Positions 1-64,000 of a stretch of 64,000 bases of DNA are shown one piece after another; within the stretch, counting starts at the first letter, position 1, and every line of letters begins with the position of its first letter. A program made the position numbers and the translations under genes. Origin of the DNA: an uncultured Methylophilaceae bacterium (lineage in GTDB: Bacteria; Pseudomonadota; Gammaproteobacteria; Burkholderiales; Methylophilaceae). The stretch spans positions 1-64,000 of the forward strand of contig CAIQFD010000061.1 in the NCBI GenBank assembly GCA_903870995.1, read 5' to 3'. Below the pieces are notes generated by a model. That model was not told where the DNA came from, made no database searches, and saw only the letters and a program-made list of their open reading frames with translations.

Positions 1-30
1 AGTGTTTTTAAGTATAATTTTGACCTCTAT

Positions 31-106
31 GTCCCCATCGTCTAGAGGCCTAGGACACCTCCCTTTCACGGAGGCGACCGGGGTTCGAATCCCCGTGGGG
101 ACGCCA
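31..106 (+). tRNA. tRNA-Glu (anticodon TTC), CCA encoded
   Basis: Cloverleaf read by eye: acceptor GTCCCCA/TGGGGAC, anticodon stem CCTCC-CTTTCAC-GGAGG, T-arm CCGGGGTTCGAATCCCCG, 3' CCA. Confidence 0.96.
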
Positions 107-117
107 CAAAAGAAAAA

Positions 118-145
118 GCCGCTATCATACGATAGCGGCTTTTTT
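118..145 (+). terminator. Rho-independent terminator after tRNA-Glu
   Basis: Perfect 9-bp stem GCCGCTATC-atac-GATAGCGGC followed by a T-run. Confidence 0.85.
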
Positions 146-157
146 GTTATCTAAATA

Positions 158-901
158 CTACGTTAATAACAACTTCAATCCAGCAATCAATAACACAATC
201 GACAATGCCTTTTTGATTGCGCTGGCAGAGTAAAACTTAATGCCCAACGTTGTACCAATCACGGCTCCAATCATCGTTGCGGCAACAAATAATGGTAACT
301 GGGGCGGAAGGTTTTGTACTGATGCGTAGTTGCCTGCCAATCCAAACATTGAGTTTAACAAAATAAATACTGCCGCAATGCCAGACGTTTTTCTTGTGCT
401 ACTCCAACCTAAAAACAGGATGAGCGGCGAAAGGAATATGCCGCCTCCAGTGCCTGTCAGTCCTGCTAAGAAGCCAATTGCCGCACCGGATGCCATGGCC
501 AATAAGAATTTAGGCTGATGGACATTTAAGTCAATGCGTTCACTTCTTTTCGAGAGCAAGCTAATTGCTGAAAAGATTAAGATAATCCCAACAATCGCTT
601 TATAAACATGACTTGGCGCATTGATGTAACCCCCTAAAAATGCAAATGGGATTGCACCAATCGCAATAGGCATGAGCACTTTTAAATCAAAATAACCCTT
701 CTTAATAAATCGCCAGCTTGTATATGTTGCAATACAAACATTAAGCACTAACGCTGTCGGCTTAATAACAGGCGTGGATATGCCAAATAAGGTGAGGATC
801 GCAATGTATACAGATGCGCCCGCATGACCAACGGATGTGTATAGGATAGCGCCAAGCAATAAGCACAGGCTAATAACTAAATCTATTGTTTGAAAATGCA
901 T
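158..901 (-). CDS. Sulfite exporter TauE/SafE family permease
   Basis: 247 aa, multiple TM segments, TauE-like GHAGAS and GLTGTGGGIFLSPLILFLG motifs. Confidence 0.85.
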   Translation of the reverse strand: MHFQTIDLVISLCLLLGAILYTSVGHAGASVYIAILTLFGISTPVIKPTALVLNVCIATYTSWRFIKKGYFDLKVLMPIAIGAIPFAFLGGYINAPSHVYKAIVGIILIFSAISLLSKRSERIDLNVHQPKFLLAMASGAAIGFLAGLTGTGGGIFLSPLILFLGWSSTRKTSGIAAVFILLNSMFGLAGNYASVQNLPPQLPLFVAATMIGAVIGTTLGIKFYSASAIKKALSIVLLIAGLKLLLT

Positions 902-910
902 TTTTGGCTC

Positions 911-2428
911 CTAAAAGTCATATTGTGCACGCATCGTTACGGCATCTTCGTGATTACTAGACTTGCTGTTCATGGTAATAGGTGTATCAAAATTAGTATG
1001 AACATAATTCAACAAGATGCGCGCGTTAGGATTAAGTATCCACTTAGCACCACCCGTCCAAGCATTGGCTTTGTTTGTGTAACTGGCCGACTCTAGACAG
1101 CCTGATCCTGCAACACAACCATTTGCAACCAATTTAAAGTCAGATGCATCGAAATCGCTATAACGAAGACCTAGCTCAAATGCACCCCACCCGCCTTGAT
1201 TAACCCCAAAATCATTAATGGGTTTTACTCTGCCAAACATACCGTCTTTATATGCGTTCATATAGGATTCACCGGTTAGCATCCAAGTTAGGCTTGCGTA
1301 CCAAGCATTGATACTCTTATCAATACTTTGTCCGTCAAAATTAGCACCAATATATTCCGCCTGGAACTTAGTTGCTCCATATGACAAAGCCGTTTCTAAG
1401 CCCCATCTTGTTTTTTGTACATTACCGTCACCGAATGCTGAGCTTGAAAAGTATTTGGTAGCTATTGTATTAGCGTAGGCAGAAGTGTTTGATGTCACGC
1501 CACTAGCCTCTGTATAAGCTGATAGTTTTGTGTCGCCGCCAGACGAGGAGACTGATGATTTCTGAACTGTATTTTCACTACCTGAAACGCCAACATGGAT
1601 AACGCTGTTATTCGCATCAAGGTACTCAGCAAAGTTAATCGCGACGCGACCACCGAGATCTTTACCATTTTGTGTGGCATCGTTATTTTGTCCGCTTCCA
1701 TTGACCCAATAAGCGTTGTAATTGATACCTCTAATTGGTGAGCCAAACAACATCACACCACGATCATAAGTTGAGTTAAATACAGCGCCTGTAGCCGTCG
1801 CTATAGACAACTCTTGGAAGTCTGTGAAGTTTGTACTCTCGCCACGCTCCAATCCAAAAATAGGCTTAAATTGACCCACACGAACTTTGGCACCTAGAAA
1901 ATGTTTCCAATCCAAATAACCGTAGGTCAAAGCTGTTGTACTTTTGCTACCGTCATTTGTGTTTGCATACTCACCTTCTATGCGTACGCTAAAATCCTTG
2001 AGAAAGTTGAACGTGCCGCCTAAACGTGCGCGACGAATATCCCAAGAATCATTTTTCCATTGATGCGGGGCTATGCTTCTGTAATCCGCTTGAATGCGTC
2101 CATTAAACTGCATGCTCCAATCACCTGTGCCATCATCAAACACTAAGCCATCTTTGGTGCTGGCAAAAACTGGATTGCCTTTTCTTTTACCTTTTTCGTC
2201 AGCTTTAGCATTCTTTTTTTGTGTTAGCTGATTTTCAACACCCACTAACTCTCTAGTTAAAACTTCTAACTGCTTATCTTGTTCGGCACGCTGTTGTTGC
2301 ATGGCCTTTAACGTTTCTTCAAGCTGTTTAATACGATTTTCTAGCTCAGCATCACCCGCCCAAGTTGTTGAAGTTATTGTTGTAGCAATCCCTGCTAAAA
2401 CAATTTTCTTCATTTTATTTACCTTCAT
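911..2428 (-). CDS. Phosphate-selective porin O/P-like outer-membrane porin
   Basis: 505 aa, signal peptide, N-terminal coiled coil, OprP-like beta-barrel (DGLVFDDGTGDWSMQFNGRIQADYR...), C-terminal aromatic F. Confidence 0.85.
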   Translation of the reverse strand: MKVNKMKKIVLAGIATTITSTTWAGDAELENRIKQLEETLKAMQQQRAEQDKQLEVLTRELVGVENQLTQKKNAKADEKGKRKGNPVFASTKDGLVFDDGTGDWSMQFNGRIQADYRSIAPHQWKNDSWDIRRARLGGTFNFLKDFSVRIEGEYANTNDGSKSTTALTYGYLDWKHFLGAKVRVGQFKPIFGLERGESTNFTDFQELSIATATGAVFNSTYDRGVMLFGSPIRGINYNAYWVNGSGQNNDATQNGKDLGGRVAINFAEYLDANNSVIHVGVSGSENTVQKSSVSSSGGDTKLSAYTEASGVTSNTSAYANTIATKYFSSSAFGDGNVQKTRWGLETALSYGATKFQAEYIGANFDGQSIDKSINAWYASLTWMLTGESYMNAYKDGMFGRVKPINDFGVNQGGWGAFELGLRYSDFDASDFKLVANGCVAGSGCLESASYTNKANAWTGGAKWILNPNARILLNYVHTNFDTPITMNSKSSNHEDAVTMRAQYDF

Positions 2429-2454
2429 TCTCCACTCCGCTTGAATATTTGCAA

Positions 2455-2478
2455 CGTTATATTTTATAAAATATAACG
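2455..2478. promoter_or_regulatory. Candidate ModE box (perfect 24-bp palindrome)
   Basis: CGTTATATTTTATAAAATATAACG is its own reverse complement; resembles the CGTTATAT-N-ATATAACG ModE operator class; sits upstream of the porin start. Confidence 0.65.
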
Positions 2479-2492
2479 AATTGTATAATGAA

Positions 2493-2514
2493 AGCGCTTT
2501 AGGATAAAAGCGCT
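2493..2514 (-). terminator. Possible terminator/hairpin downstream of the modE-like gene
   Basis: AGCGCTTT-aggata-AAAGCGCT stem; weak T-run. Confidence 0.35.
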
Positions 2515-2524
2515 CATTAATAGG

Positions 2525-2866
2525 TTATTTAAGAAGTTTTAGTAAGTCTGACATTTGAGCATCAATGAAGCACTCAGATTTTTTTAAGGCATTTTGATAA
2601 GTAGATAAGACATGATTGCCGAATACTGTAACCTCTGCCCCGCCACCATGAGAACCGCCAGTTTTTGTAATAACCAATGGCTCTTTAAAACTATCATTCA
2701 TTGCAGTGACTAGATCCCAAGCCCGCCTATAGGACATTTTCATACTCTTTGCAGCAGCAGAAATTGATCCATGATTAAGAATTGCAACTAGCAATAGCGC
2801 CTTACCAGGACCAAAAGCGCTCGAGTCATTATTGAAAATTTGGATTTTAGTTTTGATAAGTACCAT
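2525..2866 (-). CDS. ModE-like winged-helix transcriptional regulator (DNA-binding domain only)
   Basis: 113 aa; FGPGKALLLVAILNHGSISAAAKSMKMSYRRAWDLV...TKTGGSHGGGAEVTVFG typical of the ModE N-terminal domain; no Mop domains. Confidence 0.85.
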   Translation of the reverse strand: MVLIKTKIQIFNNDSSAFGPGKALLLVAILNHGSISAAAKSMKMSYRRAWDLVTAMNDSFKEPLVITKTGGSHGGGAEVTVFGNHVLSTYQNALKKSECFIDAQMSDLLKLLK

Positions 2867-2867
2867 G

Positions 2868-2894
2868 GCGTAAGTAAACCATATTTACTTACGC
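2868..2894. promoter_or_regulatory. Perfect 11-bp inverted repeat abutting the modE-like start codon
   Basis: GCGTAAGTAAA-ccata-TTTACTTACGC. Confidence 0.6.
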
Positions 2895-2907
2895 ATTTAC
2901 AGAGCAT

Positions 2908-4731
2908 CTATCTTTTAAGCTTATACACCAACAAGTGGTCGCCTTGTTTGTATCCAAATATTGAGCTACCTCCTGCCGCTACAGCAATGTATTGTTCGCC
3001 ATCGATTTGGTAGGTAATTGGTGGTGCATTCACGCCAAAATCATTACTTCCCTGCCATAACAGTTTGCCATTGCTTGAATCATAAGCGTTAAAGTGGCCA
3101 TTACCCTCGCCAGTAAAAACTAATCCGCCAGCCGTTACTAAAACGCCGCCAACAAGTGGCTGTTCGGTTTTGTTTTGCCAAGCAATTTTACCCGTCGCTA
3201 AATCAATAGATGAAAGCACCCCCCAACGAGGCTCATCAGCTGGTTCTGAAGCCGCATAGCGAATAGGTGGTGCACCATCTTTGCCTGGCGTTTCATGCAA
3301 GGTGTATTTAATTGGCGCATGAATGGCAGCAACAAAAGCATGTTGGGTTGATTCATCAATGGCAGCAGGTGACCAATTAGAGCCGCCTAAGATGCCTGGA
3401 TACAGGGTCACGCCTTCAAACGTTGCTTTAGCAAACAGATTTTTTTGCGGAACAAAAGCGTCAGACTTCATCAATAGTGCGCCTGTTTTGCGATCATTCA
3501 CAAAGAACCAACCTAATTTACTTGCCTGACCAACAGCTTCTATCGTTTTGCCATCCTTTTTGTAATTAAACAAAATAGGCGCACTAGCGATGTCGTAACC
3601 CCAAACATCATGTGGCACTTGTTGGTAATACCACCGTAACTTTCCAGAATCAGCATCTAACGCCACCAAAGAAACGGTGTAGAGGTTATCCCCAGGACGA
3701 GAGACATCGTTCATCTGTGGCGATGGATTGCCTGTGCCGAAGTACAAAAGCCCTAAGTTAGGATCAATCGCTGGTGTGCTCCAAGCCGAACCACCACCGA
3801 AACGAGCTGAGTCAGGAAATTTAGGCAAAGCAGCTTTTTCAGCCTCGGTATTGCGATTAAGAGAAATGCCATCGGTCGTTGTTTCTTTAAATGTGCCCTC
3901 CCAGCCTTTGTCTGGAATGGTATCGAACTGCCAAACACGTTTACCTGTGTTCACATCAAACGCCGCCAAAAAGCCTGGACGACCATAACGCCCTGTTACG
4001 CCAATGACCGCGCCTAGTGGTGCATCTTCACGAGGATTGTCGATATGCAAACCATAACCCACACCAGTAATGCCAATAATCACCTTACCCTTATAAACCA
4101 CTGGCGCCATGGCCATGCCTACACCTGTGCCACCTGTAGTTTTTGCTGTTTTGTTAGGGTCGTTCTTATTAAGGGAGTCTTGCCCCTCAGTAATTACATC
4201 AGCATCAACTGCATTGATATCCCAAAGTTTCATGCCTGTTTTAGCATCCAATGCAATCAGACGCGCATCTACAGTACCAATAAAAACCTTGCCATACCCA
4301 ACTGCAACACCGCGATTCGCTGGTCCACAGCACATATTCCAATCCGTGCGCCTGTCGTGCTTGTAACGCCAGAGCTCCTTACCTGTTTTTCCGTCTAAAG
4401 CAACCACATGGTTAAACGGAAGAGAAACATAGATCACACCATCAACAACAATCGGTGTCGCTTGAAAAGCCGCTTTAACACCACTTTTATATTGCCAAGC
4501 CGTTGTTAAGTTTTGAACGTTTTCACGATTGATTTGAGCGTTTTCTGAGAATCGCTTATTGGCATAATCACGACCAAAGCTAGGCCAGTCTTGATTAGCG
4601 CCCTGCTGATGCACTGAATTAATGATACTACTCGTGGTGGCATCATGCTTTTGAATGCTGCTACAAGCTGCTAGCAGGCTAACTCCAAGAACTACTGCGT
4701 ACAACCCAATACTTTTATTTAAATGACGCAT
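2908..4731 (-). CDS. PQQ-dependent dehydrogenase-like quinoprotein, predicted lipoprotein
   Basis: 607 aa; lipobox LLAACSS; beta-propeller DGKTGKELWRY repeats; adjacent CC pair (WNMCCGPANRG) typical of PQQ alcohol dehydrogenases. Confidence 0.85.
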   Translation of the reverse strand: MRHLNKSIGLYAVVLGVSLLAACSSIQKHDATTSSIINSVHQQGANQDWPSFGRDYANKRFSENAQINRENVQNLTTAWQYKSGVKAAFQATPIVVDGVIYVSLPFNHVVALDGKTGKELWRYKHDRRTDWNMCCGPANRGVAVGYGKVFIGTVDARLIALDAKTGMKLWDINAVDADVITEGQDSLNKNDPNKTAKTTGGTGVGMAMAPVVYKGKVIIGITGVGYGLHIDNPREDAPLGAVIGVTGRYGRPGFLAAFDVNTGKRVWQFDTIPDKGWEGTFKETTTDGISLNRNTEAEKAALPKFPDSARFGGGSAWSTPAIDPNLGLLYFGTGNPSPQMNDVSRPGDNLYTVSLVALDADSGKLRWYYQQVPHDVWGYDIASAPILFNYKKDGKTIEAVGQASKLGWFFVNDRKTGALLMKSDAFVPQKNLFAKATFEGVTLYPGILGGSNWSPAAIDESTQHAFVAAIHAPIKYTLHETPGKDGAPPIRYAASEPADEPRWGVLSSIDLATGKIAWQNKTEQPLVGGVLVTAGGLVFTGEGNGHFNAYDSSNGKLLWQGSNDFGVNAPPITYQIDGEQYIAVAAGGSSIFGYKQGDHLLVYKLKR

Positions 4732-4828
4732 GATGAAACACCATTGATTAAAATTAAAACCACAGTATACAGACTGGTATATTGCATGACTACCGTCAAA
4801 AGCTAATGAAATCCATTAAAATACGAAG

Positions 4829-6754
4829 ATGAGTCAACAATACGCCCAACTTGAATGGCACGATAATCAGCCCTACTCCAGTGAGTACGGCGATGTTTAC
4901 TTCTCAAGTGACAGCGGCTTGGATGAAACGCATTATGTTTTCCTAGAGCACAACCAATTAAAATTGCGATGGGAAAATCTAAAAAAAGATCACTTTACTA
5001 TTGCTGAAACAGGCTTCGGTACCGGATTAAATTTCCTTTGTGCTTGGAAACTATGGCGAGAAAATGCACCATCTTCGGCAAGACTTCATTTCATTAGCAC
5101 GGAAAAATTTCCGCTGAGCATTAAAGACTTAAAAGCGGCGCTTTCGCTATGGCCAAGTCTCATCAATTTAAGTGTTGAGCTAATCAAGCAATATCACTTC
5201 ATTTCAGATACCTGGCACAGACTGATATTCGATGGCGGCCGTGTGACGCTTACGCTTTTGATTGGTGATGCAAATACATCACTGCCAAAGCTAAAAGGTA
5301 GAGTAGATGCTTGGTTCCTAGATGGATTCTCACCTGCCAAAAACCCTGACATGTGGCAAACCAGTTTATTTGAAGAAATGGCTAAACACTCTCATTCAGA
5401 AACCACTTTTGCGACGTTTACTAGCGCTGGTGATATTAGACGTGGCCTTCAGAGCGCTGGTTTTAAAGTGTCAAAAGCGTCAGGATATGGCAAAAAACGT
5501 GAAATGCTTTTTGGACGATACCAAGGCGCATCAAAAGACAGGCAATCTGAAACCAAAAGCAAAACAGTAATCGTGATTGGTGGCGGCCTAGCGGGTTCAA
5601 CAAGCGCCGAAGCAATGGCGCGGCGCGGCTATCAAGTCACGTTGATTGAACGACACACATCACTTGCCCAAGAGGCATCAGGCAATCCACTTGGCGTGCT
5701 ATATCCGAGACTTATAGGGGGTGAGACCGCCCTCAATACGTTAGCACTACAAGGTTTTTTGTACACATTAGGTTTACTCAATCACATTAAATTAAATGAT
5801 GAGGATTATCAGCAATGTGGCGTTTTGCAACTGGCTTTCAATGAGCGGGAACGCAAAAGAATAAAAACCATCATTGATGAATATCCTGAATTAGTTCATG
5901 AAGTTAATAAAAATATCGCATCTGAATTATCAGGGATTTTCATTGATCATGATGGTATGTTTATACCGCAAGCTGGGTGGCTAAACCCTGCTGCCTTTTG
6001 TGAGGTGCTTACCCGACATCCGAACATTACGCGCCTCACCAATACCGAAGCACTCTATATCGAAAAAGTATCCGAAGGCTGGCAGGTATTTTCTCAACAA
6101 GGAAGTATTGCCGAAGGTGCAAACCTTATTATTGCCAGCGCAATTGATGCGCAAGACTTCAAACAGACCAGCCAGTGTGAGATGCAATCAGTCCGCGGAC
6201 AAATCACGTTACTCACTTCAACTGACAATTCAAGCGCCCTTAAAACTGTTATTTGCACCGATGGTTACTTAAGCCCAGTAAGACATGGCCAGCATTGCTT
6301 AGGCGCCACTTTTTCACCAAACGACAGATCGACAGATATCAGAGAAGTTGACCACCTAAGCAATCTCAACATGCTGAAATCGCTTGCGCCTGAATGGGCT
6401 AAAACAGGATATGCCATGCAAGCCTTGCAAGGCCGAGCATCGATTCGCGCCACCACCAGCGACTATCTGCCACTTGCCGGAGCTATTTTAGACGTTGCCA
6501 AACTCAAAGATCATCCGCCTCGATACAACGCCCAACCTAGCGACCTTCCTTGGTTAACGGGCTTATATATTAATGCAGGACATGGGGCAAAAGGATTGGT
6601 CAACGCGCCGCTATGCGCTGAAATCATTGCCAGCCTAATTTGCAATGAGCCAGCCCCCGTTGATTGCAAGCTTTTGTCGGCATTAGACCCCAATCGCTTT
6701 GCTTTGCGTGCTCTGGGCTTAAAGCGGTTGGCGCAAAACATTCAGAACATTTAG
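4829..6754 (+). CDS. mnmC: Bifunctional tRNA (mnm5s2U34) methyltransferase/FAD-dependent oxidoreductase MnmC
   Basis: N-terminal methyltransferase (GFGTGLNFLCAW, WFLDGFSPAKNPDMW) plus C-terminal FAD domain (VIVIGGGLAGSTSAEAMARRG). Confidence 0.95.
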   Translation: MSQQYAQLEWHDNQPYSSEYGDVYFSSDSGLDETHYVFLEHNQLKLRWENLKKDHFTIAETGFGTGLNFLCAWKLWRENAPSSARLHFISTEKFPLSIKDLKAALSLWPSLINLSVELIKQYHFISDTWHRLIFDGGRVTLTLLIGDANTSLPKLKGRVDAWFLDGFSPAKNPDMWQTSLFEEMAKHSHSETTFATFTSAGDIRRGLQSAGFKVSKASGYGKKREMLFGRYQGASKDRQSETKSKTVIVIGGGLAGSTSAEAMARRGYQVTLIERHTSLAQEASGNPLGVLYPRLIGGETALNTLALQGFLYTLGLLNHIKLNDEDYQQCGVLQLAFNERERKRIKTIIDEYPELVHEVNKNIASELSGIFIDHDGMFIPQAGWLNPAAFCEVLTRHPNITRLTNTEALYIEKVSEGWQVFSQQGSIAEGANLIIASAIDAQDFKQTSQCEMQSVRGQITLLTSTDNSSALKTVICTDGYLSPVRHGQHCLGATFSPNDRSTDIREVDHLSNLNMLKSLAPEWAKTGYAMQALQGRASIRATTSDYLPLAGAILDVAKLKDHPPRYNAQPSDLPWLTGLYINAGHGAKGLVNAPLCAEIIASLICNEPAPVDCKLLSALDPNRFALRALGLKRLAQNIQNI

Positions 6755-6768
6755 CGTAAAATCTAGTC

Positions 6769-8856
6769 ATGGACATCCAATTAACCTACCGCACAGCATT
6801 GCAACATCATCAGCAAGGGCAGTTAGCACAAGCTGAGGAGCTTTATCGTCAGGTATTGGAAGCGTCACCACATCATGCAGATGCCTTGCATTACTTGGGT
6901 GTTATTTACCACCAAAATGGCCGTCATGATTTGGCGGTGTCAACCATCGCCCAAGCACTTGCAATAGCTCCTAATAATGCCGACTTTTTAAGCAATCAGG
7001 CGCTTGCGCTCAAAGCTGCAGGGCGCTTAGAAGATGCAATTAACACCTTACAACATGCCTTAAGTCTCGCGCGTGATGATTTAGAAATTCATTACAACTT
7101 AGGTAACGCTTATACTGAATGTCATCGATATAAAGAGGCAGCCAAGTGCTATCGACGTATTCTGCAAGAATACCCTCAAGACGAGGACTTGAAACAGGCG
7201 CTATGTTACGCGCTACAAAACTTGGGTAATGACTATCAACAATCTGGGCAATACACTAAGGCAGAAGCCGTTTACCAAGAAGCAATATCTATCATCAGCA
7301 ATGAAGCCAACCTTCATTACAACTTAGGGAACGCAAAGCGCGAACTCGGCAAGGCTTCAGAAGCAGCAGCACACTATCAACAAGCCATTCAAATCAACCC
7401 CAACGATGCTGATACTTATAACAACTTAGGCAATGTGCAACGGGAATTGGGTGATTTAGCCGCCTCAATTGCCTCCTATCAAAAAGCTTTAGATATCAAC
7501 CCCAAGCTTTATCACGCCAAAGTGCACTTAGTACATCAGAAGCAGCATATTTGCGACTGGAAAGACCTAAATAAAGAAATTAGCGAAATACGCGAATGGG
7601 TTAAGGATGTGCCAGAAGCACAAATCTCCCCTTTCGCTTTTCTCGCAATGCCAGGCACAACAGCAGATGAGCAAAAAAAATGCGCCAGTAATTGGCTTAA
7701 AAACCGCTACTCATCAGCTTTTAATCAAGGCAAGGCATTAACTTTCAAATATACGAACAACCATCAAAAGCTTCGCATTGGCTATTTATCTGCTGACTTT
7801 AGATTACACCCCTTAGCTTCTCTCATCTCTGAATTGATTGAGTTGCACGATAGAAATGCTTTTGAAATTCATGCTTATTCATATGGTCTAAATGACCAAA
7901 GCGCTGAGCGCAAACGCATTGAAAAGGCTTTTGATCACTTTCAAGATATCCGCCCCTTAGCAACACTAGATGCTGCAACCAAGATTAACCAAGACGAAAT
8001 TGATATTTTGGTAGATTTAACAGGCTTTACCCAAACCAGCCGGAGTCAAATCGTGGCACTCCGCCCTGCACCAATCACAGTTAGCTGGCTAGGATTTCCT
8101 GGCACGATGGGAGATTTGAATGGCGAGCCGCTGTTTGATTACCTACTGAGTGATGCGTTTATCACTTCGCCAACGAAAGCAAATATTTATTCAGAAAATC
8201 TTGCATTACTTCCGCAGACTTACCAACCTAATGATAGAAAGCGCCCTGTAGGAAAAGCCAAGACGCGAATGGAATGTGGCTTACCAAAAGATGCTTTCGT
8301 ATTCTGCTGTTTTAACCAAACATTCAAAATATTACCGGAGGTATTTGATTGTTGGATGCGTCTGATCAAACAAGTGCCAAACAGCGTTTTATGGCTATTG
8401 GAATGTAATCAATGGGCAAAGGCGAATTTAATTAGCGAGGCAGAAGCACGCGGCGTCAACAAAGATCGTCTAATATTTGCACCGCGCCTTTCCATGGCTG
8501 ATCATATGGCAAGACAGGTTTGCGCTGATTTATTTTTAGACACTCAACCATACAATGCACACACCACGACCAGTGATGCGCTTTGGATGGGCTTGCCAGT
8601 GTTAACTTGTGCCGGAGATACTTTTGCAAGTCGAGTGGCTGGGAGTTTGCTCAAGGCAGCGAATTTGGATGAGTTAATTACCTACTCATTAAGTGACTAC
8701 GAAAATAAAGCCTTGGCACTCGCAAGCAATCCCAATGATTTAACGCGTATCAAAGCCCATCTATTAGCGCATCGTGAGGGGTTGCCATTATTTGATACCC
8801 CACAATTTGTTAAAGACTTAGAAAGTCTCTATAAGCGCATCAAGCCTGCTCATTAG
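6769..8856 (+). CDS. TPR-containing O-GlcNAc transferase-like (SPINDLY/GT41) protein
   Basis: N-terminal TPR repeats; C-terminal GT41-like segment (RIGYLSADFRLHPLASL, DILVDLTGFT, APITVSWLGFPGTMG, DTQPYNAHTTTSDALWMGLPVLT). Confidence 0.9.
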   Translation: MDIQLTYRTALQHHQQGQLAQAEELYRQVLEASPHHADALHYLGVIYHQNGRHDLAVSTIAQALAIAPNNADFLSNQALALKAAGRLEDAINTLQHALSLARDDLEIHYNLGNAYTECHRYKEAAKCYRRILQEYPQDEDLKQALCYALQNLGNDYQQSGQYTKAEAVYQEAISIISNEANLHYNLGNAKRELGKASEAAAHYQQAIQINPNDADTYNNLGNVQRELGDLAASIASYQKALDINPKLYHAKVHLVHQKQHICDWKDLNKEISEIREWVKDVPEAQISPFAFLAMPGTTADEQKKCASNWLKNRYSSAFNQGKALTFKYTNNHQKLRIGYLSADFRLHPLASLISELIELHDRNAFEIHAYSYGLNDQSAERKRIEKAFDHFQDIRPLATLDAATKINQDEIDILVDLTGFTQTSRSQIVALRPAPITVSWLGFPGTMGDLNGEPLFDYLLSDAFITSPTKANIYSENLALLPQTYQPNDRKRPVGKAKTRMECGLPKDAFVFCCFNQTFKILPEVFDCWMRLIKQVPNSVLWLLECNQWAKANLISEAEARGVNKDRLIFAPRLSMADHMARQVCADLFLDTQPYNAHTTTSDALWMGLPVLTCAGDTFASRVAGSLLKAANLDELITYSLSDYENKALALASNPNDLTRIKAHLLAHREGLPLFDTPQFVKDLESLYKRIKPAH

Positions 8857-9760
8857 TCGCAGCGAACAAAGCTGCCACAACAATCAAAGCACCCCCTAAC
8901 CATTCTCTTGCAGACATGGTCTCATCGGTTAAAAAGTATGAAGCAACTGCAGCAACAACCAACTCAAACATAAACAAAACAGAGGCTTTAGTGACTGGGA
9001 TGTGGGTAATTCCGTACTGAACAAACAAAGTGGCACCCATTAACAAAAGTGCGATAAAAACCATCAACAGCCACTGCGTAACATTCATGTCCATCGGGTT
9101 TGGAAACGGCGCATCTTGAAACACAATAAACACGAGAGACATCAAAAGTACGCCAATCCAAACCGCCATGGATTTGGCTGTGAGCGTCAAATTTGAGGCA
9201 TATCGTGTAATCACATTCGTCAATGCAAAGCCCATCCCAGCAGACAAGGCAAGCCATTCAGCATTGTTATTAGGCAATGGCAAGGCGCCATCTTGCCAAA
9301 ACATGGTAAATGCACCAATTAATGAAAGGATAATCACTGCAACACCACGCCTATTGGTGCGCTCTTTGAGCCAAAAATGCGCCATGACGAGTGTCCAAAG
9401 CGGTGATAAATAAAACAGCAACATCACCCGCATCACTTCACCATCAATAATCGCTAAGACATAGCTTAAATTAGTCCAACCAGCAACGATGGCCAACCAA
9501 ACAATGACTTTGGGTTGATGAATAGCAGCGCGCCATTGCTTAAACAAGATAACGGCAAAAATACCAACTGCAATGACGTAGGTATAAAAGCTAGAGGCCA
9601 CCCCTGAAACGCCCGCTTCTTGCATAATGCGGTAAGGATACCAAATGACGCCCCAACAAACGGCGCCAAACAAAAGTCCAAAAATGGCGAATTGATTTTC
9701 GTGGTTTTTTAATAATGAGTGACTCAATCTATACTTTCTAATTTGCTTGAATTGTTGCAT
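8840..9760 (-). CDS. DMT superfamily (EamA) transporter
   Basis: 306 aa with 10 predicted TM helices; EamA-like repeats. Confidence 0.85.
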   Translation of the reverse strand: MQQFKQIRKYRLSHSLLKNHENQFAIFGLLFGAVCWGVIWYPYRIMQEAGVSGVASSFYTYVIAVGIFAVILFKQWRAAIHQPKVIVWLAIVAGWTNLSYVLAIIDGEVMRVMLLFYLSPLWTLVMAHFWLKERTNRRGVAVIILSLIGAFTMFWQDGALPLPNNNAEWLALSAGMGFALTNVITRYASNLTLTAKSMAVWIGVLLMSLVFIVFQDAPFPNPMDMNVTQWLLMVFIALLLMGATLFVQYGITHIPVTKASVLFMFELVVAAVASYFLTDETMSAREWLGGALIVVAALFAATNEQA

Positions 9761-9800
9761 GAGTGTTTAAGCGTCATGCCGCTTCATTTATAATGACCAG

Positions 9801-10985
9801 ATGAACTCAAATCTCAACAAATTACAGCCTTATCCATTTCAACGTTTGCGTGACTTATTTAGCGGCATTACACCGAATGCCGCCTTCAAGCCTGTCAATC
9901 TCTCCATAGGTGAGCCTAAGCATGATACACCAGCACTGATTAAACAAGCCTTGATTGATAATCTTGCTGGCTTAGCAACCTACCCGACAACCGCTGGCGT
10001 GCCTGAACTTAGGCAAGCGATTTCGAACTGGGCATCACGCCGCTATGGCATTCCACTGCTTAATGCAGAAAAAGAGATTGTGCCTGTCAATGGCAGTCGC
10101 GAAGCTTTGTTTGCCTTTGCGCAAGCAGTGATTAATACAAAAAAAATAGCGAATCCTATCGTGATTTGCCCTAATCCGTTCTACCAAATCTATGAAGGCG
10201 CAGCCTTTTTAGCAGGCGCCGAGCCCTACTTCCTCAATACGTTGCCTGAAAACCAGCATGCGATGGATTTCGAAAGCGTACCCGTTGAGATTTTGAATCG
10301 TACACAGTTAGTCTATGTATGCTCACCGGGCAACCCATCCGGCAAAGTGATGAGCCTAGATCAATGGAAAAAAATCTTCGAGCTGTCCGACTTATACGGC
10401 TTTGTGATTGCGGCAGATGAATGCTACTCCGAGATTTACTTTGATGAAGCCATTAAGCCTTTGGGTGCTCTGGAAGCTGCACAAAAATTAGGTCGTGATT
10501 ATTCACGTTTGGTGGTATTTAGCTCTCTATCTAAGCGATCTAACGTTCCAGGCATGCGTTCAGGCTTTGTAGCAGGCGATGCTCAAATTCTTGAACAATT
10601 CCTGCTTTACCGCACTTACCACGGCTGTGCAATGAGCCCTTCTGTGCAATCAGCAAGTATTGCCGCTTGGAATGACGAAGCTCATGTGGTTGAAAATCGT
10701 AGGCTTTATGCAGAAAAATTCAAGACCATTACGCCAATGCTCGAAAATACGTTAGATGTTGAAATGCCTGACGCTGCTTTCTATCTTTGGGCCAAAACTG
10801 ATATGCCCGATACTGAAGCTGCGATTCGTTTATATCGAGACTTTAATGTGACGGTGTTACCAGGTAGCTTTTTAGCACGTGAAGCGCATGGAGTTAATCC
10901 AGGGAAGCACTTTATTAGATTAGCTTTAGTGGCGTCATTGGATGAATGCATTGAAGCGGCAAATCGCATTAAAAACTTAATGTGA
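9801..10985 (+). CDS. dapC: Succinyldiaminopimelate transaminase
   Basis: PLP class I aminotransferase; MNSNLNKLQPYPFQRLRDLF start, SSLSKRSNVPGMRSGFVAGD Lys motif typical of DapC. Confidence 0.92.
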   Translation: MNSNLNKLQPYPFQRLRDLFSGITPNAAFKPVNLSIGEPKHDTPALIKQALIDNLAGLATYPTTAGVPELRQAISNWASRRYGIPLLNAEKEIVPVNGSREALFAFAQAVINTKKIANPIVICPNPFYQIYEGAAFLAGAEPYFLNTLPENQHAMDFESVPVEILNRTQLVYVCSPGNPSGKVMSLDQWKKIFELSDLYGFVIAADECYSEIYFDEAIKPLGALEAAQKLGRDYSRLVVFSSLSKRSNVPGMRSGFVAGDAQILEQFLLYRTYHGCAMSPSVQSASIAAWNDEAHVVENRRLYAEKFKTITPMLENTLDVEMPDAAFYLWAKTDMPDTEAAIRLYRDFNVTVLPGSFLAREAHGVNPGKHFIRLALVASLDECIEAANRIKNLM

Positions 10986-10995
10986 TTTTTAATAA

Positions 10996-11949
10996 TTAGT
11001 TTTTAATTAATTGATTTATTTCATTAAAAACTAAATCAATCATATTCGGATTAAGGCAATCGACCTCAACAGTATCACCCATGCCACGTAGCCAAGTCAG
11101 CTGTCTTTTCGCTAACTGGCGCGTGGCAAAAATTCCCCTATCTCGCAATTCAGTTGCATCGTAATCACCTGCCAAATGTTCTAATGCTTGGCGATAACCT
11201 ACGCAGCGCATAGAAGGCAATTCAGCCGTCAACGATGGATATTGATTAAGTAAGGCTTTCACTTCCTCTAAAAAGCCTTGTTTCAACATATCGTCAAATC
11301 GAACCGCTATTCTGCTATGCAAGACAGCTCTATCGGAAGGCACCAAAGCCACTTTGAGCAAGCGATAAGGAAGGTCATCACCACTCGATGCGTTGTGCAA
11401 CTCGGTCATGGTTTTACCACTAATCTCATACACTTCCAATGCCCTCTGAACACGCTGCGCATCTCCAGGTTCAAGTCTAGCTGCCGTTTCAGGATCTATC
11501 TTGGTGAGTTTGGCGTGCATCGAAGGCCAGCCAACTTGCAAGGCTTCAGCGTCCAACTTTGCGCGCACACCTGGATTGGCCTCAGGCAAAGCACTTAACC
11601 CACCCTGAAGCGCCTTAAAATAAAGCATGGTGCCGCCCACCAATAGAGGTACTTTACCTCGCGCCGTAATATCAGCCATTAACTTCAAAGCATGGTTTCG
11701 GAAATGCGCAGCTGAATACACTTCAGTTGGTGGAATTAAGTCTATTAAATGGTGCGGCGCCTGCGCCAACGTTGTCCCATCAGGCTTGGCTGTGCCAATA
11801 TCCATCCCTTTAAATACAAGCGCAGAATCTACACTAATCAACTCTACGGGCAAATGTTTGTAAAGCTCAACCGCAAGACCAGTCTTACCACTAGCGGTCG
11901 GGCCCATCAGAAAAATAGCAGGTGGCAAAGCGGACATTTTACTTACCAC
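10996..11949 (-). CDS. miaA: tRNA dimethylallyltransferase MiaA
   Basis: [18 protein letters not shown]-loop, [16 protein letters not shown]. Confidence 0.96.
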
Positions 11950-13771
11950 GCATAAACATTTTATCTAACTCACCCATCGTGACTTGGAACCAAGTAGGAC
12001 GGCCATGATTACACTGTCCTGAACGTTCAGTCGCTTCCATATCGCGCAATAATGCATTCATTTCAGGGATTGTTAAGGTACGATTCGCCCGCACAGCTGC
12101 GTGACATGCCATTGTGCCGAGCATTTCGTTGCGGCGCTCAGTAAGTGCTCTACTTCCGCCATACTCACGCAAATCTCGCAGCACATCACGTGCCAACGCG
12201 ACGGAATCAGCATCTTGCAACATCACAGGGACGGCCCGCACAGCCAATGTCGTGGGTGACAACACTGCAATATCAAAGCCCAGCTGACGCAAGTTTCCCT
12301 GCCCATTTGATAGTTCGTCTTCAACCGTTGCAACTTCCAGCCTATCCGCCTGAAAGCTCACTGGGAGCAACAAAGGCTGCATAGGCACATTCTCAACATC
12401 AAGTGCATTTTTAAGCCGCTCATACATAATGCGCTCATGTGCGGCATGCATATCAATGACCACTAAGCCTAAGCTGTTCTGGGCTAACACATAAACACCA
12501 TGGACTTGCGCTACCGCAAAACCCAATGGAAAGTCTTGGTGTGTTTGGTTAACAACGTCGCCAGCTTGAGTGCTATCTTGTGGAGCAAAACTTTGTGCTT
12601 GATACTCCTGCTTAATGCCGCCAAACAGGGTTTGATAAAAGTCGGGGCTGGATTGTTTGGCACGTAAGTCCATTTGCGACTGAAAAGTTGGATAAGGCCT
12701 CGCGCTATCACCGGCGGCGTTAAAACTGTTGCTAGCAAATGGATTACTCGGCGCTTGGCTTACTGTCACAAAGTTAGAAGCACCTGTTGGGGTTGCCAAA
12801 GCTTTATGCAAAGCGTGAAAAATAAATCGATGAATCGCCTGCCCATCCCTAAAGCGCACTTCAGTTTTCGCGGGATGTACATTGACATCAACCAAGCTCG
12901 GGTCTAGCTCTAAAAACAATACAAAAGCTGGATGGCGGTCACCGTGCATCACGTCCTGATAAGCTTGACGAATGGCATGCGAAATCAATTTATCACGCAC
13001 AAATCGACCATTCACATAGACGTATTGCGTATCGCGGGTATGTCGTGAAAAGGTCGGCTTGGCCGTCATTCCCCAAAAACGAAGACCAGCAGCTGACTCA
13101 TCTACACTCAAAGCCTCTGCGGCAAAGTCCGCGCCCAATACATCAGTAAACCTTTTTTGTGGCTCTGAAGCACTCAAACGCATTAAGGCGCGACCATTGT
13201 GCTGCAACATAAAGCCCACGTCAGGACGAGATAAAGCCACACGTTTAAAAGCATCTTCACAGTGCCCAAATTCGGTGCCCTCTGTCTTTAAGAATTTCCG
13301 GCGAGCTGGGGTATTGAAGTACAAATCATTCACTTCAACAATCGTGCCTACATCCAATGCTGCAGGCTGTGGTGTTTCGATGTGGTTGCCATCAGAGGTG
13401 ATACGCCAAGCGTGTTTCTCGTTTCCATGACGACTAATAAAATCGGTTCGGGAAACTGAAGCAATACTAGCTAAAGCTTCTCCACGAAAACCTAAACTCG
13501 CGACGTTCTCCAAATCATCCAATGAAGCAATCTTGCTAGTAGCATGTCTAGTTAAGGCTAGCGCCAAATCATCCAAAGGCACACCAACACCATTATCAGC
13601 CACACGTAGCTGTTTAACGCCGCCCTGCAAAAGCGACACATTGATGTCAGTACTGCCTGCATCCAAGCTATTTTCAAGCAGCTCTTTGAGTGCTGACGCT
13701 GGACGTTCAACCACCTCACCCGCAGCAATTTGGCTAATCAGCTGATTAGGGAGTAAACGTATTGCCGCCAT
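11939..13771 (-). CDS. mutL: DNA mismatch repair protein MutL
   Basis: [50 protein letters not shown]. Confidence 0.97.
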
Positions 13772-15129
13772 TAATTAAGCTCAACCGTTTCTAAGTAATC
13801 AGGTACGCAAGTATTCCAATGCAATTCTTCTTCAATATGGTGACGCATCGCATCGGCAGCGATAGGTTCACCATGCGTAATAAACACGCGCTTTGGCTCC
13901 GATTCAAAACCGCGGAGCCAATCTAAAATCTCCAAATAATCCCCATGTGCAGAAAGGTTGGAGATTAGGGCCACTTCAGCATTCACTGGAATATATTCAC
14001 CATGAATTTTGATGCTATCAACGCCGTTAATCATTGCAGCACCACGAGTGCCTGTAGCTTGGAAACCCGCAAATAAAATAGTGTTGTTGGGATTAGGTGC
14101 AAACGCCTTTAAGTGATGTACCACCCGCCCCCCAGATGCCATGCCGCTCGCCGCCAAGATAATCATCGGATGACGATTTTCATTGAGCGCTTTTGACTGC
14201 TCAACCGTATTGACCATGTGTGCCGTATGGAACATCGCCTCACATTCACTCGCGGACAATCGATGCTCACCGCGATGACGATTGAAAATCTCAGTCGCAT
14301 CAATTGCCATTGGACTGTTCAGATAGACAGGCACATCAGGAATGCTACCTTTAACCTTGAGCAAGTGAATGTAATACAACAGCTCTTGCGCGCGGCCCAC
14401 CGCAAACACAGGAATAATCACCTTGCCACCACGAGAGATTGTTCGATTAATCGTTGCTGCCAGTTTGATTTTGGGGTCGGTTTTATCGTGCTCACGGTCA
14501 CCATAAGTTGATTCTAAAACCATATAATCGGCTTGCTTAATTTGCGCTGGGGGCTTCATCAATACGTCATGAGGCCGACCAATGTCGCCCGAGAACAAAA
14601 TAGACGTTTTCGCATCATGAATACGCACAAACGCGGAGCCCAAAATGTGGCCATTAGGTGACATGCGCATGGTTACCCCGTCACCCAAAGCAATGTCTTT
14701 TTCAAACTCAACAGGCGCAAGCAAATCCAAGGCTTTAATTGCATCATCCTTGGTGTAAAGCGGCAATGCGGGACTGTGCTTAGAAAAGCCGTACTTATTC
14801 GCAAAGCGCGCCTCTTCCTCTTGAAGATGGGCTGAGTCCGGTAAGAGAATCTCGCATAAATCTCGTGTACCAAAGCTACAGTAAACCTTACCAGCAAAAC
14901 CGTTTCGCACGAAAAGCGGCAAATAGCCAGTATGGTCAATATGGGCGTGGGTCAAAATCACCGCATCGACACTCGCAGGATCAATTGGCAATTGCGCCCA
15001 ATTTTTGAGCCTTAGCTGCTTCAAGCCTTGAAATAAGCCGCAATCAATCAAGATACGCTTTCCACTTACCTCGAGTAGGTATTTAGACCCTGTAACCGTG
15101 CCTGTGGCACCTAAGAATGTGAGTTTCAT
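13771..15129 (-). CDS. MBL-fold beta-CASP RNA metallo-hydrolase
   Basis: HAHIDHTGYLP metal motif, beta-CASP motifs, LSAHGDYLEIL and FITHGEP. Confidence 0.92.
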   Translation of the reverse strand: MKLTFLGATGTVTGSKYLLEVSGKRILIDCGLFQGLKQLRLKNWAQLPIDPASVDAVILTHAHIDHTGYLPLFVRNGFAGKVYCSFGTRDLCEILLPDSAHLQEEEARFANKYGFSKHSPALPLYTKDDAIKALDLLAPVEFEKDIALGDGVTMRMSPNGHILGSAFVRIHDAKTSILFSGDIGRPHDVLMKPPAQIKQADYMVLESTYGDREHDKTDPKIKLAATINRTISRGGKVIIPVFAVGRAQELLYYIHLLKVKGSIPDVPVYLNSPMAIDATEIFNRHRGEHRLSASECEAMFHTAHMVNTVEQSKALNENRHPMIILAASGMASGGRVVHHLKAFAPNPNNTILFAGFQATGTRGAAMINGVDSIKIHGEYIPVNAEVALISNLSAHGDYLEILDWLRGFESEPKRVFITHGEPIAADAMRHHIEEELHWNTCVPDYLETVELN

Positions 15130-15144
15130 ATGGATGCCTTAAGT

Positions 15145-16497
15145 CTATTCAGTCGCCACTTTAGTTTTGGCTAAAGCGGGATTAGTAGAGAAATATTTTT
15201 TAACGCCAGCGATAATCGCCTCAACTAACTTTTCACGATAGCCGTCATCGTTTAGCCTGCGCTCCTCTTCTGGATTACTGATAAACGCTGTTTCCACCAA
15301 AATAGATGGGATGTCCGGTGATTTAAGCACAGCAAATCCAGCTTGCTCCACAGAGCCCTTGTGTAGCGTGTTTATTTCACCAATGCGCGTTAACACGGCT
15401 TTGCCCAGCTTCAAGCTGTCATTAATTGTGGCGGTTTGCGATAAGTCCAGCAAAGTGCGGGCTAAATTTGCATCTTTATTGTCCAAACTTACGCCACCAA
15501 TTAAGTCAGACTCGTTTTCTTTCTTCGCCAAATAACGTGCTGAGGCGCTGGTCGCACCCTTTTCTGACAAAGCAAAAACAGAAGACCCACGGGCATCGGG
15601 ACGCACAAAGGCATCGGCATGCACTGAGATAAATAGATCTGCCTGCATATTACGCGCTTTGACAACACGACCATGCAGGGGAATAAAGTAGTCGCCATCA
15701 CGAGTTAAAATGCCACGCATGTTTGGCTCCGCATCAATACGCTCTTTAAGTTTTTTTGCGATACCAAGGGTGATGTCCTTTTCGTTAGATCCGCTAGCAC
15801 CTTTTGCGCCAGGGTCTTCACCACCGTGTCCAGCATCAATCGCAATAGTAATTAATCGACCTGCTTTATTGCTAGCAGGCTTATTGGTAATTGGTTTATC
15901 GAGTGGTTTCTCAGCCACAGGCACTTCAGAGATGGGGGGCGCTTCTAATGTTTTGCTCTCAGCTTGTGCTGGCACTGTTGCTGCCAAGGGCTCAACAGGC
16001 CTCACTTCAACGGGCTTTTGCTCTGCGAATACGGATGAAGTCTCTGCAGGCTTATTCGCTTTATCAATGACGCTTAAAATTGGATCTTGTAATGGATAAA
16101 CATCAAGCACGAGGCGGTGTTGATATTGCCCCGCTGGTTGCAACATAAAAATGTTCGGCTTAATGGGCATTTTTAAATCAATTACAACACGCACAACATT
16201 CGGCTTGAAATTAGCCACACGCACTTGCTTAATATAGGGATCATTAGGTGAGACAGCGTTTGCAAGTGATTTCAGATTGGCATTTAAATCCACGCCCTCT
16301 AAATCTAGCACCAAGCGATCAGGGTCTTTAAGCACCATCATTTTTTGGCTGATTTCACTCGAGGCCTCAATGGTGATGCGCGTATAGTCTGCTGCAGGCC
16401 ACACGCGAGCGGCTGTGACGGTAGCAGCTGAGCCAGCGTCGGCGCAGCTAAGAGTTAAACAAGCTACTATTGAGATTCTAAAAAGCGTTCTAAACAT
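15145..16497 (-). CDS. amiC: N-acetylmuramoyl-L-alanine amidase with AMIN domain
   Basis: Signal peptide, AMIN domain, Amidase_3 motifs IAIDAGHGGEDPGAKG, ILVETAFISNPEEE. Confidence 0.93.
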   Translation of the reverse strand: MFRTLFRISIVACLTLSCADAGSAATVTAARVWPAADYTRITIEASSEISQKMMVLKDPDRLVLDLEGVDLNANLKSLANAVSPNDPYIKQVRVANFKPNVVRVVIDLKMPIKPNIFMLQPAGQYQHRLVLDVYPLQDPILSVIDKANKPAETSSVFAEQKPVEVRPVEPLAATVPAQAESKTLEAPPISEVPVAEKPLDKPITNKPASNKAGRLITIAIDAGHGGEDPGAKGASGSNEKDITLGIAKKLKERIDAEPNMRGILTRDGDYFIPLHGRVVKARNMQADLFISVHADAFVRPDARGSSVFALSEKGATSASARYLAKKENESDLIGGVSLDNKDANLARTLLDLSQTATINDSLKLGKAVLTRIGEINTLHKGSVEQAGFAVLKSPDIPSILVETAFISNPEEERRLNDDGYREKLVEAIIAGVKKYFSTNPALAKTKVATE

Positions 16498-16949
16498 TTC
16501 TTTCCTGCCGTTGTATTCGCAATTAAACGAGCGTTTCTACCCTCGCCCGCCAAGTCTAGACAAACATCAATATCCGCTTGAGGAATTAAGCTACCTGCTT
16601 TATCTGGCCATTCAATCAAGCAAACAGAATTTGGATTAAAGTAATCCCTGAAGCCCGCAGCATCCCATTCCTCTTCGTCCATAAATCGATACAAATCAAA
16701 ATGATATAAATGTGAATTAACTTGATTAATCAGCACTTGATATGGCTCAACCAATGTGTAAGTAGGACTTTTCACCTTGCCTACAAAACCCAAGCCATAC
16801 AACAAACCTCTCACCAAGGTCGTTTTGCCCGCCCCTAGATCTCCATGCAAATAGACGTTCATGCCAGCACAAAGTGTACGTGCAAAATCTGCACCTAGTT
16901 TAAGTGTCGCCTGTTCATCCGCTAGCTTAAGTGTAATATCATGTGCCAT
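16467..16949 (-). CDS. tsaE: tRNA threonylcarbamoyladenosine biosynthesis ATPase TsaE
   Basis: Walker A GDLGAGKTTLVRGLL, SPTYTLVEPY; start chosen at MAHDITLKLADEQ. Confidence 0.94.
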   Translation of the reverse strand: MAHDITLKLADEQATLKLGADFARTLCAGMNVYLHGDLGAGKTTLVRGLLYGLGFVGKVKSPTYTLVEPYQVLINQVNSHLYHFDLYRFMDEEEWDAAGFRDYFNPNSVCLIEWPDKAGSLIPQADIDVCLDLAGEGRNARLIANTTAGKKCLERFLESQ

Positions 16950-18030
16950 GTTTGACGAAACCAACAATCTAGAATCCCTTTCCAAGTCCATCAAAGGCTG
17001 GGGGAAAGCAATGGGATTTAGCCAAGTGGGTATTACAGATACCGATTTGGCAAGTGCTGAACCGCATTATCAAGCTTGGATAAAAAAAGGCTTTCATGGT
17101 GCTATGGATTATATGGCAAAACACGGCATTAAGCGCACTCAACCTGCCGAATTAGTTGCTGGCACGATGCGTGTTATTTCTGTGCGAATGGATTACCAGC
17201 CCCCACAGACTAAGGATGCAGAGCAAGTATTACAAGAAACTGAAAACGCTTTTATCTCCCGTTATGCCTTAGGTCGAGACTATCACAAGGTGCTGCGCAA
17301 TCGTTTGCAAAAGTTATGTGACAAAATTCAATCCGAATTAACGACATATCAATTAGAAAGCTTTCAGTATCGCGTTTTTACCGACAGCGCACCTGTTCTA
17401 GAGGTTGCACTTGCCGAGAAGGCCGGGCTAGGTTGGCGCGGAAAACACACATTGCTACTTTCACGCGAGGCTGGATCTTGGTTCTTTTTGGGTGAAATCT
17501 ATACTGATTTACCTCTCCCTATCGATACGCCGAGCGAAAACCATTGCGGCACTTGCACCAAATGTATTGATGTCTGCCCCACACAAGCCATTGTTGCGCC
17601 TTACGAAGTGGATGCAAGGCGCTGCGTTTCCTACCTAACCATCGAGCTTAAAACGAGCATTCCCGAAGAGTTCAGGCGACTGATTGGCAATCGCGTGTAT
17701 GGCTGCGATGATTGCCAGCTCACCTGCCCCTGGAATCGCTTTGGAAAAATTACCCAGCAAGATGATTTTCACGTAAGACATGGCTTAGATGACATCACCC
17801 TCGTTGAGTTATTTAACTGGGACGAAGTAACATTTAAGGAAAAAATGGCTGGGAGTGCTATTTACCGGATAGGTCATGAACAATGGCTAAGAAATATAGC
17901 GGTAGGCTTAGGCAACGCACCAAGTTCACCCAAGATTGTGGCAGCACTTCAATCGCGTGCAAATGACTCTTCCAACCTTGTGCGTGAGCATGTGGCTTGG
18001 GCATTACAACAGCACAACATCACGGTATAA
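16948..18030 (+). CDS. queG: Epoxyqueuosine reductase QueG
   Basis: MGFSQVGITDTDLA, two 4Fe-4S clusters (CGTCTKCIDVCPTQAI, CDDCQLTCPWN); start chosen internal to the supplied ORF at MFDETNN. Confidence 0.95.
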   Translation: MFDETNNLESLSKSIKGWGKAMGFSQVGITDTDLASAEPHYQAWIKKGFHGAMDYMAKHGIKRTQPAELVAGTMRVISVRMDYQPPQTKDAEQVLQETENAFISRYALGRDYHKVLRNRLQKLCDKIQSELTTYQLESFQYRVFTDSAPVLEVALAEKAGLGWRGKHTLLLSREAGSWFFLGEIYTDLPLPIDTPSENHCGTCTKCIDVCPTQAIVAPYEVDARRCVSYLTIELKTSIPEEFRRLIGNRVYGCDDCQLTCPWNRFGKITQQDDFHVRHGLDDITLVELFNWDEVTFKEKMAGSAIYRIGHEQWLRNIAVGLGNAPSSPKIVAALQSRANDSSNLVREHVAWALQQHNITV

Positions 18031-18062
18031 TCCAGCGACTTATCATTAGAAAGTCTGATTTA

Positions 18063-19685
18063 ATGACTTCAAGCCTATTTAAAAAGCTCAGCTACGCCCT
18101 ATTTGCTGGACTTGCAATTTTCATCCTACTGACCTTTAAGCAATACGGCATCAGCAATGATGAACAAGTTCAGCATGTGTATGGACAGCTGTTACTCAAG
18201 TTTTACAGCTCAGGCTTTGCAGACCAATCAGCTTTTATCTACAAAAATCTATATTTATACGGCGGTTTCTTTGACTTAGTCGCCGCTTCATTAGAAAAAA
18301 TCTTACCGATTTGGGTGTGGGACATTCGTCACCTACTCTCAGCGATCTTTGGATTAGCCGGCATTGTCGCCGTATACAAAATCACCTTAAAACTCGCTGG
18401 TGAGCGCGCTGCGTTTCTCGCAGCCTTATTGCTTGCGCTGACGGGCGCCTGGACTGGCGCAATGTTCACTCACACCAAAGATGTATCGTTTGGTGCATGC
18501 ATGGCGTGGGCGCTTTATTACACAACACTTATCTCAGATAAGTTAGATCGCATTCCATTCAAATCGAGTGTACTACTAGGGATCGCGATTGGCTGTGCGA
18601 TTGGCTTGCGCATTGGTGGTGCTTTTGCGGTCATCTATTTATTACTTCTTCTACTCATTGCGAGCTTCATTCAAACCACATCGATTAAAGAAAAAGTCGC
18701 TTTTTACAAGCGCGCGGTTTTAGGCTTATTGCCGGCGGGTGTTGTGGCTTTCTTACTCATGGCTTTATTTTGGCCTTGGGCACTGATGGGTGCAAACCAT
18801 ATTCTGATTGCTGCAAAATCTTTCTCACATTTCGCATTCAACATGAACACTATCGTCGATGGGACTTTTATTAGCATCGGTGAGGTTCCTAGAACCTACT
18901 TGCTTGAGTATTTAGCAATCAGATTGCCTGAAGTTTTTTTAATTGGCGTACTCAGCATGGTCATCATTTTATTGCTAACCATGCCGCGGAGCTTTAAGCA
19001 GAACAAAGGCTTTTTTAAAAACAAGCTCCCAGAAATATCGCTCGCCATCTCGATTTTATTCCCATTGCTATTTGTACTCTATGACAAACCAGCCTTGTAT
19101 AACGGTGTTCGTCACTTCACCTTTATTATCCCGCCGCTTGCGGTCTTAGCGGGAATGGGCTTATCGCAAGCTTGGGATAAGCTTGCATCACATCCCAAAT
19201 GGCAGCTTGGTTTTGTATTATTAAGCACAGCTTTAGCGCTTAATACGGCTTACATTTTATTTGAACTACGTCCTTACGAATACATCTATTACAATCACTT
19301 TGCTGGCAAAAACCTCAAGCAAGCTGAACATAAATGGGAAGCAGATTACTGGTCTAGCAGCCTAATTGATGCGACGAAAATGCTAGAAAACTATTTAGAT
19401 GTGGAGCAAAAGAACTGGCCGCCAGAACACCAAGGTCCCTACTACGTAGCTGTGTGCGCTGAAGCCTTCCAAGGTCGCGCATATCTGGATGATCGCTTCA
19501 ACATCACCGAAAATTGGGTGCGTGCAGACTTTTTTATTTCAAGCACGCACATGAACTGCGATAAAGTATTAAAAGGTAATATCATCGGCACTGTCGAGCG
19601 CTTGGGTGCGCCTTTGGCCGTAGTGAAAGATCGCCGGAACTTACTGGGCGAGGATAGACGCCCACACGCAGCGCCTCAAGATTAA
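18063..19685 (+). CDS. GT-C/GT39-like polytopic membrane glycosyltransferase
   Basis: About 540 aa, multiple TM helices, early loop with ISNDEQVQHVYG acidic motif typical of the PMT/ArnT superfamily; start chosen at MTSSLFKK. Confidence 0.8.
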   Translation: MTSSLFKKLSYALFAGLAIFILLTFKQYGISNDEQVQHVYGQLLLKFYSSGFADQSAFIYKNLYLYGGFFDLVAASLEKILPIWVWDIRHLLSAIFGLAGIVAVYKITLKLAGERAAFLAALLLALTGAWTGAMFTHTKDVSFGACMAWALYYTTLISDKLDRIPFKSSVLLGIAIGCAIGLRIGGAFAVIYLLLLLLIASFIQTTSIKEKVAFYKRAVLGLLPAGVVAFLLMALFWPWALMGANHILIAAKSFSHFAFNMNTIVDGTFISIGEVPRTYLLEYLAIRLPEVFLIGVLSMVIILLLTMPRSFKQNKGFFKNKLPEISLAISILFPLLFVLYDKPALYNGVRHFTFIIPPLAVLAGMGLSQAWDKLASHPKWQLGFVLLSTALALNTAYILFELRPYEYIYYNHFAGKNLKQAEHKWEADYWSSSLIDATKMLENYLDVEQKNWPPEHQGPYYVAVCAEAFQGRAYLDDRFNITENWVRADFFISSTHMNCDKVLKGNIIGTVERLGAPLAVVKDRRNLLGEDRRPHAAPQD

Positions 19686-19705
19686 TACTAAAGAACGGAA
19701 CCTCC

Positions 19706-20725
19706 GTGAATAATAGAACCAACGCCAATCCTCACATCACCATCATCGTGCCAGCCTTTAACGAGGCGGCGGCGATTGCGCACACGGTTAACCATATCGC
19801 GCAGCATCTCAAGGCGCTAAGCCGCGATTGGGATATTTTAGTGATTGATGATGGCAGCCGTGACAACACTTCAGATGTTGTGCGTAATTTAGACAAAGAT
19901 TTGAACACAAGCTTGGTGCGTTTTTCCCGTAATTTTGGTAAAGAATATGCCATAACGGCAGGCCTAGAACACGCCGAAGGGGATCTCGTTATTTGTATGG
20001 ATGCTGACGGTCAACACTCAGCCGAGTTATTGGGTGAAATGTTAGCTAAGTGGCGCGAGGGCTACGACATGGTCTATGCCGTGCGCCAAGACAGAAATGT
20101 AGAGTCTGCATTCAAACGCTTTGGATCTCGCCTCTTTTATCGCGCCATGAGCCTTGGTGGACAAATCAATATTCCTCGTGATGCTGGTGACTTCCGCCTC
20201 ATGGACAGGCAAGTCGTCAATGCGCTATTGTCCCTGCCTGAGCGTAACCGTTTTATGAAGGGCATCTATGCTTGGGTGGGATATAAGTCGATTGGCATTC
20301 CTTACTTCCCTTTAGACCGCACGCACGGCGAAAGCACCTTCTCAAAATTGAAACTCGCACAACTTGCTTGGACGGGTGTGACAAGCTTTTCAGTAATGCC
20401 TCTTCGTTTAGCAAGCGGCGTTGGTGCGGGGTTAGCTTTTCTTTCTTTCATCTATGGCGTCTGGGTAGTCATCGATAAAATGTTTTTCAGCGAATCTATT
20501 CCTGGTTGGCCAACCGTGGTGGCAAGCATGATGTTCTTTGCAGGGGTTCAACTTCTATTCATTGGTATTTTAGGCGAGTATTTAGCGCGTGTTTACGACG
20601 AAGTTAAAGGCCGCCCTTCCTACATCGTAGCTGAAGTAAGCAAGCCTGCTTCAAAAAGCCCATCACAATCTAAATCAACAAAACCAAAAGCTGTCAAACC
20701 TGCTGAAAAAGACTTACTGGGTTAA
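19706..20725 (+). CDS. DPM1/GtrB-like polyprenyl-phosphate glycosyltransferase (GT2)
   Basis: ITIIVPAFNEAAAIAHTV, LVIDDGSRDNT, MDADGQH, C-terminal 2 TM helices. Confidence 0.92.
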   Translation: MNNRTNANPHITIIVPAFNEAAAIAHTVNHIAQHLKALSRDWDILVIDDGSRDNTSDVVRNLDKDLNTSLVRFSRNFGKEYAITAGLEHAEGDLVICMDADGQHSAELLGEMLAKWREGYDMVYAVRQDRNVESAFKRFGSRLFYRAMSLGGQINIPRDAGDFRLMDRQVVNALLSLPERNRFMKGIYAWVGYKSIGIPYFPLDRTHGESTFSKLKLAQLAWTGVTSFSVMPLRLASGVGAGLAFLSFIYGVWVVIDKMFFSESIPGWPTVVASMMFFAGVQLLFIGILGEYLARVYDEVKGRPSYIVAEVSKPASKSPSQSKSTKPKAVKPAEKDLLG

Positions 20726-21117
20726 TGTCACAAGGGCACTCACAATCCGCTTCATGGTTTGCTATCGTTGGGGCACTGGCTGCGCTAACACATTACGTTA
20801 CCGCAGTTGGTTTTGAGTATAGCGCGCTACTGACTGCATCACATTCCAATATTGCAGGGTTTGTGGCCGCATTTCCGGTGAGTTATTTTGGACATCGAAA
20901 GTTCAGTTTCGCGGGCCAAGATGCAAGCCACTTTCAATCTTTACCGCGCTTCCTCTCAGTCGCAGTCCTTGGGTTTTTAGCTAATCAAACGTTAGTCCTG
21001 AATGCACTTCAATATACAAAACTACCATTTTGGTTTGCATTGGGCTTGGTAATGGTCGTCGTTGCCGTTAGCACATATCTATTGAGTAAGTTTTGGGCTT
21101 TCAAGGGTAAGCGATGA
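20725..21117 (+). CDS. GtrA-like flippase family protein
   Basis: 130 aa, 4 TM helices, FPVSYFGHRKFSF, STYLLSKFWAFK. Confidence 0.88.
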   Translation: MSQGHSQSASWFAIVGALAALTHYVTAVGFEYSALLTASHSNIAGFVAAFPVSYFGHRKFSFAGQDASHFQSLPRFLSVAVLGFLANQTLVLNALQYTKLPFWFALGLVMVVVAVSTYLLSKFWAFKGKR

Positions 21118-21902
21118 AGTTGATTTTGTGTGCAGATGACTTTGGACAAAGCGAGGCTATTGATCAAGGCATTATCAATCTCATCAAAAAGAATCGTTTA
21201 AGCGCCACTTCTTGTATGACGCTCAGCCCTCGCTGGCCAGACGCAGCAAAGAAACTCACACCTAGCATCAGGGAAAAAGCGAGCCTAGGCTTACACCTAG
21301 ACTTCACGCATTTTGGTGAAGCGACATCGCATCCCAAATTAGTCCTACTAAGTCTGGCTCGTCAACTTTCAAAAAAACACATTAAGCAAAGCATTCATCA
21401 TCAGCTAGATGCTTTTGAAGCTTCGCTAGGCGTTCCTCCAGAGTATATTGATGGGCATCAGCATGTGCACCAATTGCCACAAATTAGAGATGCGTTACTC
21501 GAAGTCTTGATAGCGCGTTACCCCAAACAATTACCCTGGGTAAGAATTGCAAAACCACCAATCGCCGATGGTCTTAAAGGCCTGATTATTCGAGCCTTAG
21601 GCGCAAATACGCTCGAAAAGAATGCCAAAAAATTAGGGTTTGTTTGCTCGGGAAGTTTGCTAGGCGCTTACGGCTTTAATGGTTCAAGCGAAGCGTACAT
21701 TCAACGCTTTAAAGATTGGTTAAAAGAAGTCGGGAGCAATGGATCGACGCCGGTTTTAATGTGTCATCCAGCAATTGACGATGGTCAGAATAATGATGAC
21801 GTCATTTACCAAGCGAGAGTGAGAGAGTATTGGGCATTGGCGAGTGATGAACTCGCTAATGATTTAAAGCGCTTTAGTTTGGTGAGAGGCCCAGCCGATT
21901 AA
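21114..21902 (+). CDS. ChbG/HpnK (YdjC-like) carbohydrate deacetylase
   Basis: LILCADDFGQSEAID, LGLHLDFTHFG, DGHQHVHQLP. Confidence 0.92.
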   Translation: MKLILCADDFGQSEAIDQGIINLIKKNRLSATSCMTLSPRWPDAAKKLTPSIREKASLGLHLDFTHFGEATSHPKLVLLSLARQLSKKHIKQSIHHQLDAFEASLGVPPEYIDGHQHVHQLPQIRDALLEVLIARYPKQLPWVRIAKPPIADGLKGLIIRALGANTLEKNAKKLGFVCSGSLLGAYGFNGSSEAYIQRFKDWLKEVGSNGSTPVLMCHPAIDDGQNNDDVIYQARVREYWALASDELANDLKRFSLVRGPAD

Positions 21903-21918
21903 CTTTGCCCAGGTGCTA

Positions 21919-22416
21919 CTAGCTTTGTGCTGGCACAACTGCAGGTAGTTTTTTAATTTTGTTACTTAATTTAACCATTTTGGTTGGTTTTTTCATCACG
22001 CAATATTCAGAACCATAATCGCCACCATTTTCATCTGGCTCGTAATAATGATTGGTATAAGCCCAACGAGTATTTGAGATTCGTTGAATATCGGCGATAC
22101 CAGTACTATATTCGGCATTACGTCCATCGGTAATGTTAAAAGTCATCGCCAACTTGTATCCGTTGGCAATCGCCTGGCCTTTATATACAAGTGCGTTTTC
22201 TGTTTCAGTATTAAAGTCATACATACCAAAACTGCCATGACTACTTATACGGTTAAGCTTAAGTGTGGCGGTTACTTCATACTCACCCACTTTATTATTC
22301 GTACCTTTACACAAATAAACACCACTAAAGTTTGATCCAATAAACTGCTCTTTAGCTTCAGCAACACTAACATTCAAGCCAATGGACAACAAAACAACTA
22401 AAGACAGTTTTTTCAT
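21919..22416 (-). CDS. Hypothetical secreted protein
   Basis: 165 aa with signal peptide MKKLSLVVLLSIGLNVSVAEA; no recognised domain. Confidence 0.7.
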   Translation of the reverse strand: MKKLSLVVLLSIGLNVSVAEAKEQFIGSNFSGVYLCKGTNNKVGEYEVTATLKLNRISSHGSFGMYDFNTETENALVYKGQAIANGYKLAMTFNITDGRNAEYSTGIADIQRISNTRWAYTNHYYEPDENGGDYGSEYCVMKKPTKMVKLSNKIKKLPAVVPAQS

Positions 22417-22615
22417 GCGATTTTCTTAGAGGGATTTAACAAAGTAACTATTGTAGCGTGATGCAAGCCTACGTAGTAGATGAACTGTATTTCTTTTGAT
22501 AATTTATGTTTTTCTTTTGTTTTTGAGGGTGGCGTAGATTATCATAAGCGCTTCGCCAGCGATCTAAAAGCTACGCTTTGAATTGATGCCGCTGACGCCC
22601 TATTCTCAGGATTTT

Positions 22616-24187
22616 ATGACGACATCAAGTCACCAACCGACATCAAGGTCTATTTGGCGTTACAGCGCCTTTAATCTCATGCTATTGTCGTTGCTTTCAG
22701 CATGGCTATGGCAACAAAATCAACCGATCGCGCTACCGGTGCCAACCATTCCATCTGATGGTAAGTTGCAATGTGTTTCTTACTCGCCTTATTACAACAA
22801 AGGTCAAACACCACTCAACATTAATACCATCATTAGCCATGACCAGATTGACCGTGACTTAGCCAAACTATCAACACAATTTGATTGCGTGCGCATCTAC
22901 TCAGTTGGACAAGGTTTAGATTACGTGCCCGAAGCCGCGTCCAAGCTTGGGATGAAGGTCTATGTCGGCGCATGGATAGGCTGGATTAAAAAGCTCAATG
23001 AAAAAGAGTTGAAGCTCGCGATATCCGTGGCGAACAAATACCCTGACACTGTAAAAGCCCTTGTCATCGGCAACGAGGTCCTGTTGCGCGGGGAACAATC
23101 AGAATCCGCCATGAAAACCTACATTGAGCGCGCAAAAGCTGCTACCAATGTGCCTGTTACCTATGCCGACGTTTGGGAGTTTTGGCGCAAGCACCCTGCG
23201 CTTGAAGGCTCTGTCGATTTTGTCACCGTTCATATCTTGCCTTATTGGGAAGATGATCCTCAGCCTATCGAGCGTGCTGTTGAGCACACACAAAATGTGA
23301 TGAATTTATTGGCCAGCACGTTCAAAAAACCTATTCTTATTGGCGAAACTGGTTGGCCTTCAGCAGGTAGACAAAGGGAAGGTTCTCAACCCAGCCTAAT
23401 CAACCAAGCTTTATATATGCGTAGCTTTTTGAAGGTTGCCGATGAAAAGCATTGGAATTACAACTTAATCGAAGCGGTTGATCAGCCTTGGAAGCGAGGC
23501 CTTGAGGGTACTGTTGGCGGTTATTGGGGTATTTTCAACACAGACTTACAAGCCAAATTCTCTTTTACCGACGACATCGCAGAAAGACATGATGGCAAAA
23601 AAGCGATCTATGCAGGCCTTATCGGCGCTCTACTACTATTGGTTTGGTCACTAGCCCTTAATATCCGTGCCAAAAACTCATTGGTCAGCATGACGCTTCT
23701 TGGTGGGCTCGCTGGGGTTTCAACTTTGATACAAGTTGAGTACCTTATCACGGCATGCCGCGTTCAAAGTGAATGGTTGGCGCTTGGTGGCCTTTGTGCG
23801 CTAGGTCTCATCAGCTTACTTAGCCTGCCCGCCTATGTATTTAAAGCCAACCAAACGGCAAAGCGAATCATCCAGATCACTTTACTGGTCATTTTGCTAG
23901 CGGCATTTAGTGCCAATTACTTACTAATGACTGATGGTCGTTACCGCGACTTTGCAATCAGCTTATATGCATTACCTGTTATTCAGCTATCTATTGGCTT
24001 AATGATACTCAAACAAAACCTCAAAACTCGCTTTTCGGCTTATCGGCTTTTAGGTATCTTACTCACAGTCAGTGCTGCATTTTGCTTATATAAAGAGCCT
24101 AGCAATGTTTTAGCCATGTTCTGGCTTGCACTTTGCGCACTCGTTGCTTGGGCCAACTGGCCAATCAAGCGCACCCCCTCCATTTAA
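22616..24187 (+). CDS. GH17 family protein with C-terminal TM region (NdvC-like)
   Basis: GH17 acid/base VIGNEVLLRG and nucleophile IGETGWPSAGR; multiple TM helices; start at ATG 22616 after CTCAGG. Confidence 0.85.
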   Translation: MTTSSHQPTSRSIWRYSAFNLMLLSLLSAWLWQQNQPIALPVPTIPSDGKLQCVSYSPYYNKGQTPLNINTIISHDQIDRDLAKLSTQFDCVRIYSVGQGLDYVPEAASKLGMKVYVGAWIGWIKKLNEKELKLAISVANKYPDTVKALVIGNEVLLRGEQSESAMKTYIERAKAATNVPVTYADVWEFWRKHPALEGSVDFVTVHILPYWEDDPQPIERAVEHTQNVMNLLASTFKKPILIGETGWPSAGRQREGSQPSLINQALYMRSFLKVADEKHWNYNLIEAVDQPWKRGLEGTVGGYWGIFNTDLQAKFSFTDDIAERHDGKKAIYAGLIGALLLLVWSLALNIRAKNSLVSMTLLGGLAGVSTLIQVEYLITACRVQSEWLALGGLCALGLISLLSLPAYVFKANQTAKRIIQITLLVILLAAFSANYLLMTDGRYRDFAISLYALPVIQLSIGLMILKQNLKTRFSAYRLLGILLTVSAAFCLYKEPSNVLAMFWLALCALVAWANWPIKRTPSI

Positions 24188-24212
24188 TTTATTAAGAAAA
24201 CCCACACCGTTC

Positions 24213-26786
24213 ATGCCTCCATTTTTCAATCGTTATATCAAACCCTTATTTTTCGCGAGTTTGATTGCGCTTATTCATTTTGGGATTTGGAGCGTTTCAA
24301 ATCGCGCTCTGCCTGCGATGAATGCACCTCCTATCGTCAATGGCTTTGCTTATAGTGGATTCCAAGAAAACCAAAGCCCACTAGAAAAAGAATACCCAAG
24401 CACGGCAGAATTGGTGCAAGACTTAAAAATACTCAGACCACTCACCAATCGCATTCGTATATACGGCGCGCTAGAAAACAGTGAAGTCACTGCGCTAGCG
24501 TCTAATTTAGGCTTTGAAGTTACTGCTGGCGCTTGGATTAGTGGCGATCTAAACGCTAATCGCCGCGAAGTGGATGCTTTAAAAGAAAAAATCAAAAACT
24601 ACCCACATATTGAACGTGCAATCGTTGGCAACGAGTCTTTGTTGCGCAACGACTTGCCTGCTGAAGAGCTCTTTAGCTACTTAGATGAAGTCAGAAAGTC
24701 GTCGAAACTGCCAATCTCTACAGCTGAGCCTTGGCACGTATGGCTTAAGAACCCAGACCTTGTTAAACACGTTGATTACATCGCTGTGCATTTACTACCC
24801 TACCACGAAGGCGTACCGGTCGACAAAGCTGTGGATTATGCCTTACAGCGCTATGACGAGCTCATGGAGGCTTATCCACGTAAAAAAATCGTCATCACTG
24901 AAATTGGCTGGCCTAGCCACGGCCCTACTTTAGGTGCGGCTGTTGCTTCAGATGTCAATCAAGCAAGATTCGTACGTGAGTTTTTAGCGAAGACCGCACA
25001 CAAAAATTATGACTATTTCCTGATGGAAGCATTTGACCAACCTTGGAAGCAAAAGCTTGAAGGCTGGGCCGGTGCTTATTGGGGCATGTTTGATGCAGAG
25101 CGTAATGAAAAATATTCATTACAAGGTGCCGTCGCGAAAGATGACCGCTGGGAAGAAAAAGCTTTGTGGGCAAGCTTGCTAGGCTTCTTCCCTATCCTAT
25201 TTATTGCTTATCGCTTTAGGCATTGGGGGCTAGGCGGTCGTTTCTCGATGGCGATATTACTTCAAGCATGCATTACCACATTAGTGGTTGCTTGGAATCT
25301 GCCGGGCGACTACTACTATACCTTGCGTGATTTTGTCGTGCTTATTGCTCTGATTATTGGCATGGGACTCACCTCTGCCGTACTGATGATTTACGGTGTT
25401 GAATTTAGTGAGGTCATGTTCAAGGGTAAATGGAACCGTGCTTACAAGCGTGCAAAGCCAGTGCCTGCTGACCAAGAGCTTTTTGTATCGGTGCATCTAG
25501 CTTGTTATAACGAACCTCCTGAAATGGTGATCACCACGATTGAAAGCTTGGCTAAGCTTAATTACACCAACTTTGAAGTGATTGTGGTCGACAACAACAC
25601 CAAAGACGAAGCTAAATGGAAACCGCTAGAAGCTTATATGGCCAAGATGCCTGACAATTTCCGTTTCTTCCATTTGCCACAATGGCCAGGCTTCAAAGCA
25701 GGCGCATTAAACTTTGCGCTCGACCAAACCAACCCCAAAGCACAAGTCGTTGGTGTGGTAGATGCGGACTATGAAGTCACACCAGATTGGCTATCCGATC
25801 TAGTTCCGCATTTTGCAGACACTAAAGTGGCGGTCGTACAAGCGCCCCAAGCTCACCGCGACTGGGAAAATAACTTCTTCCGCCGCATGAGTAATTGGGA
25901 GTTTGAAGGCTTTTTCCGCATCGGCATGCATCACCGCCATGAACGCAATGCATTAATTCAACACGGCACCATGACGCTTGTTCGTCACAAACCCCTCGTT
26001 GATTTCGGCAAATGGTCTGAATGGTGCATTTGTGAGGATACAGAGCTAGGCTTACGTTTATTAGAAAACGGCTACGAGCTTCGCTACATCGATGATACAT
26101 TCGGTCGTGGCCTCACCCCTTCAGACTTCAAAGCATTGAAGTCTCAGCGCTTCCGCTGGGCTTTTGGGGCCATGCAAATCCTGAAACATCACTTACCAAA
26201 ATTAATTGGCGATTCGACGCTGACGTTTGGTCAACGCTATCACTTCTTAACGGGTTGGTTTGGCTGGCTGGGCGATGCATTACAACTTATTTTCACGATA
26301 GGCTCTATTGCTTGGACAGTCGCGATGCTGGCATTCCCAACCGCATTCAGCTTACCTGTCACGATTATGATTACGCCGATCTTGTGCTTCTTAGCGATCA
26401 AAGCAGCGCTTGGGCCTGTGCTATATCGCAAGACCATGAACTGCAGCTGGAAAGATATTTTTGGTGCCTCTCTGGCAAGCTTAGGCTTATCTCATGCGAT
26501 TGCACGCGGTGTGATGATGGGTATTATCAAGAAAGATGGCGTATTTAAAGTCACCGCAAAAGGCAAAGTAAAAATCAACAAACTTCAAATACTCAGTCCA
26601 ATTATTGAAGAAGTGACCCTACTTGTCTTGTTGATTATTTGCAGTCTTGCAATGCTGATTACGCGCGGTTTTACGAATATCGACGCAGAGCTATGGGTCA
26701 CAATGCTCACGCTGCAATCTTTACCTTATGCAAGCGCACTCGCCTGTCAGATTATTGCGCAGCGCCCTGACCAACCGATTAAATAA
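24213..26786 (+). CDS. GH17-GT2 fusion beta-glucan synthase-like protein (NdvB-like)
   Basis: N-terminal GH17 (IVGNESLLRN, ITEIGWPSHGP), C-terminal processive GT2 (VVDADYEV, EDTELGLRLL, QRFRWAFGAMQIL); start chosen at MPPFFNRY. Confidence 0.9.
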   Translation: MPPFFNRYIKPLFFASLIALIHFGIWSVSNRALPAMNAPPIVNGFAYSGFQENQSPLEKEYPSTAELVQDLKILRPLTNRIRIYGALENSEVTALASNLGFEVTAGAWISGDLNANRREVDALKEKIKNYPHIERAIVGNESLLRNDLPAEELFSYLDEVRKSSKLPISTAEPWHVWLKNPDLVKHVDYIAVHLLPYHEGVPVDKAVDYALQRYDELMEAYPRKKIVITEIGWPSHGPTLGAAVASDVNQARFVREFLAKTAHKNYDYFLMEAFDQPWKQKLEGWAGAYWGMFDAERNEKYSLQGAVAKDDRWEEKALWASLLGFFPILFIAYRFRHWGLGGRFSMAILLQACITTLVVAWNLPGDYYYTLRDFVVLIALIIGMGLTSAVLMIYGVEFSEVMFKGKWNRAYKRAKPVPADQELFVSVHLACYNEPPEMVITTIESLAKLNYTNFEVIVVDNNTKDEAKWKPLEAYMAKMPDNFRFFHLPQWPGFKAGALNFALDQTNPKAQVVGVVDADYEVTPDWLSDLVPHFADTKVAVVQAPQAHRDWENNFFRRMSNWEFEGFFRIGMHHRHERNALIQHGTMTLVRHKPLVDFGKWSEWCICEDTELGLRLLENGYELRYIDDTFGRGLTPSDFKALKSQRFRWAFGAMQILKHHLPKLIGDSTLTFGQRYHFLTGWFGWLGDALQLIFTIGSIAWTVAMLAFPTAFSLPVTIMITPILCFLAIKAALGPVLYRKTMNCSWKDIFGASLASLGLSHAIARGVMMGIIKKDGVFKVTAKGKVKINKLQILSPIIEEVTLLVLLIICSLAMLITRGFTNIDAELWVTMLTLQSLPYASALACQIIAQRPDQPIK

Positions 26787-27722
26787 TTAAGAGACTTGGG
26801 CTTCTGAAACAGACAACAAAGCGGCGCCTACAATGCCAGCTTTGTCGCCTGTAGAGGAAGTTTCGATTTGAACGCGACCACGCAAAACTGGGATAAGGTC
26901 AGTGTTTAATTGTTGATCAAAAACTTCCTCCATCAACGACCAAGCACGACTAACCCCTCCGCCAATCACCACGCGCTTCACATCCACCACTTTTAGAATA
27001 TGCGCCAAACTCTGCGCTAAAGCTTTTGCGGCTATTTCATAAGCTTGTTTGGCATGGCTGTTACCTTGGGTTGCCAGTTTGGCAATCTCATGTGCGGTTA
27101 AATGAGCCCCTGCTAACTCTTGATAGTTTTTGCTAATGCCGGTGGCAGAAGCATATTGTTCAAGACAGCCATGATTACCACAACCGCACAAACGTCCGTT
27201 AGGGCTTGTAATGATATGACCCACTTCCATTGCATAGCCATGCTCACCCACCACAGGATTCCCAGCTTGAATTAACCCACCGCCAACGCCAGTGCCAAGC
27301 CCCACATAAATCAAGCCTTCGCTTAGTGGAACTTTCATTAACTGGTACTCACCGAAAGCTGCAGCCAATGCATCATTCTCAACAACCACTGGCCTCTTAA
27401 TCTTCGTAGACAAATCACCTGCCAAATCAACATTCAGCAGGCCTGGTAAGTTGGGAGATTGCGCAACATGGCCATTATGAGGATCGATAAAACCTGGAAA
27501 ACCAATACCAATCGAAGTGACCTCTGGATATGTGAGTAAAACTTCATTTAAGACTTCACTGATAGAAGCGATAATGGAACGCCAAGCAGTGCTTGGGTCA
27601 TGAGCACCACAGATGCCAGAAAAGTCTGCGTGGCAACGATGCTCGTGAATGATTGACAGCCCATCAACCACACCAACACGTAGGTTAGTCCCGCCAATGT
27701 CAACGCCAATACGCAAGGTCAT
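26787..27722 (-). CDS. ROK family sugar kinase (glucokinase-like)
   Basis: RIGVDIGGTNLRVGVVD; zinc motif GHIITSPNGRLCGCGNHGCLEQYAS. Confidence 0.9.
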   Translation of the reverse strand: MTLRIGVDIGGTNLRVGVVDGLSIIHEHRCHADFSGICGAHDPSTAWRSIIASISEVLNEVLLTYPEVTSIGIGFPGFIDPHNGHVAQSPNLPGLLNVDLAGDLSTKIKRPVVVENDALAAAFGEYQLMKVPLSEGLIYVGLGTGVGGGLIQAGNPVVGEHGYAMEVGHIITSPNGRLCGCGNHGCLEQYASATGISKNYQELAGAHLTAHEIAKLATQGNSHAKQAYEIAAKALAQSLAHILKVVDVKRVVIGGGVSRAWSLMEEVFDQQLNTDLIPVLRGRVQIETSSTGDKAGIVGAALLSVSEAQVS

Positions 27723-27724
27723 TG

Positions 27725-29275
27725 CTAGCCTCTTATCGCCAAGGGGTTGCGTTTATTCTGCAAGACTAAATATTCTAAGGCTTCTGCCAGGCCATCTTTA
27801 AGCTGCACCCAATCAAAGCGCCATTGCCAATTACCTTCTATGGTGCCTGGCGTGTTCATACGATGCTCACTTCCAAGCTTCAGAATATCTTGCATTGGGA
27901 TAATGGCGAGCGTGGCGTTGGATGAGAGTGCCATTTGGATCAACACTAGCGGCATATCAATCACATCATGTTCAACATAACCATGCTCAGTTAAATAACG
28001 ATGAAAAATTTCTCTTTGATGATCGTTCAAGTTCTCATACCAGCCTAAGCTGGTATCGTTATCATGTGTGCCAGTGTAAACGACACTATTCTCAGTAATT
28101 TTTTCAGGTAAATAAGGATTCTCAGCACTGCCATCAAAAGCAAATTGTAAAATCTTCATGCCAGGCAAATCGAACTTTTCGCGTAACGCATTGACTTCAT
28201 CAGTAATAATACCTAAATCTTCAGCCACCAAGGTAATGAGCGGTAAATGCTTGGTAATCGCATCTAGCAAAGCCTCGCCAGGTGCCAAAACCCATTCGCC
28301 ATTCATCGCTGTTGGCGCATCCGCAGGAATCTCCCATGCCGCTTGAAGGCCTCTAAAGTGATCGATGCGCACCATGTCGAACAAAGCATTTTGAGTGCGC
28401 ATGCGGGCAAGCCACCATTTAAATCCATCCGCCTGCATCGCCGGCCAGTTGTAATGCGGGTTCCCCCAGTGCTGACCGGTTTCCGAAAAGTAATCAGGCG
28501 GAACGCCAGCCACAACGGTCATATTCAAATCGGCATCTAATTTAAACATGTCAGGTTGCGCCCATACATCAGCGCTGTCATAGGAAATGAAAATTGGAAT
28601 ATCACCAAACAAAGCAATATGGCGACTGTTTGCGTATTCTTTTAAAGCATGCCATTGCTCAAAAAAAAGGAACTGCTTAAATCGCTCCAACTCAACAGCA
28701 TCTGCAAACTCATGTTGTGCCTGCTTGATTGCTTCCAGCTGACGCAATTTCAAAGCGCTTGGCCAATCACACCAAGAAACATGTTGATAATAGTGACGTA
28801 ATGCAATAAACAAAGCAAAGTCATCCAGCCAATGGGCTTGTTGCTTAGTGAAGCGTTCAAAACTAGCTTGAGCCTGAGGAATGTTAAGACGATTAAAATT
28901 AGTAAAAGCCATTGCGAGCAATACGGACTTATCCTCACTCGCGTCCAAGTCATTTTCTGACAACCAACCCTGTTGTTTCAACACATCTAAACTAATTAAA
29001 TCTAGATTACCTGCATGTGCAGATAAGCATTGGTAAGGTGATCCATCAGCATGTGGCATATTAAGTGGCAAAGTTTGCCATACCGTTGCGCCAATACTCG
29101 ATAAAAAATCAACGAACTTGAATGCATCTTGCCCCAAGTCAGCCTTGGGCAAAGAGGTAATGTGCAATAAAACGCCAGCGCGCCTTTGCTTTAACACCTG
29201 TGCAATATAGGCCAAATCACTCGCCTTCTTGACCGCGACGCATCGTACCCCCAACAGCAGGATCACCACCGCCAA
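27725..29275 (-). CDS. malQ: 4-alpha-glucanotransferase
   Basis: RRAGVLLHITSLP, DHFRGLQAAWEIP, AEDLGIITDEV, TGTHDNDTSLGW; supplied start overlaps the upstream GH57 gene by 59 nt, true start likely near 29213 (TTG). Confidence 0.93.
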   Translation of the reverse strand: MAVVILLLGVRCVAVKKASDLAYIAQVLKQRRAGVLLHITSLPKADLGQDAFKFVDFLSSIGATVWQTLPLNMPHADGSPYQCLSAHAGNLDLISLDVLKQQGWLSENDLDASEDKSVLLAMAFTNFNRLNIPQAQASFERFTKQQAHWLDDFALFIALRHYYQHVSWCDWPSALKLRQLEAIKQAQHEFADAVELERFKQFLFFEQWHALKEYANSRHIALFGDIPIFISYDSADVWAQPDMFKLDADLNMTVVAGVPPDYFSETGQHWGNPHYNWPAMQADGFKWWLARMRTQNALFDMVRIDHFRGLQAAWEIPADAPTAMNGEWVLAPGEALLDAITKHLPLITLVAEDLGIITDEVNALREKFDLPGMKILQFAFDGSAENPYLPEKITENSVVYTGTHDNDTSLGWYENLNDHQREIFHRYLTEHGYVEHDVIDMPLVLIQMALSSNATLAIIPMQDILKLGSEHRMNTPGTIEGNWQWRFDWVQLKDGLAEALEYLVLQNKRNPLAIRG

Positions 29276-30935
29276 GACTAATCGGATGACTGAGTGCTTG
29301 TGGTGCGGGCAGCTTTAACAAACGATACAAATTGCTTAGGTTGCGGCGATACAGCCGATCAAAACTATCCACACTCACGGATGAGTTGTAGTCACCAAAC
29401 CACCAAAACCAATCAGAGCCCTCACAAATAGACAATTGATGCTCACACGCCTTCATCTCATTAGCATTTAATAAGCCTGACTGCATCACTTCATCGTATT
29501 TTTTCTTGGCATCACACAACAAATCCCAACCTAGATTTTTATCCGGTGAACCTATCCATGTACTAAAACTGCCATAGACCCAACTACCCGCTGCGATTTG
29601 AGGAAGTGGCGTTAATGGCTTATTCATCGAGGCCACAATATCGCTAAAGGTGGTCATTTCAATATCTTGATGCGCTGACAATGCTTCGTATAACTCACTC
29701 AAAAAGTAAAACGCGTTATAGGGATAATATTCCCACGCATTCTCACCATCGAGAATGACGCTCACAACACGACTATCGCCACTTTTATTATTTACATGAA
29801 TTTCTTCCAAAGCGCTTATGAAGTCAATCACGGCCTCGCTTGCGTGCAGTTTAGAATACTCAAAGCCAATCTTGTCAGACAGGTTGTCATCTCTAAAAAA
29901 GCACACAATGTCATTGGCGCCATCGGATACTAGGTAAGGCTGATACAAATAGTCGCTACGACTTGGAATAGCGCCTGACTCTGAAGACTTGTATAGGCTA
30001 TTGGCCAACACACCCTCGCCCGTCGCTGCCCATTTCACACCCTGCTCCGCCATTAGTAGCAATCCAGCTTGCGAAACCGCACCCTCAGCTGGCCACATAC
30101 CAACAGGCGCCTGATCAAAACGTTTCTGATGCGTGGCTTGAGCTGATTGAATATGGGCTTTAGCTCTCAAACGCCCGCCAGGATAAGTTTGGCATGAAGG
30201 CAAAGGCGCAAATGGCATAGCATCGCGTGTAGATTTAAAATCCAAGAGCAGCGGCAAAATAGGATGGTAATGCGGCGTAGTCGAAATTTCGATTTGACCT
30301 GTGCTTTGTAGCTTCTTATAACGCGGGATTAATTCACTCATTAATTCACCAATTAAAGAAAACAAACCATGCCTTTCTTCAACGCTAAATTGGCTACCCT
30401 TTTTCATCAAAGCTTGCACAAAGGTATTGTTGCGGCGAATACTTTCACCCGTCCAAGCCAGATGGTACCAAACCAACAAGTCAGCCATATATTGGCCTGA
30501 CAAATAATTTGAAGCTGTAGATCCTTGTACGCGTAAGGCATTATAGATATTCAACAAACGCTGATAATGCGCAAAAGGCTCAAGCATTTTTTCATGATGG
30601 CTTTTAAAACAGCTATCAACGATTAAACAACGCTCTTCTTTTGATAGATATTCGAGATTGTCACGCACTAACAAAGCTAACAAAGGATCACGAACATGGC
30701 TTGTTTTGAATTGATCTACATAGTCTTCAAGTTGATCTAATAAAACAGGCACAAAATTAAATGTCACACGCGCCTTGGGGTTAGTTTCCAAGTGATAAGC
30801 CATGTCGGTGTAATCTTTCATGGCATGGAGGTAAGTCCAAGGCAAAACATATTGCCCTGTAATGGTATCCCGATAATCGGGTTGGTGCATGTGCCAATAA
30901 AGATTAAGGTAAAGCTTAGGTTGCACCGCTGACAT
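29217..30935 (-). CDS. Glycoside hydrolase family 57 (alpha-amylase/amylopullulanase-like)
   Basis: LYLNLYWHMHQPDYRD, GMWPAEGAVSQ, VILDGENAWEYY. Confidence 0.92.
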   Translation of the reverse strand: MSAVQPKLYLNLYWHMHQPDYRDTITGQYVLPWTYLHAMKDYTDMAYHLETNPKARVTFNFVPVLLDQLEDYVDQFKTSHVRDPLLALLVRDNLEYLSKEERCLIVDSCFKSHHEKMLEPFAHYQRLLNIYNALRVQGSTASNYLSGQYMADLLVWYHLAWTGESIRRNNTFVQALMKKGSQFSVEERHGLFSLIGELMSELIPRYKKLQSTGQIEISTTPHYHPILPLLLDFKSTRDAMPFAPLPSCQTYPGGRLRAKAHIQSAQATHQKRFDQAPVGMWPAEGAVSQAGLLLMAEQGVKWAATGEGVLANSLYKSSESGAIPSRSDYLYQPYLVSDGANDIVCFFRDDNLSDKIGFEYSKLHASEAVIDFISALEEIHVNNKSGDSRVVSVILDGENAWEYYPYNAFYFLSELYEALSAHQDIEMTTFSDIVASMNKPLTPLPQIAAGSWVYGSFSTWIGSPDKNLGWDLLCDAKKKYDEVMQSGLLNANEMKACEHQLSICEGSDWFWWFGDYNSSVSVDSFDRLYRRNLSNLYRLLKLPAPQALSHPISLGGGDPAVGGTMRRGQEGE

Positions 30936-30958
30936 TATTGCCCTTTTTGTGACTAAAA

Positions 30959-32242
30959 TTATCTAACTCGATGGGTCGGCGCGCCAAGCATGGCAGCTGT
31001 CACCAAAGTAATTCCTTTTTCTGATACATGGAATCGCTTGCTATCCAACGCCAAATCAAAACCAATTTCCATCCCATCTGGAATCGTTGTACCCTTATCA
31101 ATGACTACGCGTTTAAGCTTTACATTTCGACCAATCTCAACTTGAGGCAAGATAACCGAGTCCTCAATCGAACTAAAACTGTGCACACGCACATCTGAAA
31201 AAAGTACAGATTGATTAATTGTTGAGCCACTAATAATGCACCCGCCAGATACCAAAGAATCTGTCGCTGCGCCGCATCTATCTTTGTTGTTGAACACAAA
31301 CTTAGCTGGCGGCAATTGTTCTTGATACGTCCAAATCGGCCAATCACTGTCATACAAATTGAGCTCTGGCGTGACCTTAGTCAACTCCATATTCGCCTCC
31401 CAATAAGCATCTACTGTTCCAACATCACGCCAGTAGTAAACGCCTTGGTCGCTCCCACCTACACAGCTATCGGTAAATCGGTGCGCATAAACACGATACT
31501 TTTTAATAATTTCAGGAATAATGTTTTTACCAAAATCATGTTCAGATTTCGGATCATCAGCATCTCGAATTAACTGTTCATACAAAAAAGCGGCTGAAAA
31601 AACATAAATCCCCATACTTGCGAAAGCTTGGGTTGGATCACTTGGAAGCGCGTCAGGATGTTCGGGCTTCTCTTTAAAATCAACAACCCTATCCTCCTCA
31701 TTCACCGCAATCACACCAAAAGCCTTAGCATCTTCAATCGGCACATTGATACAAGCAACTGTCATATCCGCTTTGTTACGCACATGTGACGCCAACATTT
31801 GCCCATAGTCCATCTTGTAGATATGGTCCCCAGCAAGGATCAATACATATTCAGCGCCGATATTGCGAATAATGTCTAAGTTCTGAAACACGGCATCCGC
31901 GGTCCCTTTGTACCAGTCTTCAGCCACACGTTGTTGTGCTGGCCAGATTTCAACGAATTCATTGAACTCGCCGCGCAAGAAGCCCCAACCACGCTGAACA
32001 TGCTGAATCAAGCTATGAGATTTGTACTGGGTCGCAACCCCTACTCGACGAATGCCTGAGTTAATACAATTGGATAAAGGAAAATCAATAATGCGAAACT
32101 TGCCTCCAAAGGGCACCGCAGGCTTTGCTCTAAGGTCTGTTAAGTCTTTCAAGCGACTGCCACGGCCTCCTGCCAATATCAGCGCAACAGTATTTTTAGT
32201 GAGGTTACTTACAAAACGTGGTGACGACATCTCTTGCTGCAT
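30959..32242 (-). CDS. glgC: Glucose-1-phosphate adenylyltransferase
   Basis: [62 protein letters not shown]. Confidence 0.96.
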
Positions 32243-32428
32243 GATTCCGCTCCTGACTTATCGTTTTTTTCACACTTGACATTAAGGCTCACTAGCCCCT
32301 AAATATCATTCACATGTCATGTGCTTAATTGCGGTATATTGTTTCTCCTGAGGCCATTATAGGCACGTTAGTCAGCCATAATCTAGTAGAATCATCAGGC
32401 TTTCTTGAAAATTTTTTAGAAAAATACT

Positions 32429-34621
32429 TTGTCAAAAATAACTAAAAACAGCCAAATTAATTTGATTCTTGATGCAACACATCATGATCCTTTTTCATTT
32501 TTGGGGCTTCATCAAGAAAAATTAGAAAAAAGTGATTTAGAAACATATGCTTTTAGATGCTTTATTCCATCTACGACAGGGGTAGAGGTTGATACAGTTG
32601 ATGGTTGGAAGGCACTAGAAAAAACCCACGATCACGGTTTTTTTGAATGGCAAGGCAGTCAAAAAATAAATTCGCCATGCAGAATTAAAATTCATCAAAA
32701 TGAACATATTGTAGAAACTTACGATGTTTATTCATTTGCCCCAATGATTACCAGTGACGAATTACATTTATTCGGCGAAGGTAACTTAAAGCAAGCATAC
32801 AAAACACTCGGCGCGCAGCTTTGCAAACATCAAGGTGTTGATGGTGTGCGTTTCGCAGTATGGGCGCCTAATGCGGAACGCGTAAGCGTTATTGGCACGT
32901 TCAACCAATGGGATGGTCGCGTTCACCCGATGCGTGTTCACGGATCAAGCGGTATATGGGAAATATTCATCCCAGGCCTTGAAGCGGATGCACTCTATAA
33001 ATTTGAAATCCGCAAACGCCATACAGGCAACATTTTAGTCAAAACAGACCCTTATGGATTTTGTTTTGAACCACGCCCAGGATCAGCGGCTAAAGTCAGC
33101 TCGCTCAATTCGTACCAATGGCAAGATCAATCCTGGCTCAAACAGCGTGCAGAATCAGAGTGGTTAAATGCACCATTTAACTGCTATGAAGCGCATTTGG
33201 GTTCTTGGCGTCGTGATGCACAAGGCCATTTTCTCAATTACCGCGAGCTAGCCACCCAACTCATCAGCTACGTAAAAGAGATGGGCTACACGCATATCGA
33301 GCTCATGCCTGTTTCTGAACATCCTTTGAATGAATCTTGGGGCTACCAAACCACAGGTTATTTTGGCGTCACCAATCGTTACGGCTCGCCAGACGACTTC
33401 AGATTTTTTGTGGATACATGCCACGCAGCCAATATTGGCGTAATTTTAGATTGGGTGCCTGGCCACTTCCCTAAAGATGATTGGGCGCTGGCACGCTTTG
33501 ATGGAACGGCTTTGTATGAACATGAAGACCCACGACTTGGTGAACACCAAGACTGGGGAACGTATATTTTTAATTACGGGCGCAATGAAGTCCGCAACTT
33601 TTTAATCTCCAACGCCCATTACTGGCTCAATGAGTTCCATATTGATGGGTTACGAGTTGATGCAGTCGCCTCGATGCTTTATCTAGATTACTCACGTAAA
33701 GCAGATGAATGGCTACCCAATAAATTTGGTGGTCGCGAGAATCTAGATGCGATTGAGTTCTTAAAGCAACTCAATACGATGGTACATGAAGAGTTTGCCG
33801 GCGCATTAACCATCGCCGAAGAGTCAACCTCATGGCCAATGGTTTCACGCCCTGTTTACCTTGGTGGATTAGGCTTCTCCATGAAATGGAATATGGGCTG
33901 GATGAACGACACCCTCGCCTACTTCGAAAATGACCCTGTCCATCGTCGTTACCATCACAACAAGCTCACCTTTGGCCAGCTATATGCTTACAGTGAGAAC
34001 TTTGTTCTTCCCTTCTCACATGATGAAGTGGTACACGGCAAACACTCATTGCTAGACAAGATGCCAGGCGATGCTTGGCAAAAGTTTGCTAACTTACGTG
34101 TATTAATTACCCATCAAATGTGTAGCCCTGGCAAAAAGCTTAATTTTATGGGTAATGAATTTGGGCAAGGGCGCGAGTGGAATGTCAACGCAAGCTTAGA
34201 CTGGCACTTACTAGACGCTCATTGGCATCAAGGAATCAAGCTTGCAAACCACGACCTTAATCATTTATATGCAGACTTATCTGCACTTCATGATTTAGAT
34301 TTCCAGATGCAAGGCTTTGATTGGATAGACTGCCAAGATGCTGATCAGTCATTGTTAAGCTACATCCGCCGCGCACGCGATGGCAGTTTTGTATTAATAT
34401 TACTGAACTTTACGCCTGTACCAAGGGAAAACTACCGTTTAGGCGTACCTCAAGCTGGTGAATATGCAGAAATTTTCAATAGTGATGCTGCGTGCTATGG
34501 CGGTAGCAATACTGGCAATGGGACAGCGATAAAAACCGAACAAATCAGTTGGATGGGCCATGGGCAATCCATCCAAATTACAGTGCCACCACTTAGTGGT
34601 GTAATTTTACAAATCAAATAA
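32429..34621 (+). CDS. glgB: 1,4-alpha-glucan branching enzyme
   Basis: [60 protein letters not shown]; annotated from a TTG start. Confidence 0.95.
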
Positions 34622-34666
34622 GCCTAAATAAATTATAATATTGCAAAATCAACCGAATAATAAAGC

Positions 34667-36325
34667 ATGACTAATCCAACTAATTCGCCAGCATGGCAAA
34701 CACTTAACGAGCACTTTAAAGAAATCTTTCCTTTGCAGATGCGTGATATGTTTGCAGAAGACCCTCAAAGATTTAATAATTTCTCATTAAAATTCAATGA
34801 CTTTTTATTAGACTACTCCAAACAGCGCGTCTCTAAAAAGACGATGGATTTACTCATCAGCTTGGCACGTCAGAGCGAAATTGAAGCTTGGCGCGAAAAA
34901 ATGTTCTCTGGTGAAAAGATTAACTTCACTGAAAACCGTGCAGTTTTACACACAGCACTTCGCAACCGAAGCAATAAACCTGTATTAGTAGATGGCAAAG
35001 ACGTAATGCCAGAGATTAATCGCGTTTTAGCACAAATGCGTAAATTCAGTGATAGCGTTCGTCATGGCCAATGGCTTGGTTACACAGGCAAACGCATTAC
35101 TGACATCGTTAACATTGGCATTGGTGGCTCGGATCTTGGTCCTGTGATGGTGTGCACTGCACTCAAAGCTTATGCACAAAAAGACCTCAACGTACATTTC
35201 GTATCAAACATTGATGGCACACACTTGGCGCAAGCGTTAGAAGTCTGCAATCCTGAAACGACATTATTCATCGTTGCATCAAAAACGTTCACTACGCAAG
35301 AAACAATGACCAATGCTCGCTCTGCCCGTGCTTGGTTCTTAAAATCAGCTAAAGACCATGCGCACATTGCTAAGCACTTCGTCGCGCTTTCAACAAACGC
35401 AATGGCAGTGCAAGAATTTGGTATTGATCCATCCAATATGTTCGAGTTTTGGGACTGGGTGGGTGGCCGTTATTCATTATGGTCAGCGATTGGCTTATCA
35501 ATAGCCTTGTATGTAGGCATGGATAATTTCGAAGCACTACTAGAAGGCGCGCATGAAATGGACAACCATTTCAGAACTGCCCCTTTAGAAAAGAATATGC
35601 CAGTGATTTTGGCGATGTTAGGCGTTTGGTATAACAACTTCTTTGAAGCCGAAACACAGGCCATTTTACCCTACGACCAAGGCCTATCAAGATTTCCAGC
35701 CTATTTGCAACAAGGCGACATGGAGAGCAACGGTAAGTTTGTTAATCGTAGCGGCGAGCGAATCACTTACAGCACAGGGCCAATTATCTGGGGGGAAGCT
35801 GGTACCAACGGTCAACATGCTTTTTATCAGCTGATTCATCAAGGCAACAAGCTAATCCCTTGTGACTTCTTAGTGCCACTCCGCAGCCAATATAAAATTG
35901 GTGAAAATGGCAATGAGCATCACAAGATCTTAGTGTCTAACATCTTTGCGCAAACCAAAGCCCTCATGCAAGGCAAGACAGCCAAAGAAGTGAAAGCTGA
36001 GCTAGAGGAGCAAGGCTTAGATCATCACCTCATTATGGAGCTCATGCCACATCGCGTATTTGGTGGTAATCGCCCTACCAATACCATTTTGATTGATGAA
36101 CTCACACCTAAAGCATTAGGTAAGCTGATTGCGCTTTATGAGCATAAAATTTTTGTACAAGGCATCATCTGGAATATCAACTCTTTCGATCAATGGGGTG
36201 TTGAGTTTGGTAAACAAATTGCACAAAAGATTTTGCCGCAACTATCAAGCGCCAATAAAATCACCGACCATGATGGCTCAACCAACAGTTTAATTAATTA
36301 CTTTAAAGAAAAAACGCAGCATTAA
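34667..36325 (+). CDS. pgi: Glucose-6-phosphate isomerase
   Basis: [38 protein letters not shown]-like [12 protein letters not shown]. Confidence 0.96.
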
Positions 36326-36344
36326 GAAATGTAAAGATTGCGCA

Positions 36345-36378
36345 ATAAAAAAGGCTGATTAATATCAGCCTTTTTTAT
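36345..36378. terminator. Bidirectional intrinsic terminator between pgi and the S49 peptidase
   Basis: AAAAAAGGCTGAT-taat-ATCAGCCTTTTTT. Confidence 0.9.
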
Positions 36379-36399
36379 TATTTTCAATTAGCAAGAGCG

Positions 36400-37335
36400 T
36401 TAACGTAAGCCCATGCCTTTAAACAAAGACTGTGTCATGGATGCGCCAAACTTTCTAGCAACACGATCAGCAAGTCCTTCTGAAGCAGTGAAATCCACAA
36501 TGTTTTCTTGCTTAATCACTTCACGCGCGACATATTCATAGCTACCTAGTTCATCAGCCAAGCCCATTTTAATACCCGCTTCACCGCTCCAAAACAAGCC
36601 ACTAAAAGTTTCTGGCGTTTCTTTTAAGCGCTTACCGCGACCTTCACGCACCACGCTAATAAATTGCTGATGCACTTCATTCAACATCGCTTGCGCCAAT
36701 ACCTTGTGTTTTGGGTTCACTGGTGAGAATGGGTCGAGCATGGCCTTATTCTCCCCCGCGGTCATTAATCGACGCTCAACACCAAACTTCTCCATGGTAC
36801 CTGTAAAGCCAAAACCATCCATCAACACGCCGATAGAACCAATAATGCTGGCTTTATCTACATAAATCTTATCTGCGGCAACAGCAATGTAATAACCACC
36901 TGAAGCACAAATATCTTCAACAACCGCATAAACAGGGATTGATGGATGCAATTGACGCTGACGCTTGATCTCATCATTAATAATACCTGCTTGCACAGGG
37001 CTACCGCCTGGGCTATTAATACGCAAAATCACACCCTTAGTGTGTTTGTTGTCGTAGGCATCATGCAAGCTAGAAATGACTGAATCTGCATTGACTTGGT
37101 CTTGTGCACCAATTTCACCTTGAATATCAATCAGGGCAGTATGATCTTCAGCACTATTGCCACTTGTGCCACCTATCCAACTGAGCATGTAAAACAACAT
37201 TAAAAATAGCCAAATGAAGGTGAGCGATTTAAAAAGCACACTCCAAAAACGATTACGCTTTTGCTCTTTTAGCGATTGAAATGCTAACTTCTCCAACACT
37301 TCACGTTCCCAATTAGGTTGCTGACTATCGGACAT
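36400..37335 (-). CDS. S49 family signal peptide peptidase (SppA-like)
   Basis: LRINSPGGSPVQAGIINDEI, VEDICASGGYYIAVAADKIY. Confidence 0.92.
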   Translation of the reverse strand: MSDSQQPNWEREVLEKLAFQSLKEQKRNRFWSVLFKSLTFIWLFLMLFYMLSWIGGTSGNSAEDHTALIDIQGEIGAQDQVNADSVISSLHDAYDNKHTKGVILRINSPGGSPVQAGIINDEIKRQRQLHPSIPVYAVVEDICASGGYYIAVAADKIYVDKASIIGSIGVLMDGFGFTGTMEKFGVERRLMTAGENKAMLDPFSPVNPKHKVLAQAMLNEVHQQFISVVREGRGKRLKETPETFSGLFWSGEAGIKMGLADELGSYEYVAREVIKQENIVDFTASEGLADRVARKFGASMTQSLFKGMGLR

Positions 37336-37360
37336 GCTCTTCTCTCTATCATGTATAAAA

Positions 37361-37711
37361 TTAAATTTCGTCTAGTGTAATTGAAATCACACCATCTTGT
37401 TCATTCACCAAAATCGGACGCAATCGTTTACCCTGGCAAGGGCCGAGTACACAATGCCCTGTATGAGGCTCATATTGCGCACCATGGGTCGCACAAATGA
37501 GGTAATCCTGCTCTCTCGTAAAAAAATCGCCCTCATTCCAATCTAGCTCAACTGGCAAATGCGCGCATTGATTGAAATAAGCATAAGGCTTGCCATTAAA
37601 CCTGATGACAAATGCGCTCACCCGCTCACCTAGCTCAGGCAAATTAAAACGAACACCTTTTTCGCGTTCAAGTAGCGATTCGCTTTTGCAAATAATACGC
37701 TGATTAGACAT
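37361..37711 (-). CDS. Rieske [2Fe-2S] domain protein
   Basis: CAHLPVELDW...CATHGAQYEPHTG. Confidence 0.88.
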   Translation of the reverse strand: MSNQRIICKSESLLEREKGVRFNLPELGERVSAFVIRFNGKPYAYFNQCAHLPVELDWNEGDFFTREQDYLICATHGAQYEPHTGHCVLGPCQGKRLRPILVNEQDGVISITLDEI

Positions 37712-37713
37712 CC

Positions 37714-38370
37714 CTAAACGTTGGCTTTAAGCCATGTACTTAAATGCGAAAATTCATCAAAGTGCGCTAAAGGCTCGTGCGGCAACAAACGATCTAAAGG
37801 ATGTGCGCCATACGTCACCCCCAAGCTCGGGACGTTCGCATTTTTTGCCATTTGCAAATCGAAACTTGTATCACCAATCATCAATGTTTTTTCAGGTGAC
37901 GCCGCCACTTCACTCATCAAATCTAAAATCATTTGTGGATGCGGCTTAGAGTGGCACTCATCCACACAGCGAGTCGCAATAAAATGATGTGCGATACCAC
38001 TATTAGCTAGCGCTTTATTGAGGCCGCGACGACCTTTACCTGTTGCAACAGCCAAAGGAACGCCCTTTTGAACTAAATGTGCAATGGTTTCAGGTACGCC
38101 GTCAAACAGCGGGATATTGTCCTCACCTAAACCATAGTAATAGGTATAACGGCCTGTCAGCTCGGCTAATTGGGCGTCAGGAATACGGCCGAACAGTTCA
38201 TAAACCGCTTCCCGAAAGCCTAAACCAATAATGCCACTTGCTGCAGCTTGGGTTGGCTCTGGCAAACCGACCTCTACACTACCCTTACATATTGCATCTA
38301 CAATCAATTGCGTAGAATTGGCCAAAGTGCCATCCCAATCAAAAATGATTAAATCGTAATTATTCTGCAT
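37714..38370 (-). CDS. HAD-IA hydrolase, phosphoglycolate phosphatase-like
   Basis: LIIFDWDGTLANST, VATGKGRRGL, MIGDTSFDLQMAKNA. Confidence 0.9.
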   Translation of the reverse strand: MQNNYDLIIFDWDGTLANSTQLIVDAICKGSVEVGLPEPTQAAASGIIGLGFREAVYELFGRIPDAQLAELTGRYTYYYGLGEDNIPLFDGVPETIAHLVQKGVPLAVATGKGRRGLNKALANSGIAHHFIATRCVDECHSKPHPQMILDLMSEVAASPEKTLMIGDTSFDLQMAKNANVPSLGVTYGAHPLDRLLPHEPLAHFDEFSHLSTWLKANV

Positions 38371-38379
38371 CTTGATATC

Positions 38380-39381
38380 TTAATTTTCTAAAGCGAGTTT
38401 TTTGAGGAATCTATCTAGCTCTGGCGGCAAAGGCGCAATGAGTTTGAGTTTTTCAGCAGTCAGCGGATGTCGAATATTGGTTTCAGCTGAATGCAAAAAC
38501 ATACGTTTAAGCCCGCTTTTTTGAAGTGCTTTATTTAAAGCAAAATCACCATACTTATCATCCCCAGCGATTGGAAAACCTAAATGGGCCAACTGCACAC
38601 GCAATTGATGGGTTCGACCTGTAATCAGTTGCGCTTCTAATAAACTAAAATCGCCATAGTGCGCTTTTAGATGAAAAATCGTCTCTGACGTTTGACCTTC
38701 ATCCTCAGCTCTTGGGTCTGGGCGCCCTGTCACCACACTCACACGGCGCTCGCCGTTTTCAAGCAAATACTTTTGTAAGGTCAAGGTCACATGTTTCTTT
38801 TTCTCAGTCCAATGACCCTTCACCAACATAAAATAACGCTTATCCATTTGATTGCGGCGCATCGCTTCATGCAAGGCAACTAATGCAGAGCGCTTTTTCC
38901 CCACCATTAGCACACCTGATGTTTCTCTATCTAAGCGGTGTACTAATTCCAGGAATTTAGCTTGAGGGCGCTCCAACCTTAACTGTTCAATCACGCCCTT
39001 GCTCACCCCACTTCCGCCATGCACTGCCATGCCAGCTGGCTTGTCGAGCACGAGCATTGCATCATCCTCAAAGACAATGCACTTTTCTAAACGCGCAGTC
39101 ACAGGCTTTTGTTGTTCAACATCGACCTGAGTAACCGTTGCACGAATAGGCGGGATACGGACTAAGTCGCCCATCGCTAGTTTATAGGTCGCATCAATAC
39201 GTTTTTTGTTGACGCGCACTTCCCCACTACGAAGAATGCGATAAAGATGACTTTTAGGAACGCCCTTTAGCGTTTTAGTGAGGAAATTATCAATTCGCTG
39301 ACCTTCACTTGCCTCATCAATTTCAAGCATTGCCGCACTTGATTCACTAATTTCATTACTTATTTTGCTTAAATTTGTCAT
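38380..39381 (-). CDS. rluC: 23S rRNA pseudouridine synthase RluC-like
   Basis: S4 domain, LVHRLDRETSGVLMVGK, TGRTHQLRVQLAHLGFPIAGD. Confidence 0.93.
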   Translation of the reverse strand: MTNLSKISNEISESSAAMLEIDEASEGQRIDNFLTKTLKGVPKSHLYRILRSGEVRVNKKRIDATYKLAMGDLVRIPPIRATVTQVDVEQQKPVTARLEKCIVFEDDAMLVLDKPAGMAVHGGSGVSKGVIEQLRLERPQAKFLELVHRLDRETSGVLMVGKKRSALVALHEAMRRNQMDKRYFMLVKGHWTEKKKHVTLTLQKYLLENGERRVSVVTGRPDPRAEDEGQTSETIFHLKAHYGDFSLLEAQLITGRTHQLRVQLAHLGFPIAGDDKYGDFALNKALQKSGLKRMFLHSAETNIRHPLTAEKLKLIAPLPPELDRFLKKLALEN

Positions 39382-39598
39382 CTCACCTATACTACGAAAC
39401 TATTGAAGTAAATGCGCTAAGCGCTTCTTCAACGAATGAATTGAAAGTCTTAAAAGATACCTTGGTTAATCTCGCTCGCCAAATAAAATAAGTAGCGATT
39501 TTATGTACTAAATATTAAAGCGCTCAAGCCGCTGCGAATGAATTGCAATACCTAGAGTATAAGCGATGGCGCGGTCTGGAATTGCTAGAACTTTGAAT

Positions 39599-39977
39599 TT
39601 TAGCTGATATGTCAGCTAAACCGAATCTAAATTAAAAGACAGAATAAAAGCAAGACAGCTTAAAAAAACATAAAACGAGTTACTTCGTTAACAAATTCAA
39701 TCTGATACGAATCAATACGGTTCAGATTAACGGGTGAAAAACTTTCATAAAAAGAATCACTCACTGACCATGGCAAGATCAAAAGCCATAGACAATAGTA
39801 AATGTTAGCAATGTAATCATTAAGTGTTTAATCAAGCCCCTGCAAGTTTCTGGCAGTTTTACTGCTGGTGTAGTGTTAACAACAAGCCGAAGTTAGGCAC
39901 TAACCTACATATTCAACCCTAGCCTTACCACTCTGCTATTCGCATAGCAACATTCGCAAACCCGCTATGAGCGCGGG
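39599..39977 (+). promoter_or_regulatory. Hairpin-rich region upstream of rne (possible structured leader)
   Basis: Hairpins 39599-39620, 39699-39728, 39892-39904, 39934-39949 and an SD-overlapping stem 39961-39977; transcription not shown. Confidence 0.5.
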
Positions 39978-39987
39978 AGTCAACACA

Positions 39988-42531
39988 ATGAAACGCATGT
40001 TATTTAACGCAACGCAGTCTGAAGAATTGCGCGTTGCAATCGTCGACGGTCAAAAACTAATTGACCTCGATATCGAATCTGCTGGTAAAGAACAACGTAA
40101 GAGCAATATCTATAAAGGTGTGATTACACGCATCGAGCCATCACTCGAAGCTGCCTTTGTTAACTACGGCACTGATAGACACGGCTTCTTGCCATTCAAA
40201 GAAGTGGCTCGCAGCTACTTCCAAAACGACGCCGAAGGCGGACGTGCTCGCATTCAAGACGTGCTTAAGGAAGGCCAAGAGCTCATCGTTCAAGTCGACA
40301 AAGACGAACGCGGCAACAAAGGCGCAGCACTTACTACATTCATCTCTCTTGCTGGTCGCTACTTAGTATTGATGCCTAACAACCCTCGCGGCGGTGGTGT
40401 TTCACGTCGCATCGAAGGCGAAGACCGCAACGAACTCCGTGACATCATGGCGCAATTAGAAGTGCCTAATGGCATGAGCATCATTGCTCGTACCGCTGGT
40501 ATCGGCCGCAACCTTGAAGAGTTGCAATGGGACTTAAGCTACCTATTACAACTTTGGACTGCCGTTGAGAGCGCATCAACGATTCAAAATGGTCCTTTCT
40601 TGATTTACCAAGAAGGTAGTTTAGTGATTCGCGCAATTCGCGATTACTTCCAACCAGATATCGGTGAAATCCTCATCGACACGCCTGACATCCATGAGCA
40701 AGCTATTCAGTTCATGAACCATGTGATGCCTGGTCATGTCGCTCGCGTTAAGTTATACCAAGACGAAACGCCTTTATTTTCACGCTTTCAAATTGAACAC
40801 CAAATCGAAACAGCGTTCTCACGTGAAGTTCGTTTGCCTTCTGGCGGCGCCATCGTGATTGACCACACTGAAGCTTTAGTTTCAGTAGACGTTAACTCCG
40901 GTCGCTCAACTAAAGGTAGCGACATTGAGCACACAGCATTTAATACGAACTTAGAAGCCGCTGAAGAAGTAGCCCGTCAATTACGTTTACGTGACTTAGG
41001 TGGATTGGTTGTCATCGACTTTATCGACATGGAAAGTCAACGTAACCAACGTGACGTAGAAAACCGATTACGTGAAGCTTTGCACTATGATCGTGCGCGT
41101 GTTCAAACTGGCAAGATTTCACGATTTGGCCTATTAGAGCTATCACGTCAACGCTTACGTCCAAGCTTGGGTGAAAGCAACCACATTCCTTGCCCACGCT
41201 GCCATGGCACAGGCCATATTCGTGGTATCGAATCAACAGCACTACACATCTTGCGCATTACGCAAGAAGAGGCAATGAAAGAAAACAGCAAAGCGATTCA
41301 GGTTCAACTCCCTGTTGAAGCAGCCACATTCTTGCTCAATGAAAAACGTGCGGACATTCATAAAATTGAACAACGTACTGGCGTTGAAGTTGTATTAATT
41401 CCAAACATCCATTTGGAAACACCGAACTACACAATCACTCGCATTAAGAGCGATGACAGTGCGGAAGATGGTCCACGTAGTTATCAAATGGTAGAAATGC
41501 CAACGGAAGAAGAAATTCATAACCATGCAGCGCCAGAAGTAAAAGCGGTAAAACAAGTCGCAGCTGTTCGTGGCATTACGCCATCAGCGCCAGCACCGAT
41601 CAGCACAGAAAAAGCTGAAAAAGGTGTTTCATTGTTCACTCGTTTTAAAAACTGGTTAGGTGCACTCACCACGACAGAAGCACCTAAGGAAGAGAAATCT
41701 GAGCGCAACGGCCGTCGTGACAACAACCGCAATCGCAACCGTAATCGCAACCGTAATGAGCGTGGTGATCGTCCGGAACGTAGCAATCAAAATGCTCAAG
41801 GCGAACGTCAACAAGGCAATCAAGGTGATCGTCAACAACGCAACCAAGAGCCACGCCAACCTAGACCGCAACAACAGCAGGCTAAGCCTCAACAAGCTGT
41901 TCAAAACAACCAAGTTGAAGGTGCACAAGGCGAACAAAACAACGAGCAACGCGAACCACGTGAAGGCCGTAACCGCCGTGGCCGCAATGGTCGTCGTGAC
42001 CGCGGTCCTCGTCAAGATCGACCAGCTGGTGATCGTCCATTTGTTGAAAATGAACAGCTTCTAGATGCAAACAACACTTCTGTGGCAACTGAAACAGTTA
42101 AACCAGTTGAAGCACCTAAAGCAGATACGCCAAAAGTTGAAATCGTTAAAGCTGAAGTTGCTGAAACAAAAACAGCTCCTAAAGCTGAAACAATTGAAGT
42201 GGTCACAACAAAACCAGCGCAAGCAGAGAAGCCGGCTAAAGCAGTGAAAGCACCTAAGGAAGAATCAAGCCCTGAAGTGAGCGAAGATAAATCAGCAAAA
42301 GCACCTGCTGAGAAAAAAGCGCGCCCGGCTCGCAAGCCAGCAGCGAAAGCGAAACCAGTTGATTTGGCTGCAAGCGGTTTGCAATTGGTAGAAACCAAAG
42401 CGGAAACTAAGGCAGCAACTGCTGCTGAGCCAGAAGCTCCAAAGAAACCACGCAAAACAGCCGCATGGCAAAAGAAAGGTGACGAGGCGGCAAAAGATGA
42501 GCCTTTAGTCATCGTTCAAACGCAGAAATAA
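39988..42531 (+). CDS. rne: Ribonuclease E
   Basis: [25 protein letters not shown]1 domain, [11 protein letters not shown], Zn-link CPRCHGTG, Arg-rich disordered tail. Confidence 0.96.
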
Positions 42532-42552
42532 GTTAGTTTTAGCATGACACTC

Positions 42553-42579
42553 AAAAGCCCCAATTCATCGGGGCTTTTT
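42553..42579 (+). terminator. Intrinsic terminator after rne
   Basis: AAAAGCCCC-aattcatc-GGGGCTTTTT. Confidence 0.88.
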
Positions 42580-42607
42580 CATTTTAGCTACCCAGCAAAA
42601 AGTATCT

Positions 42608-44431
42608 ATGTCGACAAGCGCGTTAGAAATCCTACAAAACACCTTTGGCTATAAATCGTTTCGCGATCAACAAGCAACGATTGTGAGCCATGTATCTGCA
42701 GGTGGTGACGCATTGGTGCTAATGCCGACTGGTGGCGGAAAGTCGCTTTGTTATCAAATTCCTAGTTTGTTAAGGGATGGCCTAGCGATTATCGTCTCCC
42801 CTCTTATTGCGCTGATGCAAAACCAAGTAGAGGCATTACAGCAATTGGGGGTCAATGCCGCCTTCTTAAACTCCAGCTTAAGTATGGATGATACTCAAAC
42901 AATCACCAGACAGGCTTTAAGAGGTGAGCTAAAGATTCTTTATGTCGCCCCCGAACGGCTGATGGCCAACAGTTTTTTACAGTTGCTAGAACAGGTTAAC
43001 AATCACGTTGGATTAGCATTGTTTGCCATCGATGAAGCGCACTGTGTGTCGCAATGGGGCCATGACTTCAGACCAGAATACCGACAGCTCACAATTTTGC
43101 ATGAGCGCTTTCCTGATGTGCCAAGAATCGCTCTAACGGCCACAGCAGATGCCGCAACGAGGGCTGAAATCATTACACAGCTTAAGCTAGAGGATGCAGC
43201 GCAATTCATCTCCAGCTTTGATCGTCCTAACATTCGCTATCATGTCACCCAAAAAAATAATGCACGGCAACAACTACTTCATTTCATTGAATCACAGCAT
43301 CCAAATGATGCTGGCATTGTCTATTGTTTGTCCCGCAAAAAAGTGGAAGAAACCGCCGAGTGGCTTCAATCCAAAGGCTGGCCTGCGCTTCCCTATCATG
43401 CAGGCCTAGATGCCAAGATTCGTGAGAAAAATCAGCGCCAATTTTTGCGTGAAGAAGCTGTGATTATGGTTGCCACCATTGCCTTTGGCATGGGCATCGA
43501 CAAACCTAATGTGCGCTTTGTTGCCCATTTGGATTTACCCAAAAGTATGGAAAGTTATTATCAAGAAACTGGTCGCGCTGGTCGTGATGGCTTCGCCGCG
43601 AACGCCTGGATGACCTACGGCTTGGGCGATGTTGTTTCTATGCGTCAAATGCTCGACGGTGGCGAAGCCTCAGAAGATCGTAAGCGCCTAGAAAAGCAAA
43701 AATTAGATGCCCTACTTGGCTTCTGTGAATCAACGACGTGCCGTCACCAGTCTATACTGCGTTACTTCGGCGAAGATCACCCTGGTGATTGTGGACAATG
43801 TGATAACTGCCTCACACCTGCCGACACTTGGGATGCGACACAAGCAGCGAGAATGGCACTTTCATGTGTATACCGAACGGGCCAACGATTTGGTGCAGGT
43901 CACTTAATTGACGTATTGCTTGGTAAAAGAACCGCCCAAATTGACCGATTTCAACACGAACAACTAAGCACCTACGGCATAGGAAAAAATCTCACCCAAT
44001 CACAATGGAGCAGTGTTTACAGACAATTGGCAGCAAGTGGCTACTTGGATGTAGACTTTCAAGCATTCGGCGGCTTAAAACTGACTGAGCTTGCTAAACC
44101 AGTGTTAAAAGGCGAAATAGAAGTATGGCAACGCCGAGATGCTGAGCCAGAGAAGCGCTCAAGCACTGCCGAACGCGCTTCACGCGCTCGAGAAGCCTAC
44201 GCAGGTGCAAATGACGATCCGCTGTGGTTAGCACTAAAGGCTAAACGAATGGAGCTTGCAAAATCACAAGGCGTTCCGCCTTATTTGATTTTCCACGACA
44301 GCACCTTAATTGAGATTATGAATCAACGACCAGGCAATTTAATCGAACTTGGCCGTATTAGCGGTGTTGGACAGGCAAAACTAGCGCGTTATGGAGATGA
44401 TTTTTTGGAGGTTTTAGCGCAGGCCGAGTAA
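42608..44431 (+). CDS. recQ: ATP-dependent DNA helicase RecQ
   Basis: [18 protein letters not shown] box, RQC zinc Cys, HRDC domain. Confidence 0.96.
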
Positions 44432-44452
44432 AAATGTAATGTATCAATTGAC

Positions 44453-44475
44453 ATTGTAATTAACTAGATTACAAT
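44453..44475. promoter_or_regulatory. higBA operator overlapping the promoter
   Basis: Inverted repeat ATTGTAAT-taactag-ATTACAAT; TTGACA (44448-44453) and TACAAT (44470-44475) with 16-nt spacing. Confidence 0.65.
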
Positions 44476-44483
44476 CATGCTGG

Positions 44484-44762
44484 ATGATTCAAAACTTCAA
44501 ACATAAAGGCTTAGGGCTATTTTTTACTGCAAGCGACTATCGCGGCATTCCAGCCCAATATGCATCAAGAATAGAGCGGATACTTGACCGTTTAGACGCC
44601 GCTACAAAACCAGAAGATATGAATCTTGCAGGATTTAAATTTCACGGACTAACAGGCGATAGAAAAGGTACTTATGCTGTTTCCGTGACAGGTAATTGGA
44701 GAATGACTTTTAAGTTTAATGGCGAAGATGCCATTGATGTTGAATTGGAGGATTATCATTAA
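44484..44762 (+). CDS. higB: HigB-type (RelE superfamily) toxin
   Basis: 92 aa, IQNFKHKGLGLFF...LTGDRKGTYAVSVTGNWRMTFKF...VELEDYH. Confidence 0.92.
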   Translation: MIQNFKHKGLGLFFTASDYRGIPAQYASRIERILDRLDAATKPEDMNLAGFKFHGLTGDRKGTYAVSVTGNWRMTFKFNGEDAIDVELEDYH

Positions 44763-45082
44763 TGCGATCATTAAGAGACCCAAATAGGAAGCCAACACAC
44801 CCTGGCGCAATTATTCGTGAAGATGTATTACCAGCCCTTGGCATTACACAGGCACAACTCGCTCATCACTTAGGTGTAAGCAGATTAAGTGTTTCTGAAA
44901 TTTTGCATGAGAAGCGTAGCGTAACTGCTGAAATGGCATTGAGAATCTCTGAAGCAATTGGTGGCACACCTGAAAGTTGGTTGCGCATGCAAGAGGCTTT
45001 AGATTTATGGCATGCAAAACAAAAGTTTGTAGAGAACCCTACAATAAAAGCTACACCGATTTCTCGATTAGCAGCAGCTTAG
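44762..45082 (+). CDS. higA: HigA-type XRE antitoxin
   Basis: RKPTHPGAIIREDVLPALGITQAQLAHHLGVSRLSVSEILH; TAATG overlap with the toxin. Confidence 0.92.
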   Translation: MRSLRDPNRKPTHPGAIIREDVLPALGITQAQLAHHLGVSRLSVSEILHEKRSVTAEMALRISEAIGGTPESWLRMQEALDLWHAKQKFVENPTIKATPISRLAAA

Positions 45083-45095
45083 TGATTTACATTGT

Positions 45096-47132
45096 TTAAG
45101 CATTCAAATCATCAACATTTGCACCATAGAACTTCTCTTTGAGTTTCTTGAGTTGATCTCTGAAGTCAGCTGCTTTCTCAAACTCAAGATTCTTAGCGCT
45201 ATCGTGCATGGCCTTTTCTAGACGCTTCATTTCTTTGAGTAATTGCTTCTCACTCAGTACATCATAGTTGGCTTGATCTTGCGCGGCTTTACGCTCGCGT
45301 TCAGCATCATCTTTGTCGTACACACCATCTATAATATCTTTAATACGTTTAACCACACCTTTAGGTGTGATGCCATGCTCAAGGTTAAAGGCGATCTGCT
45401 TGGTTCGGCGACGCTCGGTTTCATCCATCGCGAGCTTCATTGAGCGCGTAATTCTGTTCGCGTAAAAAATCACCTTACCATTTAGGTTACGCGCGGCGCG
45501 ACCAGCAGTTTGAATGAGTGATCGCTCTGAACGTAAGAAGCCCTCTTTATCTGCATCCAATACAGCTACCAAAGACACCTCTGGAATATCTAGACCCTCA
45601 CGTAACAAATTAATGCCCACAAGAACGTCAAACTCACCTAAGCGTAAATCACGAATGATTTCCACACGCTCAACGGTATCAATATCAGAATGTAAATATC
45701 GAACTTTGACACCATGCTCACTCAAGTAATCCGTTAAGTCTTCTGACATGCGCTTGGTTAATGTCGTCGCTAAAACACGCTCCCCCACTGCTACACGCAG
45801 TTTGATTTCAGAGAGCAGATCATCGACTTGCGTATCCGCAGGCTTCACAATAATTTCAGGATCCACCAAGCCCGTTGGCCTTGCCACCTGCTCTACTACC
45901 TGTTGCTGATGGTTAGCTTCATACTCTGCAGGCGTCGCTGAAACAAAGACCGTTTGGCGCATGATTTGCTCAAACTCTTCAAATTTCAGGGGACGATTAT
46001 CCAAAGCTGATGGCAAACGGAAGCCGTAATCCACTAAATTTTCTTTACGGGACCTATCACCCTTATACATAGCACCAATTTGGGGGACAGTGACGTGGCT
46101 TTCATCCATAATCATGATGGCGTTTTTAGGGAGGTAATCAATCAGCGTTGGCGGTGGGTCACCTGGGCCACGCCCTGATAGATGACGTGAATAGTTTTCA
46201 ATGCCTTTACAAAAGCCAATCTCGTTAAGCATTTCCAAATCAAAACGGGTACGCTGCTCAATACGCTGCGCCTCAACCAACTTGCCTTCTTTGATGTAAA
46301 AATCAACGCGCGATTTAAGTTCGTGCTTAATCTTCTCCATCGCGCGAACAGTGGTCTCACGCGGCGTTACATAATGGCTGGATGGGTAAATGGTATAGCG
46401 AGCAATCTTATTAAACATTTGCCCTGTTAACGGGTCGAATAAAGTAATAGTTTCCACTTCATCATCGAATAAGGAAATACGCACCGCAGTTTCACTGTTT
46501 TCAGCTGGGAACACATCAATCACATCCCCACGTACTCGAAAGCAGCCACGAGAGAAATCAAAGTCGTTACGGTCGTATTGCATACCGACCAAACGCAATA
46601 TCGCATCGCGCTGGCTCATCTTTTCACCTTGTTCAAGGTGCAAGACCATCCCGTGATAATCCACTGGGTCACCAATACCGTAAATCGCTGACACAGAGGC
46701 TACAATAATCGCATCATCACGCTCTAGTAGCGCTTTAGTAGCAGACAGGCGCATCTGCTCGATATGCTCATTAATGCTGGAGTCTTTCTCAATAAACAAA
46801 TCACGCGATGGCACATAAGCCTCAGGCTGATAGTAATCGTAGTAAGAAACGAAATACTCCACAGCATTATTAGGGAAAAATTCGCGGAATTCAGAGTAAA
46901 GCTGTGCGGCTAAGGTTTTGTTCGGCGCCATGACAATGGCTGGGCGGCCTGTGCGCGCAATCACGTTAGCCATGGTGTAAGTTTTACCTGAGCCAGTGAC
47001 CCCAAGTAAGGTTTGATACTTCATCCCAGCTTCAATTCCTGCCGTCAGCTTGTCAATCGCTTGCGGCTGATCTCCCGCGGGTGGAAATGGCTGATGAAGC
47101 TGATATTTACTATTGGGAAACGTAACAATCAA
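45096..47132 (-). CDS. uvrB: Excinuclease ABC subunit UvrB
   Basis: [39 protein letters not shown]-terminal UVR domain. Confidence 0.97.
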
Positions 47133-47194
47133 TTGCGGGTACCTAACAAAACGAATAGAAGAAAAAAATGCTAAAACGCGATATAAATAGAAAT

Positions 47195-47518
47195 TTAAAC
47201 AAGCACTTTTAGTTTAGCTCTAACCAACTCAAGCTCTGCAGATGTTACTTGTCCTTTACAGCTGATTTTTCTAGCGCGCCAATCAACACAGGTAATTTGA
47301 TCGGACAAGGCGACACTATCAGTTGCACCCTTAATCACAACCTCAAAAGGATACCCTTTAACTTTTGTCGTCATAGGACAGCAAAGCATTAAGCCAACTG
47401 TCTTATTATAAGCTTGCGGGCTAATAACCAGTGCCGGCCTATGCCCACCTTGATCATGACCAACCACAGGTTCAAAATCAATCCAGACAATGTCCCCTCG
47501 TTCTGGAATGTAAGCCAT
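47195..47518 (-). CDS. mazF: MazF/ChpB-type endoribonuclease toxin
   Basis: [32 protein letters not shown]. Confidence 0.92.
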
Positions 47519-47760
47519 TAAATCAGCTCTTTACCTACAGGCGAACCAAAATCTAGACGATCATGCAGATTATCTTGCGTAACACCCGATAACAAATCTT
47601 CAAGCTTAAACTCGTTAACCCTCAATGCCTCAATAATGATGCGTCCATCTTCCTCTTTAATATCAAGCGGATCATTTAGCTTTAGGTTAAGCGAATCCAA
47701 AATCAAACTTGGTATTCTTATCGATGCACTATTGCCCCATTTTTTCAAAGAAACTAGCAT
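47518..47760 (-). CDS. mazE: MazE-type AbrB-fold antitoxin
   Basis: VSLKKWGNSASIRIPSLILDSLNLKLNDPLDI; TAATG overlap with the toxin. Confidence 0.92.
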   Translation of the reverse strand: MLVSLKKWGNSASIRIPSLILDSLNLKLNDPLDIKEEDGRIIIEALRVNEFKLEDLLSGVTQDNLHDRLDFGSPVGKELI

Positions 47761-47782
47761 TTACATTCCCCCTTCATTAAAC

Positions 47783-47796
47783 AATGTATATACATT
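47783..47796. promoter_or_regulatory. mazEF operator candidate
   Basis: Perfect palindrome AATGTATATACATT 23 nt upstream of mazE. Confidence 0.55.
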
Positions 47797-47964
47797 ACAC
47801 TTCCTTGAACAAAGTATCAACATTGTTTAACGCCATAAAAAGTCTTCGATAAAATCACCATGAAGAATAAAAAATAGAACTTTATACGGTGTTGCTAGTC
47901 AAGAGAAAGGGCTTAAAAATTAGCCATTCCAATAAAAAAATAACGAATCAATTTGGAGTATGAC

Positions 47965-49002
47965 ATGCGCAACATCAAAATCACTTTAAGCTTAGCCGCC
48001 TTTCTATTGACTGGCCTTACTCCAATCGCACAAGCTTTTGACAAAGAAAAACTGCTTGGTTCATTTTTTTCTATCGTGATGATCCGCGGCTACAACCCTG
48101 ATGGAAGTTTAGCTTATGGGTCTGGCGTTGTTGTTGCGCCAAACAAGGTGCTTACCAATTGCCATATTTTTAGACAAACCAAAGAACCTTGGATTTCACG
48201 TGGTGAAGATAGCTATACCATCGCATCTATCCAAGCTGACCGCTACCACGACCTATGCCTCATCACAGCCGACAACATACCATTTCCGCCAGCCGTCATC
48301 GGCTCAGTGAATAATATGAGAAAAGGTGAAGAAATTGTCGCTATCGGCCACTCCAGCGCATCCCCTGCACCAATTACCTCATTCGGTGCACTAAAGTCTA
48401 GCTACCCATATGAAGGAGCAAACGTCATCCGTAGTTCAGCACGTTTTGCCATGGGGGCAAGTGGTAGTGGCCTATTTGACGGTCAAGGCCGCCTCATTGG
48501 GATTAACACGTTCAAAACACCAGGTCGAAATGCTTACTTCTATGCATTGCCTGTTGAATGGCTTGCTACGCTTGAGAAGATGCCTGCCGAAACCAAATAC
48601 CCCATTGATGGCAAGACTTTTTGGGAGGAAGAAGATGTAAATAAACCATACTTCATGCAAATCGCTGAGCCTGAAATTCAAGAAGAATGGTCAAGATTAC
48701 TTGGTATCGCTCAAAAATGGACCAAAAAAGAACCAAACAACACAGAGGCTTGGTATGAATTAGGCGTGGCACAAGAACATAGCAATCAAAAAGCGGATGC
48801 TGAAAAATCATATCGCCATGCGTTAATGCTAAGCCAAGGGAATATTGACGCGATGTTTAGACTTGGTGTGATGGCGGCAGAACAAGGCAACATCAACGAA
48901 GTGCAAGCCATCAAACTCGCCATTAGCAACATTGACACAGACATGGCTGAAGAATTTAACACTGCAATTACTTGCGACGAAAAGTGCCAAAAACGTCGTT
49001 AA
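47965..49002 (+). CDS. Secreted trypsin-like (S1C-like) serine protease with TPR C-terminus
   Basis: Signal peptide; putative triad LTNCHIF / YHDLCLI / GASGSGLFD; C-terminal TPR (EAWYELGVAQEHSNQKADAEKSYRHAL). Confidence 0.85.
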   Translation: MRNIKITLSLAAFLLTGLTPIAQAFDKEKLLGSFFSIVMIRGYNPDGSLAYGSGVVVAPNKVLTNCHIFRQTKEPWISRGEDSYTIASIQADRYHDLCLITADNIPFPPAVIGSVNNMRKGEEIVAIGHSSASPAPITSFGALKSSYPYEGANVIRSSARFAMGASGSGLFDGQGRLIGINTFKTPGRNAYFYALPVEWLATLEKMPAETKYPIDGKTFWEEEDVNKPYFMQIAEPEIQEEWSRLLGIAQKWTKKEPNNTEAWYELGVAQEHSNQKADAEKSYRHALMLSQGNIDAMFRLGVMAAEQGNINEVQAIKLAISNIDTDMAEEFNTAITCDEKCQKRR

Positions 49003-49112
49003 TTGTTTAAAAGTGTAACAAGAACGCAATATTAGCGTGCTGCTGGTTTCAAGAGGACGGGTTTTTGAGTAAAATCACGTTTTAGCTCATTTTTAAGCTC
49101 AAGGACGTCATT

Positions 49113-50324
49113 TTGGAACAAGCAGCGCAGTCTATTCTTTCTCAACGTGTTCAAGCCATCAAAGAATCACCAACCCTTGCAGTGACTGCCCGTGCTGCCA
49201 AACTAAAATCTGAAGGTAAAGATATTATTGGTCTTGGTGCTGGCGAGCCAGACTTTGATACCCCACAACACATTAAAGATGCGGCTAAGCAAGCGATTGA
49301 TAGCGGCTTCACCAAATACACTCCTGTTGCAGGCATTCCTGGCTTAAAGAAAGCCATTGTTGCAAAATTCAAGAATCAAAACGGTTTCGATTACACAGAA
49401 AAAGAAGTCATTGTTGGCGTAGGTGGCAAACAATGTATTTTTAATCTTGCTTTAGCAGTCTTAAACCATGGTGACGAAGTCATCGTTCCAGCACCTTACT
49501 GGGTTTCATACGCCGATATCGCATTAGTCGCTGGCGCTAAACCCGTCATTATCGAATGTGGAATCGAACAAGGCTTTAAGCTATTGCCAGCGCAATTAGA
49601 AGCAGCAATTACGCCAAAAACAAAACTATTCATGATCAACTCGCCTTCCAATCCAACTGGTGCGGTTTATACGCTAGAAGAATTAAAAGCCCTAGGTGAA
49701 GTATTAAAACGTCACCCACACGTATTGGTGGCAACCGATGATATGTACGAACATGTTAACCTCACTGGTGAGAAGTTCTACAACATCCTGAATGCAGCAC
49801 CAGAATTAAAACCACGCTGCATCGTGCTGAACGGCGTTTCAAAAGCTTACTCAATGACAGGTTGGCGTATCGGTTACGCCGCAGGCCCCGCTTACATCAT
49901 CAAAGCGATGGAAATTTTACAGTCACAATCAACATCCAATCCAACTTCTATCTCACAAGTGGCTGCACAAGCAGCTTTAGACGGCCCTCAAGAATGCATA
50001 CAACCTATGCTAAAGGCTTTTATTGAGCGCCATGACTATGTTGTTGATCGCTTCAACAAAATGCGTGGATTAAAGTGCATTAAAGCAGGCGGTGCGTTCT
50101 ATGCATTCCCTGATGCAAGAGATGCCATTAACAACTTGCATAAAGAAGGCAAAATCAAAGAAGCTACTGACATGGCGCTTTCAGAGTACTTGCTTGAGCA
50201 AGTAGGCGTAGCTGTTGTGCCAGGTTCAGCTTTTGGCGCAGAAGGTTACTTCCGCATTTCATTTGCCACTTCGATGGACAACCTCAGAAACGCATTAGAC
50301 CGTATTGAAAAAGCGCTAGCGTAA
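49113..50324 (+). CDS. Class I PLP aminotransferase (aspartate aminotransferase-like)
   Basis: IIGLGAGEPDFDTPQHIKDAA, NSPSNPTGAVY, NGVSKAYSMTGWRIGYAAGP; TTG start. Confidence 0.93.
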   Translation: MEQAAQSILSQRVQAIKESPTLAVTARAAKLKSEGKDIIGLGAGEPDFDTPQHIKDAAKQAIDSGFTKYTPVAGIPGLKKAIVAKFKNQNGFDYTEKEVIVGVGGKQCIFNLALAVLNHGDEVIVPAPYWVSYADIALVAGAKPVIIECGIEQGFKLLPAQLEAAITPKTKLFMINSPSNPTGAVYTLEELKALGEVLKRHPHVLVATDDMYEHVNLTGEKFYNILNAAPELKPRCIVLNGVSKAYSMTGWRIGYAAGPAYIIKAMEILQSQSTSNPTSISQVAAQAALDGPQECIQPMLKAFIERHDYVVDRFNKMRGLKCIKAGGAFYAFPDARDAINNLHKEGKIKEATDMALSEYLLEQVGVAVVPGSAFGAEGYFRISFATSMDNLRNALDRIEKALA

Positions 50325-50417
50325 TAATACCAATCGCTAATTTTTTGAAAATACGGAACGAATTGATGAAACATTTAGTCCATTAGGGACTTAAAAATAA
50401 ACATCAGGAATATTGAA

Positions 50418-50861
50418 ATGCTCACTTGGGAAAGTATTCAAAAGCTAGTCAGCGAAGGTAATTTAGCCCCAGAAAAGCGCCTAGTAAAAACGGGCGCACA
50501 GTGGAAACAATTACTTTCCGACGATGTTTATCATGTCACCCGAAATGCTGGCACAGAGCGTCCATTCAGCTCACCCATGTGTACCCATTTTGAAGCAGGT
50601 ATTTATGCTTGCGCCTGTTGTGACACCCTACTTTTTGATTCAACTGAAAAATTCGACTCAGGGACAGGCTGGCCATCATTCACCCAGCCAATCAAAGAAA
50701 ATGCTATTGCCTACTACTTAGATGATAGCCTCGACAGAAGCCGTGTAGAGATCACTTGCAACACTTGCGATGCACACTTGGGCCATGTATTTCCTGATGG
50801 CCCAGCACCTAGCAAGTTGCGTTACTGTGTAAACGCACTATCACTTCAACGCAAAAGCTAG
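50418..50861 (+). CDS. msrB: Peptide-methionine (R)-S-oxide reductase
   Basis: CACCDTLLFDSTEKFDSGTGWPSF, zinc CNTCDAHLGHVFPDGP, RYCVNALSL. Confidence 0.95.
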   Translation: MLTWESIQKLVSEGNLAPEKRLVKTGAQWKQLLSDDVYHVTRNAGTERPFSSPMCTHFEAGIYACACCDTLLFDSTEKFDSGTGWPSFTQPIKENAIAYYLDDSLDRSRVEITCNTCDAHLGHVFPDGPAPSKLRYCVNALSLQRKS

Positions 50862-52033
50862 CTTAATGCGCGCTTAAGCTTATCAAGCGCAATCAGAACG
50901 TTCTCTTGCCTTGTACCAATATTCATCCGCATAAAACCACTTCCACCCCTGCCAAACATCGCACCTGGCGACAAAGCCAGCTTCGCCTGGTCAAGAAACA
51001 AATGCTGAAGCGCTTCATCGCTAAGCTCTAGCTGACGACAATCCAGCCACAGCAAATACGTCCCTTGTGCAGGAACAACCTTAACGCTAGGCAAATATTC
51101 TTTAGCATAAGCCATCACCATCTCGCGCGTTTCATGCAGATAAGCAAGCAAAGCATTCAACCAATCATGCCCATGACGATAAGCCGCCTCAAAAGCCACT
51201 AAACTAAATGGATTAGTGACGGACACCCCTGTTGCGGCCAAGTGAGACTGAATCACTTTGCGATGCGCTTCGTGAGGAACAATCAAAGCTGACAGTCCAA
51301 GCCCGGGGATATTAAAAGTCTTACTAGGCGCCAAAGCGGTAATCACCGTATCTTGTTCAATATCTAATGCGCCGAGCACATGATGATTGGCATCGGGATA
51401 CACCAAATCCGCATGAATTTCATCCGCCAAAATAATGAGCGCATGTTGTTTTGCAATGGTTAACAGCTTCTGCAACTCAGGTTTTGTCCAAACACGACCA
51501 ACAGGATTGTGCGGTGAGCAGAGTAATAAAATCTTAGCCTGTTTTGCGCACGCTTCGAAGTGCGCAAAATCTATTTCATAGGTTGAGTTACCAAAAGTAT
51601 CGAGGGTTAACACAAGCGGATTTTCAAGCAAACGCCTGCCCGTATTATTCGCGACTGACAAAAATGGAAAATACACGGGTGGCTGAACGATGACACCATC
51701 ATCTTGATTGGTCAGTGCCGCTACGACCAAACTTAAAGATGGCACAACCCCTGGCGTCAGCACTATCCACTCACGCTTAACTTCCCAGCCGTGCTTAACG
51801 CCCAACCAATCAATCAGCGCCTCATAAAGCGACTCTGGCGCCATGCTATACCCATAAATCGGATGTTCAGCCCTCGCCTTTAATGCCTGTATAACGGCAT
51901 CGGGTGCGGCAAAGTCCATGTCAGCCACCCACAAAGGCTGAATATCTGTTCTGCCAAATGTTTGCTGCAAGCCGTCATATTTAAGCGACAACGTACCCTG
52001 ACGATTGATAATTTGATCGAACTGCTTGGTCAC
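50858..52033 (-). CDS. PLP-dependent C-S lyase (MalY/PatB family), candidate OvoB
   Basis: CSPHNPVGRVW, APSKTFNIPGLGLS; overlaps the OvoA gene by 4 nt (ATGA). Confidence 0.9.
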   Translation of the reverse strand: MTKQFDQIINRQGTLSLKYDGLQQTFGRTDIQPLWVADMDFAAPDAVIQALKARAEHPIYGYSMAPESLYEALIDWLGVKHGWEVKREWIVLTPGVVPSLSLVVAALTNQDDGVIVQPPVYFPFLSVANNTGRRLLENPLVLTLDTFGNSTYEIDFAHFEACAKQAKILLLCSPHNPVGRVWTKPELQKLLTIAKQHALIILADEIHADLVYPDANHHVLGALDIEQDTVITALAPSKTFNIPGLGLSALIVPHEAHRKVIQSHLAATGVSVTNPFSLVAFEAAYRHGHDWLNALLAYLHETREMVMAYAKEYLPSVKVVPAQGTYLLWLDCRQLELSDEALQHLFLDQAKLALSPGAMFGRGGSGFMRMNIGTRQENVLIALDKLKRALS

Positions 52034-54135
52034 CGAATACGCTTCCAGAAAGTCACTTCAGACAAGGTATGCTGAAATTTATGTTGGGTTTCGCGAATCA
52101 CAAAAGGCACCTTCAATGGCTGTTTTAGAAGTTCAAAGTGTTGCCCTAGCAATTCCTTTAGGCCATCAAGCGTGGTGACATTTTCGCCATCCCGTTTAAA
52201 GCCACCAATCCACTCTTCACGTGGGGTATGTTCTTCAAGCCATGTATAAGGCGAGGTAATCATTAACACACCGCCAATATTCAATCTTTCATGAATAGCA
52301 TTCAAGAAATGGCGCGGACTATATAAGCGGTCAATTAAATTCGCCGCTAAAATCAAATCATACCCCGTAAAGTTAGGCTTAAGATTACAAGCATCACCCT
52401 GCCAAAAATCAACTTTGTTGGCTGCGCCTTCTAAGCCTAAGTCAGCTAAAGTTCGCTCTTGATAGTTCACTAAATCACCTTCGGTCGCCATGGTGTAGCG
52501 TAAAACACCCTGCTGAGCGAGCTTGAGCGCTAAACCAATAAATCTAGCTGAAAAATCAATGCCCGTGACGTGGTCAAAATGTTTCGCCAATTCAAACGTC
52601 GCACGTCCGGTCGCACAGCCCAAATCAAGTGCCGTTCTCATGGGCTGACCTTGCATCACTTCAATGGCTAGATCGCTCAAGGCTTTAGGAAAATTAGGGA
52701 CGCCGTAGTAGCTATCCCCATAATGAAACTCAGCATACTCCGAAAGCTGCTTATCATCTTCGTAATGAGATGAATGGTCTTCAATAGGTGTGTCAGTCAC
52801 GATATAACGAAACCCCGCATGTTGAAAAAAGTGTCGACGAAACGCATAGCGTGCGCTTTTCAAGGCTTCATTGCCCGTCGCGATCCACGACCCACCTTTA
52901 ATTAAATTATGACGCCCATCATACGTTGGCGTCGTGAAGTCATCATATATCGGATGCACTTTAAAACCGTCAAAAGGAAAAATCGGCGTTTCAGTCCATT
53001 GCCACACATTACCTACCACATCAAACAGCTCACCGTGCGCAAACATATTCACGGGACAAGACGAAGCGTAATGGTCAAAATGTAAATTGGCGTGGTCACT
53101 ATTAAAAACAGCCTTGTCAGACAAACCTGACGCTTCATAAAGGCTATACCACTCCGCTTCAGTTGGCATCCTCACAGTAGCGCCTAATTGTTCGGTTTTC
53201 CAATTGCAAAAAGCCTTTGCCTCATGATAATTCACTTCGGCAGGCCAACTCCAAGGCATGGTGATTTCTTCTGCCATCACCCTTAATTTCCATTCACTAC
53301 CCTGCTTCATCCAAAAAGCGGGATGCGTCGCGTTGGCATACTTTTTCCATGAAAGCCCCTCTTCCAGCCAATAATCATCATTGGCATAGCCACCTGCCTC
53401 AACAAAGCCAAGAAACTCGGCATTAGAAGTAAGGTATTTAGCAGCTTGAAATGCTGGGCAATGTTTATCGAAAGCCCCATATTCGTTATCCCAGCCATAG
53501 GTAGCATCTTGCTTACCGATTTTTACATCGTGCGCTTGGATATTAACCAAAGTATTGAGTGGCGCTGGCGACTGTTGCTCAGCACAAATCTCCCAATTAG
53601 CAGAATGCTGCACGTACTTTAATGCATGCTGACGAATCAGCACTGAGCTTGTTTCTAAGTGAATTCGTTCATGCTCAATGCCCATCAAAATAACCCACCA
53701 AGGGCTTTCCCAATCGATAGGCAAATTAAGTGGTAATTCAGAAATTAACCTATCCACCACTTGGCGAACTTTAGCGCGATAAGATTTGACCTCTTCAACA
53801 TTAGGCCAATCATAGTTTTGATCGTTAACATCATCCCAACCCATCTCATCCACACCCACCGCAAACATAGACTCAAACTTCGGATTCACGCGCTTAGTAA
53901 TGAGCCCAGAGAGGATGAGTTTATTGATAAAGAAGGTATTAGTATGGCCGTAATAAAAAATGAGCGGATGGCGCAGGCTAATGGGCTTAACAAAATAAGC
54001 CTCATCCGATGCTAAACACTCAAACAGACTTTCATACAAGTCTGCTGTTTGATGAAAGGAGGCTCTGATTTCCTCCCTCAAGGTTTCTGGTGATTTATTA
54101 CTTAACTGAATACTGCGATTTAAAATTGGGTCCAT
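52030..54135 (-). CDS. ovoA: 5-histidylcysteine sulfoxide synthase/SAM methyltransferase OvoA
   Basis: DinB-like/FGE-sulfatase domains, Fe motif EHERIHLET, WQWTETP, C-terminal methyltransferase ALDLGCATGRATFELA. Confidence 0.92.
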   Translation of the reverse strand: MDPILNRSIQLSNKSPETLREEIRASFHQTADLYESLFECLASDEAYFVKPISLRHPLIFYYGHTNTFFINKLILSGLITKRVNPKFESMFAVGVDEMGWDDVNDQNYDWPNVEEVKSYRAKVRQVVDRLISELPLNLPIDWESPWWVILMGIEHERIHLETSSVLIRQHALKYVQHSANWEICAEQQSPAPLNTLVNIQAHDVKIGKQDATYGWDNEYGAFDKHCPAFQAAKYLTSNAEFLGFVEAGGYANDDYWLEEGLSWKKYANATHPAFWMKQGSEWKLRVMAEEITMPWSWPAEVNYHEAKAFCNWKTEQLGATVRMPTEAEWYSLYEASGLSDKAVFNSDHANLHFDHYASSCPVNMFAHGELFDVVGNVWQWTETPIFPFDGFKVHPIYDDFTTPTYDGRHNLIKGGSWIATGNEALKSARYAFRRHFFQHAGFRYIVTDTPIEDHSSHYEDDKQLSEYAEFHYGDSYYGVPNFPKALSDLAIEVMQGQPMRTALDLGCATGRATFELAKHFDHVTGIDFSARFIGLALKLAQQGVLRYTMATEGDLVNYQERTLADLGLEGAANKVDFWQGDACNLKPNFTGYDLILAANLIDRLYSPRHFLNAIHERLNIGGVLMITSPYTWLEEHTPREEWIGGFKRDGENVTTLDGLKELLGQHFELLKQPLKVPFVIRETQHKFQHTLSEVTFWKRIR

Positions 54136-54219
54136 ACATCCATCAATAAAAATTTGTTAAAAACAGCGCTACATCAAAAGCGCTCAAAGCGTTGTTATTG
54201 CCCCTACATTGACAATCAC

Positions 54220-56034
54220 TTAACTAGAAACGTTCTGAGATTGTTGTACACGCCACATTTCAGCATAGCGCTGCCCCAGTGCAAGCAGTGATTCATGCGT
54301 TCCACGCTCTATAATCGCACCCTCCTCCATCACCAAAATTTGGTGCGCATGCGTAATCGTTGAAAGTCGATGCGCAATTATCAGGGTGGATCGATTGCGT
54401 GCTAAATCATTGAGTTCGTTTTGGATGGAGCGTTCTGTTTCAGAATCTAGCGCAGAGGTCGCCTCATCAAATATCAGTAACGCTGGATGTTTGAGTAACG
54501 TTCTTGCAATGGCAACCCGCTGTTTTTCACCGCCAGAGAGCTTGAGGCCTCGCTCACCTACCGCACTTTGATAGCCATCAGGCAGTCGCTCAATAAAGTC
54601 ATGAATTTGCGATGACTTTGCTGCAGACTCAATTTCTGATTGCGTTGCACCAGGTTTTCCATAAGCAATGTTATAGCCTATGGTGTCGTTAAATAGCACG
54701 GTGTCCTGCGGCACAATACCTACCACTTGGCGCAGACTTGCTTGCTGAACATCTTGAATATTCTGACCATCAAACAAAATAGCGCCCTTTTGCACATCGT
54801 AAAACCTAAACAAAAGGCGAGACAAAGTGCTTTTCCCAGCACCGCTATGCCCTACCACCGCAGTGGTTTGACCTGGTAAAATTTCAAAAGAGACTTGGTT
54901 TAATATTTGACGGTTCGCCTCATAGTGAAAAGAAACATCTTTAAAAATCACATGTGGGCCAAGTTCAGGCGACTTGATTGTGAGTGGGAAAGCATCTGGC
55001 TTATCTGCCACCTCTTGATGCGCGTCAAGCAAAGCAAACATCCGGTCAATATCTGCCAGCGATTGCTTCATTTCTCGGTAAAGCACCCCCAAAAAATTAA
55101 GCGGAATATAAAGCTGTATCATCAGCACGTTGACTAGGACCAAATCACCAATTGTCATGGCGCCCTTCGCCACCCCTGAGCTTGCTAAGCCAAGAATACA
55201 AATCAAACCAATGCCAATAATCGTTTGTTGGCCAAAGTTTAAGAGCGCTAAAGATTTTTGTGATTTGACTGCAGCTTGTGCATACTTTTTCAGATTCTCA
55301 TCGTAACGAAGCGCTTCGTATTGTTCGTTGCCAAAATACTTCACGGTCTCAAAGTTAATCAAAGAATCAACAGCCCGTTGATTGGCCTTGGAGTCCAAAT
55401 CATTCATTTGACGTCTAAAGTTTGTGCGCCACTCCGTCACCACAATGGTAAACACGATATAGCAAGTCAGCGCGATCAAGGTAATCACAACAAACCAAAG
55501 GTTATACACAAAGAAGAAATAGCCCAGCACCATTAAAAGCTCAATCAGCGTCGGAATAATGCTGTAAAGCGAATAAGAAATAAGCGATTGAATACCGCGT
55601 GTGCCTCGCTCAATATCGCGTGTCATGCCACCTGTTTGGCGCGACAAGTGAAAGCGAAGCGATAACGCATGCACATAGTTAAACACCTGCAAACCTACTT
55701 TTCTGACCGCGCTTTCGGTCACCTTGGCAAAAATCAGTTCTCTTAACTCCCCAAACAAAGAGGCAGATAAGCGCAACAAGCCATAAGCTAAAATCAAAGT
55801 GACTGGCACCACAACTAGCGCCTGAGCGCCTGTCATACTAAGCGTATCCACAATTTTCTTGAGCACAATCGGCACACCGAGATTGGCGACCTTAGCCGCC
55901 ACCAAACACAAGAGCGTGATAATCACCCTAAACTTAAACTGCCAAATATAGGGCATCAGGTTTTTAATCACATGCCAATCACTATGTTGACGGGCTTTGG
56001 CGAGAGGATTTGTTTCAGAGTTTATATGGCGCAT
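54220..56034 (-). CDS. ATM1/HMT1-type ABC exporter (fused TMD-NBD)
   Basis: VGHSGAGKSTLSRLLFRFYD, LSGGEKQRVAIARTLLKHPALLIFDEATSALD; ATM1-like TMD. Confidence 0.92.
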   Translation of the reverse strand: MRHINSETNPLAKARQHSDWHVIKNLMPYIWQFKFRVIITLLCLVAAKVANLGVPIVLKKIVDTLSMTGAQALVVVPVTLILAYGLLRLSASLFGELRELIFAKVTESAVRKVGLQVFNYVHALSLRFHLSRQTGGMTRDIERGTRGIQSLISYSLYSIIPTLIELLMVLGYFFFVYNLWFVVITLIALTCYIVFTIVVTEWRTNFRRQMNDLDSKANQRAVDSLINFETVKYFGNEQYEALRYDENLKKYAQAAVKSQKSLALLNFGQQTIIGIGLICILGLASSGVAKGAMTIGDLVLVNVLMIQLYIPLNFLGVLYREMKQSLADIDRMFALLDAHQEVADKPDAFPLTIKSPELGPHVIFKDVSFHYEANRQILNQVSFEILPGQTTAVVGHSGAGKSTLSRLLFRFYDVQKGAILFDGQNIQDVQQASLRQVVGIVPQDTVLFNDTIGYNIAYGKPGATQSEIESAAKSSQIHDFIERLPDGYQSAVGERGLKLSGGEKQRVAIARTLLKHPALLIFDEATSALDSETERSIQNELNDLARNRSTLIIAHRLSTITHAHQILVMEEGAIIERGTHESLLALGQRYAEMWRVQQSQNVSS

Positions 56035-56232
56035 AACTTGAGTATTGAATTAAGACCTTATTGAACACATGGCATTAAGCGCATGTAGAGTGCATCAGTT
56101 AAATTTCGAACCATATAATATAGTGTATTTCTTACAAATAACATTTGTATCAATTAAAAAATAAGTCGACATTTTTTACGCTTTCTTATTGACCAAAAGG
56201 CTACAAGTCATTATTATCACGCCTTCACCGAT

Positions 56233-56308
56233 TCCTCAATAGCTCAGTTGGTAGAGCGCCGGACTGTTAATCCGTAGGTCCCTGGTTCGAGCCCAGGTTG
56301 AGGAGCCA
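56233..56308 (+). tRNA. tRNA-Asn (anticodon GTT), CCA encoded
   Basis: TCCTCAA/TTGAGGA acceptor, AGCTCAGTTGGTAGAGC D-arm, CGGACTGTTAATCCG anticodon arm. Confidence 0.97.
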
Positions 56309-56317
56309 AATACTAAA

Positions 56318-56349
56318 AGAGCCGCTAAAATTTAGCGGCTCTTTTTTTC
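56318..56349 (+). terminator. Intrinsic terminator after tRNA-Asn
   Basis: AGAGCCGCTAAA-a-TTTAGCGGCTCT + T-run. Confidence 0.88.
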
Positions 56350-56378
56350 ATTTTTTCGTACGGTTTAATGTATTCAAT

Positions 56379-57161
56379 CTAAGCGGTCATTTGCCAAAGA
56401 TAACTATCCATACACAGAATATCGTAAGCAACCCCGCCATCAATCACTTCGAGCACCTCATCTGGCGAACGACTACCTAATGCCACAAACAACGGTAAAA
56501 AATGTTCATCAGTCGGGTGTGCCAGCGCCGCATCAGGCGCAAGTTTTCGATAATCCAATAAGTCTTCTATTCTAGCCTCCAAAATAGCTTGCCTTACCCA
56601 ATCACCAAACTGCGCGACGTAAGACAAATCCACATCACCTCGCATTAAATGCCCTAGGTTATGCGTAATGCCGCCCGTACCAAGGATTAATACACCCAGC
56701 GCTTTTAGTGGCGCAAGCAACTGCCCTAAAGCATAAGCCGTTTGAGGAGTTGCAACATATGGTAAGGATATTTGGAATGCAGGTATATTCGCCTTGGGGA
56801 ACAAATGCATTAAAGGCGTCCAAGCACCGTGGTCTAAACCGCGGCTTGAATTAAGCGCACAACTTAAGCCAGCCGCTTTTAATAAGCTAGCCGCTTCACT
56901 TGCCAATTCAAGATGCCCTTGCACATGATATTGCAATGCATAAAGCTCAGCAGGGAAACCATAAAAGTCATGAATCGTTTCAGGCTGAGCCGTTGTCATG
57001 ACTTCTAGCTGGTTAGTTTGCCAATGTGGCGAAACCACCAAAACAGCTTTGATATCATGTAGCGCTGCACCAAGCACAGCGAGTCTATCGACCAAAAACC
57101 CAGACTCTAACGCAAAGGTCGGCGCGCCGTGCGAAATAAATAATGAAGGTGCTGTTTGCAT
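56379..57161 (-). CDS. DODA-type extradiol ring-opening dioxygenase (LigB/YgiD family)
   Basis: SLFISHGAPTFALE, VVSPHWQT, RGLDHGAWTPL, HPTDEHFLPLFVALG. Confidence 0.93.
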   Translation of the reverse strand: MQTAPSLFISHGAPTFALESGFLVDRLAVLGAALHDIKAVLVVSPHWQTNQLEVMTTAQPETIHDFYGFPAELYALQYHVQGHLELASEAASLLKAAGLSCALNSSRGLDHGAWTPLMHLFPKANIPAFQISLPYVATPQTAYALGQLLAPLKALGVLILGTGGITHNLGHLMRGDVDLSYVAQFGDWVRQAILEARIEDLLDYRKLAPDAALAHPTDEHFLPLFVALGSRSPDEVLEVIDGGVAYDILCMDSYLWQMTA

Positions 57162-57259
57162 GGCTATCCTAAAACATTAAGCTATTGGCAAGCATAGTAA
57201 CAAAATACCTGCCCAACTCACCGTATAATTGTCCCACCCACTATCCAAAATTAGCCTAG

Positions 57260-57490
57260 ATGACAACACCTAACCAAGCCAACAACCCACTCCATGGCAT
57301 CACGCTAGAAGCCATTGTTAGCGCGCTATTTGAGCATTACGGCTGGGATGGTCTCGCTGACCACATCCCCGTCAATTGTTTTATTAACGACCCCAGCATT
57401 AAATCCAGCCTCAAATTTCTCCGCAAAACCCCATGGGCAAGAGATAAAGTAGAAGCATTGTATTTAGCGATGATACGAAGAAAATCGTAA
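57260..57490 (+). CDS. VF530-like DNA-binding family protein (DUF2132)
   Basis: 76 aa [58 protein letters not shown]. Confidence 0.88.
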
Positions 57491-57545
57491 GCCGATTATT
57501 TTATTGCTATGATGCTCTACGCATCACCCACCCAAGAAAGCTCTT

Positions 57546-58166
57546 ATGAACGACCGTATCCACAACTTACTGGCACAGTTAGAATCCGCTGAAAAAGAGC
57601 TAGAAAAGGCGCTACAAGAGCACCAGGTGCATCTTAACTTTAGCATTAAGGGCAAGCGCGTTGAGTTTGAGCAGTCGGTTAAAGAGGCACACAAACAGGT
57701 GAAAATCGGGCTGATTAAATGGCTAGGCAATCGCCCGATTAACTTACTCACCGCACCGATTATTTATGGCATGGTTTTTCCGATGTTGTTACTAGATGCC
57801 TGCATTAGTATTTACCAAGCCATTTGCTTCCCTATCTACAAAATCCCTAAAGTCAAACGTGACGATTACATTATTTTTGACCGTCATCACTTAAGTTATC
57901 TCAATTTCATTGAGAAAAGCCATTGTATGTATTGCACTTATGCCAACGGCTTACTGGCTTATGCGACTGAGATTATTGGGAGGACAGAGCAATATTTTTG
58001 CCCGATCAAGCATGCCAGAAAAATGATGGGGCGACATGCGCGCTATGCTAGCTTTCTAGAATATGGCGATGCGACAGATTACCAAACCAAGCTTGAACAA
58101 TTTAGAACAGACTTAGCCAAAGAGCTAAAAGCAAAAGATAGAGAAGTTTGCGATGGAAAAGGCTGA
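57546..58166 (+). CDS. Uncharacterised protein with coiled-coil N-terminus, hydrophobic centre and Cys/His-rich C-terminus
   Basis: 206 aa; HCMYCTYANGLLAYATEIIG...QYFCPIKHARKMMGRHARY; function not recognised. Confidence 0.8.
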   Translation: MNDRIHNLLAQLESAEKELEKALQEHQVHLNFSIKGKRVEFEQSVKEAHKQVKIGLIKWLGNRPINLLTAPIIYGMVFPMLLLDACISIYQAICFPIYKIPKVKRDDYIIFDRHHLSYLNFIEKSHCMYCTYANGLLAYATEIIGRTEQYFCPIKHARKMMGRHARYASFLEYGDATDYQTKLEQFRTDLAKELKAKDREVCDGKG

Positions 58167-58629
58167 AAAAGCCAACATTCCCAGGGGCACCATAAAAGCG
58201 CTTTCGCTTAAACAGCCTTATGCTTGGCTGATAGCCAATGGATATTTATTAGTAGATGACCGCACTTGGGGCACTGGCTATCGCGGATCGATGCTGATTC
58301 ATGCCAGTAAGGGCATTTATCAAGAATATTACGACTACTTAGTCGCCAACACAGACATTCCCTTACCCGACAAAGATAAGTTGGGTTATGGCGGCGTGGT
58401 GGGCATTGCTAAATTGATACTGTGCGCTCGTCCTGATGAAGCACCATCAACGCTAACGAGAGAACAGCGAACACATTTTAGTGGCGTACCACGCGACGGC
58501 TTTGGATTCTTATTTGAAAACGCGAAGCCATTACCGCTGCTGCCCTGCCCTGGCAAACTTGGGATTTTTGAGATTGATATGGATGCACTATTAAATGCGC
58601 CGCCGCCAGCACAAAGTGAATTATTCTAA
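58153..58629 (+). CDS. ASCH domain-containing protein
   Basis: IKALSLKQPYAWLIANGYLLVDDRTWGTGYRGSMLIHASK. Confidence 0.88.
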   Translation: MEKAEKANIPRGTIKALSLKQPYAWLIANGYLLVDDRTWGTGYRGSMLIHASKGIYQEYYDYLVANTDIPLPDKDKLGYGGVVGIAKLILCARPDEAPSTLTREQRTHFSGVPRDGFGFLFENAKPLPLLPCPGKLGIFEIDMDALLNAPPPAQSELF

Positions 58630-58651
58630 GCCAGCAACTTTTTAATAGTTT

Positions 58652-59773
58652 TCATCGCACCGAACGGTAAAGATGCGTGCCCTCGCGTTTTGTGAGAACG
58701 AGTTGCCACAACTGACCTTGGCGGGCACGAAAGAAACCTGCGCAGCAAAGTAGATAATACTTCCACATGCGATAGAATCTGTCGCCATAACGATCTCTCA
58801 ACTTTAGCCAAGCACAATCAAAGTTATTCCACCAAGCCATCAGCGTTCGATCATAATCCTCACCAAAGCTATGCCAATCAGCGATCAGGAATTTATTCTC
58901 TATTGCATGAGTAAGCTGTCGAGCAGATGGTAGCTTCCCATTAGGAAAAATATAACGATCTATCCAAGCATCCGTATGAGAAGTGGTGTTGTGATGACCA
59001 ATGGTGTGGAGTAAGAATAGACCTTCATCCGCCAAAGCCTCTCTTACAATATCAAAATATATTGTGTAGTTCTTTGGGCCCACATGTTCAAACATTCCAA
59101 CAGAAACAATTTTGTCGTACTTTCCAGAGATGTCACGATAATCCATCAACTCGATTTTCACTGGCAAGCCTTCACAGCGCTTTTCAGCTAATTTCCTCTG
59201 CTCTTTTGAAACCGTCAGACCAACCACTTCGACCCCATAATTTTTCGCAGCGAAATGTGCTAACCCGCCCCATCCACAACCAATTTCGAGCAGACGTTCG
59301 TCTGGCTTTAACTGTAACTTACGACAAATTAGATCCAATTTGTCATGCTGCGCTTTTTCTAAGTGATCAGCATCTTTCCAATAAGCACAGGAATAGCTCA
59401 TTGAAGAATCAAGCATGGCTTCAAAAATGTCATTTCCGATATCGTAATGTTGCTCCGCGACATGAAAGGCGCGGCGGTAAGACTGAAGATTAAAGAGTCG
59501 ATGGCGTAAGACCTGGCCCAATAACTTTGCTCTCGTCCATCCAACTAATCGAGTATCAATATCAATACGTAATAAACGGTTGAAAGTTTCATCCAGCTGC
59601 GCTGAATCCCACATGCCATCCATATAGGCATGACCTAGACCAAGAGAACCATGTGCCAACATTTCCTGATAGACCTTAGGATCGTGCACTTGAATATCCC
59701 ACGGGTTTGATCCATTAAAGTTAATCCCCGCTTGAAAAAACAAGTCTTTGATAATCTTAGGTGTTTCAGTCAT
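58652..59773 (-). CDS. cfa: Cyclopropane-fatty-acyl-phospholipid synthase
   Basis: VAEQHYDIGNDIFEAMLDSSMSYSCAYW, LLEIGCGWGGLAHFAA, VSVGMFEHVGPKNY. Confidence 0.95.
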   Translation of the reverse strand: MTETPKIIKDLFFQAGINFNGSNPWDIQVHDPKVYQEMLAHGSLGLGHAYMDGMWDSAQLDETFNRLLRIDIDTRLVGWTRAKLLGQVLRHRLFNLQSYRRAFHVAEQHYDIGNDIFEAMLDSSMSYSCAYWKDADHLEKAQHDKLDLICRKLQLKPDERLLEIGCGWGGLAHFAAKNYGVEVVGLTVSKEQRKLAEKRCEGLPVKIELMDYRDISGKYDKIVSVGMFEHVGPKNYTIYFDIVREALADEGLFLLHTIGHHNTTSHTDAWIDRYIFPNGKLPSARQLTHAIENKFLIADWHSFGEDYDRTLMAWWNNFDCAWLKLRDRYGDRFYRMWKYYLLCCAGFFRARQGQLWQLVLTKREGTHLYRSVR

Positions 59774-59885
59774 GTTAGATACCCCATGAAAGTTTAACCA
59801 ATTGAATCATTACTTACAAAACACACGTCAATCTTAAAATAGTTGACGGAGGATGCAAAGGATGTCGCTAATATGCGTTAATTTC

Positions 59886-61946
59886 CTACCAGCGCCCCTC
59901 TACACTCATCATGACCGTCCGGTAGCCAAAGTCATTAGCGAGCAACTTCCATTCATCCCCTGGTGTAATGTATTTATTTTGGCGACGCATATCTTCATCA
60001 AGCAAATTCTGCGCGGATAGGCGCAAATTAAACTTAGGATTGAGCTTGTATAGCCAAAATGCATCTAATAAAGCTCTAGGCTCGGTAAAAGCCTTTTGCT
60101 CGCCAGGAATATCCGTTTCACTTCGCCCTGATAGCTGTAATGAAACGCCTAGACTTGATTGCCACTTAGGAATACTTTGATCCCAACCCATCGACATCAC
60201 GTATTTAGGTGTATCGCGTGCATTGCGGGTAATGCCCAAGCGAGTATCGTCAACGCGCGCATTGGGCAAGGTTAAATGGGCTTTTGCAGTACCGCCAGAA
60301 ATACCCCATTGGTCGGTGTTAATCTTACTATCTAGCTCTAGACCCCAATGTAAGGCATCTCCTTCGTTGTACGGGCGATCTACCCAACGAACACCTTCTA
60401 AAGCCAATCGGCGTTCGGTAAAGTCACTGGTCGCACGTACATAAACGTTGGCGGAAATCACGCCAGCTTTTTGCGCTAAATAGCGCTCTGCAACGGCTTC
60501 GAAGTTAATGCTACGTTCAGGCTTCAAATTAGGATTGCCACGAGAGTCGAAATCCAACGGCGTGTTTGCATTGACTGTGATACTGCGGGTCACCGTTGAT
60601 GTAATTTCGTTAAGTCTAGGCATTTTCATACCGGCACCTAAAGAACTGCGGAACACCCAAGCCTCTTCAGGTTGCCAGCGCACTGCCACAGAGGGTAATA
60701 GCGCAAAGTCTTGCTGGCTATTACCATCCGATTTTAGCTGCATGTTTTCCATACGCAGGCCTGATGTCACCGTCAGAGTATCTTGCGGTGTCCATGCATC
60801 TTGTAACCACAACACTTGGTCTTGAGAGGATGATTTAAATTGTGAAGCAGCAAAATCGGTAAAGGTTTGTGTGTCATCACGGCTGACTTTGATATATTCA
60901 GCACCAATCGAAACAAAATGCAAATCAATTGGCTGATCCCAGCGAGTTGCGCCATTAAATTCATTTTCATCACTCTTTGTATTTTCAGTTACATTTGAAT
61001 TCAAACTTGTCAGCCGCGACACATCCAAGGCATTGTGTCGATTATTGAGTGAGAAGCGTCCACTTAATTTGGCCTCCCCAAAGTACTTCTCACCTTCCAA
61101 CCGCAAACGTAATGAATGTGAAGAACCATCTTCATTTGCATTTCGGGTGAAGTTGTTGGCTGGATTGAGCAAGTCATAGGCAGAAGTCGTTGTGTTCTTT
61201 TGGGATGGACCTAAAAATACCATGCTAGACAAGGTCATGCTGTCGCGGCCTGACTTCCAAGTAAATTTAGGTGTAAAGGCATGATGCCCCATCTCACTGA
61301 TGCCATTGGTATACTCTTGCTTCCAAGATGGGCTGTTACCAAGAGACTGTCGATCTAGAAATGCATTCGCGGGCGAGCGAGAAAAATTAAGCGACACGGG
61401 CAAGATCCAAGAAAAGTTACCATTCACACCAGACTCAGACCATGAAAACTGCTCACTATGTTCGCCATCTCTAAAGCCTAACGCTGCTTTCATCTCTGTT
61501 GCCGCCTTAGACACCCCTTTTTTGAGTACGATGTTGACCGTCAGTGGCGATGAACCACCATACTCGGCGGACGATCCACGACTAATCTCAACGCGCTCAA
61601 TATCACTCGCTGGCATGCGCGTAAAAGCGCCCATGGTGCCACCTGATTGCTTTTCACCGTCGACAAGTACACGAATTGAATCACGCGACATGCCACGAGC
61701 ACGCATACCACTTGCGCCAATTTCGACGCCAGGCAGTTTGCCAAGCACCTCGCCAGCAGTCATGACACTTAGATTTTCAATCTCTTTACGACCAAATACC
61801 ATTTTTTGTGTACTTGAATCTTTGCGCATTTCTGTTTCGTCGCGTGCGCCCGCGACCTCTACAGATTGAATCTTGAGCGTTTCTTCAGCGAGGACTGCAG
61901 AAGAAAATAGCATCAACAATAGTAAGTAGTTTTTACGTGGTGGCAT
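59886..61946 (-). CDS. TonB-dependent outer-membrane receptor
   Basis: Signal peptide, plug domain (LGKLPGVEIGASGMRARGMSRDSIRVLVDGEKQ), C-terminal barrel ending VEGRW. Confidence 0.92.
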   Translation of the reverse strand: MPPRKNYLLLLMLFSSAVLAEETLKIQSVEVAGARDETEMRKDSSTQKMVFGRKEIENLSVMTAGEVLGKLPGVEIGASGMRARGMSRDSIRVLVDGEKQSGGTMGAFTRMPASDIERVEISRGSSAEYGGSSPLTVNIVLKKGVSKAATEMKAALGFRDGEHSEQFSWSESGVNGNFSWILPVSLNFSRSPANAFLDRQSLGNSPSWKQEYTNGISEMGHHAFTPKFTWKSGRDSMTLSSMVFLGPSQKNTTTSAYDLLNPANNFTRNANEDGSSHSLRLRLEGEKYFGEAKLSGRFSLNNRHNALDVSRLTSLNSNVTENTKSDENEFNGATRWDQPIDLHFVSIGAEYIKVSRDDTQTFTDFAASQFKSSSQDQVLWLQDAWTPQDTLTVTSGLRMENMQLKSDGNSQQDFALLPSVAVRWQPEEAWVFRSSLGAGMKMPRLNEITSTVTRSITVNANTPLDFDSRGNPNLKPERSINFEAVAERYLAQKAGVISANVYVRATSDFTERRLALEGVRWVDRPYNEGDALHWGLELDSKINTDQWGISGGTAKAHLTLPNARVDDTRLGITRNARDTPKYVMSMGWDQSIPKWQSSLGVSLQLSGRSETDIPGEQKAFTEPRALLDAFWLYKLNPKFNLRLSAQNLLDEDMRRQNKYITPGDEWKLLANDFGYRTVMMSVEGRW

Positions 61947-62014
61947 GAGGTTTGTTATAAATTTATTCAGGTTTAAAATACGTTACACTCAGATAACTCA
62001 AGCCAAAGCCTAAC

Positions 62015-63295
62015 ATGAAATCGTTAAAGAAAGTTTACATCAAGCCATTACAGGCCATCAGAAAGCTTGGACCTGGCTTGGTCACGGGCGCCGCTGATGA
62101 TGATCCAAGTGGCATTGCCACCTACTCCCAAGCTGGCGCGCAATACGGCTTCGGTTTGCTTTGGACCATTGTGCTCACCTATCCTTTAATGGCGGGCATC
62201 CAGATGATATGTGCTCGAATTGGTTTGGTCACTGGGCGTGGCTTAGCAAGCAATATGCAGCGTTACTACCCATTGACCCTCACCTTGCCGCTCATCGTAT
62301 TACTACTCGTCGCTAACATCATTAATATTGCGGCTGATCTCGCGGCAATGTCCGACGCAGTGAAGTTAGTGATTGGTGGCCCTCGCCATATTTACTCGAT
62401 TATTATTGGGATGATCTGCTTACTATTACAAGTATTCATTCCCTATCACCGCTACTTGCCCATATTGAAATGGCTAACCCTTTCACTATTCGCCTATGTT
62501 GGTACGGTGTTCGCTTCTCACGTTGACTGGTCGCGTGTTGTTTCAGAAACCCTATTACCGCACATCAGCTTTGATGCCAACTATGTACTACTTGTGGTGG
62601 GTGTATTTGGCACCACGATTAGCCCTTACCTATTTTTTTGGCAGGCGGCTGAAGAAGTTGAAGACATAGCAGACATTCCAAGTAGACATGCACTCATTGA
62701 GCGACCTCAGCAAGCGAATAAACAACTAGACCGTGTCCGTATAGACACCATCATGGGGATGGGGTTCTCAAACGTCATTTCATTCTTCATTATTCTCACC
62801 ACTGCGGCCACCCTGTTTCCCGCAGGCATCCATAATATTCAAACATCGGCTGAAGCGGCAGCAGCGCTCCGCCCGATTGCAGGTGACTTTGCTTTCATGT
62901 TGTTTGCTTTGGGAATTATTGGTACTGGCCTGCTTGCAATACCAGTACTTGCTGGCTCTGCAGCCTATGCTGTTGCGGAGTTAATGAAAAAACCTGCGAG
63001 CTTAAAACTGACGGCTTGGTCTGCAAAACACTTCTACGGCGTGATTGTGATTGCAACGCTCATTGGTGTCGGGCTGGACTTTAGCGGAATCGACCCGATC
63101 AAAGCCTTAATTTGGAGCGCGGTGATTAACGGGATTGTCGCTGTGCCATTGATGATTGCTTTGATGCACATGTCATCTAGCACCACAGTTATGGGAGACT
63201 TTACTGTTGGCGGTAAAACAAATTTATTTGGATGGTTAGCCACTGGGTTGATGACGGTCACGGTAATCACACTAGCAGTGGTTAATTTGATTTAA
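62015..63295 (+). CDS. Nramp-superfamily divalent metal transporter (divergent)
   Basis: GPGLVTGAADDDPSGIATYSQAGAQYGFGLLW; TTISPYLFFWQAAEEVED; about 11 TM helices. Confidence 0.9.
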   Translation: MKSLKKVYIKPLQAIRKLGPGLVTGAADDDPSGIATYSQAGAQYGFGLLWTIVLTYPLMAGIQMICARIGLVTGRGLASNMQRYYPLTLTLPLIVLLLVANIINIAADLAAMSDAVKLVIGGPRHIYSIIIGMICLLLQVFIPYHRYLPILKWLTLSLFAYVGTVFASHVDWSRVVSETLLPHISFDANYVLLVVGVFGTTISPYLFFWQAAEEVEDIADIPSRHALIERPQQANKQLDRVRIDTIMGMGFSNVISFFIILTTAATLFPAGIHNIQTSAEAAAALRPIAGDFAFMLFALGIIGTGLLAIPVLAGSAAYAVAELMKKPASLKLTAWSAKHFYGVIVIATLIGVGLDFSGIDPIKALIWSAVINGIVAVPLMIALMHMSSSTTVMGDFTVGGKTNLFGWLATGLMTVTVITLAVVNLI

Positions 63296-63311
63296 ATACC
63301 GCATTTCGGAT

Positions 63312-63342
63312 TGGCTATCTTTTGTTTAACTGGCTATCTTTT
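63312..63342. repeat. Two direct copies of TGGCTATCTTTT (19-bp period)
   Basis: 63312-63323 and 63331-63342. Confidence 0.8.
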
Positions 63343-63395
63343 AAATTCAAACTGAACCCTTCAATTTCGCAAACAGCTACGTTAATCATAGATAA

Positions 63396-63464
63396 AAATA
63401 AAATTCTCAACGCCCTGCAAATAAAATTCTCAACGCCCTGCAAATAAAATTATCAACACCACGA
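63396..63464. repeat. 23-bp tandem repeat, about 3 copies
   Basis: AAATAAAATTCTCAACGCCCTGC twice exactly, then a diverged AAATAAAATTATCAACACCACG. Confidence 0.92.
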
Positions 63465-63577
63465 TTTTAAAGTTTAAAACTACTAAATTATCAAAAAAAT
63501 GCTTATTTTCGTTAAGGCAAATCCATTTCAACAGCAATTTGATAGCAAATTACTTCATTCTCTGGGTGACGATAACT

Positions 63578-63627
63578 TGATATCAGTTTGATATCAGTTT
63601 GATATCAGTTTGATATCAAACTGATAT
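63578..63627. repeat. 11-bp iteron array ending in a 26-bp perfect palindrome
   Basis: TGATATCAGTT x3 + TGATATCAAAC; ATATCAGTTTGATATCAAACTGATAT (63602-63627) is self-reverse-complementary. Confidence 0.92.
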
Positions 63628-63872
63628 AGGGTGATAGCAAAAAAATCACTCATTTGCGTCAATAAATTGATCAATGTCATTTGAGCAAATTGAAAAAAGC
63701 ATCCGGAACGAAACTGTCGTCTAACCGACACTTCGCGGCCAATTGAGATTTTAACAAGCAACTGTTTTTTATGAATATTTATCTATTTACTAGAGCCAGT
63801 TTTTCGTGCTGCCGTTACACGACTAGATAAAACTACTTGATTTGATGAAGCTAACCAAGACGAGGGCCTTAG

Positions 63873-64000
63873 TTAGTCTTTGGAGAATAAACCACTGATA
63901 TTACGAACACCTTTAAGCGTTGCCCAAGAACCCAATAAGATGCGTGCTGCTTTAAATGGCGTGAACATGGCAAACAAGGCACCCGCCCCTAAGATCATGC
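63873..64000 (-). CDS. C-terminal fragment of a CDS running off the window edge, unknown product
   Basis: Open reading frame ...MILGAGALFAMFTPFKAARILLGSWATLKGVRNISGLFSKD*. Confidence 0.5.
   Translation of the reverse strand, partial: MILGAGALFAMFTPFKAARILLGSWATLKGVRNISGLFSKD

Follow-up and report, generated by a model that had tools for sequence, protein, structure and literature searches.

The window, the whole 64,000-nucleotide stretch of DNA analysed here, comes from a freshwater methylotroph, from contig 61 of a 1.7-Mb genome in 62 contigs, whose close relatives carry the labels Methylophilaceae, Ca. Methylopumilus and Methylotenera. At 18063-21902, four successive genes on the plus strand encode GT-C, GT2, GtrA and YdjC proteins. 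These genes, and the features that follow them, are:

18063..19685, plus strand: GT-C polyprenyl-phosphate-sugar transferase (PMT_2), 540 aa, ATG at 18063, with the family-specific motif DExxQHxYG (D33/E34)
19706..20725, plus strand: GT2 with C-terminal TM helices, a GtrB/ArnC-like polyprenyl-phosphate sugar synthase, 339 aa, GTG start
20725..21117, plus strand: GtrA-family small membrane protein, a putative Und-P-sugar flippase, 130 aa
21114..21902, plus strand: YdjC-family (NaxD-type) N-deacetylase, 262 aa, with D8, D9, H61, H115, H117, H119, R144 and H218 conserved
21919..22416, minus strand: orf165, a secreted beta-barrel-like protein with no Pfam match, which accompanies the glucan locus and not the cassette
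22583..24187, plus strand: GH17a, a membrane protein with a GH17 domain (motifs VIGNEV and ETGWP; likely ATG at 22616), a putative glucan-remodelling partner
24126..26786, plus strand: GH17-GT2 fusion, a predicted NdvB-type beta-glucan synthase and proposed acceptor source, whose homologues begin near 24213; architecture as in PMC10514313 and PMC10237404

The GT2 and GtrA genes overlap by 1 base and the GtrA and YdjC genes by 4 bases (ATGA). The Pfam matches all exceed the curated cut-offs (PMT_2, 34.5 bits; Glycos_transf_2, 117; GtrA_DPMS_TM, 65; YdjC, 179). Coordinates, overlaps and Pfam thus confirm a preliminary description of this DNA as carrying four consecutive GT-C, GT2, GtrA-like and YdjC genes, the last three overlapping or touching. 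An NCBIfam search with the four cassette proteins found no equivalog above cut-off, and YdjC is present in one copy in the source genome. Elsewhere in the window, we observed a bacterial TPR protein with a GT41 (OGT-like) domain (6769-8856, plus strand), a ROK kinase with a glycogen-type cluster of malQ, GH57, a glgC-like nucleotidyltransferase, a glgB-like gene and pgi (26787-36325), and a DinB-FGE-sulfatase-methyltransferase fusion that resembles the ergothioneine-type EgtB/EgtD fusion (52030-54135, minus strand).

The GH17-GT2 protein is encoded 2.3 kb downstream of the cassette. Pfam places a GH17 domain fused to a GT2 domain, and the protein contains the motifs IVGNES, EIGWP, DAD, CEDTE and QRFRW; matching catalytic motifs are discussed in PMC10237404. 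NdvB, which makes group-4 periplasmic glucans, the cyclic β-1,3/β-1,6 type, has this GH17 plus GT2 architecture (PMC10514313). The product of 24126-26786 is accordingly predicted to be an NdvB-type beta-glucan synthase. The intervening orf165 is predicted to form an 8-stranded beta-barrel (pLDDT 82), for which Foldseek gave weak matches of avidin/lipocalin-like kind (best E 1.2e-3). We rejected orf165 as a part of the cassette, as it keeps its place next to the GH17 glucan genes in genomes that lack the cassette or have it at another site (L238, L239, L240).

In Methylophilaceae generally, the four cassette genes are adjacent and the block is syntenic. Most of these loci are preceded by queG and followed by orf165, GH17a and GH17-GT2, and in the loci compared GtrA sits between GT2 and YdjC, with the exception of L022 (Methylovorus). 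Both GT-C and YdjC were found in 19, and neither in 18, of 37 Methylophilaceae genomes searched; one of the 18 cassette-negative genomes has a weak GT-C match, 28% identical. Species with the cassette include the laboratory methylotrophs Methylotenera mobilis, Methylophilus methylotrophus and Methylobacillus flagellatus. When loci were found by GT-C alone (n=80), the 6-kb flanks contained YdjC in 69, GT2 in 64 and GtrA in 58. The four-gene grouping is therefore real, chance being excluded by adjacency, joint presence and absence, and flank counts. A scan of genome contigs with the GT-C alignment recovered Methylophilaceae, Thauera, Azoarcus, Aromatoleum, Methyloversatilis, Aquariibacter and Ancylobacter/Xanthobacteraceae; outside Methylophilaceae, the same four genes recur in Rhodocyclales and Xanthobacteraceae. 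They occur in three gene orders, one in Methylophilaceae, one in Methyloversatilis/Aquariibacter and one in Thauera/Azoarcus/Ancylobacter. Because the same genes have been re-associated through rearrangement, we take this as good evidence that they form one functional unit. Among further conserved neighbours, which might have given clues to the acceptor, no family beyond the four genes was broadly common across lineages.

Several loci depart from this pattern. In L022, L140, L141 (Methylovorus) and L142, GtrA is absent between GT2 and YdjC while the remaining three genes are intact, and these loci suggest that the flippase is replaceable. In L240 (G023, 9485-11261), there is no cassette and queG directly adjoins orf165-GH17a-GH17GT2, indicating that this exact site is where the cassette was either lost or acquired. 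In L189 and L201, the GT-C is closely related to that of the window but stands alone: a WYL regulator and a Na+/H+ antiporter adjoin it, and YdjC, GT2 and GtrA are all missing from its surroundings.

The preliminary description assigned the GT-C to the FlmK/LgmB type, and this assignment was not supported. By BLAST, the window GT-C was unmatched by E. coli ArnT or by eight ArnT-like GT-Cs from YdjC cassettes, whereas those eight and E. coli ArnT match each other (26-31% identity to ArnT). A sequence search against solved structures gave no match even at E<=1, and hhalign of the window GT-C family with the ArnT-like GT-Cs reached 93% probability, with a similarity that is local and at fold level only. 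The DExxQHxYG motif is present in 34/34 members of the window-type family, and the DExR(Y) motif of ArnT in 0/34; the (D/E)KP motif of ArnT is likewise missing from this family. In ArnT, orientation of the lipid A phosphate is ascribed to the Asp/Arg pair, and contact with the carrier phosphate to the Lys (PMC8306577). The AlphaFold model of the window GT-C (mean pLDDT 86) has ArnT as its best structural match (5ezm/5f15), at a TM of only 0.44-0.47, with AglB and AftA close behind. Sequence and model together place the protein as a GT-C polyprenyl-phosphate-sugar transferase of a separate family, whose likeness to ArnT is at the level of the fold only.

Unlike the GT-C, the YdjC and GT2 proteins do have relatives in ArnT-linked cassettes. 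The window YdjC carries the motifs DDFG, LH, DGHQHVH and a C-terminal HP; its active site is intact, with residues that are conserved in 56 cassette YdjCs. In the YdjC tree, it falls in a 62-row clade (SH-aLRT 100) together with YdjCs found beside ArnT-like GT-Cs and a third GT-C family, separate from a ChbG-like group without a cassette. GtrB sll0501 is the solved protein nearest to the window GT2 (265 bits), followed by ArnC (167 bits). The GT2 groups with cassette GT2s, and those of ArnT-linked cassettes are closer to it than E. coli ArnC is; its membership in the GtrB/ArnC-like family is clear, and its sugar specificity is unreadable from sequence. A YdjC with all its catalytic residues, from a subfamily linked to ArnT-type transferases, lends good support to a scheme of Und-P-HexNAc synthesis, deacetylation, flipping and transfer. 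The donor pathway in the preliminary description (loading of HexNAc, deacetylation, flipping) thus stands, and we regard this route as likely.

In Burkholderiaceae and other Gammaproteobacteria (in the GTDB sense), YdjC and GT2, with or without GtrA, accompany an ArnT-like GT-C or the third GT-C family, and the window-type GT-C was found in none of those ArnT-like or third-family YdjC loci. YdjC cassettes are therefore modular as to the type of GT-C. We considered whether the GT-C had been coupled to YdjC/GT2 modules twice independently, as the trees resolve two clades; an AU test, however, failed to reject a single clade (p 0.33 for YdjC, 0.18/0.34 for GT2), and two couplings are consequently not claimed.

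These comparisons bear on whether lipid A phosphates receive GlcN or GalN from the module, with an Lgm/Flm-like function served by a non-orthologous GT-C. The set of donor genes is the same, ArnT-linked cassettes contain relatives of both the YdjC and the GT2, and the solved structure closest to the GT-C is ArnT. We nevertheless consider this reading unlikely: the GT-C has no sequence match to ArnT-like GT-Cs and lacks the DExR and KP motifs, whose residues have roles with the lipid A or carrier phosphate (PMC8306577), and YdjC cassettes with ArnT-like GT-Cs occur in the same order without showing the association with the glucan synthase. Of the two proteins whose placement away from lipid A systems would, according to the preliminary description, tell against a lipid A acceptor, the GT-C does lie apart, but the YdjC does not, as it belongs to the ArnT-linked clade.

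The co-occurrence and linkage of the GT-C point away from the lipid A acceptor that had been predicted, and toward an NdvB-type glucan instead. None of the co-occurrence counts that follow carries a phylogenetic correction, and the controls are unevenly distributed over families. We found the synthase in 19/19 cassette-positive but only 3/18 cassette-negative Methylophilaceae (Fisher 9e-8, kinship ignored), including the cassette-positive G028, in which the cassette is located elsewhere. In the family of Aromatoleum (Rhodocyclales, 101 genomes), it was present in 16/16 GT-C-positive versus 13/85 GT-C-negative genomes (4e-11, kinship ignored). All of the 24 genomes chosen for the cassette (24/24) have the synthase, each with a GH17a-like gene; 19 of them lie outside Methylophilaceae and include the alphaproteobacterial Ancylobacter. 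In contrast, among genomes whose YdjC cassette has an ArnT-like or third-family GT-C, it was present in only 1/24 (24/24 versus 1/24, 2e-12, kinship ignored), although these controls are mostly Burkholderiaceae and the synthase occurs in none of the Burkholderiaceae tested. Across a sample of 398 Proteobacteria, the synthase was present in 21/29 GT-C-positive versus 37/369 GT-C-negative genomes, or, by genera, in 11/14 versus 17/218; the 8/29 GT-C-positive genomes without it have diverged alphaproteobacterial GT-Cs, five of them from one genus. The synthase is frequently present without the GT-C. That the GT-C implies the synthase, and not the reverse, is the pattern expected of an enzyme that acts on the product of the synthase.

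Cassette and synthase are physically linked in most Methylophilaceae, and usually not in Rhodocyclales. In G1292 (L243), GH17a, GH17-GT2 and GT-C follow one another on the same strand, with 10 bp between the last two, and the GT-C falls inside the cassette GT-C clade (SH-aLRT 99); at this locus, no YdjC, GT2 or GtrA lies near the GT-C. The absence of a nearby YdjC in G1292 and in some diverged relatives would fit a transferred sugar that is not an amino sugar, with YdjC acting in a different pathway and the GT2/GtrA/GT-C trio moving a neutral hexose. We judge this very improbable, given the strict co-occurrence of GT-C and YdjC in Methylophilaceae, the 4-base overlap of GtrA and YdjC, and the presence of YdjC alongside the GT-C in each of the three gene orders. 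Separately, two Bradyrhizobium-like genomes (G584, G594) contain a diverged second GT-C beside a GT2, 7-12 kb from an ndvB-like gene (L223, 8188-9885; L224, 16656-18350); that of L223 additionally neighbours DUF2304 and methyltransferase genes. With an epimerase, a methyltransferase, DUF2304 and GH88 as their neighbours, these second GT-Cs were not counted as linkage to ndvB-like genes.

A further possibility is a different target exposed to the periplasm, either a glycan or a protein (O-antigen, core, capsule or glycoprotein), which the module would modify in the style of GtrABC seroconversion. GT2, GtrA and GT-C together form the GtrABC architecture (PMC11127046), and the GT2 is closest to a GtrB. 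The Methylophilaceae locus, however, sits between queG and the glucan genes and contains no O-antigen genes, and this reading, which we find somewhat unlikely, leaves the co-occurrence with the NdvB-type synthase unexplained.

Our analysis suggests the following mechanism. GT2 would charge undecaprenyl phosphate with an N-acetylhexosamine (GlcNAc or GalNAc), which YdjC would deacetylate on the cytoplasmic face, and GtrA would flip the resulting Und-P-hexosamine. In the periplasm, the GT-C would then transfer the amino sugar, most likely onto a beta-1,3(/1,6)-glucan of the group-4 osmoregulated periplasmic type, produced by the NdvB-type GH17-GT2 synthase next door together with GH17a. We infer the sugar, the order of the steps and the acceptor; gene content, catalytic residues, association and co-occurrence are sequence-based. 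That the four genes are a dedicated periplasmic glycosylation module that decorates a group-4 periplasmic glucan with an amino sugar is the best explanation we can offer, held with slightly less than even confidence. Still more tentatively, we propose that a previously undescribed GT-C family, with its own GT2, YdjC and GtrA, puts a cationic amino sugar on NdvB-type glucans in several orders of Proteobacteria. The fallback in the preliminary description, "another envelope acceptor", may apply.

These findings indicate that the donor module (GT2, YdjC, GtrA) is separable from the GT-C that defines the acceptor, and that a YdjC cassette alone is no predictor of lipid A modification or polymyxin resistance. 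If decoration of the glucan is correct, then periplasmic glucans gain a cationic sugar substituent through a donor module that is elsewhere paired with ArnT-like transferases. According to a review, OPG backbones consist of D-glucose alone and carry acyl substituents (PMC9558356), so that decoration with an amino sugar would be without precedent in the literature found.

The cassette can be compared with four known systems. The GpgSDF pathway for GlcN-phosphatidylglycerol in P. aeruginosa also combines a glycosyltransferase, a deacetylase and a flippase to make an amino-sugar lipid (PMC12713373), but its families are unrelated (GT4, COG3233 deacetylase, UPF0104 flippase) and it has no GT-C; we ruled out a pathway of this type for the window cassette, as the protein families differ. 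GtrABC O-antigen glycosylation uses the same GtrB-like GT2, GtrA and GT-C, all of which are present in the window, whereas the window has an extra YdjC deacetylase, a GT-C that is conserved across orders rather than serotype-specific, and no O-antigen context. With NdvB-type group-4 glucan synthesis (Bradyrhizobium ndvBC, Pseudomonas ndvB), the downstream gene shares the GH17 plus GT2 architecture and the motifs (PMC10514313, PMC10237404), but an adjoining, co-occurring glycosylation module is undescribed for those systems in the literature found. Finally, Bordetella Lgm and Francisella FlmF2-NaxD-FlmK have the same GT2, YdjC-type deacetylase and small flippase feeding an Und-P-amino sugar to a periplasmic GT-C. 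In a comparison in which ArnT-linked YdjC cassettes served as proxy for the named FlmF2, NaxD, FlmK and LgmA-D sequences, the window GT-C differs in that it is not ArnT-like in sequence or motifs, and in that it is linked to, and co-occurs with, a glucan synthase.
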